From positions 1 to 41,970 of the forward strand of contig JAHWKW010000024.1 of assembly GCA_019347675.1 (NCBI GenBank): a stretch of DNA of 41,970 nt, in the 5' to 3' direction. The notes below the pieces were generated by a model. The model searched no databases. It saw only the letters and a list, made by a program, of their open reading frames with translations, and was not told the origin of the DNA. The translations under genes were made by a program, and so were the position numbers. Shown here piece by piece: positions 1-41,970 of this stretch (positions are counted from its first letter, which is position 1; the number at the start of each line of letters is the position of its first letter). The stretch comes from Actinomycetota bacterium. Lineage in GTDB: Bacteria; Actinomycetota; Nitriliruptoria; Nitriliruptorales; JAHWKO01.

Positions 1-127
1 CTTCTTATCGGCATGTGGCGGGGCAGCCCTGTCGCAATGGCCGCACTGTGACCTAGGGTGACGGATGCGACACCTAGCTAGTCCATCTTCGCGCCTCGGC
101 TTGGTTGCGCTGACGTACGCTGTTGGC

Positions 128-397
128 ATGAGCGGCACGAAGAACCCCGTCTACCTGGACGCTGATCTGTTGGCGCGTCTCGAGGGGTTGGCTGACGAGG
201 CCGGGGTCGATCGGGACGCCTACGTCGAGGACGCGTTGCGCCGCTACCTGGCGGGCCGGGATCTGGTTGCGCTGCAGCGCGAGGTTAGCTCCCGAGCCGA
301 CCTCGCGTTCGACGATGCGCTCGAGCTGGTCTACGCCGAGCGAGATGCCGCACGAGCCGAGCGCGCATCCGGTGAGGCGGGTTCGCAGCCTCGGTGA
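128..397 (+). CDS. Ribbon-helix-helix (CopG-like) antitoxin
   Basis: Small protein of 89 residues from the ATG at 128. The N-terminus has a short beta strand (NPVYLDADLLARLEGLA) followed by helices typical of ribbon-helix-helix DNA-binding antitoxins, and the C-terminus is charged and helical. An earlier in-frame ATG at 65 would add 21 residues that do not look like the family, so I prefer 128. The last bases overlap the start of the PIN-domain gene by four (GTGA), the usual translational coupling of type II toxin-antitoxin pairs. By analogy it should bind the PIN toxin and repress its own promoter. The family call rests on fold-like pattern only; the pairing is well supported by context. Confidence 0.75.
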   Translation: MSGTKNPVYLDADLLARLEGLADEAGVDRDAYVEDALRRYLAGRDLVALQREVSSRADLAFDDALELVYAERDAARAERASGEAGSQPR

Positions 398-828
398 CGC
401 GCGCGGTCGTCGACGCCAACGTGTTCATCAGCGCGTTAATCTCCCCCGGCGGAATCGCGGCACGGCTCGTGCAGCACACCGCCAACCGTGACTTCGAACT
501 GGTGATGTCGCCCCGGCTGCTCCGGGAACTTGCGACGGTGACGGGACGGTCGAGGTTCCGCCAGTACTTCTCGGTCGAGGAAGCCGAACGGCTGATCACC
601 GACCTATGGGATCTCGCCCTGCGGGTCGACGACGCTGACGACACCCCGACGGTGACGAGGGATCGCGACGACGACTACCTGATCGCACTTGCCCGTACGT
701 CAGCGGCCGACGTGCTGGTCACCGGCGACCGCGACCTCCTGGACCTGCAGCTAGCCGATGTCGAAATGCTCGCTCCCCGCGAGTTCGTCGAACGGCTGGA
801 CACGGGTGAGGTCGCGACCGAGGAGTGA
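394..828 (+). CDS. PIN-domain toxin (VapC-like RNase)
   Basis: This 144-residue protein is a single PIN domain, a Mg2+-dependent ribonuclease fold used as the toxin of VapBC-type systems. The acidic residues expected in the active site are visible: Asp7 in VVDANVFISA, Glu45 in LLREL, Asp94 in the DDDYLIALA helix, and Asp112/Asp114 in the closing TGDRDLL motif. Its GTG start at 394 overlaps the upstream antitoxin stop. Size and motif order are normal, so it appears intact. RNA substrates cannot be told from sequence. Fold call is high confidence. Confidence 0.88.
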   Translation: MTRAVVDANVFISALISPGGIAARLVQHTANRDFELVMSPRLLRELATVTGRSRFRQYFSVEEAERLITDLWDLALRVDDADDTPTVTRDRDDDYLIALARTSAADVLVTGDRDLLDLQLADVEMLAPREFVERLDTGEVATEE

Positions 829-941
829 CCGCCGCCGGGGCTGCTGGACCAAGGCTGTTGGAACGAAGGAGCTGAGCGAGTGGGATCAAGGGCTCGACGG
901 GCGCCGATCTTGGGCCCGAGTGGTGGACGGAGCACGCGGGT

Positions 942-1412
942 GTGGAATGGTCGCACTGGGATCGCTGGTACTGCGTGGCCTGCGTCGAGGAGTTCGCGGG
1001 CGACTGGGATGCGCTGGCCGAGCGGCTGGCCGACCGGTCGGGACTGCTGCACTCGGGCCCGGACGCGGAAGCCAACTTCAGCCACCTCGACGACGTCGTG
1101 TCGCGGCTCGACGCCGCGGGGCTTGACGCGAGCGAAGTCATGGAGCCTGAGCCGTTCGGACACGAAGGTCCGGTCCCGGGCGCGACGCAACGTCCTCGAC
1201 CAGGGCTGGGTGGTCGCGACTACACCGAGGCGGTGATCAACACCCCACGCAGGCGGTTGCGCCGTCGGGCCCTGCGGGGCGCCTGGCAGGCGTTCCCCCT
1301 CGACCCGGCGGGGCCGTTCGAGCTGCTTGCCGCGGCGTGGGAGGACCGCGATCACGTCTCCGATCAGGCCACACCGTCCGCGGCTAGTGATGCTGGACCA
1401 ATGCTGAGCTGA
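942..1412 (+). CDS. Hypothetical protein, possibly lacking its true start
   Basis: I do not recognise this family. From the GTG at 942 the product has 156 residues and begins with an aromatic-rich, Cys-containing stretch (EWSHWDRWYCVACVEEF), followed by an acidic, coding-like helical region to about residue 70; the rest is Arg/Pro-rich and less convincing. The same frame stays open upstream to 876 and still reads like protein (GPEWWTEHAG before the GTG), yet has no ATG, GTG or TTG. The present start may therefore be internal and the gene may be a fragment. It sits among toxin-antitoxin pairs and broken genes, which fits a decaying region. Confidence 0.4.
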   Translation: MEWSHWDRWYCVACVEEFAGDWDALAERLADRSGLLHSGPDAEANFSHLDDVVSRLDAAGLDASEVMEPEPFGHEGPVPGATQRPRPGLGGRDYTEAVINTPRRRLRRRALRGAWQAFPLDPAGPFELLAAAWEDRDHVSDQATPSAASDAGPMLS

Positions 1413-1515
1413 TGCTGCCGCCTATGCCGCGTGGTACATCTCGTGGGACATCTCGTAACACGCCTATGCTGACGCCGTTTCCACGGCTTGACGCCCGGGC
1501 AAGGAGGTTCCGACC

Positions 1516-1749
1516 GTGGCGAGAAGCCACCGATCGGTCCCGGTCGACACGCAAGCTGCTGGCGCAGCTCGAGGAGCTCGCCAGGCAGCGCGCAGTTCCC
1601 GTGACGTTCGCCGAGGAGGTCGACGCCCGGCTACGGCTGCTGATCCAGCACGCCAGCGAGGACCGGGTGCGGCGCTCGGCCACGCCGCCGCCGACCAGCA
1701 ACGCGCCCAGCAGACCTACCGCCGGCTGCTCGGCGATCAGAGCCGGTGA
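1516..1749 (+). pseudogene. Frameshifted antitoxin-like gene
   Basis: A strong ribosome site (AAGGAGG at about 1501-1507) precedes the GTG at 1516. The opening (ARSHRSVPVDT) and the ending (ADQQRAQQTYRRLLGDQSR) are in the GTG frame, but the coding-like middle (KLLAQLEELARQRAVPVTF through LRLLIQHASEDRVRR) lies in the next frame. Joining the three blocks gives one plausible helical protein of about 75-80 residues. Two compensating shifts, near 1550 and 1675, are needed. The stop overlaps a following GTG by four bases, the arrangement of a toxin-antitoxin pair. Either the gene is dead or the assembly has indel errors here. Family unknown; antitoxin role inferred from size and coupling. Confidence 0.5.
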
Positions 1750-2033
1750 GCGCTGGCCAGATCTGGCGACGCCCGGATGGGCTCCGGTGGGTCGAGATCT
1801 AGGCCCTCCCCGTGGAGGCGTCCGGATGGCGGCTGATGGTTCCACTATCGGGCGCGACGACGCCCCCGACGCACCGCCGCTCGTGGTCACCCTCGACCAG
1901 CGCTGGCGTGCTCGCGTGCACCTGCTGACCAGCGCCCCGGGCGACCAGCTCGGCGAGCCGGAGACGCAGCTGCGCTCCGGAGCAGGTCGAGCCGCTGCAG
2001 GCGGCCGCCCGCAGCCTGGTCGCAGGGGCGTAG
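1746..2033 (+). pseudogene. Broken small toxin-like gene
   Basis: A GTG at 1746 overlaps the stop of the preceding gene. It reads SAGQIWRRPDGLRWVEI, then meets TAG at 1800, and the same frame continues as ALPVEASGWRLMVPLSG. A shift to another frame near 1850 gives DAPPLVVTLDQRWRARVHLL and SAPGDQLGEPETQL, and a return near 1970 gives APEQVEPLQAAARSLVAGA before TAG at 2031. The joined product of about 95 residues looks like a compact beta-rich protein, possibly CcdB- or MazF-like in style, but I cannot assign a family. One in-frame stop and two shifts mean it is not expressed as an intact protein as the sequence stands. Confidence 0.45.
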
Positions 2034-2082
2034 CAGCTCACCTCGGTTACACCTTTTTCAGATATTGACCGGAGGGTGTGTC

Positions 2083-2478
2083 ATGGGGTCCTCGCGTGCG
2101 GAGCGCTTCGCGGCTCTCGACGAGCAGCTCGAAACCGCGGTCAAGGCCGCCGGCGGCGACTCCACGCGGGTGATCGTCGGCGACGCCGACCCGGTCGAGC
2201 TCCCCGCCGAGTCACTCAAGGCGCTGCACAAGGTCGTCCACGGGTTGGCTTCAGGAACCGATCCGATGCTGACCACCACCGAGGCGGCCGACTTCCTGGG
2301 CGTGTCGCGCCCCTATCTCACCAGGCTGCTGAAGGCCGGCAAGCTGCCCTACCGCAAGAAGGGCAACCGCCATCGGGTGCCGGCCTCGGCGGTCCGTGAC
2401 TTCAAGACCCGTCGTGACCGCCGGCTCGAGCAGCTCACCGCCCTCGCGGAGGTCGAGGAGGGCCTGGGCGTGCGGTGA
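2083..2478 (+). CDS. HTH (excisionase-type) antitoxin
   Basis: 131 residues from the ATG at 2083, which has a GGAGG ribosome site about ten bases upstream; a TTG at 2065 would place that site inside the gene. The middle (about residues 62-108) is a MerR/excisionase-like helix-turn-helix of the HTH_17 type: LTTTEAADFLGVSRPYLTRLL, then a basic wing (RKKGNRHRVPASAV). The N-terminal half is acidic and may bind the toxin. The stop overlaps the GTG of a PIN-domain gene by four bases. HTH_17-PIN pairs are a known toxin-antitoxin arrangement, so I infer antitoxin and autorepressor roles. Confidence 0.75.
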   Translation: MGSSRAERFAALDEQLETAVKAAGGDSTRVIVGDADPVELPAESLKALHKVVHGLASGTDPMLTTTEAADFLGVSRPYLTRLLKAGKLPYRKKGNRHRVPASAVRDFKTRRDRRLEQLTALAEVEEGLGVR

Positions 2479-3050
2479 GCCATCCCGAGGATCTCGTCGC
2501 CGTCCTCGATGCCAACGTCCTGTACCCGCAGTGGCTGCGCGACGTGGTGCTCACCCTCGCCGTGATGGGCTACTTCAACCCGATCTGGTCCGACCGGATC
2601 CATGGCCAGATGCGGCGCAAAGTCCTGTCCGACCATCCCGACATCGACCCACAGCGGTTCGACGACACAACGATCGCGGCCCTCCGCGCGACCTTCCCCG
2701 ACGCCTGGGTCGACGTGCCGGATGATCTGGTCGCCGAGATGGACAACGGGCCCGAGGACCGCCACGTGCTCGCCGCCCCGATCGCGGCCGACGCGCACCT
2801 GATCGTGACCGCCAACACCAGCGACTTCCGATCGCCCCGCTTCGTCGAAGCCTGTCACGTCACCGTCGAGGACCCAGCGACGTTCCTGACCACGGTCCTC
2901 GACGACCACCCGGATCTCATGAGTTCCATGCTCTGGCACCTGGCGACCAGCCGCCGCAACGTCGCCACCATCAACGACGTCCTCGAGCAGTTCGCCTGCA
3001 ACGAGGCACTCCGACCGTTCGTCGAGCACGCACCCACCACGCTGCTGTAG
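2475..3050 (+). CDS. PIN-domain toxin, long form
   Basis: The 191-residue product carries a PIN fold in its first two thirds: Asp12 in AVLDANVLYPQWLRDV, acidic residues around PEDRHVLAAPIAADA (Asp95), and a TANTSDF motif near residue 117 where the last active-site acid is expected. About 60 extra residues at the C-terminus are helical. This matches a longer PIN subgroup paired with HTH_17 antitoxins and differs from the short VapC-like protein at 394-828. It starts with GTG overlapping the antitoxin stop. Likely an RNase toxin; target unknown. Confidence 0.75.
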   Translation: MSHPEDLVAVLDANVLYPQWLRDVVLTLAVMGYFNPIWSDRIHGQMRRKVLSDHPDIDPQRFDDTTIAALRATFPDAWVDVPDDLVAEMDNGPEDRHVLAAPIAADAHLIVTANTSDFRSPRFVEACHVTVEDPATFLTTVLDDHPDLMSSMLWHLATSRRNVATINDVLEQFACNEALRPFVEHAPTTLL

Positions 3051-3162
3051 CGCACCGGCCTCCACGCGACCCGCGTCGCCGATGTCACATCCGACGTGCC
3101 TCGGTGAGGACTTCCTGCACGGAGCCAGCATCGGGACACACCAATGCACTGTCGAAGTGAGA

Positions 3163-3182
3163 CGGGCGGCGGGCACCGCCCG
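3163..3182 (+). other. GC-rich hairpin at the relaxase start
   Basis: CGGGCGG at 3163-3169 and CCGCCCG at 3176-3182 form a perfect 7-bp stem with a six-base loop, ending on the GTG start of the relaxase gene. It could limit translation or belong to a transfer origin, since relaxases often lie next to oriT. No nick-site consensus is recognisable, so the role is open. Confidence 0.35.
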
Positions 3183-6100
3183 TGTTGAGCGTGAAGAAGG
3201 TGCTCGCCGGCCGCGGGGCGGTGGACTACTACCTCAACCAGACCCGCCACGGCCTGGGGGACTACTACCTGCCGAACCCGCCCGACGAGCACACAGGCGA
3301 CAGTCAGCGGCGGGCGCTGTCGGCGCCCGGGTCGTCGTGGTGGGGCGGCGGTGCCGAAGCGCTGGAGCTGTCCGGCGAGGTGGCGCGTCGCGAGTTCGTG
3401 CCGCTGTACGCCAAGGGCGTCATGCCAGGCCGGGGCTATATCGGTCGGAAGTTCCGCCTCCCGGAGGAGGCAGCGGCCGCCAAGGCGGAGGCATTGCGAC
3501 AGGCTGCCGAGATCGAGGATCCGTACGAGCGGTGGATGGCCCGCCATCGGATCCGCCGGCGGGGTGTGCAGGCGTCGGTCGCCGCGTGGGACTGCACGTT
3601 CTCGCCCGTCAAGTCCGTGTCGCTGCTGTGGGCGTCCGGCGACCCGGCGATCCAGGAGCAGGTGTGGGCGGCGCATCTTTCGGCGGTGGATGCGGGTCTG
3701 CGCTACCTCGAGGAGCACGCGGCCTACGTGCGGGCCGGCGCCGGCGGTGTCCGTGTGCTGGACACCACCGGGTTGGTCGTCGCGCGGATGAACGAGTGGA
3801 CCTCCCGCGACGGCGACATGCAGATCCACACCCACTGCCTGGTCCTCAACCGCGCCCAGACCGCGACCGACGGGAAGTGGCGGGCGCTGGATGGCCGGAC
3901 GGTGCTGGCAGCGCGGACCGGTGCCGGCGCGATCTACAACCGCACGCTCGAGGCGGAGCTGACCCGACGGCTCGGGGTGGCGTGGCGGGATCGCCCCGAC
4001 GGCCTGCGCGAGCTCGAGGGGTGGACGGTGAACTCATCGAGCTGTTCTCGACCCGACGCCGCGCGATCTCGCAACGGCTGGCAGAGATGGCCGACGCCTA
4101 CCGCGACCGCTACGGCATCGACCCGCCGGCGGCCGTGCTGTCATCTATGGCGCAGCATGCCACGCTGATCACCCGGCCGGCCAAGCGCGACATCGACGCG
4201 GCCGCCGCGCTCGACAGCTGGGAGCAGGCCGCCCGCGAACAGGGTCGAGCACTGGCTGACCTGCCACGACGCGTCCTCGGACGCCGACCAGCATCACCGG
4301 ACACCGGCACCGCACCGGCCGATGACACCTCGGTGGCGGCCGTGCTGGACCGGCTGGCGGCCAGCGGCCGAGCGACGTTCACCCGCCACGACCTGCTGCG
4401 CGCGGCACTGGACGTGCTCCCACCCGAGGAAAGGCGACCGGAAGCGTTGCGCGGCGAGGCGGAACGGCTCGCCGAACGGGCCATCGCGTCAACCGAACTG
4501 CTCACGGTCACCGCGCCAGACCCGATCGGCGTGCCTGACGCGCTGCGCCGCCGGGATGGCACCAGCGTCTACGAGCAGCCGCAACGCCAGCGCTGGACGT
4601 TGCGAACGACTCTGGATCAGGAACGGTGGCTCCTCGACGTCGCGGCCGAGCCGACCCGTCGGAGCGTGCCGGAGCGTGCGCTGGAGGAGGCGATCATGGC
4701 GCATGACCTCAGCGACGACCAGGCCGGGGCGGTCCGCGAGCTCCTAGCCGATGATCGCCGGGTCGGGCTGCTGATCGGGCCCGCCGGGGCGGGCAAGACC
4801 CGCACCCTGCGAGCCGTCGTCGATGCGTGGGCCCAGACCCACGGTTCCGTGATCGGGCTGACGGTGTCGCAGGCGGCAGCCAACGTCCTCGCGGCGGAAG
4901 CCGAGGTCCGGGCGGAGAACACCACGAAGTGGCTCTACGAGATGCGACGCGGCCGCTGGCACCTGCCGTCCGGTGCGCTGGTGCTGATTGATGAGGCCTC
5001 GATGGTGGCCACGTCGGACCTCGTCGACCTCGTCGAGCAGGCCCGACGTGCCGGTGGGAAGGTGCTGCTGGTCGGCGATCCGGCACAGCTGGCGGCCATC
5101 CACATCGGTGGGGCGTTCGACCTGCTCGCCGAACGGCACGGCGCCACTCGGCTGCGGGAAGTGCGCCGCTTCGCGCAGCCGTGGGAACGCGACGCCAGCC
5201 TCCTGCTGCGCCGCCGTGACCCCGCAGCGCTGGCCGAGTACGCGATGCGGGACCGCATCCACGCCGGCACCGACCGCGACATCGAGATGCAACTGTTCGA
5301 CGCCTGGCGCGCCGACGCGCTGTCCACCGGCACGGACGGTCGGCGTCGCAGCGTGCTGATGATCGTGGCGACCAACGAGCAAGCCGCCGTGGTCTCGGAG
5401 CGGGCCCGGCACGCGCTACTCGCCGCCGGCACGGTCAGCGACGGCCCCACAGCGCAGCTGCGCGACAACGCCGCATCCGTCGCCGACCACATCGTCACCC
5501 GCCGAAACGACCGCCGGCTGCGCACCTCCAACGGTGGATGGGTCGTCAACGGCGACGTCTGGACCGTCCTGACCGTCCACCCCGATGGTGCCCTCGACGC
5601 CCGCCGGCACAGCGACGGCTCGACCATCACCCTGACCGCCGACTACCTCGCCCACCACGCCCACCTGGCCTACGCGACCACCGCGCACCGGGCACAGGGC
5701 ATGACCGTGGACGTCTGCCACGCCGCGATCACCGCCGACGCCAGCCACGAGCAGCTCTACGTCGCCGCCACCCGCGGCCGCACCGCCAACCACCTGTGGG
5801 TTATCACCGACTCCGACCGGGACGTCGTGCGCGACCCTGACGATCTGCCCGCTGCCGAACACGTCCTGGCGCGCGTGCTTGAACGTCGCGACCCCGACCG
5901 GCTGTCGACCCACCAGACGATCGCCGACTCGCTGCGGGAGATGGGATCGCTCGCGCGACTCGGCGCCATCTTCGAGGACGCCGCACGCACCGCCACCGAC
6001 CAGTTGCTCCGCCAGCAGCTGAGCCGCCACGGACTAGCCGACGCTGCTGGGGGCCCGCAGTGGCGCACGCTGGTCGCCCGTGTGCGCCAGGCCGCGCTGG

Positions 6101-6903
6101 CCGGCTACGACGTTGCGGCACTGGTCGACGAGGCCATCCACCTACGTGCCATGGACGACGCTGACTCCACCGCCGCGGTCATCCACTGGCGGATCGGCGT
6201 GCTGACCGACAACACCACTCCCCTCAGGCACCGGGGACCACTCGCGTCGCTGCCGCCCACGGAGGGACCGGCCATCGAGGTCGCCCGACAGACCGGTGAG
6301 CTGATACGCCGGCGCTGGCGTGACCTGCGGACTGCGCTCGCCGTAACCACTCAGGCGCTCCCGTGGGCCGAGGCGCTCGGCCCACGCCCAATCGAACCTG
6401 ACGAGGCTTCCGCTTGGCTCACCGCAGCCACGGCCATTACCGCTTACCGGGAACGCTACGAGCTGCCCGAGCACACCGACATGCTTGAGGAGCGGCCTCC
6501 CGCGAGCCGAGCTGATGCCCGCGCCGCCTGGGATCACGCGCGCCTACAAGCCGACCGCTACCTCTCGCGACGGCTCCGCGACCTCGACGACGACCAGCTC
6601 ACAAAGCTCGATGCGCGGATGGCGGCCGCCATCGAAGCACGGCCGGTGTTCGACCCGTCGGAGCTTGAGGCGGCCCGAAGAGACCTGAGCGCCATCGAAC
6701 GACTTTCCGCCATGCCAGCAGGGACGGCCATCTCCGACCAGCGACGGCGCCTTCGTCGCCGGGTCGAAACGCTCGAACATGCACGCCTCTCACATGCCGA
6801 CTGGCGGCGACGGGCACATGAGGCGGCCGCCACCCGGCGCCGCGTCGAACTAGAACGGCGGCAACGTTCGACCAGCCGCCGGCCTCTCCATCGGACCGCC
6901 TGA
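3182..6903 (+). pseudogene. MobF/TrwC relaxase-helicase, frameshifted
   Basis: The N-terminal relaxase domain (residues 1-280 from the GTG at 3182) has paired tyrosines at DYYLNQ (16-17) and DYYLPN (28-29), the SPVKSVSLLW motif and the HUH metal site QIHTHCLVLN (His216, His218). At a GGGG run (4018-4021) the frame is lost: this frame reads into unlikely sequence and ends at 4168, while the -1 frame continues with VDGELIELFSTRR and stays open to 6903. One extra G restores a relaxase of about 1,240 residues. The downstream part has a RecD-like helicase with GPAGAGKT near 4,780 and LIDEASM near 4,985. Such proteins nick oriT and unwind the transferred strand. A real inactivating deletion, a homopolymer sequencing error, or -1 slippage are all possible. 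Confidence 0.85.
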
Positions 6904-7448
6904 CTCGCCTCCTATTCGGACGCGAGCACTCCCGACGGCACGAACGGCCCTCTCCGAGGTGATGGGGCGCTCGATGCCGCCCGGGTGTTCCTTGACAAGA
7001 GTGACCGCACCCATTCGAACGCGGACCCTCGCTGAAGAGGTGACGAGACGACGGAAGCCGCTGGCCGCCGGCTTCCTTCCTCGTATCGACCCGGACCGAT
7101 ACCAACTATCCCGAGTACCGCGCGCACATCGCAGCGGTTTCGACCGCCAGCTCGTCGACGGCCAGACGTACATAACAGTCAAGCCCCGGTGCGGTCCGAG
7201 AAGGTCAACGCCGGGGTGAGGTCATGTCGCGACCGCAGTCCTTGGCCAGGGACGCATGGTCGAGACAGCGATTGGTAGATGCCGGTGAGCAAGCATTCTG
7301 GGGCAGCGGGCCATCGAACGGCATCTGCTCGTAGCAGTGGGATCCCCCAGCCAGCGAGCGAAGAGAATGCTCTAGGCGCCTAGCTCATCCAAGGCGCGAA
7401 TGATCGCGTCAGGCAAGTCCCGGAACGGCATGCGGTACCGAGGGTTTC
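6904..7448. other. Non-coding stretch between relaxase and hydrolase
   Basis: No convincing gene. It holds a hairpin at 7,053-7,076 and a 12-bp palindrome CTAGGCGCCTAG at 7,372-7,383. The minus strand just below the hydrolase stop reads MPFRDLPDAIIRALDELGA and stops at 7,380, which looks like the tail of a lost protein, but 19 residues are too few to assign. Confidence 0.4.
7053..7076 (+). terminator. Possible hairpin terminator
   Basis: GGAAGCCG and CGGCTTCC make a perfect 8-bp stem around an eight-base loop, about 150 bases after the relaxase stop. No T run follows, which is common in high-GC actinobacteria but makes the call weak. Confidence 0.3.
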
Positions 7449-8243
7449 TTAGCTTTCGAGGTGTTGCACGAAGGCGCGGATCTCAGCGTTGCAGCGCTGA
7501 GCTGCCTGCATGTCCACCATGTGGCCGACCCCGGGGATGACCACGAGCCTGGAGTGCCCGATTCCGCCGTGTATGGGCTCCCACACCTGCCGGGGAGACC
7601 GCACGTCTAGCTCGCCGTACAGAAGCAGGGTCGGGACGTCGACCTCGGCGAGCGTGTCGCTCAGGTCGGCCTCGGCAAAGGCATGAAGCGCGGTCCTCGT
7701 CGCAGCCGGATGAAAGTCGGCAAGCATCGTCGCGAGCTCGTCGGCCAGCTCTGCACTCGATCCCTCGGGAAGTAGCGTGTCGATCAAGGCGGGGACCCAC
7801 TGCGCCGGCGGCAACTCGGTGTTGCGCCGCGTCAGCTCGAGCCGGTTCTGGACCTCCTCGGCGGGAAGGGAGCCGCCCCAGCCCGCGTATGCCGACATGA
7901 GAATGAGAGAGCGGACGACCTCGGGATGCTGGCGGAACAACTCGAGCGCGAGACCACCGCCAAACGAGAGCCCAGCCACGTGTGCAGGGGCAAGATCAAG
8001 GACCTCGATGAACTCGGCAAGCCAGTCGGCCCAGTCCGGCAGCCGGGCGGTCTCGGGTGGATCGGATGATCGGCCTGCTCCCGGCGCATCCCACGCCACA
8101 ACCCTGAACTCGTCCGACAGCCCAGCGAGCTGCCGCCACCACTCTCGGCTGTCAAGCGGCCAGCCGTGCAGAAGAACAAGCGGCCACCCCGAGCCCTTCT
8201 CCTGGTACGCGATCCGGTGACCACCAACGTCCACCTGATCCAT
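7449..8243 (-). CDS. Alpha/beta hydrolase
   Basis: 264 residues from the ATG at 8243, which has GAGGTGG a few bases upstream; a longer frame adds 24 residues with no family character. The fold is clear: LVLLHGWPLDS forms the oxyanion-side loop, Ser93 in AGLSFGGGLA is the nucleophile, Asp213 in LYGELDVRSP and His241 in PGVGHMVDMQ complete the triad. The region at about 110-190 is the lid. Related enzymes include esterases, haloalkane dehalogenases, C-C hydrolases and cofactor-free peroxidases; the substrate cannot be told. It is cytoplasmic (no signal peptide), stands alone on the reverse strand, and lies outside the tRNA-bounded element, so it may be a chromosomal or older accessory gene. Confidence 0.9.
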   Translation of the reverse strand: MDQVDVGGHRIAYQEKGSGWPLVLLHGWPLDSREWWRQLAGLSDEFRVVAWDAPGAGRSSDPPETARLPDWADWLAEFIEVLDLAPAHVAGLSFGGGLALELFRQHPEVVRSLILMSAYAGWGGSLPAEEVQNRLELTRRNTELPPAQWVPALIDTLLPEGSSAELADELATMLADFHPAATRTALHAFAEADLSDTLAEVDVPTLLLYGELDVRSPRQVWEPIHGGIGHSRLVVIPGVGHMVDMQAAQRCNAEIRAFVQHLES

Positions 8244-8663
8244 GGCAGACCACCTCAACGTACCGTCGGAGTCACGCGACGCTCCCGACGAGTCCCGCAC
8301 CATAGAGAACATCACAAGCGGCGTACAGAATCACTGCAGGCCGGCCACCAGACGCGACAGCGCCGACGCGACCGGAACGAGTACGAACAGCCATTTCGCG
8401 TCCGGGTTGCTGATCACCCAGCCTTGAATCACGGTTAGCGCATGCGGCTGACTTGAGCACTTGCTCCGAGGCTCTCCATCAGATCCGTTGCACCCCGATG
8501 CTCTTGGCTCCGGACCTCGAACGTCGTACCCGCGGCCGAAGACGCCCGTGGGTAGCGTCTTGTGGCGCGCCATGTGGCACCCCGAGGGCACCCCTGTGGA
8601 AACGGGCACATCCAGGGCGACGAGGTCTTGCTACGGTGAATCCGTGGCTGACCTGCGGTTTTG
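8244..8663. other. Region without recognisable genes
   Basis: Between the hydrolase and the tRNA fragment I see only short open frames without ribosome sites or family patterns. The hydrolase promoter should be at its left end; I cannot place it with confidence. Confidence 0.4.
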
Positions 8664-8722
8664 TGGCGGAGGGAGAGGGATTCGAACCCTCGAGACCCTC
8701 ACGGGCCTACCCGCTTTCGAGG
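8664..8722 (-). other. tRNA-Ser(CGA) 3' half: attachment-site scar
   Basis: Read on the minus strand, this is a tRNA-Ser from the anticodon loop to the CCA end: loop CTCGAAA (anticodon CGA, complement of 8,715-8,721), stem strand GCGGG, a long variable arm, T arm GAGGG-TTCGAAT-CCCTC, acceptor strand TCCCTCC, discriminator G and CCA (8,664-8,666). Beyond 8,722 the sequence stops matching a tRNA: position 30 no longer pairs with the anticodon stem, and no D arm or 5' acceptor follows. A 3' half starting in the anticodon loop is the classic direct repeat left at the distal end of a tRNA-integrated element. The orientation places the element at higher coordinates. Confidence 0.85.
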
Positions 8723-8839
8723 GAAGAACCTGGGGTGCCGCCCGATGTCGAAACCGGCTCTGAAGGGCCCCTAGGGGCGCGATTCCGCACCCTTCCGTGC
8801 CGCGTCGGGACCGTCTTAGATACGTCATGCCGTGTCGCT

Positions 8840-8860
8840 GGTGATCAGACGGTGATCAGA
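8840..8860. repeat. Tandem GGTGATCAGA repeat
   Basis: Two copies of GGTGATCAGA (8,840-8,849 and 8,851-8,860), each with a TGATCA palindrome, lie 93 bases before the Rep-like gene. The 11-bp spacing puts both on one face of the helix, so this may be an operator or a recombinase/excisionase arm site near the attachment end. Confidence 0.4.
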
Positions 8861-8952
8861 GACGGGACCACTCTCGCCGCCCGTCTCGCCCGCCGCAGAC
8901 ACCGACGACGACCCGGAGGAGGTGGTGGCCACCGCGCCCTGGGGGCGCGCTG

Positions 8953-10260
8953 ATGGCGCCGCAGCCGGCCAGCAGGGAGTCGTCCGAGAGCATCCAGGCG
9001 CGGGACGTCGTCGCCTTCGGTCAGGAGATTGGCCGCGTCCTGTCCGACGGCCGGATCGTCGGTCGCGCCGAGCCGTTCGCGAAGGTGTTCGCGTCGAGCC
9101 GCGCGGTCAAGCGCGCCGTCGGTGTCACGGCCTGGGCGATCCTCGAGGACATCGCACTCGACGCGTCGCTCGACGCCGAGGGGCGCCTGGTCGCCGAGAC
9201 CAACGTCCGCCGCATCGCGGACAACCTCGGGCTGTCCAAGAACACCGTCACCAAGCACCTCGGGAAGCTCCGCGAGCACGGCTTTGTGCTCCACGAGGAG
9301 CAGCGCGACGACGGCTCGGGGCGCTATGAGACGTCCCGGTACGTCCTGGATCCCTCCGCCTGTCTGGAGCGGTTCACCCACGCGCCGAAAGGCGGCGAGG
9401 AGGGCTCCGCCGAGCCGCGTCCCAAGAACTGGGACACGGGCCCCGATCGTGAGCCGCGTCCCAAGAAGTGGGACACGGTCGCCGTGTCCCAAGGCACGGG
9501 ACACCGCGATCTGGGACAGAAGAACAAGAAGGTTGTTGTTCGGGAAGATCAACAACCACAGCCGGCGGCCGACTCGCCGCTGGTCGACCGGCTGATCTCG
9601 GTCGGCGTCGCCGCCGACCGCGCCCAGTCGCTTGTCGCCGAGCATCCCGAGCAGCAGGTCGCCGACGCGCTTGACGCGGTCGAGGTCTGCGATGTCCGCA
9701 GCCGCGCCGGCTGGGTGGTGACCGCGATCCGCCACGGATGGGATGTCTCCGAGGCCGCCGACAAGCGGCGCAAGCAGCGGGCCGTCCGGCGCCTCCGGGC
9801 TCAGGAGGGGGCCCTCCGGCGCCTGGCCCAGGAGCGCGAGGACGAACGGCGGCGACGGGCCGCGGCCTGGGAGGCGGCCGTCTCGGCCGCCCTCGACGAC
9901 GCGGAACTGACGGGCGCGCTGTGCGACGTCACGACGCCTGTGGGCGCGCTCGGCCGCCGGTCGGCCCCGATGGCGGTGAGCCAGCTCGTCGCGTGGGCGG
10001 TGGCCTGCCACGTCGCGGATCCGGCCGCACCGCTGGCCCACCTGCTCCCAGAGGCCCTCGCGGCGTCGGTGGAGGACACCGGACGTCCTGCCGTCTCCGG
10101 CGCGTCCCGGGACGTCCCACAACGTCCCAACGACCGCGACCTCCCCGACCCGCCAACTCCCGCACGGCACGCCGCGCCGCTGCACGAGCGAGTCGCCCGA
10201 CTGCTGCCGGCGATCGACCACGACCTCCCCATCCCGACCACCAAGGAGGAGCACCCATGA
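8953..10260 (+). CDS. Winged-helix Rep-like protein
   Basis: 435 residues from the ATG at 8953; there is no close ribosome site and no better start in frame. Residues about 55-135 form a winged helix: an AVGVTAWAILEDIAL helix, then NVRRIADNLGLSKNTVTKHL as helix-turn-helix and a basic wing (RDDGSGRYETSRYVL). Residues 155-190 hold near-repeats EPRPKNWDT / EPRPKKWDT, encoded by DNA inverted repeats that may be binding sites. The middle and C-terminal parts are charged helices (about 250-300) and a Pro-rich tail. Position at the element end, before a coupled gene string leading to the relaxase, suggests replication initiation or control. A transcriptional regulator is the main alternative. Confidence 0.6.
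   Translation: MAPQPASRESSESIQARDVVAFGQEIGRVLSDGRIVGRAEPFAKVFASSRAVKRAVGVTAWAILEDIALDASLDAEGRLVAETNVRRIADNLGLSKNTVTKHLGKLREHGFVLHEEQRDDGSGRYETSRYVLDPSACLERFTHAPKGGEEGSAEPRPKNWDTGPDREPRPKKWDTVAVSQGTGHRDLGQKNKKVVVREDQQPQPAADSPLVDRLISVGVAADRAQSLVAEHPEQQVADALDAVEVCDVRSRAGWVVTAIRHGWDVSEAADKRRKQRAVRRLRAQEGALRRLAQEREDERRRRAAAWEAAVSAALDDAELTGALCDVTTPVGALGRRSAPMAVSQLVAWAVACHVADPAAPLAHLLPEALAASVEDTGRPAVSGASRDVPQRPNDRDLPDPPTPARHAAPLHERVARLLPAIDHDLPIPTTKEEHP
9412..9504. repeat. Iteron-like GTCCC/GGGAC repeats inside the Rep-like gene
   Basis: A 28-bp direct repeat (9,412-9,439 and 9,451-9,478, one mismatch, period 39) contains GTCCCA-N5-TGGGAC. A third site (9,484-9,504) has GTGTCCC and GGGACAC, keeping the same 17-bp GTCCC-to-GGGAC length. 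A further GGGAC follows at 9,513. Repeated palindromes in or next to a rep gene are typical of replication-initiator binding sites. Confidence 0.6.
10103..10129. repeat. CGTCCC repeats, 10-bp period
   Basis: CGTCCC occurs at 10,103, 10,113 and 10,123, and the first copy is part of the palindrome GTCCCGGGAC. The motif matches the core of the repeats at 9,412-9,504, so the same protein may bind both ends of the gene. Confidence 0.45.
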
Positions 10261-10691
10261 ACACCGAGCACGAACGCACCCTTGCCGCGATCGAGCAGCG
10301 GGCCCTGGCCGAGGGCGTCCCCCCCTCCGACACCGACGCGTACATCGCCGACGAGCTGCGCGTCCCCTACGACCACTACGTCGCGTACCTGCTGGTGTGG
10401 GGTGCGATCGAGGCCTACAGCCTCGCCTACCCCGAGCGCAGCGGACGTCTGCGCGTCGTTGACCTCGACGCGGATAGTCCGCAGGCGCAGCTGCCGCCGA
10501 GTCTCCGCAGGCTCTTCGAGCTCGCCGGGACGATCCACGAGGCAGCCGTCAACGGCGGCGAGATCCGTGTCGTGGTCCGCGAGCAGGCCCGCGACCTGAT
10601 CGGCGAGCTGCTCAGGCTCGCCGAGACGGTCCTGCAGCTGTCCGACCTGCAACACGCGCCGGGCGACGAGCGCACCGGGGGTGCGGCATGA
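10257..10691 (+). CDS. Hypothetical element protein
   Basis: 144 residues from the ATG at 10257, with AAGGAGGA seven bases upstream and a four-base overlap with the Rep-like gene. The product is acidic and mostly helical. Visible blocks are IEQRALAEGVPPSDTDAYI near the start, an aromatic middle (YDHYVAYLLVWGAIEAYSLAY) and a Leu-rich C-terminal helix (LIGELLRLAETVLQLSDLQ). I do not recognise the family. Coupling to Rep upstream and a Cys-rich gene downstream places it in the replication/mobilisation operon, perhaps as an accessory or copy-control protein. Confidence 0.75.
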   Translation: MNTEHERTLAAIEQRALAEGVPPSDTDAYIADELRVPYDHYVAYLLVWGAIEAYSLAYPERSGRLRVVDLDADSPQAQLPPSLRRLFELAGTIHEAAVNGGEIRVVVREQARDLIGELLRLAETVLQLSDLQHAPGDERTGGAA

Positions 10692-11341
10692 CCGCGCCCC
10701 ACGAGACCGACCGGTTCCGAAACGCCGCCACCTACACCGTCGCCGTCACGTTCACCGTGGCGGGCGGCGCCCGGCCACGCACGGCTCACCGCCGCGCCGA
10801 GAAGGCCGCTGAGCGGATCACAGCCGCGGCCGCCCGGCTGGCCGATGTCGTCGACGTCCACGCGGCTGTCGGCCTGACCGGCAGCGACGGGGAGCTGCTC
10901 GCTCTGAAAGTCGTGCGGTTCACCGGCGCGAACACCGGCCACGGCTCCTACGGCGAGCCCGACAAGCTCTCCCGCTACCTCGACCCCGAGCACGAGCGCG
11001 CGCTCGCGTCGCTCGAGGAGGCCAACGCTCGCCACCGCCGACACCGGCAGGCCGACCGTGACCGCCGCCTCGCCGTCGGCTGCCGCAACGCCTGGCGGCA
11101 GCCGTGGGATCCCGGACTCTTTTGCGAGTGCGTGTACTGCGAGCCGGACCGGCACCTGGACACGCTGACCGCCCTCGCGTCGGGTCTGCAGTTCCGGAGC
11201 CCGCGATGCGTCTGCGGACAGGTCGTTCCCGCGCCCGGAGCCCGTTGCTCAAGACACCGGACCGTCGAGATCGTCGTCCTCGAGGACGACGCTGAGGCGC
11301 TTCCACGCATCAGCGATCAACTCCGCGAAGCACAGCCGTGA
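10688..11341 (+). CDS. Hypothetical Cys-rich (zinc-binding?) protein
   Basis: 217 residues, coupled by ATGA to the gene before. The N-terminal third looks like an alpha/beta domain (TYTVAVTFTVAGG, then AEKAAERITAAAARLADVVDV). A basic helical linker follows, and the C-terminal part has clustered Cys/His: FCECVYCEPDRH and CVCGQVVPAPGARCSRH, likely one or two zinc sites. No known family is evident. It lies directly upstream of the relaxase and may be a relaxosome accessory or DNA-binding protein; this is inferred from position only. Confidence 0.75.
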   Translation: MTAPHETDRFRNAATYTVAVTFTVAGGARPRTAHRRAEKAAERITAAAARLADVVDVHAAVGLTGSDGELLALKVVRFTGANTGHGSYGEPDKLSRYLDPEHERALASLEEANARHRRHRQADRDRRLAVGCRNAWRQPWDPGLFCECVYCEPDRHLDTLTALASGLQFRSPRCVCGQVVPAPGARCSRHRTVEIVVLEDDAEALPRISDQLREAQP

Positions 11342-11487
11342 CCTCGCAGACCCGCAACCCCAGCTGCAACACCACGGCCTGTCCGACCGTGCCGCTGCAA
11401 GAGGAACACAGACTGGCACCGGGGGATGCGGCCTCCCGCCGGACGTCGCGCCGGCAGCGCTCCTGGGCCGGTGACGGCCGATGCTGA
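11338..11487 (+). CDS. Tiny Cys-containing ORF between two coupled genes
   Basis: A 49-residue frame whose GTG overlaps the previous stop by four bases and whose TGA overlaps the relaxase ATG by seven. It begins TSQTRNPSCNTTACPTVPL and ends in a basic, Arg-rich tail. Double overlap suggests a translated gene that couples the relaxase to the operon, either as a leader or as a small zinc-binding protein. There is no homology to lean on. Confidence 0.45.
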   Translation: MTSQTRNPSCNTTACPTVPLQEEHRLAPGDAASRRTSRRQRSWAGDGRC

Positions 11488-14400
11488 ACATCGGCCGGAT
11501 GGCTCCCGGAGGCGAGGACTACTACCTCGCCACGGTCGCCGACGGCGTCGAGGAGTACTACCTCGGCCGGGGCGAACTCCCCGGCCGATGGCTCGGCGCC
11601 GGCGCAAGCGCGCTCGGCCTGGCCGGCGAGGTCGCAGCCGAACAGCTCCACGCGGTCCTCGGCGGCCGCGACCCGGACGGCGACGAACCAGTCCTCGCAC
11701 AGCGCCAGCGCAAGGTGCCGGGGTTCGACCTGACCTTCCGCGCACCCAAGTCCGTCTCGCTCCTCTACGGCCTCGGAGAGCACGACGTCTCCGAGGAGGT
11801 CCGCCGCGCCCACGACGCCGCGGTCGAAGCGGCGCTGGGCTACCTCGAACGCGAGGCGATCTGGACCCGGCGGGGGCGCGGCGGTGCCGTGCGGGTGCCG
11901 ACGACCGGAGCGGTCGCGGCGGCCTTCATGCACCGCACCTCGAGAGCCGGGGACCCCCTGCTCCACACCCACGTCCTGGTCGCCAACCTCGGCCAGACCG
12001 CAGACGACGGCGTGTGGCGGACGCTCGACTCACGGCGCCTGTACGCCCACGCCAAGACGGCCGGCTTCCTCTACCAGGCTCACCTCCGCGACGAGCTGAC
12101 CCGTCGGCTCGGCGTCGCCTGGGAGCCAGTCACCAACGGAACGGCCGACATCCGCGGTGTCCGGCGCGACGTCATCGAGGCCTTCTCGCAACGGCGCGCC
12201 GAGATCCTCGCGCATATGCAGCAGCGGGGCGAGAGCTCCGCCCGTGCGGCGCAGGTGGCGACGCTCGAGACCCGCCCAACGAAGCCGGAGTTCGACGACC
12301 CGGTGACGCTGCGGGAGCGCTGGCGGCGACGAGCCATCGACCTCGGCTTCGACCCGCATCGCCTGGCCGACGTGCTGCACCGGCCCGACCTCCGCCCCGT
12401 CGGCGACGACCTGCTCGCGGCGGCCGCGGAGGAACTGCTCGGCCCCGACGGGCTCACCGAACGTGCCTCGACGTTCAGCCGGCGCGACGCCGTGCAGGCC
12501 TGGTGCGAACGGCTCACCGCCGGCATGCCCGCGGCCCAGGTCGAGCGCCTCGCCGATGCCCTGCTCGACGAAGACGCGGGCGGCGTGGTCGCCCTCGACC
12601 GAGCCGGCGGCCGCGTGCAGACGCTCTCCTCGCGAGACGTCATCCGCCGTCCCGACGGCACCGTCGTGGCGGCCGTCCCCGACGACAGGCGCTACTCGAC
12701 ACCCGAGTTGCTCGCTCTCGAAGCGCGCACCGTGCGAGCGGCCATCGAGCGCGCGGACGCGGCCGCCGCGACGGTCGGCCACGACATCGTCGACCGGATG
12801 CTCACCGACCGCCCGTCGATCAGCGACGAACAGGCCGAGATGGTCCGTCGGCTGACCGGCTCGGGCGCCGGCGTCGAGGTCGTCGTCGGCAAGGCGGGCG
12901 CCGGCAAGACCTACGCGCTGGACGCCGCCCGCGCCGCCTGGCAGGCCGCTGGCTACCGCGTCACCGGCACCGCGCTCGCCGCCCGCGCGGCGCTGGAGCT
13001 CGAAGCCGGCGCCGGGATCGACAGCTACACGATCGACCGGCTCCTGGCCGACGTCGCGCACCCGGAGTACGGCGGCCTGGCTCCCGAGTCGGTCGTCGTG
13101 GTGGACGAGGCGGGGATGGTCGGCACCCGCAAGCTGGCCCGCCTTCTCGACGCCGCGGCAGCCGCGGAAGCGAAGGTCGTGCTGGTCGGCGACCCACACC
13201 AGCTGCCGGAGATCGACGCCGGCGGTCTGCTCCGTGGCCTGGCGAACCGCCTGCCGGTCATCGAGCTGACCGAGAACCGCCGCCAGGTCGAGCCGTGGGA
13301 GCGCGACGCCCTCGACGAGCTGCGCCACGGCGACCCCGCCGTCGGGTTCGGGGCGTACCTCGACCGAGGACGGGTCCACGTCGGCGAGACCGCCGACGAC
13401 GTCCGCGAGCAGCTCGTCGGCGACTGGTGGCATGCCCGGACCGAGGCCGGCATCGACGGCGTGATGGTCGCTGCCCGCCGGAGCGACGTCGACGACCTCA
13501 ACGCCCGGGCCCGCGAGCGGATGGCCGCTGCCGGCGAGCTGACCCGTCCCGAGCTGGTCGCGGGTGACCGCAGCTTCCAGGGGGGAGACCGCGTCGTCTG
13601 CCTTCGCAACGACCGCCGCCTCGGCGTCGTCAACGGCACCCGCGGCGACGTCGTCGCTGTCGACCCGGAGTCGCGGTCGCTGACCATGCGCCGCGACGAC
13701 ACGAGCGGTCTTGTGCGGCTGCCGGCCGACTACCTCGACGCCTGCCACGTCGACCACGCATATGCCATCACCGGTCACAAGGCGCAGGGCCTGACGAGCG
13801 AGGCGACGTGGGTCCTCGGCTCCGAGGCGATGTACCGCGAGTGGGGTTACGTGGCCCTGTCCCGCGGCAAGCAGTCGAACCGTCTGTACGTCGTCGCGGG
13901 CGACGAGCTCCATGCATCCGCCCATGAGGCCACACTCGACAAGTCCAGGGATCCGGTCCGGCAGCTCGTCGCTGACCTGCGCCGGTCGCGCGCCCAGCAC
14001 CTCGCCATCGATCAGACATCGGATGATCTCGCCGAACTGAGCGACGAGCAGCTCCGCGTCGATTGCCAGCGACTGCGGACCAGTGTCCTCGAAGCCGTCC
14101 GCTACCGCACTGACAAAGAGCGCGCACGGCTCGAGACCCGACGCGGCCAGCTCGAGCGGCAGACGCGAGCGCTCACCGAGCAGCTCCAGACGCTGATCCC
14201 CAAGCGACCCCGGTCAGGTCGAAGCCGAGCCGCGCACGACCAGGAGGTCGAGCGGACCCAGGCGGCTCTCGACCTGGCTCAGCGTCAGATGGATGACGTC
14301 ACGAGCCAACTGGACGGGCTGCCAGAGCAGACGGCCTCGGCCCTTCACGACGTTGCAGGTGCGTTCGACCGCGTCGACCGCGAGTTGGACCGGCGTGTCG

Positions 14401-14705
14401 GCGAGCGCGTCCAAGCGGTCGCGTTCGACCCACCGACCCACGTCCTCGCGGCGGTCGGACCACGTCCGGGCTCGCCACGCGAGCGGTACCGCTGGACCGA
14501 GGCCGTCTCCGCCATCGAGAGCTACCGCGCGACGTGGGGCGTCGACGACGACCGCACCGCCCTCGGCGAGCGCCCTCGCGACCTCTCCCGGCGCCGTGAG
14601 CACGACGCCGTCGCGGCCCTCCTCACCGAGACGCGCCAAGAGCCGCTGCGCGACCTCGACGACCCCGCATCCGTCCGTGACCTGCCCGCGATCGAGCGGG
14701 CCTGA
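11481..14705 (+). CDS. MobF/TrwC relaxase-helicase
   Basis: An intact 1,074-residue relaxase that should cut oriT, bind the 5' end through a tyrosine and unwind the transferred strand. Tyrosine pairs stand at EDYYLATV (14-15) and EEYYLGRG (26-27), the family motif at FRAPKSVSLLYGL (about 86-98), and the HUH site at LLHTHVLVAN (His162, His164). A SF1/RecD-like helicase follows with VGKAGAGKT (469-477), VVDEAGM (541-547), VLVGDPHQLPEID, and a late AITGHKAQGLT motif. The last 200 residues hold coiled coil and a tail with GPRPGSPRERYRW and IESYRATWGV. It partners the coupling protein at 31,488-33,167. It is more compact than, and clearly diverged from, the broken relaxase at 3,182. Confidence 0.93.
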   Translation: MLNIGRMAPGGEDYYLATVADGVEEYYLGRGELPGRWLGAGASALGLAGEVAAEQLHAVLGGRDPDGDEPVLAQRQRKVPGFDLTFRAPKSVSLLYGLGEHDVSEEVRRAHDAAVEAALGYLEREAIWTRRGRGGAVRVPTTGAVAAAFMHRTSRAGDPLLHTHVLVANLGQTADDGVWRTLDSRRLYAHAKTAGFLYQAHLRDELTRRLGVAWEPVTNGTADIRGVRRDVIEAFSQRRAEILAHMQQRGESSARAAQVATLETRPTKPEFDDPVTLRERWRRRAIDLGFDPHRLADVLHRPDLRPVGDDLLAAAAEELLGPDGLTERASTFSRRDAVQAWCERLTAGMPAAQVERLADALLDEDAGGVVALDRAGGRVQTLSSRDVIRRPDGTVVAAVPDDRRYSTPELLALEARTVRAAIERADAAAATVGHDIVDRMLTDRPSISDEQAEMVRRLTGSGAGVEVVVGKAGAGKTYALDAARAAWQAAGYRVTGTALAARAALELEAGAGIDSYTIDRLLADVAHPEYGGLAPESVVVVDEAGMVGTRKLARLLDAAAAAEAKVVLVGDPHQLPEIDAGGLLRGLANRLPVIELTENRRQVEPWERDALDELRHGDPAVGFGAYLDRGRVHVGETADDVREQLVGDWWHARTEAGIDGVMVAARRSDVDDLNARARERMAAAGELTRPELVAGDRSFQGGDRVVCLRNDRRLGVVNGTRGDVVAVDPESRSLTMRRDDTSGLVRLPADYLDACHVDHAYAITGHKAQGLTSEATWVLGSEAMYREWGYVALSRGKQSNRLYVVAGDELHASAHEATLDKSRDPVRQLVADLRRSRAQHLAIDQTSDDLAELSDEQLRVDCQRLRTSVLEAVRYRTDKERARLETRRGQLERQTRALTEQLQTLIPKRPRSGRSRAAHDQEVERTQAALDLAQRQMDDVTSQLDGLPEQTASALHDVAGAFDRVDRELDRRVGERVQAVAFDPPTHVLAAVGPRPGSPRERYRWTEAVSAIESYRATWGVDDDRTALGERPRDLSRRREHDAVAALLTETRQEPLRDLDDPASVRDLPAIERA

Positions 14706-14719
14706 CCGTGGAGGAACCC

Positions 14720-15631
14720 GTGGCCCAGCAGCCGACCGATGAGCAGGTGGCGACGATCGTTCGACACCTCGCGCGGAAGCAGCTCGAGATCGAGCGCGGC
14801 CTCCGTCCGCCGGAGCACCTTGCTCCGCACCTCACACCTGCCGCTTACCGTCACATGCGCCGCCGCCCATGCGAGCGCTTCCCCCGTGGAGGTCCCGTCC
14901 TGCCCAAGGATCTTGGCAGCGTCCGACTCACTCGGTATTCCGATGGCCACGTCTACGCCTCGCTCAGTACACGGCAGCAGGACGACCGCTGGGGCGCGCT
15001 CACCATGCAGCTGAAGCCGGGACCGGACGGCCGGTTCGTCGTCTCCGAGTTGGAGCGTGTCCGTCCACGTCCGCTGCAGCGCGAGACAGCACCTGAGCAT
15101 CAACAGGACATCGAGGAGCAGATCCGCCGAGCCGATGATGAGCGCCGTCTGACGGAGGCCGCGTTGCGCGCCGAGGAGAAGCGGCTCTCGTCCATCAACA
15201 ACGGCGAGGCCAGGACTGAGGTGAAAGACCTCGTGTCCGCCTACCGATCACGTCTGTCCGACCTCGACGCTGAGCTGCAGGACTTGGGAGGGAGGCAACA
15301 AGCACGAAAGGCCGTCAGTGAGCACGAGGCCCGCGACAGTGCAGCCAAGCCGGCCGCCTACATCACCAAGCTCCTCGGCGAACAGCCGACCGACGAAGGC
15401 CGCCTCGGGCTCTGGCGAGCAGCCCGCGACGCCATAGAGGAGTACCGCGCCCACTGGAGGGTCGATGGTGAAGCCGCCCTCGGTCAACCACCCCAGGACG
15501 AGAACCAGAGCCGCCAACGCGAGGAGGTCGTCCAGTTCGTGCGGACGATCACCCCGCAGCTTCGCCGCGGGACGGATCGTGTCGTGGGGCACGACCGCTG
15601 GATGGAGCGCGCAGACGGACTTGGTCGTTGA
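14720..15631 (+). CDS. Rv3235-like protein with relaxase-type C-terminal tail
   Basis: 303 residues from the GTG at 14720, preceded by GGAGG at a good distance; the GTG at 14708 would put that site inside the gene. Residues 10-110 resemble the actinobacterial Rv3235 family (ATIVRHLARKQLEIERGLRP, LAPHLTPAAYRHM, a short beta sheet, then FVVSELERVRPRP). Residues about 120-190 form a charged coiled coil. The end (YITKLLGEQPTDEGRLGLW, AIEEYRAHWRV, ALGQPP) matches the pattern of the tails of both relaxases in this window. I infer a relaxosome partner that uses the shared tail for protein contacts. Function unknown. Confidence 0.7.
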   Translation: MAQQPTDEQVATIVRHLARKQLEIERGLRPPEHLAPHLTPAAYRHMRRRPCERFPRGGPVLPKDLGSVRLTRYSDGHVYASLSTRQQDDRWGALTMQLKPGPDGRFVVSELERVRPRPLQRETAPEHQQDIEEQIRRADDERRLTEAALRAEEKRLSSINNGEARTEVKDLVSAYRSRLSDLDAELQDLGGRQQARKAVSEHEARDSAAKPAAYITKLLGEQPTDEGRLGLWRAARDAIEEYRAHWRVDGEAALGQPPQDENQSRQREEVVQFVRTITPQLRRGTDRVVGHDRWMERADGLGR

Positions 15632-15656
15632 CTGGCTACCCCCTGGCCCCTAGATG
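15628..15656 (+). promoter_or_regulatory. Possible sigma70-type promoter
   Basis: TTGACT (15,628-15,633), a 17-bp spacer and TAGATG (15,651-15,656), about 50 bases before the ATG at 15,707. The -35 box overlaps the end of the preceding gene. Confidence 0.45.
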
Positions 15657-15706
15657 TGATCGAGTGAGCAGAGACCGTCTGAGCGTTGGCCACAGTGAGG
15701 GCATCG

Positions 15707-16012
15707 ATGTCCGACTGGATCTGGGAAGAGCGCGTTGTCGACGCGATCGACGAACGGTTGGAGGCGCTCTCGGACGGATCGGAGGTTGACGCTCTTACCG
15801 CCGACTTGCTCACGGACACTCGAGAGGTCGCAATTGCGCACTGGGGTCCTCAGGGGGCCGCCGATGCGTCGACACCGGCGAGATGCAAGTGCGGTCAACC
15901 GCGTCCCTGCGGCACCACGAAAAGCCTCCACCAGGTCTATGTCGAAGGGAAGATCCCGGCGCATCAGTATCGACCTCTGCCGTGCCCGGCGCCCGGCTGT
16001 CCCGGCAGGTGA
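15707..16012 (+). CDS. Hypothetical protein with Cys pairs
   Basis: 101 residues. The first 45 are acidic and helical (IWEERVVDAIDERLEALSDG); the second half has Cys in CKCGQPRPC and PCPAPGCPGR, a likely small zinc ribbon. No family recognised. It has its own possible promoter and is the last forward gene of the mobilisation side before the reverse-strand restriction operon. The same frame reopens after its TGA and still looks partly coding. Confidence 0.5.
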   Translation: MSDWIWEERVVDAIDERLEALSDGSEVDALTADLLTDTREVAIAHWGPQGAADASTPARCKCGQPRPCGTTKSLHQVYVEGKIPAHQYRPLPCPAPGCPGR

Positions 16013-16372
16013 ACTTCGCATGTCGGGACGGCAGGTTGGGGCGACACCCATCTGCGTGTCTCTCGTGGTGGGTTCGACCACGACGAGGTATGCACTCACG
16101 CGCTGTGGCTGATGGACCCTGCCACACACATGCTCGGCTTCGACGATGTTTCGTCCGACACGTCGCGCCTTCGAGCCCAGATGTGTGCGGCCCTTGGCGC
16201 CGGGCGTGGACGGCGGCCAAGACGGAAGTCGCGAAACCATTCCGAAGTTGAGCGTCAGCTCAGTTCAACCACAGGCCGCCACATCGAGACCAAACGCAGG
16301 GACCAGAGCCTTCCAAAGCTCCTCCACGAACTGGTCCCACTCGGTCGCGGGATCGTGCTCCGCCCGCGTTAG
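16013..16372 (+). other. Open coding-like frame without clear start
   Basis: Continuing in the frame of the 15,707 gene after its TGA, the sequence reads GWGDTHLRVSRGGFDHDEV, then HALWLMDPATHMLGFDDVS and SDTSRLRAQMCAALGAG, ending at 16,370-16,372. The first ATG is at 16,112, inside this coding-like stretch. It may be the remnant of a gene separated from its start by the stop, or readthrough of the 15,707 gene. The last 110 bases lie opposite the reverse-strand small gene at 16,265. Confidence 0.3.
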
Positions 16373-16465
16373 CTCGACCGCATGCAGGTACTCCTCGCGA
16401 TAGATCTCGGGAAGATCCTCGACGCCAACGCCTTGTGCTGACAAGGTGCACTCCTTCACCGCCAC
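16265..16465 (-). CDS. Small acidic hypothetical protein
   Basis: 66 residues with a GTG start 11 bases after the metallopeptidase stop, so likely the last gene of the restriction operon. The sequence (GVEDLPEIYREEYLHAVEL, then EWDQFVEELWKALVP) is acidic and helical with a regular coding look. No known family. No strong ribosome site. It could be a small partner of the restriction enzyme or a regulator. Confidence 0.5.
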   Translation of the reverse strand: MAVKECTLSAQGVGVEDLPEIYREEYLHAVELTRAEHDPATEWDQFVEELWKALVPAFGLDVAACG

Positions 16466-16476
16466 CAGTCTCTCGG

Positions 16477-17271
16477 CTACTCGCCGGGCGGAGCCAGTTC
16501 ACCATCTGGAGAGCTGTGGACAACTCGATCAGGCACGTCGTGCGGAGGCCACTCACCATCATCGGAGAGAGGTAAGCGGCTGAGTTCAGATCGGCGTCGT
16601 CGCCAGTCAGGCATGGCTTCGCTCAAGAGCCGTTCGAAGCGATCGGTGTGACCTGGCTCCACCAAGTGCAGCATCTCGTGAAGGATCACGTACTCGAGGC
16701 ACGGACGGGGCTTCTGCGCAAGCTGCAGGTTTAGCCAGATTCTCCTGGCCTCCGGGTTGCAGGTCCCCCACCTCGTCCGCATGCGACGGACGCGCCATTC
16801 GACCCGCGCAACGTCCAGCTGCTCTTCCCACTTGGTGACCAGAGCTGGCAGAGCGTCCTTCAACTCTCGACGCCGCCACTCGTCCAGAATGTTGGCGCGC
16901 TCGTCGCGGTCTGCTCCATCCGGGACCGTCAAGACCAAGGTCCCCCGATCGGCGATCTCGACCCCCGACGCCTTCCCATCGGTGACAACCCGCAGCCGGT
17001 ATCGCCTCCCCCATACATAGTGACTCTCGCCTGTTACCATCTCTCGAACGGATTGGCGGGGCTGGGCGAGTAGCTCGTCGCGCTGCTCTCGGATCCACGT
17101 CAACCGATCCACGACTGCCAGCCGCACCGCGTCGTCGTCCATGTGCTCGGGTGCAGAAACGCGAATTAGACCGTCCGGTGGGTAGACGGCGACGTGCAGG
17201 TTCTTGATCGGCTTGTGGATCACGTGCACGGTGAGGTCGCTCACCGTGATGGTCGACAGCTCAGTACTCAT
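16477..17271 (-). CDS. YgjP-like zinc metallopeptidase (M48/DUF45)
   Basis: 264 residues from the ATG at 17271, overlapping the HsdR gene end by 11 bases. The family marks are the N-terminal VHVIHKPIKNLHVAVYPPDG strand region, the central RMRTRWGTCN motif (about 163-172), and the zinc site ILHEMLHLVEPGHTDRF with His198, Glu199, His202 and His208. This is the WLM/SprT-like YgjP group, frequently encoded beside type I restriction enzymes. Its role there is not settled; control of the translocating HsdR by proteolysis is an inference. The position as the fourth gene of the operon supports a link. Confidence 0.88.
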   Translation of the reverse strand: MSTELSTITVSDLTVHVIHKPIKNLHVAVYPPDGLIRVSAPEHMDDDAVRLAVVDRLTWIREQRDELLAQPRQSVREMVTGESHYVWGRRYRLRVVTDGKASGVEIADRGTLVLTVPDGADRDERANILDEWRRRELKDALPALVTKWEEQLDVARVEWRVRRMRTRWGTCNPEARRIWLNLQLAQKPRPCLEYVILHEMLHLVEPGHTDRFERLLSEAMPDWRRRRSELSRLPLSDDGEWPPHDVPDRVVHSSPDGELAPPGE

Positions 17272-20200
17272 CCTGCGCCTTGATGATCTCGAACAGCTCT
17301 TCAGTGTTGTACTCGGCGTGCTCTTCGCGGCCCATGATGTCGGCGATGGCGCGGTGGACTTCCCGTTCCTTGATGCGGTGTCCGCGCCAGCCGTGATGCT
17401 TGGTGGTGCGGACGGCGTCGTCGATGGCGACGGCAAGCTGCTCGTTGCTGTCGAGGTTGTCGTAGAGGGCGCGTCGGGCAGGGCTGTCGATCGATGCCGG
17501 GTAGGACTCGCCGCCGGGCCGGACGACCTGGCCGGCGATCGTCTCCAGCTCCTTGAGGAACTCCCGGTAGCTCAGCGCACGGCGTCGGCGCTGATCGATG
17601 ACGTTGTCGAGCAAGACCGACATCCGATCGTAGTACTTGGGGTTGACGGGCCGCTCATCGATGATTACCCGTCGGACGTTGTTGACGATCGTCTCCGCAG
17701 ACAGGTCATCGTCGTGGCGGATGCCCTGCGGCAGGGAAGCGATCGCGCCGGCTGTGCCTCGTTCGACGATCAGCTGCACGAGGCCCTGCTCGTCGAAGTC
17801 GGAGAGGACTTCTGAGTCTTCGGCTTCGATGTAGCTGTCGAGCAGGTGCCGCATGTCCGGCTCGTAGACCTTCAGGTCTACGTAGTCGCCGCTGGCGAGC
17901 TTGACCTCACGGCGCACGTTCTCATAGTGCTTGACCTCCTCGGCGATCTCAGCCGTTTCTTGCTGGCTGTAGCCGGCCTCGTCCATCTCGTTGGCGAGAT
18001 CGGCGTAGGCGCGGATGAACGAGCCGACGTGCTTGTAGAGCTTGAGACGCTTGGGCTCGTTGTCCTTCAGCTGCTGCTGGTCGCCGCTGTCGGTCGCACA
18101 GAAGTAGTGCAGGTAGTCGCTAGTGGACGGCCGCTGGCCGACGGGCTCGCACAGTGCCTTCACAGTTTCGCGCGTATCGTTCAGCCTTTCGCGAGCCTGG
18201 TCGAGCCGGTTCTTGACCAAGCCGGCGACGTCTTCGCGGTCGTAGTCCTCGAAGGCCGCCGAGGTGTAGTCGTGGACGGCTGACTCGAGTGACTTGAACA
18301 GGTCCTGGTAGTCGATGATGCAGCCATACTCCTTGTCCTCGCCGTCGAGGCGGTTGACGCGGCAGATGGCCTGGAACAGCCCGTGGTCAGCCATGGGCTT
18401 GTCGATGTAGAGGTAGGTGGCGGGCGGTGCGTCGAAGCCGGTGAGCAACTTGTCGACGACGATCAGCAGTTTCATCTGGCCGGGCTGTTCGATGAACTTC
18501 TGCTTGACGTCGTCCTCGAAGTCCTCGACGCGGCCGGCGGCTTCCTCCTCGCTAATGTCGAAATAGTCGGCGACCATCTTGCGGTAGGTCGCGTACTTCT
18601 CCAGCGCTTCGGTCTCGCCTTCGCCAGTCTCTTCGCCCTTGATCGTGTCGGCGGTCGGCCGGTAGCTGGTCACAATCGCGCACTTCTTCTTCAGCGATGT
18701 GCGGCTGAACGCCTCGTAGAACTTGCAGGCCTCGTAGATGGATGAGCAGACGAGCAGGGCGTTGCCGCGATCGTTCATCAGCCGGTCGCGGGTAGCCATG
18801 TCGAACATGATGTCGGCCACGATCTTGTCGAGACGCGACTGGGCGGTCAGCACCTTCTGCAGCGTTCCCCACCGCCGCTTCAAATCGGCTTTGGCGAGGT
18901 CGGACAGGCCATTGGTCTTCGCGTCGAACCACTTGTCGATCTTGCCGGGTGAGGTTATGCGCTGATCGATGTCGCGTGCTTCGTAGCGGAGGTCGAGGAT
19001 GACGCCGTCCTCGACTGCTTCGTCGAACTTATAGGTGTGGATGTAGGAGCCGAACACCTCGATGCTGCGGGCCTTGTCGTCCTTCAGTAGTGGGGTGCCC
19101 GTGAAGCCTATGAACGTCGCGTCGGGCAGCAGTTGGCGCATGGCGGCGTGCAGCTTGCCGGACTGGGTGCGATGGCACTCGTCGACGAACACGAACAGGT
19201 TGCCGTGGGCCTTGAACCCAGAGGCGACTGCACGTTCGACGGCCTTGGCGTAGTCGTCCTCGTCGCCGGTGCCGGCACCGAACTTATGCACGAGGGTGCA
19301 CAGAAGCCAGTCGGCGCCTTCGCGCAGCTGTTCGATCAGGTCGGCGCCGCTGCTGGTGCGGTAGATCTGTTCGTCGACGCCGTAGAACACCTTCTCGATC
19401 TGCTCGTCGAGCTCTTCGCGGTCGGTGACGATCAGCACGCGGGCGTCTTCGATGTTCTCCCGGATCCACTTGGCGAGCCACACCATGCTCAGGCTCTTCC
19501 CGGAGCCCTGGGTGTGCCACAAGATCCCGCCTTCGCGGTCCTTGACGCGCTGCTGGCCGGCCTTGACGCCGAAGTACTGGTTGTGCCGTGCGATCTTCTT
19601 GGTGCCGGCGTCGAACACGATGAAGTCGTGGATCAACTCAAGCAGCCTCTGCTTGCTGCACAGCTGGCACAGGGCGGCGTCCAGTGGGCTAGCGAGTTCG
19701 GACGGCTCCTTCCACTCGAGCCAGTACTTCTGCGGTGTCTGGATTACCGAGTAGCGCAGACCTTCGGTGTCGTTGCCGGCCATGACAAGCTGCACGGTGG
19801 AGAAGAACGGCTGGATGAACTCGGGCTTTTGGTTGTCGAGCATCTGCCGGATGCCCTCGGTGACCGAGACCGTCGAACGCTTCAGCTCGAGGACGGCGAC
19901 GGCGATGCCGTTGATAGAGAGGACGATGTCGGGGCGCTTGTCGTGCTTGCCAGCGACGGTGACCTCTTCGGCGATGGCGAAGTCGTTGTTCTCGGGGTTG
20001 TGCCAGTCGACGTAGTTGATGTGCTGTGACTGCTGGCCGGCTTCGAGCTGGACGTCGTGCCCGTAGCGCAGCAGGAAGTAGACCTTGCGGTTGGCGTCAT
20101 ACAGGCGGCCGCCGCCGACGGCCGTGGCGCGACGGAGCTCGTGGAGAGCGCGGTTGATCAGTCCGTCTTCGTAGCCCTGCCGGCGGAGCCAGTCGGTGAG

Positions 20201-20332
20201 CCGCGGTTCGATGATGTTGCTGTTGTCGGCGGCGTCCTTGAGGTTGCCGCGGTACGTGTAGTCGAGGTCGTCGCCGAACAGTTCGACGACTCGCTTCTGT
20301 ACGCGGCGTTCGAATTGGCCGACGTCGCTCAT
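17261..20332 (-). CDS. hsdR: Type I restriction enzyme, R subunit
   Basis: 1,023 residues, normal length for HsdR, the ATP-driven translocase and endonuclease of type I systems. The N-terminal nuclease of the PD-(D/E)xK type is visible (RPDIVLSI with Asp135 and LELKR with Glu149 and Lys151). The SF2 motor follows: Walker A LWHTQGSGKS (271-280), FVDECHRTQSGKLH (DECH at 384-387) and FIGFTGTPLL. The C-terminus holds helical spacer and HsdS/M-binding parts. It starts with ATG overlapping the HsdS stop by four bases, so M, S and R are made from one message. Confidence 0.96.
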   Translation of the reverse strand: MSDVGQFERRVQKRVVELFGDDLDYTYRGNLKDAADNSNIIEPRLTDWLRRQGYEDGLINRALHELRRATAVGGGRLYDANRKVYFLLRYGHDVQLEAGQQSQHINYVDWHNPENNDFAIAEEVTVAGKHDKRPDIVLSINGIAVAVLELKRSTVSVTEGIRQMLDNQKPEFIQPFFSTVQLVMAGNDTEGLRYSVIQTPQKYWLEWKEPSELASPLDAALCQLCSKQRLLELIHDFIVFDAGTKKIARHNQYFGVKAGQQRVKDREGGILWHTQGSGKSLSMVWLAKWIRENIEDARVLIVTDREELDEQIEKVFYGVDEQIYRTSSGADLIEQLREGADWLLCTLVHKFGAGTGDEDDYAKAVERAVASGFKAHGNLFVFVDECHRTQSGKLHAAMRQLLPDATFIGFTGTPLLKDDKARSIEVFGSYIHTYKFDEAVEDGVILDLRYEARDIDQRITSPGKIDKWFDAKTNGLSDLAKADLKRRWGTLQKVLTAQSRLDKIVADIMFDMATRDRLMNDRGNALLVCSSIYEACKFYEAFSRTSLKKKCAIVTSYRPTADTIKGEETGEGETEALEKYATYRKMVADYFDISEEEAAGRVEDFEDDVKQKFIEQPGQMKLLIVVDKLLTGFDAPPATYLYIDKPMADHGLFQAICRVNRLDGEDKEYGCIIDYQDLFKSLESAVHDYTSAAFEDYDREDVAGLVKNRLDQARERLNDTRETVKALCEPVGQRPSTSDYLHYFCATDSGDQQQLKDNEPKRLKLYKHVGSFIRAYADLANEMDEAGYSQQETAEIAEEVKHYENVRREVKLASGDYVDLKVYEPDMRHLLDSYIEAEDSEVLSDFDEQGLVQLIVERGTAGAIASLPQGIRHDDDLSAETIVNNVRRVIIDERPVNPKYYDRMSVLLDNVIDQRRRRALSYREFLKELETIAGQVVRPGGESYPASIDSPARRALYDNLDSNEQLAVAIDDAVRTTKHHGWRGHRIKEREVHRAIADIMGREEHAEYNTEELFEIIKAQDEY

Positions 20333-21588
20333 GCCGCTGCCTCCTCGGCCGGTAGGCGAGTGCGGCCGGTGAGGAGCTCCTGCATCATCCCGCGCTTGAC
20401 GTCACGCGTCTTGGCGAGTCGTCGCTCTAGGGCGTTGATCTCGCTATCCATGTCGGTGAGGACCTCGGCAACTGAGTCCTGTTCTTCTCGTGTGGGGAGG
20501 TTGACTTCCAGGCTGCCTAGAGCACGTGCGTTGATGTGGACGACAGCATCGCCTTGACCGAGCCGTGCCTTCTCAGCGGCAACAGCGGGAGTGTTCAGTA
20601 GATGGCTGAGGAACACCGGGTTGTGGTCGCCGCTGGAGGGGCGTAGTACCACCAGGTCCCCGCCAGCGACTGCAGGACCTGAGCCGACATAGGCGAGGCA
20701 GGTGCCGATCTCGTCTGCAGTTTCGCCGGAGGACGTGAAGAGCAGGTCGCCACGCTGGATCGGTAGCGCGGTGTCCGCAACGTCTTGCGGCACGTAGTTG
20801 TTCAGTGAAGCGGTGTAGCTCCTGTACTTGGTGTAGAGCTCGCCGTAGCGTACGCACGGAACTCCTGCGGATGCCACGTCGTCCTTGCGGATGCCACGTC
20901 CCTTCATCCACTGACCAAGCTGATCAAGCCGATATCTGGTCCACTCCGAACGAGGCCGGGTGAGGTTAGACTGTCCAGCGAACAGTCGGCGTAACGCAGC
21001 CGCCTTCACCATCAGATGCTTGTCGATGAGCCGTTCGAGGGATTCGTTCAGTTCGTCGACATCCCGTAGCGCCCCTGCGATTCGCCGCTGCTCGGAAAGC
21101 TGCGGCAGCGGGACTGGAAGCGACGCGTACTCGCGGCTGTTGATGCCCGGCTGTCCGCTTCTCAGTGACATCCCTTCTACCCAGTCCCAGTAGGGCTTCG
21201 ACCTCAAGTACTGGGACAAGAACTCGGGGTCGAGTTTGCGGTCGTCCACCCGCACCTGGATGAGGAAGCCGGCGTACACCAGACGCCCGTCCTGGGGACG
21301 ATGCAGGTATGACTTGCCGACGCTGGCACCCGTTCGCGCCAGCAGAATGTCCCCGTACTCCAGGTAGTAGTCGGAAGCCGAAGGATCGCTAACCGAAACC
21401 TTCGGGGCGGGAACGAACCTGCCTGCGTCATCGATGTCAGTGATTCGGATGTAGGTGGGAAGGTCATGCCGGTAGGGCACCGCGGGTGCGTTGATGCCAT
21501 AGGAGGGTGTCGATACGAGACACTCACCTAGCTCGACGATCGGCCAAGGGCAGCGCTCCAACGTGCTCGAGACTGCGGCGCCGGTCAT
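20329..21588 (-). CDS. hsdS: Type I restriction enzyme, specificity subunit
   Basis: 419 residues with the expected two target-recognition domains. The first runs from about 14 to 165 (YIRITDIDDAGRF, GDILLARTGASVGKS, LPVPLPQLSEQRRIAG), then a conserved helix (DVDELNESLERLIDKHLM); the second from about 215 to 375 (CVRYGELYTKY, GDLLFTSSGETADEIG, LPTREEQDSVAEVL) and a final helix. Each domain reads one half of a split target. It overlaps both neighbours by four bases. Recognition sequence cannot be read from the protein. Confidence 0.95.
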   Translation of the reverse strand: MTGAAVSSTLERCPWPIVELGECLVSTPSYGINAPAVPYRHDLPTYIRITDIDDAGRFVPAPKVSVSDPSASDYYLEYGDILLARTGASVGKSYLHRPQDGRLVYAGFLIQVRVDDRKLDPEFLSQYLRSKPYWDWVEGMSLRSGQPGINSREYASLPVPLPQLSEQRRIAGALRDVDELNESLERLIDKHLMVKAAALRRLFAGQSNLTRPRSEWTRYRLDQLGQWMKGRGIRKDDVASAGVPCVRYGELYTKYRSYTASLNNYVPQDVADTALPIQRGDLLFTSSGETADEIGTCLAYVGSGPAVAGGDLVVLRPSSGDHNPVFLSHLLNTPAVAAEKARLGQGDAVVHINARALGSLEVNLPTREEQDSVAEVLTDMDSEINALERRLAKTRDVKRGMMQELLTGRTRLPAEEAAA

Positions 21589-24128
21589 GACGGTGTCTCC
21601 ACATCCAGCATAGCCAAATGCTTGCTCACACGGGCGGAGATCGACTCCGTCTCGTCGACAAGACTTGGGAGTGTTTCGCTGTAGCGGTCGACCAGCTGTG
21701 CGATACGTCGGCTGATCCGTGAGGCCACAAACCCGATCTCGTCACCGATGGTGGAGCGGAGTGTTCCTATCCACTTGCTCTCTACCATCATCGCGCGGAT
21801 TTCTTCGTCGCTCACGTCGTCGTAGGTAGAGGCGACCTCGTTGAGCAGCATTGCTTCGGCTTCGCGGAGGGTGGCCTTCTCAGACGTCAGTGCGTCGTTC
21901 AGAGCGAGCCACCGGTGGAGGACGTCCAGTTCGGCGAAGTAGCCCTCCCCGTCGTGTACTCCGACGTCCCACGGGCGCGTACCGAACTTGCTCTTCGCGA
22001 TGCCCTTCGCCTGCTGGTACTCCGAGCTGTCCTCTGGGAACGCCTCGAGGATCAGGTCCTTGAGTTCGGCGACTCGGTCCTGCGCGTTGCCCTTCGTCAC
22101 GCCGCTCGAACCCTCAAGGCCGTCGAGAGCCTCCCCTTCGACGGCGTGTTCCTCTTCGAACGCCGCGAGCTCCGCCTCGCTCGCCGCTACCGCTGCTGCC
22201 AGCTCATCGAGGCGCTCTTGGCGGTCGGGGAAGTAGCGACGGATGAGCAGATCAGGCGGCAGGAGGTCAGCCACGTACTTGATCTTCTTCCGGCCCTGCT
22301 TGAGGGAGAAGTCCTCGGTCTCGTTGTCGCGCGCCTCCCTAAGCACCCCGCCCACCTGCCAGCCCTCGGCAGCGATGAGGTAGACGTCGTCCTGCATCTC
22401 GGTGTCCCAGAAGTCCATGAACCGCTGGTAGATGTCGTAGCGACTGATCAGCGGGACGTCGGCGAAGCGGTCGAGTAGGTCATCGGCCAGTTGAATCCGC
22501 AGTTCCTTCGGCGACGTCTCCTCATCGATGGACATCAGCATCTGTCGGTGCGCTTCGTCCCACTCTTCGAACGTCTGATGGACGTTCGTGGCGAACGCCT
22601 GGAACTGAGCGTGCGACTCAACCGTCTGGCGAACCTTGTCGGCATCTACGGCCGGCTGCAGATAGCCGTCGCGACCAGCGGGCTCGAACAGCACGGAACG
22701 CAGGTCAGGCATGACCTGCCAGTATCGGTCGAGGTCGTCGACGTCCCGCCGGGGGATGCCGCCTTGCAGGTGGGCGGTGAGGTCTTGGATGTCCTCGGGT
22801 TCGCTGGAGTCGATGTAGCGGGAGATGTTCAGGTTGTAGTCGTTCACCTCGCTGGCGATCTCCTCCAACGGGACCAGCCGCGAGTAGCCGTCGATCTCTC
22901 GCTGAGTACGGAAGACGTCGACGATCTTATGGATGTCCTGTTCACGGAGCCGGTTCTTGTTGCCGTCCTTGATGTAGCCGCGGCTGGCGTCGATGAGGAA
23001 GACGCCTTCGCGCGTGCCCGCCTCCTTCTTGTCGACGACAAGGATGCAGGCGGGGATGCCGGTGCCGTAGAAGAGGTTGGCCGGCAGACCGATAACGCCC
23101 TTTATCAGGCCGCGCTGAAGCAGGTTGCGGCGGATGACCGCCTCGGCGTTCCCACGGAACAGGACGCCATGCGGGAGGACGACCGCGCCGGTGCCTGTGC
23201 TCTTCAACGACTTGACGATGTGCAGCAGGAAGGCGTAGTCGCCGTTACGGGTGGGAGGGACGCCGTACTCGAACCGGTCGTAGTCGTCGTTCTTGGGGTC
23301 GATGCCGTTCGACCAGGACTTTGTTGAGAACGGAGGATTCGCGACGACGAAGCTGAAGGTCTTCAGTCGGCCGTTCTCGGTGAACTCCGGGGAGGCGATG
23401 GTGTTGCCGTGGCCGATCTCGGCGGTGGGCTGGCCGTGGAGGATCATGTTCATGCGTGCCAGCGCCCAGGTGGCGTGGTCCATCTCCTGGCCGTAGATAG
23501 TGATGCTGCCGCCGGCTTCGTCCCCGGCCTTCACCAGCAGAGAGCCGGACCCGGCTGTGGGGTCGTACACGGTGTCGTCCCGGGTGGTGTGCGGTCCGAT
23601 GCCGATGACCTGGGCGATGATCCGGGAGACCTCGGCGGGGGTGTAGAACTGTCCTTTGCTCTTGCCGGCCTCGGTGGCGAAGTGCCGCATGAGGTACTCG
23701 TAGGCGTCGCCGAGGAGGTCGTCGCCGGCAGCGAGGTTGTCGCTGAAGTCGAGCCGTCGGTGGAAGATGTTGACCAGCGCAGACAGTCGGTCGACCTTGT
23801 CCTTGCCGCTGCCGAGCTTGGCGGAGTCGTTGAAGTCGGCTAGGTCGATGACGCCTTGCAGGTCGTTGGCTTCGGCGAGACAACCGATCGCCTTGTTGAT
23901 CCTGTCGCCGATCTCCTTGTCGCCGACCAGACTGTGGATGTAGTCGAAGGAGCCCTTCTCCGGGACGACGATGAGGCTGTGGGGGTCGGCGGCGTGCTTG
24001 TCGGAGACGTACTTCACGAACAGCAGCGTCAGGACGTAGTCCTTGTACTGGGAGGCGTCCATGCCGCCGCGGAGCTCGTCGCAGCTGTCCCAGATCGACC
24101 GGTACAGCTCGGACTTCTTGATCGCCAT
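21585..24128 (-). CDS. hsdM: Type I restriction enzyme, N6-adenine methylase subunit
   Basis: 847 residues. The N-terminal HsdM helical domain (YVLTLLFVKYVSDK) is followed by the methylase core with SAM motif DPTAGSGSLL (189-198) and catalytic NPPF (264-267). The GQFYTPAEV signature at 159-167 is typical of HsdM. Beyond about residue 480 there is a long extension: a helical part with DEAHRQM and a late coiled coil, making it several hundred residues longer than the classic 500-residue form. Extended HsdM proteins exist in actinobacteria. It is the first gene of the operon; its promoter should lie in 24,129-24,349. Confidence 0.95.
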   Translation of the reverse strand: MAIKKSELYRSIWDSCDELRGGMDASQYKDYVLTLLFVKYVSDKHAADPHSLIVVPEKGSFDYIHSLVGDKEIGDRINKAIGCLAEANDLQGVIDLADFNDSAKLGSGKDKVDRLSALVNIFHRRLDFSDNLAAGDDLLGDAYEYLMRHFATEAGKSKGQFYTPAEVSRIIAQVIGIGPHTTRDDTVYDPTAGSGSLLVKAGDEAGGSITIYGQEMDHATWALARMNMILHGQPTAEIGHGNTIASPEFTENGRLKTFSFVVANPPFSTKSWSNGIDPKNDDYDRFEYGVPPTRNGDYAFLLHIVKSLKSTGTGAVVLPHGVLFRGNAEAVIRRNLLQRGLIKGVIGLPANLFYGTGIPACILVVDKKEAGTREGVFLIDASRGYIKDGNKNRLREQDIHKIVDVFRTQREIDGYSRLVPLEEIASEVNDYNLNISRYIDSSEPEDIQDLTAHLQGGIPRRDVDDLDRYWQVMPDLRSVLFEPAGRDGYLQPAVDADKVRQTVESHAQFQAFATNVHQTFEEWDEAHRQMLMSIDEETSPKELRIQLADDLLDRFADVPLISRYDIYQRFMDFWDTEMQDDVYLIAAEGWQVGGVLREARDNETEDFSLKQGRKKIKYVADLLPPDLLIRRYFPDRQERLDELAAAVAASEAELAAFEEEHAVEGEALDGLEGSSGVTKGNAQDRVAELKDLILEAFPEDSSEYQQAKGIAKSKFGTRPWDVGVHDGEGYFAELDVLHRWLALNDALTSEKATLREAEAMLLNEVASTYDDVSDEEIRAMMVESKWIGTLRSTIGDEIGFVASRISRRIAQLVDRYSETLPSLVDETESISARVSKHLAMLDVETPS

Positions 24129-24349
24129 CTATCAAACCCCCGATACGTCAACTGAGGGATCGCGCTCCGACTGGTCCGAGCTACGCGATGCAGCCCTCAC
24201 ACCCGATCCGGCGTACGGTCTCGAGTGCGTTCGCCGCTCGGACGAGAACCAGACGCCAGGGCTGGTCTCAACCGTAGGCGGTAGCTCCAGGACACGGCTC
24301 TGAGAGCCAGGCGTGCCTGCAGGTGGGCCGCGCAGCGACGTGAAGATCA

Positions 24350-24982
24350 TCACCGGGCCTGCCTCCGTCCAGCTGCCGTCGTCCGTGTCGGCAGACGCCT
24401 CGGCTCGGAGCGCAAGCCGGGAACGTCGATCACGGCGAGGTCGATCTCGAGCTTTCGCAGTTCGCTGACCGCATCCGCGAGCCGCTCCAGGTCGAGGTGG
24501 ATGCGGTCAAGCTCCGAGACGGCGTCATGCGCCCGATCCTGGTGGCTCAGGGCCGGCACCGGAACCTGCAGCTGTGCGAGATCCCGCGAGGCGATGCGCC
24601 GTATCCCCGAACCGCTGGCTCGCACCTCGACCTGATCCCGGAAGTACGACGAGCGAACCCAGAGTCCAAGCCAGTCGGATGTGACTGGACCTCCGGCTAG
24701 CGCACGCAGGACCACGCAGTCGCTACCGACTATCGCGCCACGAAGTTCCTCATCGACCACCCGTGCAGCTGCAGGCCTGAAAGAGACCGCGACAACGATG
24801 TCCCCCGGCTTGAGGTCGTACGCCCACCGCGCCTCGGACTCGGGCAGGTACTCGGCCGGCGCATCGTCGTCCGCCAGGGCCTTGGCGTTCAGGAACCTCG
24901 TCCCGGTATCCCCCAGATGGTCGTAGTTGATCCGAACGCCGCGTGTGATCTCCGCAACGGACTGGAGGGGGAGGCGTCTCAT
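24350..24982 (-). CDS. Half-size HsdS-like specificity protein
   Basis: 210 residues with a single target-recognition domain: SVAEITRGVRINYD, then RFLNAKAL, KPGDIVVAVSFRPAAARVV, ASGSGIRRIASRDLAQLQVP, and a coiled helix (AVSELDRIHLDLERLADAV) that would normally bind the methylase or a second copy. HsdS halves can dimerise to make a symmetric specificity unit. The ATG overlaps the stop of the HTH-methylase by four bases, so the two form a pair. It differs from the full HsdS at 20,329. The C-terminal 40 residues are basic. Confidence 0.82.
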   Translation of the reverse strand: MRRLPLQSVAEITRGVRINYDHLGDTGTRFLNAKALADDDAPAEYLPESEARWAYDLKPGDIVVAVSFRPAAARVVDEELRGAIVGSDCVVLRALAGGPVTSDWLGLWVRSSYFRDQVEVRASGSGIRRIASRDLAQLQVPVPALSHQDRAHDAVSELDRIHLDLERLADAVSELRKLEIDLAVIDVPGLRSEPRRLPTRTTAAGRRQAR

Positions 24983-26550
24983 GTTGAACCTCCCACAACC
25001 TCCTGGAGCATGTCGAGCGCGCGACGAACCTTCGGCAAGTCCTCATCGATGCCGGCCCTCAGTTCGGCGGCACGAGCCCGAAGGTCATCAACGTCGAAGC
25101 TCTGGATCGGGTCTCTACACCGGCTCGGGGTGATGACCGAGTCCTCCAGATCTACTCGCGACAACCGGAAGGCTCGACCCGAGTGCTCCTTGGGGATCGG
25201 GTCCCCGGATCGAGCGAGGTGCACCAAGTCAACGATCATGTCGATCTCACGCTCCCCAAGCTCCGTTTCGTGGCGCCCGGCCGTGCCCAGGTCCGACGCA
25301 TCAACGAGAAGGATCTCCTCTTGGCTCGCTTGTCTCCGTTCGGGAGAACGCAGAAGCCAGATGGTCAACGGGATCGACGTGTTCCGTCGTAGGCGCTCCG
25401 GAAGTTGGATGACACCTTCGATGCAACCATCGTCGAACATCCCGGCCCGGATCTCGCCTTCGCGGCCTCCTGACCAGGTCGACCGCGGCGGCTGGAGAAC
25501 GACCGCTCGGCCTCCAGGGCGGAGCGCATGCAGCGCAGTCTGCAGCCACGCGAAGTCCGCAGAGCTCGGAGGGGGCGCGCCATATGTCCAACGGTCGTCA
25601 AGATAGAGCTCGGCGTCACCCCACTTCCCCACTCCGTATGGCGGATCGAGGAGGACCGTGTCGGCGGACGGCAGGTCTTCGAGCGGTATCCTTAGACTGT
25701 TGTCCACGCGTAGATCCCCATCGACGTCGTAGATGAAAAACCAGGCTCGAGCGTGCCGGATGACGTCCTGGTTGATGTCCACTCCGACAAGAGTCGTCGG
25801 CGGCTCACCCCTCTCCGCGGCGACCGCCGCCATGAGAAGCAACCCGCCGTTGCCTGCGGCAAGGTCCGCGACGGTCTCGCCCAGCGGCTCGGCCAGCCGG
25901 ACCATCAGAAGGGCGAGGTCGTCAGGTGTCGAGTAATCCTGCGCGAAGCGATCTGCACGGTTCATGCGGTCGGTGAACTCATGGAAGAGCTCAACGTCAG
26001 CGGCCTCCTCAGACAACGCTGCGCGCAGCGCGACCAAGAGCTGTCGGACGGCGTGCCCTGGTGCCTCCGTGACCGAGAACCCGTCCACAAGGAGGCCCTG
26101 GAGTGGCGGGTTGCTCTCCTCCAATCGACGTCCGATGGCAACGAGTCGATTCAGCAGCTGCTCGTCGGCAACATCTTGAACTGACTCCCATCGGTCCTCG
26201 TCGGCGATGTTGAGTCGACCCTTCGCCGCGCGCTCACACGCTACGAGGTACACGAGCGCTGACAGCATGAAGTGCCGGAGTTCCTCAGGCGTCCAGCTCC
26301 TGCGGACCACGTCGGCGATCCGCCACAGCACGGCACTCGGTGGGACAGGGCCACTGATCTTGCCGTTCTCGACGAGCCACCGCTCGACCTCGGCGAGTGA
26401 GAAGAGTGCGCCTCCCGCGCTCTGAAGTCTCGGGGGCGGGAAGTCTTCGTGGCGCTTCCGCCAGTTCGACACGGCGGAAGAGCCGACACCAGCAATCTCC
26501 GCGACGTCACTCAGGCTGACGTAGACAGCATCTACGGCATCGCGCGCCAT
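24979..26550 (-). CDS. N6-adenine DNA methylase with N-terminal HTH
   Basis: 523 residues. Residues 10-65 are a helix-turn-helix (VSLSDVAEIAGVGSSAVSNW plus FSLAEVERWLV), about 70-200 a helical linker with EFTDRMNRADRFAQDYSTPD just before the core, then the methylase: motif I is DLAAGNGG (229-236), altered from the usual DPACGSGG, and motif IV is DPPYG (302-306) with LLDPP intact. The altered motif I keeps the glycines and may still bind SAM, but activity is not certain. It is coupled to the NYN gene upstream and the half-HsdS downstream. No R subunit is attached to this pair, so it may methylate for self-marking or act as a sensor. Confidence 0.87.
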   Translation of the reverse strand: MARDAVDAVYVSLSDVAEIAGVGSSAVSNWRKRHEDFPPPRLQSAGGALFSLAEVERWLVENGKISGPVPPSAVLWRIADVVRRSWTPEELRHFMLSALVYLVACERAAKGRLNIADEDRWESVQDVADEQLLNRLVAIGRRLEESNPPLQGLLVDGFSVTEAPGHAVRQLLVALRAALSEEAADVELFHEFTDRMNRADRFAQDYSTPDDLALLMVRLAEPLGETVADLAAGNGGLLLMAAVAAERGEPPTTLVGVDINQDVIRHARAWFFIYDVDGDLRVDNSLRIPLEDLPSADTVLLDPPYGVGKWGDAELYLDDRWTYGAPPPSSADFAWLQTALHALRPGGRAVVLQPPRSTWSGGREGEIRAGMFDDGCIEGVIQLPERLRRNTSIPLTIWLLRSPERRQASQEEILLVDASDLGTAGRHETELGEREIDMIVDLVHLARSGDPIPKEHSGRAFRLSRVDLEDSVITPSRCRDPIQSFDVDDLRARAAELRAGIDEDLPKVRRALDMLQEVVGGST

Positions 26551-27032
26551 CAGGCCACCCTCCCTTCCGCTGCGGGGGCACCCGGGTCGCCATCCAGATG
26601 GAACGGCACGACGCGGTGCGCCGCCATCCTCAACCTCCGCAAGAGACTCTCGGGGGGAGCCCCAACCGCGATCGTCACACAGCGACGCTGGAGGGAGTCA
26701 ACGACGTCGACGAGCAAGCCGTCCCCGGAGGCAACCACAACCTGATCGAAGCGGGACTCCACGCGTTCGCGAAGTGCCACATCGACGAGGGGCAGGTCCG
26801 CACCGGAACTCCCACGCCGGACTATGAGCCGTGCAGACCGCCAGCTCAGGCCCACCGACACACCGATCGCGGGGTTGCACGCGACCACGATGACGTCGTC
26901 TTCGCGTAGGACCCCAAGTTCTCGGTACGCACCCATGCAGCGGGCGACATTGCGACGGGTGGGCGAGTCGGAGCCGAGGAGGTTCTCCACGTCGACCAGG
27001 TGAAGACTTCTGGGAGCAGTTGAAGTATCCAT
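26550..27032 (-). CDS. NYN/PIN-like nuclease-domain protein
   Basis: 160 residues from the ATG at 27030-27032; a longer frame adds 20 residues through the control region. The NYN pattern is present: HLVDVENLLG (Asp14, Asn17), GADLPLVDVALRERV (Asp79), and VVVASGDGLLVDVVDSL (Asp104, Asp109), with beta strands between. NYN domains are PIN-fold metal-dependent ribonucleases. Its end overlaps the methylase start by one base (TGATG). Placed first in the leftward arm of the divergent cluster, it is a candidate effector that cuts RNA when the system is triggered; that role is inference. Confidence 0.8.
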   Translation of the reverse strand: MDTSTAPRSLHLVDVENLLGSDSPTRRNVARCMGAYRELGVLREDDVIVVACNPAIGVSVGLSWRSARLIVRRGSSGADLPLVDVALRERVESRFDQVVVASGDGLLVDVVDSLQRRCVTIAVGAPPESLLRRLRMAAHRVVPFHLDGDPGAPAAEGRVA

Positions 27033-27058
27033 GTCGTGAACAGTACCATGGCAGAGCC

Positions 27059-27103
27059 GTGATGTCACCTCACGCTGCTGAATCAGCCTCACACCATGTG
27101 AGG
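27059..27103. promoter_or_regulatory. Operator-like palindromes in the divergent control region
   Basis: Three related sites: GTGATGTCAC (27,059-27,068), CCTCAC (27,068-27,073), and the palindrome CCTCACACCATGTGAGG (27,087-27,103, 6-bp arms). The two CCTCAC copies are 19 bp apart, close to two helix turns. They lie between the divergent starts at 27,032 and 27,182, so one bound regulator could control both arms. A possible -10, TACTCT, follows at 27,104. Confidence 0.55.
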
Positions 27104-27181
27104 TACTCTATCCAGCGATGTCCCCGCCCCAGGTGTCCGGCGACGTCACAGGGTCAGGGCACGCTGACGAGATGGAGGTTT

Positions 27182-28000
27182 ATGGTGGTCGAGCTCCGCG
27201 GTCGCGAACCGTTACTCGGCGGTGCCACGCTGTTCGGGGCCACCCTCGATCTTTCGGACCTGACGTGGCTGACGCCCTTCGACACGGTGAGCCTCGCTGC
27301 CTACGCGATGCGGTTCTCGGTGCGCGAACGCTCCCTCGACGTCATCGGTCCGTCGGATGACCGCGTCCGGGCCTACGTGGACAACACGCTCCTGGGTGAG
27401 GTGTTGGAGCTTCCTTCAGGCAAGCGTTCTCCTGACGAAGATCCCCTTGTCCCCCTGACGCACCTACGGCGCCCGGACGAGTGGGACGACAGGCTGGAGG
27501 AGTTGTGGCCAGCCGTCCGACGTCGTGTTGGCAACTACGAGGTCTCCCGCGCCCTCTTCGACGTCCTCGGTGAGTTGATCGACAACGCGGTGACCCACGG
27601 CCGGAGCGATGTAGGAACCTTCGTGTGCGTCCAGCACTACACCGGTAGAACTTCACAACTACCACCGGGGATCTGGGCGGGGGTCGCCGATGCCGGTGTG
27701 GGGATCCCGCGGCACCTTCGCGGGAACAGCGAGTACGCGGCGATCGAGGACGACCAAGAGCTGATCCGCCTCGCGAGGCGTCCCTGGGTGACAGGGACAC
27801 GTGACCGTCGCGGTTGGGGCCTCGTCGAGGTCTTCGAGGCCGCCGCCGTGACAGGCGGCGGCGAACTCCTGATCCGGTCTGGTCGCGCCGAGGGGCGCTT
27901 CCTGGTCCGACCCGGACGGCCACCCTGGGCCCGCTATCGAGCCTTGCCTCGAGCGGCGGTGGGAACATCGGTGCACGTGCGGATGGATGAACCTGCTTGA
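27182..28000 (+). CDS. STAS-GHKL ATPase
   Basis: 272 residues from the ATG at 27182 (GTG at 27185 is the alternative, with better spacing from GGAGG). The N-terminus (GATLDLSDLTWLTPFDTVSLA) is STAS-like. The C-terminal half is a GHKL ATPase: N-box LGELIDNAVTHG (Glu131, Asn135), ADAGVGIP (170-176) and RRGWGLVEVF as glycine lid. No phosphoacceptor His or membrane segment is seen, so this resembles anti-sigma-factor-type kinases more than sensor kinases. It leads the rightward arm and is likely co-transcribed with the STAS-wHTH gene. A switch using ATP state and a STAS partner is the natural inference. Confidence 0.85.
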   Translation: MVVELRGREPLLGGATLFGATLDLSDLTWLTPFDTVSLAAYAMRFSVRERSLDVIGPSDDRVRAYVDNTLLGEVLELPSGKRSPDEDPLVPLTHLRRPDEWDDRLEELWPAVRRRVGNYEVSRALFDVLGELIDNAVTHGRSDVGTFVCVQHYTGRTSQLPPGIWAGVADAGVGIPRHLRGNSEYAAIEDDQELIRLARRPWVTGTRDRRGWGLVEVFEAAAVTGGGELLIRSGRAEGRFLVRPGRPPWARYRALPRAAVGTSVHVRMDEPA

Positions 28001-28024
28001 CAAAGCGACTACCTTCGCTACGCT
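27997..28024 (+). promoter_or_regulatory. Promoter before the STAS-wHTH gene
   Basis: TTGACA (27,997-28,002), a 16-bp spacer and TACGCT (28,019-28,024). The first box overlaps the stop of the STAS-GHKL gene, so transcription could also begin here for the STAS-wHTH, GHKL and ubiquitin-like genes. Confidence 0.6.
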
Positions 28025-28064
28025 TTCACATACAGCGATGAAAACGCTGGGAAGGAGGCGGCAG

Positions 28065-28625
28065 GTGCGATACCAGTTGGCAGAGGAGCACGGCCAGTTC
28101 CTCGCCACCAGATCACGGGGCGCCCAAGTGCAGGAAGCGCTGATGGCGGCCCTTCGGGATACCCCCGAGGGCGACCACCTGGTGATCGACTTCGTTGGCG
28201 TCGAGGACGTCACCGTGTCGTTCGTTGATGAGTCACTCGGCGGCCTGCTCGGGAAGCGCAGCAACGATGAGACCTTGAGCGCGCGAGGCATCGCGCTCAC
28301 CGAACTCAACCCTGACTGCAGAGACACACTGGACGCTGTTCTGAAGCGTCGTGAGTCCGCGATGGTCGTGGTTCGCCCTGACACGGACGAGCTGGAGATC
28401 GTCGGAGACCGACGGTGGGGCTGGATGCCCGATACTCTGGCTGCAGCTCGTAGGCTGAAGGAGTTTCGAGCGAACGATCTCGCCGACGAGCTGGCCCTAA
28501 CTCCACAAGCATCGAACAACCGACTACGTCAACTCGTTGCATCCGGGGCCGTGGCACGACAGCGCGTGGTTCCAGAAGGCGGCGGCAAGGAGTTTCAGTA
28601 CCGCATCCAGATCCTCGACGTCTGA
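28065..28625 (+). CDS. STAS-like (DUF4325) protein with C-terminal winged helix
   Basis: 186 residues from the GTG at 28065, with AAGGAGG seven bases upstream; an ATG at 28038 is the alternative. Residues 36-65 (GDHLVIDFVGVEDVTVSFVD) carry the DUF4325 STAS-like pattern, normally found beside GHKL ATPases. Residues 120-186 form a winged helix (FRANDLADELALTPQASNNRL, a wing GGGKEFQYRI). I infer a regulator whose STAS part is bound or modified by the GHKL protein and whose wing binds DNA, perhaps the palindromes at 27,059-27,103. Family call good; DNA target is inference. Confidence 0.85.
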   Translation: MRYQLAEEHGQFLATRSRGAQVQEALMAALRDTPEGDHLVIDFVGVEDVTVSFVDESLGGLLGKRSNDETLSARGIALTELNPDCRDTLDAVLKRRESAMVVVRPDTDELEIVGDRRWGWMPDTLAAARRLKEFRANDLADELALTPQASNNRLRQLVASGAVARQRVVPEGGGKEFQYRIQILDV

Positions 28626-28628
28626 CGT

Positions 28629-28656
28629 CTGTGGGCGGCCTACGGGCCGCCCACAG
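28629..28656 (+). terminator. Strong hairpin after the STAS-wHTH gene
   Basis: CTGTGGGCGGCC and GGCCGCCCACAG form a perfect 12-bp stem with loop TACG, three bases after the stop. No T run follows. It may be a partial terminator or message-stabilising element setting the ratio between regulator and downstream genes. Confidence 0.55.
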
Positions 28657-28675
28657 CTATAGAGAGGTTTCATCG

Positions 28676-29536
28676 GTGACGGTGAACCCGTGGGGAGCGA
28701 AGGTGGGAGTGAGCCTTTCCCCCTCGCCGACCCTCGATGAGTGGGCGCAGTGCGCGAATCGCCTGATCCTGCCTTCATCGATCGGAACCGTCCACGACGA
28801 GATGGACCTCTACTTGTCGGGGCTGCGGTTCCTGCACCCGCTCGATGTGTGTGCGGCCCGACTCACGATCGAACTTGCGTCGCTCGCAAGCGGCCGGGTG
28901 ACTGTTCACGTACCTAGCGACACGGACGTGCACACCTATGGCACGCGGCTCGACCTCTACCAGGATCTGCCCGAGAACGTAGTTCTCACTCGGCCGCCGG
29001 TCCGGATGACGAGACGGAACCACCGCCAGCGCCTGATCGAGCTCACATCCATCCACACCGCTCCCCGCCTGCAGGAGTTCTCGGATCACGTGGCTCAGGT
29101 GGCCGAAGGCATCACTCAAACTCACCGGAGGCTCTTCCGCCACGGGCTGGTGGAGGCCGCCGACAACGTCATCGAACACGCAGCCAGTCCCGTCGGAGCG
29201 CTTGTCTCCGCTCAGCGTTACCGCGGTCGTCTCGAAATCGCCGTCGTCGACGCGGGGCGGGGTGTCCGCGCGTCGCTCCGGAGTCGTCGCAAGTATCAGG
29301 GGCTAACGGAGTTGGAGGCCATAACCGCCGTCCTCGAGAAGGGCGCCACGCGACGCGTTGCATCCGGGGGCGGAGGCATCAGTCACCTCATCGAACTCGT
29401 CGAGCGCCATCGCGACGCCTCCATCGAACTGGCCTCCGGCGCTGTGGTCGGACGGATCTCTGGATCGAGAACACCGACATATCGAAGCCCCACGGCTCCG
29501 ATCCCGGGGACGTGGTTCACGCTCACCCTGAGGTGA
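28676..29536 (+). CDS. Second GHKL ATPase
   Basis: 286 residues from the GTG at 28676, which has AGAGAGG upstream; GTG at 28631 lies inside the hairpin and is unlikely. The N-terminal part (LPSSIGTVHDEMDLYLSGLRF and a beta/alpha stretch) looks STAS-like or a degenerate sensor. The ATPase has RHGLVEAADNVIEH (Glu160, Asn164), VVDAGRGVRA (191-199) and SGGGGISHLIELV as lid. It is unlike the first GHKL protein, so the locus has two distinct ATPases. No membrane segment. It is 13 bases upstream of the ubiquitin-like gene, so the two are probably co-translated. Confidence 0.82.
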   Translation: MTVNPWGAKVGVSLSPSPTLDEWAQCANRLILPSSIGTVHDEMDLYLSGLRFLHPLDVCAARLTIELASLASGRVTVHVPSDTDVHTYGTRLDLYQDLPENVVLTRPPVRMTRRNHRQRLIELTSIHTAPRLQEFSDHVAQVAEGITQTHRRLFRHGLVEAADNVIEHAASPVGALVSAQRYRGRLEIAVVDAGRGVRASLRSRRKYQGLTELEAITAVLEKGATRRVASGGGGISHLIELVERHRDASIELASGAVVGRISGSRTPTYRSPTAPIPGTWFTLTLR

Positions 29537-29549
29537 GGAGGAGCATCCC

Positions 29550-29780
29550 ATGAAAACGAAGACCGTCATCAACATCTTCATCAACGAAGCACACTTCAAG
29601 GTCGACAGCGACTCCGCGACGGGCCGGGAACTGAAGGAACTCGCGGGCATCCCCGCTTCGAACCTGCTCTTCCGTGACCTCCCAGGTCAGCAGGAGGATC
29701 CGCCGGTCCCGGACGACGAACCAGTCCCGCTCAAGAGCGGCGACCGGTTCTACGACATGCCGCAAGGCAACTTCGGCTGA
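29550..29780 (+). CDS. Ubiquitin-like protein (multiubiquitin-type domain)
   Basis: 76 residues, the length of ubiquitin, with a strong AGGAGG ribosome site. The beta-grasp pattern is clear: strand TVINIFINEAHFKVD, helix-forming ATGRELKELAGIPASN, strand LLFRDLPG, then PVPDDEPVPLKSGDRFYDMP. These match the bacterial multiubiquitin-type family, here as one domain. It ends in PQGNFG with a bare C-terminal Gly, so it could be activated by an E1 without prior trimming. The next genes are E2-like and JAB-E1, in order, supporting a conjugation role. Targets unknown. Confidence 0.88.
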   Translation: MKTKTVINIFINEAHFKVDSDSATGRELKELAGIPASNLLFRDLPGQQEDPPVPDDEPVPLKSGDRFYDMPQGNFG

Positions 29781-29783
29781 CCG

Positions 29784-30155
29784 ATGCGTTCACTGGAGGC
29801 GGAACTCGAGGCGCTCCGAGGCGTCTTCCCCGGCGCGCACATCGAGACCGTGGCCGGTATCGGACGGGTGTGCGTCGTTCCAGACGTCGCTACTGGCAAG
29901 GCTTGGGAACCACCCACGACCGAAATCCGCTTCCTCATCGCGCAGGGTTATCCGCAGAGCAAACCGGACTGCTTCTTCTCGCGGCCAGACTTGCGCTTGA
30001 AGTCGGGGGCTACACCCCAGAACGCTCGTCCGCAACGCATCGGATCCAGCGAGTACTTGTGGTTCTCATGGCATCTGAGAACGTGGAACCCGGCCGCCGA
30101 TGACCTTACCCGATTCGCACGCTTCTGCAACGGACGCCTCCAGATGGACCGATGA
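29784..30155 (+). CDS. E2-fold protein (prokaryotic E2 family E type)
   Basis: 123 residues, three bases after the ubiquitin-like stop. The pattern fits bacterial E2 family E proteins found beside E1 and JAB genes: an N-terminal helix (LEAELEALRGVFPG), a beta sheet ending FLIAQGYPQSKPDCFF, then SEYLWFSWHLRTWNPAADDL, where WNPAADDL aligns with the WSPA helix of E2 enzymes. Cysteines are at 30, 63 and 115; none is where the E2 catalytic Cys should be, between the GYP region and the WNP motif. His97 in FSWH is a candidate functional residue. It may pass the modifier by another route or only scaffold. Confidence 0.8.
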   Translation: MRSLEAELEALRGVFPGAHIETVAGIGRVCVVPDVATGKAWEPPTTEIRFLIAQGYPQSKPDCFFSRPDLRLKSGATPQNARPQRIGSSEYLWFSWHLRTWNPAADDLTRFARFCNGRLQMDR

Positions 30156-31477
30156 CTGCACTGAGCTATCCCCCCGGCACGTGGCGAGAGATCCAAGAGG
30201 ATCTCCTGTCCACCCCGGAGCTTGAGCGCGCCGCCGTCGGATTCGCCGGCCACGTAACGTCCTCTCGTGGCACCCGATTGCTGCTTCGCGACTGGTCGCC
30301 CGTCCCGCTTGACGAGTACCTCGTTCAACTGGGAACTCACCTCGAGGTAAGTCCTCGGTTCTGGACTCGGGCAGCGAAACGGGCGCGGAACTCTGGTGAG
30401 TGCATCGTCATCATGCACAGCCACCCGAGAGCGCAAGGCACGCCCCAGTTCTCAGCATCCGACCTGGGCGGGGAACGGCTGCTGGTTCCCCGTCTCCAAG
30501 CCAGGGCCACGGTGCACGTGGCAACGGTCGTCATCGGACCGGACGGAGCCCAGGCATCACACTACGCACCGAACTCAAAGCAACGACGCCCGCTGGCGCT
30601 CAGGCCCGTGGGGACATTCGAACCAGACGGGGATTCCAGGGGAGGAACCGACGGTCAGGATGCCCGGCAAGTCTTGGCTCTCGGAGCAGCCGGCAACGCA
30701 GTCCTAAGGGACCTCGTCGTCGGGGTCGTGGGCCTGGGCGGTCTGGGCTCTCACGTGTCCACCCAGCTCTCACATCTCGGCGTGCGACGCATAGTCGGAG
30801 TCGACTTCGACCGTGTGGAGCCGTCCAACCTGTCGCGCCTCGTCGGGAGCCGTCGACGAGATGCGCTCCTGAGACGCCGCAAGACAGCGGTTGGACACAG
30901 GGTCGCACGCCGTCTCGGTGCGGGGTTCAAGCCCATCAACGGCCGCGTTGAGGATCCGGCCGTCGCGCGGGAGCTGTTGGAGTGCGACGTCGTGGTGGGG
31001 TGTACCGACAACCAGTCAAGCCGCGCGGTCCTGAACCGACTCGCCCTGCAGTTCTACGTTCCTGTTCTGGACCTGGGTGTTCAGATACGTCCGGGCGGGT
31101 CGTCGGGTGGCCGGGCAACTTGGCTCTTGCCCGACAGCCCCTGCGAGTGGTGTCGCGGCATCCTCGATCCTGACGTTGTGAGGGCGGAGCAGCTACCCGC
31201 CCATCTCCGCGAGGTAGAGCTCGAGCGGGGATACATCGCCGACATGCCCGTCGATCAGCCAGCGGTCGTCAGCGTAAACGGCGTCGTCGCAAGTCTGGGA
31301 GTTACCGAGCTAGTAGCCCGTTGCACAACAGCGCTCGGTGACAACCGCGGTGAGATGCTCGTCTACCGCCTTGGCGACGGGACCGTCCGACGTGTGGGCG
31401 CGGCTTCTCGTCGCGACTGCGCTACCTGTAACCCATCAGGCAACCTAGGTGCCGGGGATCTTGTCGAGCTTCTCTAG
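30152..31477 (+). CDS. JAB-E1 fusion: isopeptidase and activating enzyme
   Basis: 441 residues, coupled to the E2-like gene by ATGA. The N-terminal JAB/MPN metalloprotease (about 1-150) has the JAMM motif HSHP (89-92) with Ser101 and Asp104, spaced two residues wider than the standard form, and Glu25 as probable catalytic acid. The ThiF/E1 domain (about 180-430) has GVVGLGGLGSH (191-201), the Asp218/Asp220, Asn226 and Arg229 adenylation cluster, GCTDNQSSR (283-291), and zinc Cys pairs 331/334 and 423/426. The fusion would charge and remove the same modifier. No convincing separate E1 catalytic Cys loop is apparent. E1-JAB fusions occur in bacterial ubiquitin-like operons. Confidence 0.92.
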   Translation: MTALSYPPGTWREIQEDLLSTPELERAAVGFAGHVTSSRGTRLLLRDWSPVPLDEYLVQLGTHLEVSPRFWTRAAKRARNSGECIVIMHSHPRAQGTPQFSASDLGGERLLVPRLQARATVHVATVVIGPDGAQASHYAPNSKQRRPLALRPVGTFEPDGDSRGGTDGQDARQVLALGAAGNAVLRDLVVGVVGLGGLGSHVSTQLSHLGVRRIVGVDFDRVEPSNLSRLVGSRRRDALLRRRKTAVGHRVARRLGAGFKPINGRVEDPAVARELLECDVVVGCTDNQSSRAVLNRLALQFYVPVLDLGVQIRPGGSSGGRATWLLPDSPCEWCRGILDPDVVRAEQLPAHLREVELERGYIADMPVDQPAVVSVNGVVASLGVTELVARCTTALGDNRGEMLVYRLGDGTVRRVGAASRRDCATCNPSGNLGAGDLVELL

Positions 31478-31487
31478 CCCGCCAGAG

Positions 31488-33167
31488 CTATCGCCTGTCG
31501 AACCAGGGAAGTAGCCGAATGCGCGCCGATGGAAGGTTCCCGTACACCAACAGGCCTTCGAACGGACGCATCGTCCGGATTCCGGATGTGGTGGCCAGGA
31601 GCTGCGACTGCGTGGCCCGCGTCGCACTGACCCGGCCTTCCGCATCGATCGTTGTCGATCGTCGATCTACCTCCGCCTCGCCGACGAGCTGCGCCGCCTC
31701 ACTGGTCGTTCCGGTATCTGCAACGCCGCTGAGGACTAGCTTCGCGCGGTGATTGTTCACGACCGTCGGCGCTGACGAGCCGTAGCGGTTGGCGATCTGG
31801 GCGCGGTCCTGCCACACGGTCACGAGTTGGATCCCAAGGCCAGCTGCGGTCGAGGCGATCTGCGCGAGATCGCGGAGTGGGGCGATGTTCGCGGCTTCGT
31901 CGAGGACCAATAGGAGCGGCGGGTCGAGGCGGCCGCCGTCGGCGGCGTGCTCGTAGGCGGTCATGAGCACTGTCTGGACCAGGGCGGTGAACAGCGGACG
32001 GAGGCGGGCCTGTTCGTGGAGCGGCGCCGAGACGTAGAGCGTGTGGCTACCGCCGTCGAACAGCCGTGCTGGATCGATCTCGCTCGTGGCGGCTGAGCCC
32101 GCCACCGACGGATCCGCGAAGGCGCGGAGCACGGTCTCCGCCGTGGTGTAGACGGACGACCTCGCGCGCTCCTCGCGCTTCGTCGTCGCCGCGAACGCAG
32201 CGATGGCCTCGGGCACGCCCGCGACCTCGAGCTCCAGGTCGACGTCTTGCTGCTCCTGGAGGTCGACCCAGCGGACGACGTCGGCCATCGTGCGGCCGGA
32301 CGCCGCGGCCGCGAAGAGCAGGGGTGCGAGGAGCTTGGCGGCGTTCGCGTACCAGAAGTCGGCGTCGTGGAAGCTGCCTTCGCGCGCCGCCTCGGTGAGC
32401 CACGTCGCGGTCCGGAGGGTGCCCTGCCATGTGGTGCACGCGGCGAGAGGTGACCACGTCGACGCTGTGACGTCGCGGATGCTGGCGGTCGGGTCGTAGA
32501 CCCAGACGTCGCCGCGGCGGGTGCGCGCCGCGAGGGTGTCGTCGAGGAGGTCGGTCTTCACGGACGTGGCGACGACCGGGCCCTCCCACTCGAGGATCGC
32601 GGGGATCGCGAGGCCCGACGTCTTCCCGCTCTGGGTCGGGCCCATCACGAGCAGTGAGTGCCCCGGCTCCGCGGCGAGGAGCTTGCCGTGGGCCGTGCCG
32701 AGGGTGAGCCGGCCCGGCGCGGGTTTCTTGACGATGAGCGGCTTGAGGTCTGCCTTCGTCGCCCACCGAGCGGACGCCGTCTGCTCCTCGGTTCGGCTCG
32801 ACGCTCGCCGGCGAAGCACCCAGCCGGTCACCACGAGCGGCGCCGCGAGCAGAACAGCGAACGTGCTCCAGAACGGAACGGCACCGGGGACGAGGCTCGC
32901 GACCGGGCTAGGGAAGGCCGCAGCGGGGTGGCCCGGGTCGTTCGCCAGCCCGACGACGGCCGGGAAGGTGTCGCCGAGGTTCAGCGGCAGCCACGTCCCT
33001 GACCAGACTCGCGCGCTGACCTGGGCCGTCGTCCAGACCACTACCGACGACACCAGCAGCGCACCCAGCAGAAGACCGCCCAGTGACTCGAGCGGAGACA
33101 GCCCGGCGCTCCAGCCGGCCGGCGCACGCGCGCCCGCTCTCGGACGCGCGTTACCGACGCCGGACAC
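31488..33167 (-). CDS. VirD4/TraG-type coupling protein
   Basis: 559 residues from the GTG at 33167, two bases after the VirB4 stop; the longer upstream frame overlaps that gene and looks non-coding. Two membrane helices (about 29-50 and 99-118) precede the motor ATPase with Walker A GPTQSGKT (176-183) and LLLVLDEAANIAPL (Walker B around 419-425). This is the protein that brings the relaxase-DNA complex to the mating channel. It is the last gene of the leftward transfer operon and ends 10 bases from the JAB-E1 gene. Confidence 0.92.
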   Translation of the reverse strand: MSGVGNARPRAGARAPAGWSAGLSPLESLGGLLLGALLVSSVVVWTTAQVSARVWSGTWLPLNLGDTFPAVVGLANDPGHPAAAFPSPVASLVPGAVPFWSTFAVLLAAPLVVTGWVLRRRASSRTEEQTASARWATKADLKPLIVKKPAPGRLTLGTAHGKLLAAEPGHSLLVMGPTQSGKTSGLAIPAILEWEGPVVATSVKTDLLDDTLAARTRRGDVWVYDPTASIRDVTASTWSPLAACTTWQGTLRTATWLTEAAREGSFHDADFWYANAAKLLAPLLFAAAASGRTMADVVRWVDLQEQQDVDLELEVAGVPEAIAAFAATTKREERARSSVYTTAETVLRAFADPSVAGSAATSEIDPARLFDGGSHTLYVSAPLHEQARLRPLFTALVQTVLMTAYEHAADGGRLDPPLLLVLDEAANIAPLRDLAQIASTAAGLGIQLVTVWQDRAQIANRYGSSAPTVVNNHRAKLVLSGVADTGTTSEAAQLVGEAEVDRRSTTIDAEGRVSATRATQSQLLATTSGIRTMRPFEGLLVYGNLPSARIRLLPWFDRR

Positions 33168-33169
33168 GA

Positions 33170-34420
33170 TCAGCCCATCCGCGCGTCGGTGTCGACGAGC
33201 GTCCGCTCGATGCCGCCGCCGAGGACGTGCTCCACGAGGAACGAGCGGGCACCGACGCGCCACAGCCCGACGCCACGACCGAGCTCCGGCAGCACCTCGG
33301 CCTCGACGTCGGTGAGGCCGAGTAGCTCCGAGGCCCGCTCGGTCTCGGCGGGCGACTGTCCGTAGATGACTCGGGTCTCGGAGTCGGCGAGCAGGCCCTG
33401 AGCGAGGGCGACCTGCTCGGAGCCCTCGGCGCCGGCGGCCTGCAGGTCGGACAGGCGGTGGATCACCGCGACGTTCGCCACGCCGTACTGGCGGGACAGC
33501 TTCCACGACGCCTGGAGCCACCGGGCGATCTCAAGGTGGCGGAGGATCGCCCACGCCTCGTCGATCACGAGGATCAGTCGGTCGTCGCGCCGAGACTGCA
33601 ACGAGGCCTGAAGCCAGGCGGTCGCGCACAGCATCAGCAGGCCCAGCGCGTCCGACCCGTACAGCGCCGACAGGTCGAGCACGACCATCGGTCCGTCGAG
33701 ATCCAGCCCGGACGTCGTCGGGCCGTCGAACATCCCGGCCAGGTCGCCCTGACAGAGGCGGCGCAGCTCCAGAGCTACCTGACGCCCCGCGGCCGCCAGG
33801 GCCTGCGCGTCGGAGGCGACGCGACGGGCCGCATCCTCCGCCGGCCACAGCAGTGCGTCGACGACGTGCGGCAGGACGAGCTGAGCCCCATGTCGCGCGG
33901 CGGCGCTCGTGACGGCGAGCTCGCAAGCGGTCTGCTCCTCCGGTTGCAGCGGTCGACCGAGCGACGAGGCGGCGAGGGAGGTCAGCAGGGAGATGCGACG
34001 GCGGTCGACCTGTGGGGGGTCGGCCGACGCGGACGGTCCGGGTGCCAGCGGGTTGAGGCGGACGGGCAGTCCCGGACCGATGCGAATCGGCTCGACGCCG
34101 CAGGCTTGGGCGAGCGGACCGTACTCCCCCTTGGGGTCAACGATCCACGAGCGGCGGCCGAAGACCTGCTGCCGCCACAGGTAGGTCTTGACGAACGAGG
34201 ACTTCCCACGACCGACCTGGCCGGCGACGAGCATGTTCGGGTTCGTCAGCACGCCCTTGCGGTACAGGACCCACGGGTCGTAGCAGAACGCTCCGCCGAG
34301 GACCTCGCGGCCGACGTAGACGCCGTCGCCGCCGAGCCCGCCCTCGGACACGAACGGGTAGGCCGCCTGCAGGTGTGCCGTCGACACGCGGTGCGCGCCG
34401 GCGCCGAGACCGCTCTTCAT
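33170..34420 (-). CDS. VirB4-like ATPase domain
   Basis: 416 residues from the ATG at 34420, overlapping the SCO6880-like gene by four bases. It holds only the ATPase half of VirB4: Walker A AGQVGRGKSSFVK (66-78), SWIVDPKGEY, Walker B RLILVIDEAW (281-290), and sensor-like LSRQYGVANVAVIHRLSDLQ. VirB4 ATPases are near 800 residues; here the N-terminal half is the separate gene upstream, a common split in actinobacterial conjugation systems. It supplies energy for pilus or channel assembly. Confidence 0.9.
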   Translation of the reverse strand: MKSGLGAGAHRVSTAHLQAAYPFVSEGGLGGDGVYVGREVLGGAFCYDPWVLYRKGVLTNPNMLVAGQVGRGKSSFVKTYLWRQQVFGRRSWIVDPKGEYGPLAQACGVEPIRIGPGLPVRLNPLAPGPSASADPPQVDRRRISLLTSLAASSLGRPLQPEEQTACELAVTSAAARHGAQLVLPHVVDALLWPAEDAARRVASDAQALAAAGRQVALELRRLCQGDLAGMFDGPTTSGLDLDGPMVVLDLSALYGSDALGLLMLCATAWLQASLQSRRDDRLILVIDEAWAILRHLEIARWLQASWKLSRQYGVANVAVIHRLSDLQAAGAEGSEQVALAQGLLADSETRVIYGQSPAETERASELLGLTDVEAEVLPELGRGVGLWRVGARSFLVEHVLGGGIERTLVDTDARMG

Positions 34421-35913
34421 CCAAGCCCCCGAGCCATGGGCAGCGTCCACGTGAATGCCTGGTCCTGCTGGCCGTAGAGGCGGCGGATCTCGAGGAACGC
34501 CTGCTGGGCGGCCTGCTCGATCTCGCCGCACGCGGCCTCGAGCTCGTCATCAGTCTCGGACGTGACGGTCACGTACCCAGCCACGCGGTAGTCGGCGTGG
34601 CCGTCGGCGAGTTCCTGCTCGCGGCGGGTCACGGCCTCCTGGGCGCGGCGCCTGCGTGCGGTGAAGGCGAAGCCGGCCTTCTGGCGCAGTTCCTCGTCGG
34701 CCATGCTCTTGACGACCTGCTGCTCCACTTCGCGGTGAGCGCGCAGCGGCGAGATCGGCTCCATCGTCAGCGACACCGTGCGCATCCCGGCCGTGCCGAG
34801 GAGGAGCGGCGCGAGAAAGTCGGCGCCGACAGACGTGCGCGGCCAGTTCGCGACCCAGTAGGTCGCGTGACAGACGTCGGTGGTCCGGTACGACCCCCAG
34901 GCCGTCTCGGCGGCGAGCGGCCAGGCGTTGGCAGGGTCGGTCCCGCCTTCGTCACCCGCCGCAGCCGCGCGGCGGGCGAGCCCGACGCGCGCGTGCGGGT
35001 CGAACGCGGTCCGCATCGCACCGGCGACGAGGCGGGGCGTCAAGAGTCCGTCGACCACGACCTCAGCCGAGGTGAGGCGACGTCGCAGCGCGCCGATCTC
35101 GCGCAGGAGGATCGCTGCGGCTCCGCGGTCGCCGCCGCCGGCCTGCTTGATCGCCCGACGTGCGCGGGCGGCCGAGATGCTGACGACAAGGAAGGTCTCG
35201 TGCTGGGGCGCCGCAGGGCCAGCGCGGTCGACGAGCTCAAGGTATGACCGCAGCGACGCCGAGCCGCTGTCGACCTTGACGGCACCGGCGAGGTAGCGGC
35301 CCATGGCGTCCCCGTCATCGGGCACCGTCCGTTCCACCCACTGCAGCCGGTGGATGGGAGAGGAAGCCCGGGCAAGCCCGGCCAGGACCGCGCCCCACGC
35401 GGCGAGTCGCCGTTGCTTCTCGGGGGTGTCGGCCAGCTGGAAGCTGCGTCCGCGGACCTGGAGCACGGCGGCATACGTGCCGACGCGGCGGTCACAGATC
35501 ACTCCGACCTCTGGTCCGCTGTCCCCGTCGAGGGGCACGGCCAGGATCTGCACCCCGCCGAGCGTGGCGGGCGGGGCGTTCGGCTTTCCGTCGCTCGTTT
35601 CCCCGAGCACGGGCAAGGCCGACAGGTGCCGGGTGCGCCGAGTGACCACCCGGCCGACCCAGCGGGCGGCGATCGGAATCCATTGTTCGATCGTGCGTCC
35701 ACCGACGTGCCAGAACGCAGCCGCCGCCGCCACGGCCAGCACCGTGGCGGCGGCGACGAACCCCGCGGGTGTGGTCGCCATCCGTATCGTGAAGACGGCG
35801 ATCAGCAGCGCTAGCGCCACGATGGCGAGCTGTCCTGCGCGCAGACCGACGATCATCGTGTCGTCCTCGGCGGCCGAGCCGAACTCGTAGCGACGGGTCC
35901 CGGCGGCGCTCAT
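34417..35913 (-). CDS. SCO6880-family conjugation protein
   Basis: 498 residues with two N-terminal membrane helices (about 28-42 and 51-67) like PrgI/VirB3, followed by a VirB4 N-terminal-like region (VGTYAAVLQVRGRSFQLADT, YLELVDRAGPA, and RRRLTSAEVVVDGLLTPRLV). The C-terminal part has MADEELRQKAGFAFTARRRR and a late Glu-rich helix. The family occurs in actinobacterial type IV secretion sets directly before the VirB4 ATPase, and together they look like a VirB3-VirB4 fusion cut in two. Its ATG overlaps the TrbL stop by one base. Confidence 0.88.
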   Translation of the reverse strand: MSAAGTRRYEFGSAAEDDTMIVGLRAGQLAIVALALLIAVFTIRMATTPAGFVAAATVLAVAAAAAFWHVGGRTIEQWIPIAARWVGRVVTRRTRHLSALPVLGETSDGKPNAPPATLGGVQILAVPLDGDSGPEVGVICDRRVGTYAAVLQVRGRSFQLADTPEKQRRLAAWGAVLAGLARASSPIHRLQWVERTVPDDGDAMGRYLAGAVKVDSGSASLRSYLELVDRAGPAAPQHETFLVVSISAARARRAIKQAGGGDRGAAAILLREIGALRRRLTSAEVVVDGLLTPRLVAGAMRTAFDPHARVGLARRAAAAGDEGGTDPANAWPLAAETAWGSYRTTDVCHATYWVANWPRTSVGADFLAPLLLGTAGMRTVSLTMEPISPLRAHREVEQQVVKSMADEELRQKAGFAFTARRRRAQEAVTRREQELADGHADYRVAGYVTVTSETDDELEAACGEIEQAAQQAFLEIRRLYGQQDQAFTWTLPMARGLG

Positions 35914-37424
35914 CAGTTATCCCCTCCATCGATGACAACCGGTCGTTCCGGAGGCGGGGGCGAGGATCTCCTTGCATCGGCCACCGGCAACGCCACCGGG
36001 GAGGATGGGCGGGTCGAGGACCCATGGCCGCTGGATGAGTGCGAGGGTCTCGCCGGGGCTCTCGTGGCCTCGTCGGCCGTCGCGGTTGCGCGACCTGCGC
36101 CCTTGCGTGCCGCGTCCGCCCCGGTGGTGGCGAGTCCCACTCCGGCGGCCGCGGCCGCTCCGCCTGCAGCGCCGGCGGTGGCTCCAAGACCGCTTTCTGA
36201 CGTCCGGCTTACTGTGCCACCAGCTCGAATGCCGCCCAGCACGCCGCCGTCGCCTCCCACCGTCGCGAGCGCAGGGCTTCCGGCGGCCCCTCCCGAGCCA
36301 TTCCCACCGGCGCGTTGGCGGAGCATCTGGGCGATCTGACTGCGGCCAACGTTCGGCGGTGCAAGCGCGGCAGTGGGCCGGCGGAAGGTGCCCTCGAACT
36401 GGCTGGTCAGGCCTGCCTCGAACACCGGGATGAGCCGCAGCAGCACGTACGGCGCAAGAGCGGCCAGGGACAGCAGCGCGCCACCGGCGACGACCGCGCC
36501 ATAGCCGTCCTCCGCGACGTTCGCGTCGAGGGCCGAGGCCGCCAGGGCCATGACAGCGAGGATCACGAACTTCGAGAGGATGATCGCCACCAGTCCCTGA
36601 ACGAGCCGCCGCAGCCAGTGGGCTGTTGCGGGCCAAACCATCGCCATGAAGCCCAGGGGGAGGAACAGGACGGCGACGTAGATCGCGGCCTGACGGAGCA
36701 GGAGCTCCAGCCAGATCACGAACGTGGCGAACGCGATGACGGCCGCACCGATGAGCGCCGCGAGGCCGACGGCGACTCCCCCGCTCGGACCGGCCAGAGT
36801 GCCCACGGCCGTGCCCAGTCCGGTGGCGAACTCGGACAGGTCGCTGCCCATCGAGCGACCCGCCCAGGTTGACATCTCGTCGGTGATTGCGACGAGCATG
36901 TCGACGATCACGATCGCTGCCCCGGTGCCGAGGGCAGCGAGCGGCACGAAGACGAACGTCGATCGCAGCAGTTGGCCTGGGTCCTGGCGGACGATCCCGT
37001 GGATGATCGCCAGGAGAAGGAAGGGCAGGAGCCCGACGAGCGCGATCGCCGCCATGTCCCGGTACGCGCCTTGGAACCACCCGGCGGTGACATCGGGGCG
37101 GGTGGACCTGTCGACCAGGCCCGCGAGCTGACCGAGGAACCAGCCGGCCCCGTCGACGACGAATTCGACGATCGCGGAGAGTGCGGCCTTCGCCCCGCCG
37201 GCAACCACCGCCTCTACACCGTTGCCGATGGTGCCCGTGACGCCGTCGCAGAGGTGCTCGAGCCCCCAGACGAGCCCGTCGCAACCTCCGTCGTGGGCCG
37301 GCGACTGCGTTTGCTGGTGGCCCGGTGCGGCGTCACCGTCCTGGGCCGTTGCGATGTCCGATGACACGACGACGAGTAGGAGGAGCACCGACAGGATGGT
37401 CAGGGACGCTCGGCGCATGCTCAT
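35913..37424 (-). CDS. TrbL/VirB6-like membrane protein
   Basis: 503 residues from the ATG at 37424, four-base overlap with the upstream gene. A signal peptide (LTILSVLLLLVVVSSDIATA, cleavage about residue 27) is followed by an extracytoplasmic region with a Cys pair, then a block of membrane helices at about 115-355 (for example IALVGLLPFLLLAIIHGIV and IYVAVLFLPLGFMAMVWPA). The C-terminal 130 residues are low-complexity Gly/Ala/Ser/Pro and probably cytoplasmic. It should form the inner-membrane channel of the mating apparatus. Confidence 0.87.
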   Translation of the reverse strand: MSMRRASLTILSVLLLLVVVSSDIATAQDGDAAPGHQQTQSPAHDGGCDGLVWGLEHLCDGVTGTIGNGVEAVVAGGAKAALSAIVEFVVDGAGWFLGQLAGLVDRSTRPDVTAGWFQGAYRDMAAIALVGLLPFLLLAIIHGIVRQDPGQLLRSTFVFVPLAALGTGAAIVIVDMLVAITDEMSTWAGRSMGSDLSEFATGLGTAVGTLAGPSGGVAVGLAALIGAAVIAFATFVIWLELLLRQAAIYVAVLFLPLGFMAMVWPATAHWLRRLVQGLVAIILSKFVILAVMALAASALDANVAEDGYGAVVAGGALLSLAALAPYVLLRLIPVFEAGLTSQFEGTFRRPTAALAPPNVGRSQIAQMLRQRAGGNGSGGAAGSPALATVGGDGGVLGGIRAGGTVSRTSESGLGATAGAAGGAAAAAGVGLATTGADAARKGAGRATATADEATRAPARPSHSSSGHGSSTRPSSPVALPVADARRSSPPPPERPVVIDGGDN

Positions 37425-38167
37425 CCCTCGGTCGCCGGACGGTGCCAGAAGGGCTCGAACCGGTTGATCTGCGCGCCGACGAGCGCCGCGTTCTCGGCGT
37501 TGCCGGGGAGCGGCGGTGTTGGGCCCTCCTCGGTATCGATCGAGAGCACGCGCCAGTCGCCGTCCTCCCAGCGCAGAGATAGTTCGGTGGTTCCCCACGC
37601 GGGAGCGACGGCCTGGCGGCCGGCGGCCACGAACACGCTGGTGCCCCAGATCGCCACAGTGGCCTCGTCGTCCGAGTAGTCGAGGATGCGGTAGCCGGCG
37701 GGGACGCTGCGCATCACGAAGCCGGCATCGGATCGTGTCGTGGCATCGAGGCTCAGTCGCTCCTCGAGCAGGGCGGCGATGCGCGTGAACCGCTCGGTGA
37801 GGTCTGCGCGAGCGTCCTCTTCGGCGACCCGCTGCAGCACGCTGGCGAGCCTCTCGCTGTCGAGCACCGCCGGACTGTCGAGGACGACGGCATAGTTTGC
37901 GGCCGCGGCCACGGCTCCTTCGCGGCTGCGCTCGTAGCCGACTGGGACGCCGCCGACGGTGGTCGACGGACCGGGATCCGACGACGCCGGAGGCTCTCTC
38001 ATCCCGGCGTCCTGGGTCGGCGCCGCCGATACCGGACCGGAGGGGGCGGTAGCCCGACCGATCGCGGCGCCAACCCCGAACAGAACGACCGCGGCCACGA
38101 TGACCGCGCCCACGCGGACGGCGCGGCCGCCCATGGGCCGTCCTCGACTGCCGGGTCGGGTCGTCAC
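37421..38167 (-). CDS. VirB8/TcpC-like conjugation protein
   Basis: 248 residues from the GTG at 38167. One membrane helix (VGAVIVAAVVLFGVGAAIG, about 19-37) is followed by a Pro/Ser linker and an NTF2-like external domain (about 75-235): AAANYAVVL, a helix with RLASVLQRVAEEDARADL, then strands VPAGYRILDYSDDEATVAIW and DWRVLSID. This is the layout of VirB8/TcpC proteins that nucleate the channel. Family call is from layout; the nearest subfamily is not determined. Confidence 0.75.
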   Translation of the reverse strand: MTTRPGSRGRPMGGRAVRVGAVIVAAVVLFGVGAAIGRATAPSGPVSAAPTQDAGMREPPASSDPGPSTTVGGVPVGYERSREGAVAAAANYAVVLDSPAVLDSERLASVLQRVAEEDARADLTERFTRIAALLEERLSLDATTRSDAGFVMRSVPAGYRILDYSDDEATVAIWGTSVFVAAGRQAVAPAWGTTELSLRWEDGDWRVLSIDTEEGPTPPLPGNAENAALVGAQINRFEPFWHRPATEG

Positions 38168-38174
38168 CTGGCCG

Positions 38175-38471
38175 TCAGCCGACGCCCGTGCCGGCGTTGA
38201 AGAAGAAGTTGATGATCGCGGGGGCTGCACCGATGAGCAGCGCGGCGAGGCCCGACACCATGACGCCCCGCTTCCCTGCCACCGTGTACTGGTAGTTTTG
38301 TGAGTTCGCTCCCAGGGCCCATGCGGCGGACGAGAGCAGCAGGCCGATCAGGGACAAAACGAGCGCCCACCCCATGATCCCGTTGGTAAGGCTCTGGAGT
38401 ACCGCGCCACCGGGTAGCTGTGAGATGTCGGGATTGGCGTCGACCGCCTGTGCGAGCAGTGTGCTGATCAC
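38175..38471 (-). CDS. Small two-TM pilin-like protein (VirB2/TrbC-like)
   Basis: 98 residues with GTG start overlapping the ParA-like stop by four bases. A short N-terminal region is followed by two hydrophobic segments, MGWALVLSLIGLLLSSAAWAL (33-53) split by a basic loop (YTVAGKRG) from MVSGLAALLIGAAPAIINFF (71-90). Such two-TM proteins at this operon position (DUF6112-like in actinobacteria) are taken as VirB2-like pilin or channel subunits. Confidence 0.78.
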   Translation of the reverse strand: MISTLLAQAVDANPDISQLPGGAVLQSLTNGIMGWALVLSLIGLLLSSAAWALGANSQNYQYTVAGKRGVMVSGLAALLIGAAPAIINFFFNAGTGVG

Positions 38472-39715
38472 CGGGCCTCCTCCTTGATGGTTGTGCTGGT
38501 AAACCCTTCTGCGACCGCCGCGGCGAGCTCCACGTAGGCGGCGCGCGTCCGGGCGGAGATCAGGTCGAGTCCCGTGCGCGCGCCTGTTGCGAGGTGTCGG
38601 TCCCAGGGGACGCGCACGACGGTGCGGCAGCGTTCGGCGAAGTGGGCTTCGACCTCGTCGAGGTCAACCAGGCCCTTGCCGGAACGGCAGCCGTTGACCA
38701 CGGCGACCGCGTTGGCGACGAGTTCCGCGTGGTTGTGCTTCTCAAGCCAGTCCAGAAGGAAGCTCGTCGCGCGGGCCGCATCGATCGACGGCGAGGTGAC
38801 GACCACGAGCTGATCCGCGTGGTCAACGATGCCGCGTGTCGCGTCGTCGAGGATGCCGGTCCCGCAGTCCACGAGGATCAGCTGGTAGTGGTGCTCGAGC
38901 AGGTCCAGCAGCCGCCGGTAGTCGCGCTCCCCCAATGCGTTGGAGACGCGCGGATCGTCAGGAGCCGCGACGACCTCCAGGCGCGAGGCGGCCTGGGACG
39001 TGAACGCGCGCATGTCCGCGTAGCGGGTGACGCCGTCGATCTCGTGCAGGAGATCGTCGGCCGTGGCCGGCGTCTCGAGGTGGATTCGATAGCCGAGGCT
39101 GCCCGCATCTGGGTTGCCGTCGAGAGCGACCACCCGGTCGCCCCGATGGCTCGCGAAGGTGTGGCCGAGGTTGACGGTCGTGGTGGTCTTGCCAACGCCG
39201 CCCTTGGTTGAAGCGGTCGCGATGACCCGGCTCCCGCGTACGGAGCCCTTGAGCGTCGCGATGCGCTGGCGCTCCTCCAGCTCTGCCTTGCTGGGCGGGG
39301 GCGTTACCAGCCCGCCGGAGATCCGATGGACTGCGCGCCGCCAGCCGCGAGTGGGCGGCCTCGAGGTGGCGCGGAGCAAGCGATCCTCGCTGATGTCCGC
39401 GGCGGTGAGCCTCGACGTACGGCCGGCCGCCGAAAACGTCGCGCCAGTGCCGAGGGCTACGCCGCGATCGGCGTCCTTGGGCTTGCTCTGCGCCGGTGAC
39501 GGCCGTTCGGGGATGTCGAGGGCCGCAGCAGGTGCGGGTGTGGTGGTCGAGGGGCTTCCGCCGGGGACCGTGCCCGCCGCGGGGGCGGCAGAGGCCGGTG
39601 GCGCGACCTCCGGTTTCGGCTGTGCGGCCTTCCTACGCGGCGTTGGTGCCGGTTCCGTTCGGTCGAGCGCGTCGAGCGGGATCACCTCGTCGACCCTCGT
39701 CTCCGAACTCCCCAT
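38468..39715 (-). CDS. ParA/MinD-like ATPase with Pro-rich N-terminus
   Basis: 415 residues. The first 150 are Pro/Ala/Thr-rich and disordered, then a deviant Walker A STKGGVGKTTTTVNLG (169-184), VVALDGNPDAGSLGYRI and QLILVDCGTGILDD complete a ParA/MinD-type ATPase. It heads the leftward transfer operon, with a GGAGGGAGGG ribosome site. A role in locating the mating apparatus, or in element segregation while it replicates, is plausible. No ParB-like partner is encoded in the window, which favours the first. Confidence 0.85.
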   Translation of the reverse strand: MGSSETRVDEVIPLDALDRTEPAPTPRRKAAQPKPEVAPPASAAPAAGTVPGGSPSTTTPAPAAALDIPERPSPAQSKPKDADRGVALGTGATFSAAGRTSRLTAADISEDRLLRATSRPPTRGWRRAVHRISGGLVTPPPSKAELEERQRIATLKGSVRGSRVIATASTKGGVGKTTTTVNLGHTFASHRGDRVVALDGNPDAGSLGYRIHLETPATADDLLHEIDGVTRYADMRAFTSQAASRLEVVAAPDDPRVSNALGERDYRRLLDLLEHHYQLILVDCGTGILDDATRGIVDHADQLVVVTSPSIDAARATSFLLDWLEKHNHAELVANAVAVVNGCRSGKGLVDLDEVEAHFAERCRTVVRVPWDRHLATGARTGLDLISARTRAAYVELAAAVAEGFTSTTIKEEAR

Positions 39716-39746
39716 CAGTCCCTCCCTCCAAGCGATGACTGCCGGA

Positions 39747-39775
39747 AATCAACCGGTCTGAGAGCTTCGAGTCAA
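39747..39775 (-). promoter_or_regulatory. Possible promoter of the leftward transfer operon
   Basis: On the minus strand TTGACT (39,770-39,775), 17-bp spacer, TTGATT (39,747-39,752), about 30 bases before the ParA-like start. The -35 box is good, the -10 weak, so regulation by an activator is possible. Confidence 0.4.
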
Positions 39776-39818
39776 GCATCTGTAACCTTCCACAGTCGTT
39801 CTCACTCTGCCAGGGTCT

Positions 39819-39848
39819 TTGAAGTACCTACATAGCTAGCCTTATGAT
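39819..39848 (+). promoter_or_regulatory. Promoter of the HTH gene
   Basis: TTGAAG (39,819-39,824), 18-bp spacer and TATGAT (39,843-39,848), 26 bases before the GTG at 39,875. The -10 box matches consensus closely. It is divergent from the transfer-operon promoter, so the HTH protein may act on both. Confidence 0.55.
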
Positions 39849-39874
39849 GCTGTGGATAGCGTCGGGAGCCACCG

Positions 39875-40135
39875 GTGAGCATCAACGACGAACTCGATGA
39901 CGTGCTGTCGGTCGAGGAAGCAGCGGCCTTCCTAAAGGTCCCGCCGGCGACGGTTCGCCGGGAGGCGCGGGCAGGACGCCTGCCGGGCCGCCACGTCGGC
40001 AAGGAGTGGCGGTTCGCGCGCAGCGCCCTGATCGACTGGCTTAGGGGCGAGCTCGAAGGCAGCGGGGAGCCGCCGGAGCGCTACGGCCGGCCGAGCCGCC
40101 GCCGCTCCGTGGACGAGGAACGGGACAGCGCGTGA
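39875..40135 (+). CDS. HTH_17 (excisionase-type) DNA-binding protein
   Basis: 86 residues. Residues 10-55 are a MerR/excisionase-like helix-turn-helix (LSVEEAAAFLKVPPATVRRE, a wing with VGKEWRFARSALIDWL); the C-terminal 30 residues are basic and probably disordered. Start is GTG with GGGAG upstream. It lies next to the divergent promoters of the transfer operon and is coupled by GTGA to the next gene. As a small HTH at such a place it may control transfer, or serve as an excisionase. Confidence 0.8.
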   Translation: MSINDELDDVLSVEEAAAFLKVPPATVRREARAGRLPGRHVGKEWRFARSALIDWLRGELEGSGEPPERYGRPSRRRSVDEERDSA

Positions 40136-40611
40136 TCGCCCAGCAGACGCGGGCGGCAGTGGCCGGGGCGGTCGCGCTGCTCGTCCTCGCTGGCGTGTGG
40201 TTCGGGCTGGCCGACGCCGCGTTGGAGACGTCGCCGCTCGTCGCTGACGGTCCTGGTCAGCCCGCCGAGGCCGAAGCCCTCACGGTGCTGTCCTCGCCGA
40301 ACGACCTCGATGAGGCGCACGCCGTCGCGGAAACCTTCGCGGTCGCGCTCTACAGCGACGACCTGGATGGGGTCCGCGAAGGATCCACGGACGGTCTCGC
40401 TGACCGTCTACTGGGAGGCAGGGAAGGCGCTGGTGACGACGTCAGCCGGGTCCGGGTCGACGGGGTCACGACCCAGGACGCCCAGCCCGATCGCGTGCTC
40501 GCCAAGGTGGCGGTCCGGCGCGCCACCTCGGCCGGCGAGCGCCTGGAGGTGGTCACGATCGTGGTCGCCCGTGCCGACGGCGGGTGGCTCGTCGAGGACG
40601 CCGCGTTCTGA
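40132..40611 (+). CDS. Membrane-anchored NTF2-like protein
   Basis: 159 residues. One N-terminal hydrophobic segment (AAVAGAVALLVLAGVWFGLA, about 8-27) acts as signal anchor. The outer part has helices (DLDEAHAVAETFAVALYSDD) and strands (RVLAKVAVRRATSAG and EVVTIVVARADGGWLVEDAA), a shape like the VirB8/NTF2-like group, though no specific family is certain. It is coupled to the HTH gene and 12 bases before the cell-wall hydrolase, suggesting an accessory role at the cell envelope during transfer. Confidence 0.65.
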   Translation: MIAQQTRAAVAGAVALLVLAGVWFGLADAALETSPLVADGPGQPAEAEALTVLSSPNDLDEAHAVAETFAVALYSDDLDGVREGSTDGLADRLLGGREGAGDDVSRVRVDGVTTQDAQPDRVLAKVAVRRATSAGERLEVVTIVVARADGGWLVEDAAF

Positions 40612-40623
40612 CCCGGGGGAGCG

Positions 40624-41685
40624 ATGATCAAGCGGCTGGTCGTGCTGGCGGCCTTCGGCCTGGTCGGGCTCCTGCTCCTCCCGGTCGCGGTCATCGCGAC
40701 GGCCAACGCGCAGGCCACAATCGCCGGAGCGCCGTCGGCCGAGGCGGTCGACGACATCCCGGCTCGGCTGCTCGCGCTCTACCAGCAGGCCGTCGTTGAC
40801 CGCTGCCCCACGCTGCCATGGAGCGTGGTCGCGGGCATCGGGAAGGTCGAGTCCAACCATGCCCGGCTCGGCGGCGTCGAGCTACACGACGGCACGGTCT
40901 CGCCGCCGATCATCGGCGTGGGGCTCGGCGGCTCCGGCGGCACTCAGGAGATTCGCGACAGCGACGGCGGCCTGTACGACAACGACGAGATCTACGACCG
41001 CGCCGTGGGGCCGATGCAGTTCATCCCGCAGACGTGGGCCTCCGTCGGCATGGACGGCGACCGCAACGGCGTGGCCGACCCGCACGACGTCGACGACGCC
41101 GTCCCGTCAGCGGCGGCTTACTTGTGCGGCGCCGGTGGTGGCGACCCGGCGCGGTTGCGCCAGGCGATCTGGACCTACAACCACAGCTGGGAGTACGTCG
41201 ACGAGGTGCTCGCCTGGGCCGCCCGCTACGCGACGCTCACGCCAGCCGGCCCAGCCGATCCGGTGCTGATCGCGGCCGTTCTCGGCAGCCCGCGCCTGGA
41301 GATCTACGAGGCGGGGCGCCAGGACATCCAGGCCGGGCGCATCGACAACCGCGTGCTGGCGGTCCTGCTCCGCGCGACCGAGCAGTGGACGCTGTCGGTG
41401 TCGAGCCTCCAGACCGGCCACTCGAAGTGCGTCGGCGGCGGCTCGTACGAGGGCTGCAGCATCTCGAACCACTGGTACGGCCGAGCCTTCGACGTCTACC
41501 GGGTCAACGGCGAGCTAGTGACCGCCACCAATACGGAGGCCTACGCATTCACCGTGTGGCTGTCGGCTCTCGAAGCCGAGATACGTCCGGACGAGATCGG
41601 CAGCCCCTGGCCGGCCCTCGCAGGTCTCCCAGGGTACTTCCACGACGCCGCCCACTTGGACCACGTCCACGCCGGGCACGACTGA
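40624..41685 (+). CDS. Two-domain peptidoglycan hydrolase
   Basis: 353 residues with an N-terminal signal or anchor segment (about 3-28). Residues 45-200 are a lytic transglycosylase-like domain: catalytic Glu76 in GKVESNHARLGG, GPMQFIPQTWASVG (129-142), AAAYLCGAGG and AIWTYNHSWEYV. The C-terminal part (about 265-353) carries an M15-like peptidase site: SNHWYGRAFDVY (His283, Asp290) and LDHVHAGHD (His347, His349). It would cut glycan and peptide bonds to let the mating channel cross the wall. The domain pairing fits transfer-element hydrolases of actinobacteria. Confidence 0.85.
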   Translation: MIKRLVVLAAFGLVGLLLLPVAVIATANAQATIAGAPSAEAVDDIPARLLALYQQAVVDRCPTLPWSVVAGIGKVESNHARLGGVELHDGTVSPPIIGVGLGGSGGTQEIRDSDGGLYDNDEIYDRAVGPMQFIPQTWASVGMDGDRNGVADPHDVDDAVPSAAAYLCGAGGGDPARLRQAIWTYNHSWEYVDEVLAWAARYATLTPAGPADPVLIAAVLGSPRLEIYEAGRQDIQAGRIDNRVLAVLLRATEQWTLSVSSLQTGHSKCVGGGSYEGCSISNHWYGRAFDVYRVNGELVTATNTEAYAFTVWLSALEAEIRPDEIGSPWPALAGLPGYFHDAAHLDHVHAGHD

Positions 41686-41895
41686 AACCGTCGCTAACTC
41701 GGCGCGCGGCAACCGTGGCTTTGCGCGGCCTCAACTCGGAGTCCGGCGCGTCCTCGACGCGCATAATCGTCGCGTCCCAACCCGGCAAGGTCCGCAGTGG
41801 TGCGGCCTGATAACTAGGCGTAGGAGCGAACTCCTTGTGCGTAGAGGGCGCGCGAGAATCCCGGTTGCAGGCGGTCGCCGGTGCGACGTCAGGGG

Positions 41896-41955
41896 TCGGG
41901 AGTGCACGCAACCGGCCTGCCGAACACCTATCCGTCACGTAGCGTGCACTCCCGA
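41896..41955. repeat. Long inverted repeat after the transfer genes
   Basis: TCGGGAGTGCACGC (41,896-41,909) and its exact complement GCGTGCACTCCCGA (41,942-41,955) are 32 bases apart. The stretch 41,686-41,970 otherwise has no convincing gene. Arms this long and perfect suggest a transfer or recombination site, or a strong terminator for both strands. Confidence 0.55.
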
Positions 41956-41970
41956 GGCGGTCCTCCGCCG

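Follow-up and report, generated by a model that had tools for sequence, protein, structure and literature searches.

The nine genes at positions 24350 to 31477 of the window, the whole 41,970-bp contig that we analysed, probably represent two adjacent defence units in a common cargo space and not one system. On the right, a Bub-type ubiquitin-like conjugation operon would be controlled by a kinase/repressor pair resembling CapK and CapS; on the left, a separately controlled cassette would comprise NYN, methylase/half-HsdS and type I restriction-modification (R-M) genes. All nine genes listed in an earlier note on this DNA were confirmed by ORF calls and Pfam matches. The features are the following:

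17261-20332, minus strand: HsdR, type I restriction subunit (ORF; tblastn match behind NYN-methylase in plasmid cassettes L083 and L084)
20329-21588, minus strand: HsdS, specificity subunit (ORF; comparison with relatives)
21585-24128, minus strand: HsdM, type I methylase subunit (ORF; comparison with relatives)
24350-24982, minus strand: half-length HsdS with one target-recognition half (weak Pfam match; PADLOC Specificity_I, 2e-13)
24979-26550, minus strand: HTH and N6-adenine DNA methylase (Pfam N6_Mtase, 3.6e-41; HTH_17 weak, N-terminal)
26550-27032, minus strand: putative NYN (PIN-like) nuclease (sub-threshold Pfam NYN; relatives)
27087-27103, unstranded: small palindrome CCTCACA-N3-TGTGAGG, unlike the CapS-type site (sequence)
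27182-28000, plus strand: GHKL1, CapK-like STAS-GHKL kinase without N-terminal HTH (comparison with relatives; start call)
28022-28045, unstranded: predicted CapS operator 1, at the capK-capS junction (2 mismatches; PWM score 16.6 bits, second highest in the window)
28038-28625, plus strand: CapS-like STAS-wHTH repressor (DUF4325; profile against CapS structures; conserved Ser)
28629-28656, plus strand: perfect hairpin with a 12-nt stem, possible terminator, no T-run (sequence)
28666-28689, unstranded: predicted CapS operator 2, before GHKL2-Bub in the capS-GHKL2 gap (1 mismatch; PWM score 21.6 bits, the highest in the window)
28676-29536 (start uncertain, 28676-28709), plus strand: GHKL2, second CapK-like STAS-GHKL protein (relatives; model; start call)
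29550-29780, plus strand: BubA-like single ubiquitin-like protein (Ubl), C-terminus ...GNFG (Pfam Multi_ubiq)
29784-30155, plus strand: BubB-like E2, Prok-E2_E (Pfam; match to BubB)
30152-31477, plus strand: BubCD-like JAB-E1 fusion with JAMM-type HSHP...SASD and GLGGLG (Pfam; match to BubCD)

Pfam matches above the cut-off were obtained for N6_Mtase (142 bits), ThiF (92 bits), DUF4325 STAS (25.7, cut-off 23), Multi_ubiq (27.2, cut-off 24.5) and Prok-E2_E (34.8, cut-off 25). Those of Methylase_S (17.2, cut-off 22), NYN (19.2, cut-off 24.2), Prok-JAB (20.7, cut-off 25) and HATPase_c (18.6 and 21.5, cut-off 26.4) fell below it, and these assignments were strengthened through comparison with relatives. 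The likely starts are 27032 for NYN, 27182 for GHKL1, 28038 for STAS-wHTH (previously placed at 28065) and 28676 or later for GHKL2. The region between the divergent NYN and GHKL1 starts measures 149 bp, as the note had said to within a base. The rightward arm is looser than the tight linkage it described: GHKL1 lies 37 bp from STAS-wHTH, which in turn lies at least 50 bp from GHKL2, and the hairpin and an operator-like site are in this second gap. Between 26900 and 29000, neither a sigma-70 promoter nor a T-tailed terminator pattern turned up. Transfer genes do flank the cargo; the element, which had been called an ICE, is an ICE or a plasmid, the two being indistinguishable from one whole contig.

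CapK and CapS are described in the main text of Chambers et al. (EMBO J 2026, June; PMC13373217) as a kinase/repressor pair that neighbours Bub (ubiquitin-like) operons, CBASS and R-M systems and acts by phosphorylation-driven de-repression upon DNA damage. A Bub operon follows 231 of its 443 capK loci, and an R-M system stands immediately upstream of 88, so that the combination of Ubl/E2/E1/JAB genes with GHKL and STAS proteins, once thought possibly new, was already published. Judging by sequence, GHKL1 and the STAS-wHTH protein match CapK and CapS. The kinase gene stands directly 5' of the STAS-wHTH gene, as CapKS requires, and a CapS profile of 7 rows, with the window protein at its head, matched the CapS structures 9z71 and 9z72 at 7e-11 and 2e-10. 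The phospho-acceptor CapS Ser54 (codon 28218-28220 in the window) is conserved in 23/23 aligned CapS rows, and the kinase active-site Asn218 in 21/21 aligned CapK rows, GHKL1 and GHKL2 included. A search of PDB sequences with the CapK profile gave no match at E 0.01.

The GHKL1 protein starts with its STAS-like part, and since the N-terminal HTH is absent we file the pair as a CapKS-like variant and not as a strict member; deleting this HTH from CapK was without effect (PMC13373217). CapK Trp68, which contacts ssDNA and is needed for ssDNA activation (PMC13373217), corresponds to Pro in GHKL1 and Gly in GHKL2, and none of the 21 aligned CapK rows has Trp at this position, where the alignment is weak. 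With this residue missing, what such switches sense becomes directly testable. The position of CapS Asn145, a predicted DNA contact (PMC13373217), is Ala in the window and Asn in 18 of 23 rows.

Behind the pair, Ubl, E2 and JAB-E1 are encoded in a single operon, and their homologues include named Bub proteins. The window E2 and JAB-E1 matched solved Citrobacter BubB and BubCD (PDB 9eae and 9ea4) at 2.3e-4 and 5.6e-27, aligning over 98 and 364 residues, while the Ubl is linked through Multi_ubiq; the JAMM-type motif and a multiubiquitin-family Ubl are common to both. The window E1 has the CxxC pairs CEWC and CATC, and CEWC is absent from the aligned Citrobacter chain. The Citrobacter plasmid locus L090 has a single multiubiquitin gene (362 aa), then ThiF, then a DUF6527 gene, whereas the window has Ubl and E2 in separate genes and, after the operon, a transfer gene on the opposite strand. 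L090 and L091 both carry the E. roggenkampii CapS accession of PMC13373217, WP_001567865, before multiubiquitin-ThiF genes. In L090 the R-M genes are co-directional with capKS, with a transposase between them; in the window the R-M unit is adjacent but divergent.

A CapS scan gave 17 loci of an actinobacterial CapKS-like clade, and 15 of them (L081 counted on weak matches) had a Ubl/JAB/E1 or CBASS (CD-NTase) operon, compared with 0/18 other CapS loci used as a control for Ubl/E1/JAB or CD-NTase operons. This clade beside Ubl/JAB/E1 or CBASS operons is new here, and its layout sets the same switch over both kinds of operon; a freshly described immune-operon switch is thereby extended to Actinomycetota, with a predicted operator open to testing. 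In those 15 loci the pair and the immune operon are divergently oriented, and in the window they run in one direction, so the set offers few close parallels to the window layout. Relatives of the STAS-wHTH protein and of the E1 were absent from the viral scans, and no phage record matched STAS-wHTH.

From the actinobacterial scan loci we derived the predicted CapS operator GGTTTCA-N10-TGAAACC, also new here for actinobacterial CapS. With a matrix (PWM) learned outside the window, the third-best window position, after predicted operators 2 and 1, scored 5.5 bits; 60 random windows gave a best score of 16.7 bits and second-best scores of at most 6.0. The 16.6-bit site alone is no better than the best of these random windows, and the strength of the evidence for these predicted operators comes from the scores and places of the two sites taken jointly. 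By match counting alone, two matches were also seen in 4/100 shuffled windows, and the 28666 match had been noticed by eye before the count. In the 149-bp divergent region no CapS-type site was found (best score -17.8 bits). Given the two best predicted operators at the capK-capS junction and in the capS-GHKL2 gap, and none in the divergent region, CapS should act on its own gene and the Bub arm rather than on the left arm.

We thus propose that CapS dimers would repress capS itself as well as the GHKL2-BubA-BubB-BubCD operon via the two predicted operators, with phosphorylation releasing the operon for conjugation to putative targets, and that the left cassette would be under control separate from CapS. 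Published CapKS-Bub loci (PMC13373217) share with the window a STAS-GHKL kinase, a STAS-wHTH repressor with the conserved Ser and a Bub operon next, operator positions at capS and before Bub (predicted in the window), half-sites 10 bp apart in a wide palindrome, and an R-M system alongside. The window differs in being actinobacterial, in its HTH-less kinase without Trp68, in its half-site (TTTCA, not the published TTAA), in an extra CapK-like gene and in R-M genes that are divergent, not upstream on the same strand. Counting against our explanation are the absent HTH, the changes of Trp68 to Pro/Gly and Asn145 to Ala, the TTTCA half-site and a predicted junction site of the wide rather than the narrow kind.

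One could argue instead that the GHKL/STAS switch runs both arms from the 149-bp region as one composite system, with NYN as the effector of the ubiquitin-like arm. The head-to-head arms, the 7-bp-armed palindrome in the divergent region and the 88 published capKS loci directly downstream of R-M would fit such a system, as would the CapS-type site that 16/18 actinobacterial relatives carry before the kinase gene, in the region common to the divergent operon. In the window that region lacks such a site, and the NYN survey also speaks against it: in all 8 plasmid NYN loci inspected, CapK, CapS and a window-type E1 were absent, and neither the 17 loci of the CapS scan nor 10 inspected loci that have a window-type E1 gave an NYN match. 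We consider the composite system improbable. In the inspected loci the arms occur independently as a rule (the NYN-methylase unit was without the other arm in 5/5 loci, and likewise NYN in 3 further loci), so the single nine-gene block of the earlier note is not supported. Its proposed control over the conjugation operon agrees with published CapK/CapS and the two predicted sites; control over NYN, and of both arms from one region, does not.

Regarding the left arm as a separate unit, a methylase adjoins NYN in five of the eight inspected loci and type I R-M genes lie behind in three. Like the window, the actinobacterial plasmid cassettes L083, L084 and L086 have NYN, N6-methylase and then hsdM-hsdS in one direction; hsdR is also behind in L083 and L084, and L086 gave a weak HsdR match (1.2e-4). 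The methylase of L083 has a specificity half fused to it, whereas in the window that half has a gene of its own. L087 was discarded as a split-methylase locus because its genes gave no match to the window methylase. On this comparison, the type I genes at 17261-24128, previously taken as mere neighbours, belong with the NYN-methylase-half-HsdS arm. The closeness of this R-M unit to the switch could be functional, by analogy with published R-M/CapKS/immune sandwiches (PMC13373217). We found no account of an NYN and type I R-M unit in the open-access literature or in the main text of PMC13373217.

In alignment with relatives, the NYN protein keeps the stretches DVEN, GAD and SGDG, which we take to be the NYN active-site motifs. 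A VapKSC-like toxin-antitoxin, in which the NYN (PIN-like) toxin would be bound by the STAS protein and freed upon phosphorylation, would suit these stretches and the HTH-less GHKL1. VapK also lacks the HTH, and one operon holds VapC, a PIN nuclease, together with a STAS antitoxin lacking a wHTH (PMC13373217). The window STAS protein has a full wHTH beside operator-like sites, and the NYN gene is on the opposite strand, in another unit, with methylase neighbours in 5/8 NYN loci and a CapS-like gene in 0/8; we regard this reading as very improbable and rejected a VapKSC identity. An identity with MADS was also discarded: PADLOC matched the window HTH (mad1-like), methylase (mad2-like) and S subunit (mad5-like), but mad2 and mad5 scored 10.5 and 23.8 bits, far under the NCBIfam cut-offs of 720 and 400, and no further MADS family was among the matches listed for the nine proteins.

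Under our preferred reading of a CapKS-like controlled Bub operon, GHKL2 is the first gene behind predicted operator 2, and de-repression would raise the kinase level, suggesting a feed-forward latch, or add a second input. Of the 38 loci in which CapK was matched, the window alone has two CapK-like kinases, making it a natural two-kinase version of the switch. A second CapK-like kinase behind a predicted operator is new here; no mention of one was found in the open-access literature or in the main text of PMC13373217, whose datasets may list actinobacterial loci. More speculatively, and with perhaps one chance in a few, an actinobacterial clade devoid of the ssDNA-stacking residue would respond to a different signal, and in the window the repressor's control of a second kinase would give a self-sustaining latch that keeps the Bub-type operon on once triggered. 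An alternative, short of an even chance, is that GHKL2 does not amplify but senses another signal, or is an ATPase damping the switch by keeping CapS unphosphorylated. GHKL1 and GHKL2 are 27% identical over 183 aa and did not group in the kinase tree (8% of 200 bootstrap trees put them on one side of a branch, counting against grouped rows only), and GHKL2 lacks the RGxG box Arg. Its kinase Asn and G boxes are kept, its place behind predicted operator 2 favours feedback, and the long branches of the tree are compatible with one origin of both proteins. GHKL2 had one weak match in 65 other genomes of the class (G398, 6.5e-4) and one among plasmid records, a Janibacter CapK. Its predicted structure (pLDDT 76.5) gave one Foldseek match below 0.001, the response regulator LvrC; the best 50 were otherwise mostly Hsp90, GyrB and histidine-kinase chains with low TM-scores, so that the model agrees with a GHKL fold and adds little.

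All nine genes that the earlier note had read as one composite system were found as open reading frames, and their families were supported, some of them weakly by Pfam. The window takes in the whole of a 41,970-bp contig from a draft genome, and the likely start codons of NYN (27032), GHKL1 (27182) and STAS-wHTH (28038) leave an intergenic divergent region of 149 bp. The tight gene linkage claimed for the locus did not hold for the rightward arm, which is no single tight chain: a hairpin and an operator-like site part STAS-wHTH from GHKL2. The elements discussed below are:

27033-27181, divergent region between NYN (-) and GHKL1 (+)
27182-28000, (+), GHKL1, STAS-GHKL kinase
28022-28045, first predicted operator
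28038-28625, (+), STAS-wHTH
28629-28656, perfect 12-nt hairpin (fold z = -4.4 for 28610-28700)
28666-28689, second predicted operator

The transfer genes include two TrwC/TraI-family relaxase-helicases, at 3082-6903 and 11481-14705 on the same element, and a type IV coupling protein; the relaxase domain is weak in the first (27.5 vs 295.5 bits).

A GHKL/STAS pair has been named CapK and CapS (PMC13373217). The main text of that paper reports capS after every one of 443 capK genes, immune operons downstream of 348 of them (231 Bub, 75 CBASS and 5 Bil) and R-M systems immediately upstream of 88 of the capK loci. It describes CapS as a repressor whose dimer dissociates when ssDNA-activated CapK phosphorylates it. 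Judged by sequence, the window proteins fit this pair. The profile headed by the window CapS matches the deposited CapS structures (9z71 and 9z72), the phospho-acceptor Ser is kept in 23/23 aligned CapS rows and the kinase Asn in 21/21 CapK rows, while the conjugation genes match the solved Citrobacter BubCD and BubB. In 37 of 40 loci, window included, the CapS-like match adjoins a separate STAS-GHKL kinase gene; the exceptions are a fusion (L064) and two loci without a kinase match (L049 and L068), and one 3.7-kb contig (L076) fell under the length limit for this count. In the L064 protein (401-1690), GHKL kinase and STAS domain are joined in a single chain. Two enterobacterial plasmids (L090 and L091) carry the published CapS accession ahead of multiubiquitin and ThiF genes, and L090 has a type I restriction gene upstream of CapKS, with a transposase in between.

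Two features set GHKL1 apart from the published kinase: it lacks the HTH, and Trp68, which according to the main text CapK needs for ssDNA activation, is replaced by Pro. The alignment is weak at this position, where our set shows Pro in 18 of 21 rows and Trp in none. GHKL2, the second STAS-GHKL protein, keeps the kinase Asn and the G boxes. Among the 38 loci with a CapK-like match (window included; L090 and L091 carry an identical protein), only the window has two such proteins. They do not group in a tree, a result made unsure by long branches.

STAS-wHTH relatives were detected in 36 of 396 genomes of the phylum, 33 of them in family f15, and Prok-E2_E in 3/396; regions were fetched around 20 of the 37 places with relatives. 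Scanning genome contigs with the STAS-wHTH alignment gave 96 pattern matches, leading to 17 loci, which are no unbiased census because the patterns favour one sub-type. In 15 of the 17, the kinase gene has beside it, on the opposite strand, an operon of the Ubl/E1, JAB/E1 or CD-NTase (CBASS) kind:

L065, L070, L073, L077, L079, L080: DUF6791-ThiF operon preceded by a small gene (Multi_ubiq in L065, the one scanned)
L075, and L081 by weak matches only: JAB gene and E1-like gene
L078: Ubl, JAB, E1 set resembling that of the Janibacter plasmid
L066, L067, L069, L071, L072, L074: CBASS operon

Of the remaining two, one is the 3.7-kb contig; the other, L068, shows by eye no more than a kinase remnant and transposase-like genes. 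The divergent layout also appears in the Janibacter plasmid (L007) and in L051, with the Ubl and E2 genes of both recognised by eye; the L007 E2 gave no Pfam match. As a control, 13 queries found E1, JAB or CD-NTase matches in 0/18 other CapS loci (17 f15 loci with a chromosomal-looking pair, plus L049). CapKS was present in 2 of 10 inspected loci with the window-type E1 (L008-L014 and L090-L092). Bub-type operons without CapKS (L008, L009, L011 and L092) adjoin toxin-antitoxin or Xre-type regulator genes, and in L011 also a type I R-M system. In L051 (7245-18530), a CD-NTase and an E2-like gene diverge from CapKS, and a Ubl-E2-JAB-E1-like operon follows about 5 kb further. The f15 pair (L045-L063, minus L049 and L051) looks chromosomal, and in several of these loci, read by eye, its neighbours are a sigma-factor-like gene and another, conserved gene of 180-200 aa.

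From sequences upstream of the relatives' kinase gene we derived a candidate CapS operator, GGTTTCA-N10-TGAAACC. It was counted in 18 accessory loci, made up of 16 of the 17 scan loci (L076 left out) plus L007 and L051. With up to three mismatches allowed, 16 of the 18 carry a match close to the start of the kinase gene (the exceptions are L051 and L068), and 13 carry one at the kinase-capS junction; block-shuffled loci gave 15 matches in 1.02 Mb. In L067, L075 and L081 the first site falls inside the called kinase ORF, a call that is probably too long. Since the pattern stems from the accessory loci, these counts are not independent evidence, and the window provides the independent test, although its match at 28666 was noticed by eye before testing. 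It contains exactly two matches, the first predicted operator with two mismatches and the second with one, against 0.40 expected; 4 of 100 shuffled windows reached two. With a matrix built from 28 sites outside the window, the second and first sites ranked highest (21.6 and 16.6 bits; third, 5.5), and in 60 random windows the best score was 16.7 bits and no second-best score exceeded 6.0. The NYN/CapK divergent region has no CapS-type site (best matrix score -17.8 bits). Published CapS, according to the main text, binds before capS and before the downstream operon (PMC13373217); the predicted sites share these positions and the 10-bp spacing of the wide palindrome, but the half-site is different. 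Operator-like sites were also seen at the capS start in f15 loci L045, L046, L054 and L057.

Most likely, CapS would repress its own gene and GHKL2-Bub, and a kinase signal would relieve this repression; GHKL2, produced upon de-repression, could amplify the signal or supply extra input. The gene combination, which had been proposed as possibly new, is already published, with CapK/CapS beside Bub and R-M nearby in the main text of PMC13373217. What is new is the variant: two kinases, a predicted actinobacterial operator and absence of the ssDNA residue. Words starting with Actino, Streptomyces or divergent are absent from that main text, and as far as it and literature searches go, the divergent actinobacterial clade is undescribed.

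Relatives of the leftward NYN gene were found on 15 plasmid records, and we inspected 8. An N6-methylase lies immediately downstream in five (L082-L086), three of which have type I R-M genes behind the pair (M, S and R in L083 and L084; M, S and a weak R match in L086), while CapK, CapS and the window-type E1 were found in none of the eight. Given these loci, NYN-methylase-half-S-hsdMSR reads as a single leftward unit, independent of Bub. The specificity half is a separate gene in the window but the C-terminal part of the methylase in L083. Shared control of the R-M unit and the right arm is not supported here. The unit may nevertheless cooperate in defence, because restriction causes DNA damage, and such damage has been proposed, in the main text, for R-M/CapKS/immune operon sandwiches (PMC13373217). 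A palindrome, CCTCACA-N3-TGTGAGG, lies at 27087-27103 within the divergent region, and other short palindromes precede NYN in L082, L084 and L086; perhaps they serve the methylase HTH.

Follow-up and report, generated by a model that had tools for sequence, protein, structure and literature searches.

A divergent Bub operon preceded by capK-capS-capK genes on a contig of an Actinomycetota genome

Introduction

Bacterial conjugation modules of the E1/E2/JAB type that are linked to defence include Bub (bacterial ubiquitination-like) as well as Bil (BilABCD) and type II CBASS (Cap2/Cap3). The latter two have cysteine-bearing E2s and separate JAB proteins, and CBASS also has a CD-NTase substrate. 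The papers defining Bub are reportedly Ye et al. 2026 (NSMB) and Gong et al. 2025, and the former is said to propose a non-thioester route. The operon type was described as type 6e by Iyer, Burroughs and Aravind 2006 (PMC1779556), with Synechocystis pSYSX as an example, and its E2 family was deemed inactive there. Bub operons are known by the hundreds, and a role in phage defence has not been demonstrated for them (EMBO J 2026, PMC13373217). In the same study CapK/CapS regulators precede the Bub operon in 231 of 443 cases, a restriction-modification (R-M) system lies upstream in 88 of 443, and deleting the N-terminal HTH of CapK had no effect on function. Here we analyze a Bub locus in a 41,970-base stretch of DNA (the window), which is one whole contig of a 3.49-Mb genome.

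Results

The folds, the catalytic residues, the gene order, the comparison of Ubl (ubiquitin-like) tails, and the lack of cysteines and of DUF6527 were computed. As the first-pass annotation had claimed, three back-to-back genes occupy 29550-31477 on the forward strand: bubA (29550..29780) is separated by 3 bp from bubB (29784..30155), which overlaps bubCD (30152..31477) by 4 bp. Its reading of the three products was also borne out, i.e., a 76-residue Ubl protein ending in NFG (ORF and Multi_ubiq match), an E2-fold protein (matches to Prok-E2_E and to the BubB structure 9eae) and an isopeptidase-E1 fusion (ThiF, a match to the BubCD structure 9ea4 and invariant JAMM residues). Relatives, both plasmid-borne and genomic, repeat the Ubl - E2 - JAB/E1 order, often with a phosphotransferase-like gene and then a DUF6527 gene downstream. 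Because the profile matches are accompanied by an identical gene order among relatives, chance is excluded, and the locus is almost certainly a Bub operon of Iyer 2006 type 6e, composed of BubA, BubB and BubCD. No relatives were found in the viral contigs and phage records searched, so that within these collections it is not a set of phage genes, and a BubCD search of the host's order and class returned general ThiF/MoeB-like matches only. Bil was ruled out, as the window lacks a Cys-bearing E2 and a stand-alone JAB (BilC), and so was type II CBASS, as the E1 is fused to the JAB domain and the E2 is separate. No CD-NTase was present among the window genes scanned, and the PADLOC E1-E2 models matched the ThiF core only.

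The locus shares with Citrobacter Bub (9ea4, 9ea8, 9eae, 9d5a) the Multi_ubiq Ubl, the Prok-E2_E protein, the JAB-E1 fusion, the gene order and the catalytic residues, and with Bub operons at large the CapK/CapS regulators and the mobile-element setting. Unlike the Citrobacter protein, however, BubA of the window is a single domain with a bare NFG end and is separate from BubB, and a Cys4 zinc site that is lost in the Enterobacter/Citrobacter lineage is kept. The type 6e polyUbl operon (pSYSX) likewise combines a Ubl, a Cys-less E2/RWD protein and a JAB-E1 fusion, but it has two or three Ubl domains where the window has one, and a metal-binding protein that is absent from the window; the fourth pSYSX gene is annotated as DUF6527 (L019). 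The absence of DUF6527 is a further difference from Citrobacter Bub, and the best BubCD identity of the window within the sampled set was 37%.

BubA (76 aa, ending in ...MPQGNFG) matched Pfam Multi_ubiq with 4.3e-6, over the cut-off, and was on its own too short a query for tblastn or phmmer. The first-pass annotation had let the Ubl assignment depend on a predicted beta-grasp, and the AlphaFold2 model (nine natural relatives included in the input) has this beta-beta-alpha-beta-beta fold with a pLDDT of 90.6. Its best PDB matches (Foldseek) were the bacterial multi-ubiquitin proteins 9cd2, 9d5a and 8u38, together with BubA(155-229) from a complex with BubCD. The identity to the BubA of a relative (L092) was 50%. 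A Gly is found at or near the C-terminus of all 17 aligned BubA proteins; it is terminal in nine, and in the other eight it is followed by tails of 1-4 residues (GGV, RR, HGNH, AA, GA, S, QES and IRR). In the Enterobacter/Citrobacter plasmids BubA and BubB form one fusion protein, whose residue 229 is a Gly (G229); the BubA fragment that was crystallised together with BubCD(D104A) ends at this residue (9ea8 title). Some Bub members thus need BubA to be trimmed before use, and others, that of the window included, do not.

In the 441-aa BubCD a JAB isopeptidase (about residues 1-150) is followed by an E1-like adenylating domain (about 172-421). The match to Pfam ThiF was 3.5e-26, over the cut-off, and that to Prok-JAB was 3.8e-4, below it. 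The JAB assignment is nonetheless firm, because residues 29-392 match PDB 9ea4 'Citrobacter BubCD' with 5.6e-27 (phmmer) and the JAMM residues E25, H89, H91, S101 and D104 are invariant in the 24 aligned BubCD proteins; the earlier numbering of His89/His91/Asp104 proved correct on the bubCD sequence. The coupling of E1 and JAB in one chain, to which the first-pass annotation had given weight, stands insofar as the fusion is present, and the tight coupling read from it is plausible; both the fusion and the isopeptidase, however, are general in the published Bub/Iyer type 6e family and hence not special to this locus. The same annotation had argued that a bare Gly needs no maturation and that the JAB half is more likely a deconjugase. 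Comparison lends support to this, since the JAMM motif is intact both where BubA has to be cut and where it already ends at Gly, and the JAB half here probably removes the modifier rather than matures BubA. Alternatively, it might act chiefly as a maturation protease, or be a relic, so that BubA precursors are trimmed in relatives while the domain persists in the window without a major role. Trimming is indeed needed in the family, as the tails past Gly in 8/17 BubA proteins and the fusions to BubB attest, but we regard this option as improbable: the bubA of the window is a separate gene that ends at Gly and the five JAMM residues are intact all the same, as they are in all sampled members with a bare Gly, whereas a catalytic site without use would be expected to decay.

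The adenylation residues of the E1 half (G194/G197/G199, D220, N226, R229, K244 and D286) are invariant in 24/24 BubCD proteins, and no Cys is present in the region where ThiF/MoeB-type enzymes have theirs. The conserved Cys residues of this half are four zinc ligands (about 21-22 of 24) and one in a GCTD motif. The last one, Cys284 (21/24), was considered as a thioester Cys and rejected, as it sits in an adenylation motif shared with MoeB/ThiF. The resemblance to MoeB/ThiF (NCBIfam TIGR02356, 3e-16, far below its cut-off), together with a Cys4 zinc site as in these enzymes, raises the question of whether BubA is a ThiS/MoaD-like sulfur carrier that serves a small-molecule pathway and is adenylated by BubCD, a route that needs no catalytic Cys. 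This is extremely unlikely, however, given that an E2-fold partner is present, that the JAB domain is fused to the E1, that the nearest structures are BubA/BubCD and not ThiS/ThiF, and that no rhodanese or biosynthesis genes lie nearby, where regulatory, R-M and conjugation genes are found instead.

BubB (123 aa) matched Pfam Prok-E2_E with 1.6e-8, over the cut-off, and 9eae BubB with 2.3e-4 in sequence comparison. Its AlphaFold2 model (pLDDT 95.2) found 9eae BubB with a Foldseek E-value of 1.7e-6, and this solved BubB was far ahead of any eukaryotic E2. The 24 aligned BubB proteins are divergent (the relatives share 18-36% identity with that of the window) and have no conserved Cys, no Cys column exceeding 9/24 sequences. 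Cys63, which is present in those 9/24 only, was rejected as the catalytic residue; by the UBC9 match, it precedes the segment that carries the catalytic Cys in E2s. In contrast, S95, H97 and W101 are invariant in 24/24, S95 being the sole column with C/S/T/Y in every sequence, and the Ser95-x-His97...Trp101 motif lies past the last strand, ahead of the C-terminal helix. Since both the E1 and the E2 lack a catalytic cysteine, the pair, as judged from its sequence, is not an ordinary thioester cascade. With Ser95 as the only invariant nucleophile, we favour a route in which BubA would pass from its adenylate to an ester on Ser95 and then to a target amine, and it seems rather likely that BubB carries BubA in this way. 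A less likely but serious competitor is that BubB, despite its E2 fold, only binds, as an RWD-like module without catalytic activity (Iyer 2006), and that BubCD alone moves BubA from the adenylate to amines. The lack of a conserved Cys and the term "inactive" that Iyer et al. (PMC1779556) gave to the family speak for it, but an invariant Ser95-x-His97 and Trp101 in 24 such divergent proteins is beyond what a mere scaffold would lead one to expect. In the BubB alignment, two subfamilies in which Ubl tail and E2 are matched can also be seen: 'DCF' proteins mostly go with a BubA ending in FG or LG, and 'DMF' proteins with one ending in TTEG.

A DUF6527 (PF20137) protein was matched neither at the locus nor in the whole genome (97% complete), and the relatives L092/L093 and L023 likewise lack it genome-wide. 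Among the 24 sampled BubCD systems, it was scored as present beside the operon in 18 and absent in 6; DUF6527 is a frequent accessory of Bub operons, not a defining part. In a tree of the 24 BubCD proteins the six systems without it cluster (0/500 shuffles were as clustered), and the window groups with DUF6527-less and FG-tailed systems with a support of 95/95, in a tree whose long branches leave its exact placement unsure. This clustering and the absence in relatives indicate a recurring sublineage and not a broken copy. An absence from the genome of what 18/24 systems have could also mean that the operon has lost its function and is decaying, but this is very unlikely: all its reading frames are intact and all catalytic residues are kept, and the DUF6527-less systems of L092, L093 and L023, which cluster with the window, have intact enzymes as well. 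Without DUF6527 the Bub pathway of the window might be incomplete or might work otherwise.

The bubA-bubB-bubCD genes make up the 3' half of a unit of six co-directional genes that starts at 27179 with capK1-capS-capK2. The capK1 gene (27179..28000, +) encodes a CapK-like GHKL-type kinase (HATPase_c 0.0019, below the cut-off), and it directly precedes, with a 14-bp overlap, capS (27987..28625, +), which encodes a STAS (DUF4325, 9.4e-6, over the cut-off) plus winged-HTH repressor. The capK2 gene encodes a second CapK-like GHKL kinase (27% identity to capK1, E 2e-8); its ORF opens at 28631, and a GTG at 28676, preceded by the ribosome-site-like agagagg, gives the coordinates 28676..29536 (+). 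A Janibacter plasmid CapK-like protein, whose gene adjoins a CapS gene, matched capK1 with 2.9e-25 (blastp) and capK2 with 3e-13, and was itself matched to Enterobacter CapK WP_001567866 with 1.7e-15. The N-box Asn of CapK, N218, is aligned with N136 of capK1 and N179 of capK2. Likewise, S78 of CapS is aligned with S54, the phosphorylated residue of Enterobacter CapS WP_001567865; the direct comparison of the two proteins gave an E-value of only 0.016, and they are linked through the Janibacter CapS (2e-19; 7e-9). The capS product also matched PDB 9z72 with 0.0047 (phmmer).

As in the published CapK/CapS switch (EMBO J 2026, PMC13373217), a kinase gene followed by a STAS-wHTH gene lies upstream of Bub and near R-M, and the phospho-Ser of CapS and the N-box Asn of CapK are conserved. 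The window differs from the published pair in an extra CapK-like gene after capS and in the absence, by alignment, of the N-terminal HTH of the studied CapK from both kinases. At the place of the ssDNA-contact Trp68 of CapK, which is apparently not conserved, P11 (capK1) and L45 (capK2) are aligned, in a region where the local alignment is uncertain. On this sequence evidence capK1 and capK2 are likened to CapK for the kinase action only, and not for the trigger.

CapS proteins of the window's kind were found in 36 of 396 genomes of the phylum, mostly in one family, and were as a rule directly preceded by a single CapK-like gene. The neighbourhoods opened among the 36 showed, for the most part, chromosomal CapK-CapS pairs close to a gene for a sigma factor or an acetyltransferase, and none of those opened had Bub genes beside the pair. 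In these genomes no second CapK-like gene flanked capS, the second matches being far off, so that the K-S-K arrangement was seen in the window only. The duplicated capK is the sole feature of the locus for which no counterpart was found elsewhere. It is conceivable, but doubtful, that the two CapK-like paralogues around one CapS form a two-input switch for a DUF6527-free, three-protein Bub system with a serine-ester E2 relay. Two side observations concern such pairs. One family of the phylum (L126-L135) has a CapK-CapS-like pair on the chromosome, close to genes for a sigma factor and an acetyltransferase, which suggests a housekeeping branch of the switch. On the Janibacter plasmid (L086:4206-8552) a CapK/CapS-like pair diverges from a small gene and an unrelated gene of the ThiF family; the locus may be one for conjugation or defence that is as yet uncharacterised.

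A perfect palindrome with 12-bp arms, CTGTGGGCGGCC-TACG-GGCCGCCCACAG (28629..28656), lies after capS and ahead of the likely capK2 start; shuffles gave 0 matches even when 3 mismatches were allowed. From its sequence it is a candidate CapS operator, hairpin or attenuator. A 17-bp palindrome, CCTCACA-CCA-TGTGAGG (CCTCACACCATGTGAGG, 27087..27103), lies upstream of capK1 in the gap from which this gene and the NYN gene diverge, and is a weak operator candidate. TTAA-type CapS half-sites, a feature of the published pair, were not apparent by eye in the two gaps.

Upstream of the Bub unit, and divergent from it, are a type I R-M set (17261-24128, -), an N6-methylase with an HsdS-like gene (24350-26550, -) and an NYN-domain gene (26550-27092, -). 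The R-M region (17261-26550, -) appears to hold a second methylase (24979-26550) and a second specificity-like gene (24350-24982). Downstream of bubCD, from 31488 onward, convergent genes encode a VirD4-like coupling protein and other conjugation functions, and a conjugation-region protein at 34417-35913 (-) gave a weak match of the EccE-like kind (type VII secretion). Two TraI/TrwC-type (relaxase-helicase) genes are located at 3082-6903 and 11481-14705 (+), the relaxase match of the first being weak, and ParA is encoded at 38468-39715. This setting fits the published pattern, in which CapK/CapS are flanked by R-M on one side and an immune operon on the other, and Bub is found on mobile elements.

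Discussion

The Bub locus of the window is a divergent yet recognisable member of an already described system, with a few unusual local features. Taken as a whole, it is very probably a CapK/CapS-controlled Bub conjugation operon on a conjugative element; a role of this operon in phage defence is possible, at somewhat less than even chances. We infer that BubA conjugation occurs in the strain, and its regulation and chemistry may be pictured as follows. CapS would repress the operon until a CapK-like kinase, probably triggered by DNA damage or invasion, phosphorylates CapS at S78 and releases the repressor, as extrapolated from the published CapK/CapS. The E1 half of BubCD would then adenylate the ready-made Gly76 of BubA with ATP, and BubA would move to BubB, most likely by forming an ester with the invariant Ser95 and not through a cysteine, and from BubB to an amine on the target. 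Finally, the JAB half of BubCD would strip BubA from its targets; its action in BubA maturation would be needless here because the bubA gene ends at Gly.

If the two-input switch is real, different triggers would act on one repressor, and the tandem CapK genes would add to the knowledge of how Bub-type systems are switched on. The operon is a compact example of Bub, with a single Ubl domain that has a ready Gly end, one E2, one JAB-E1 and nothing further. It offers a clean test of the parts that are needed, because the gene itself bypasses maturation by the JAB half, and deconjugation is thereby separable for study.
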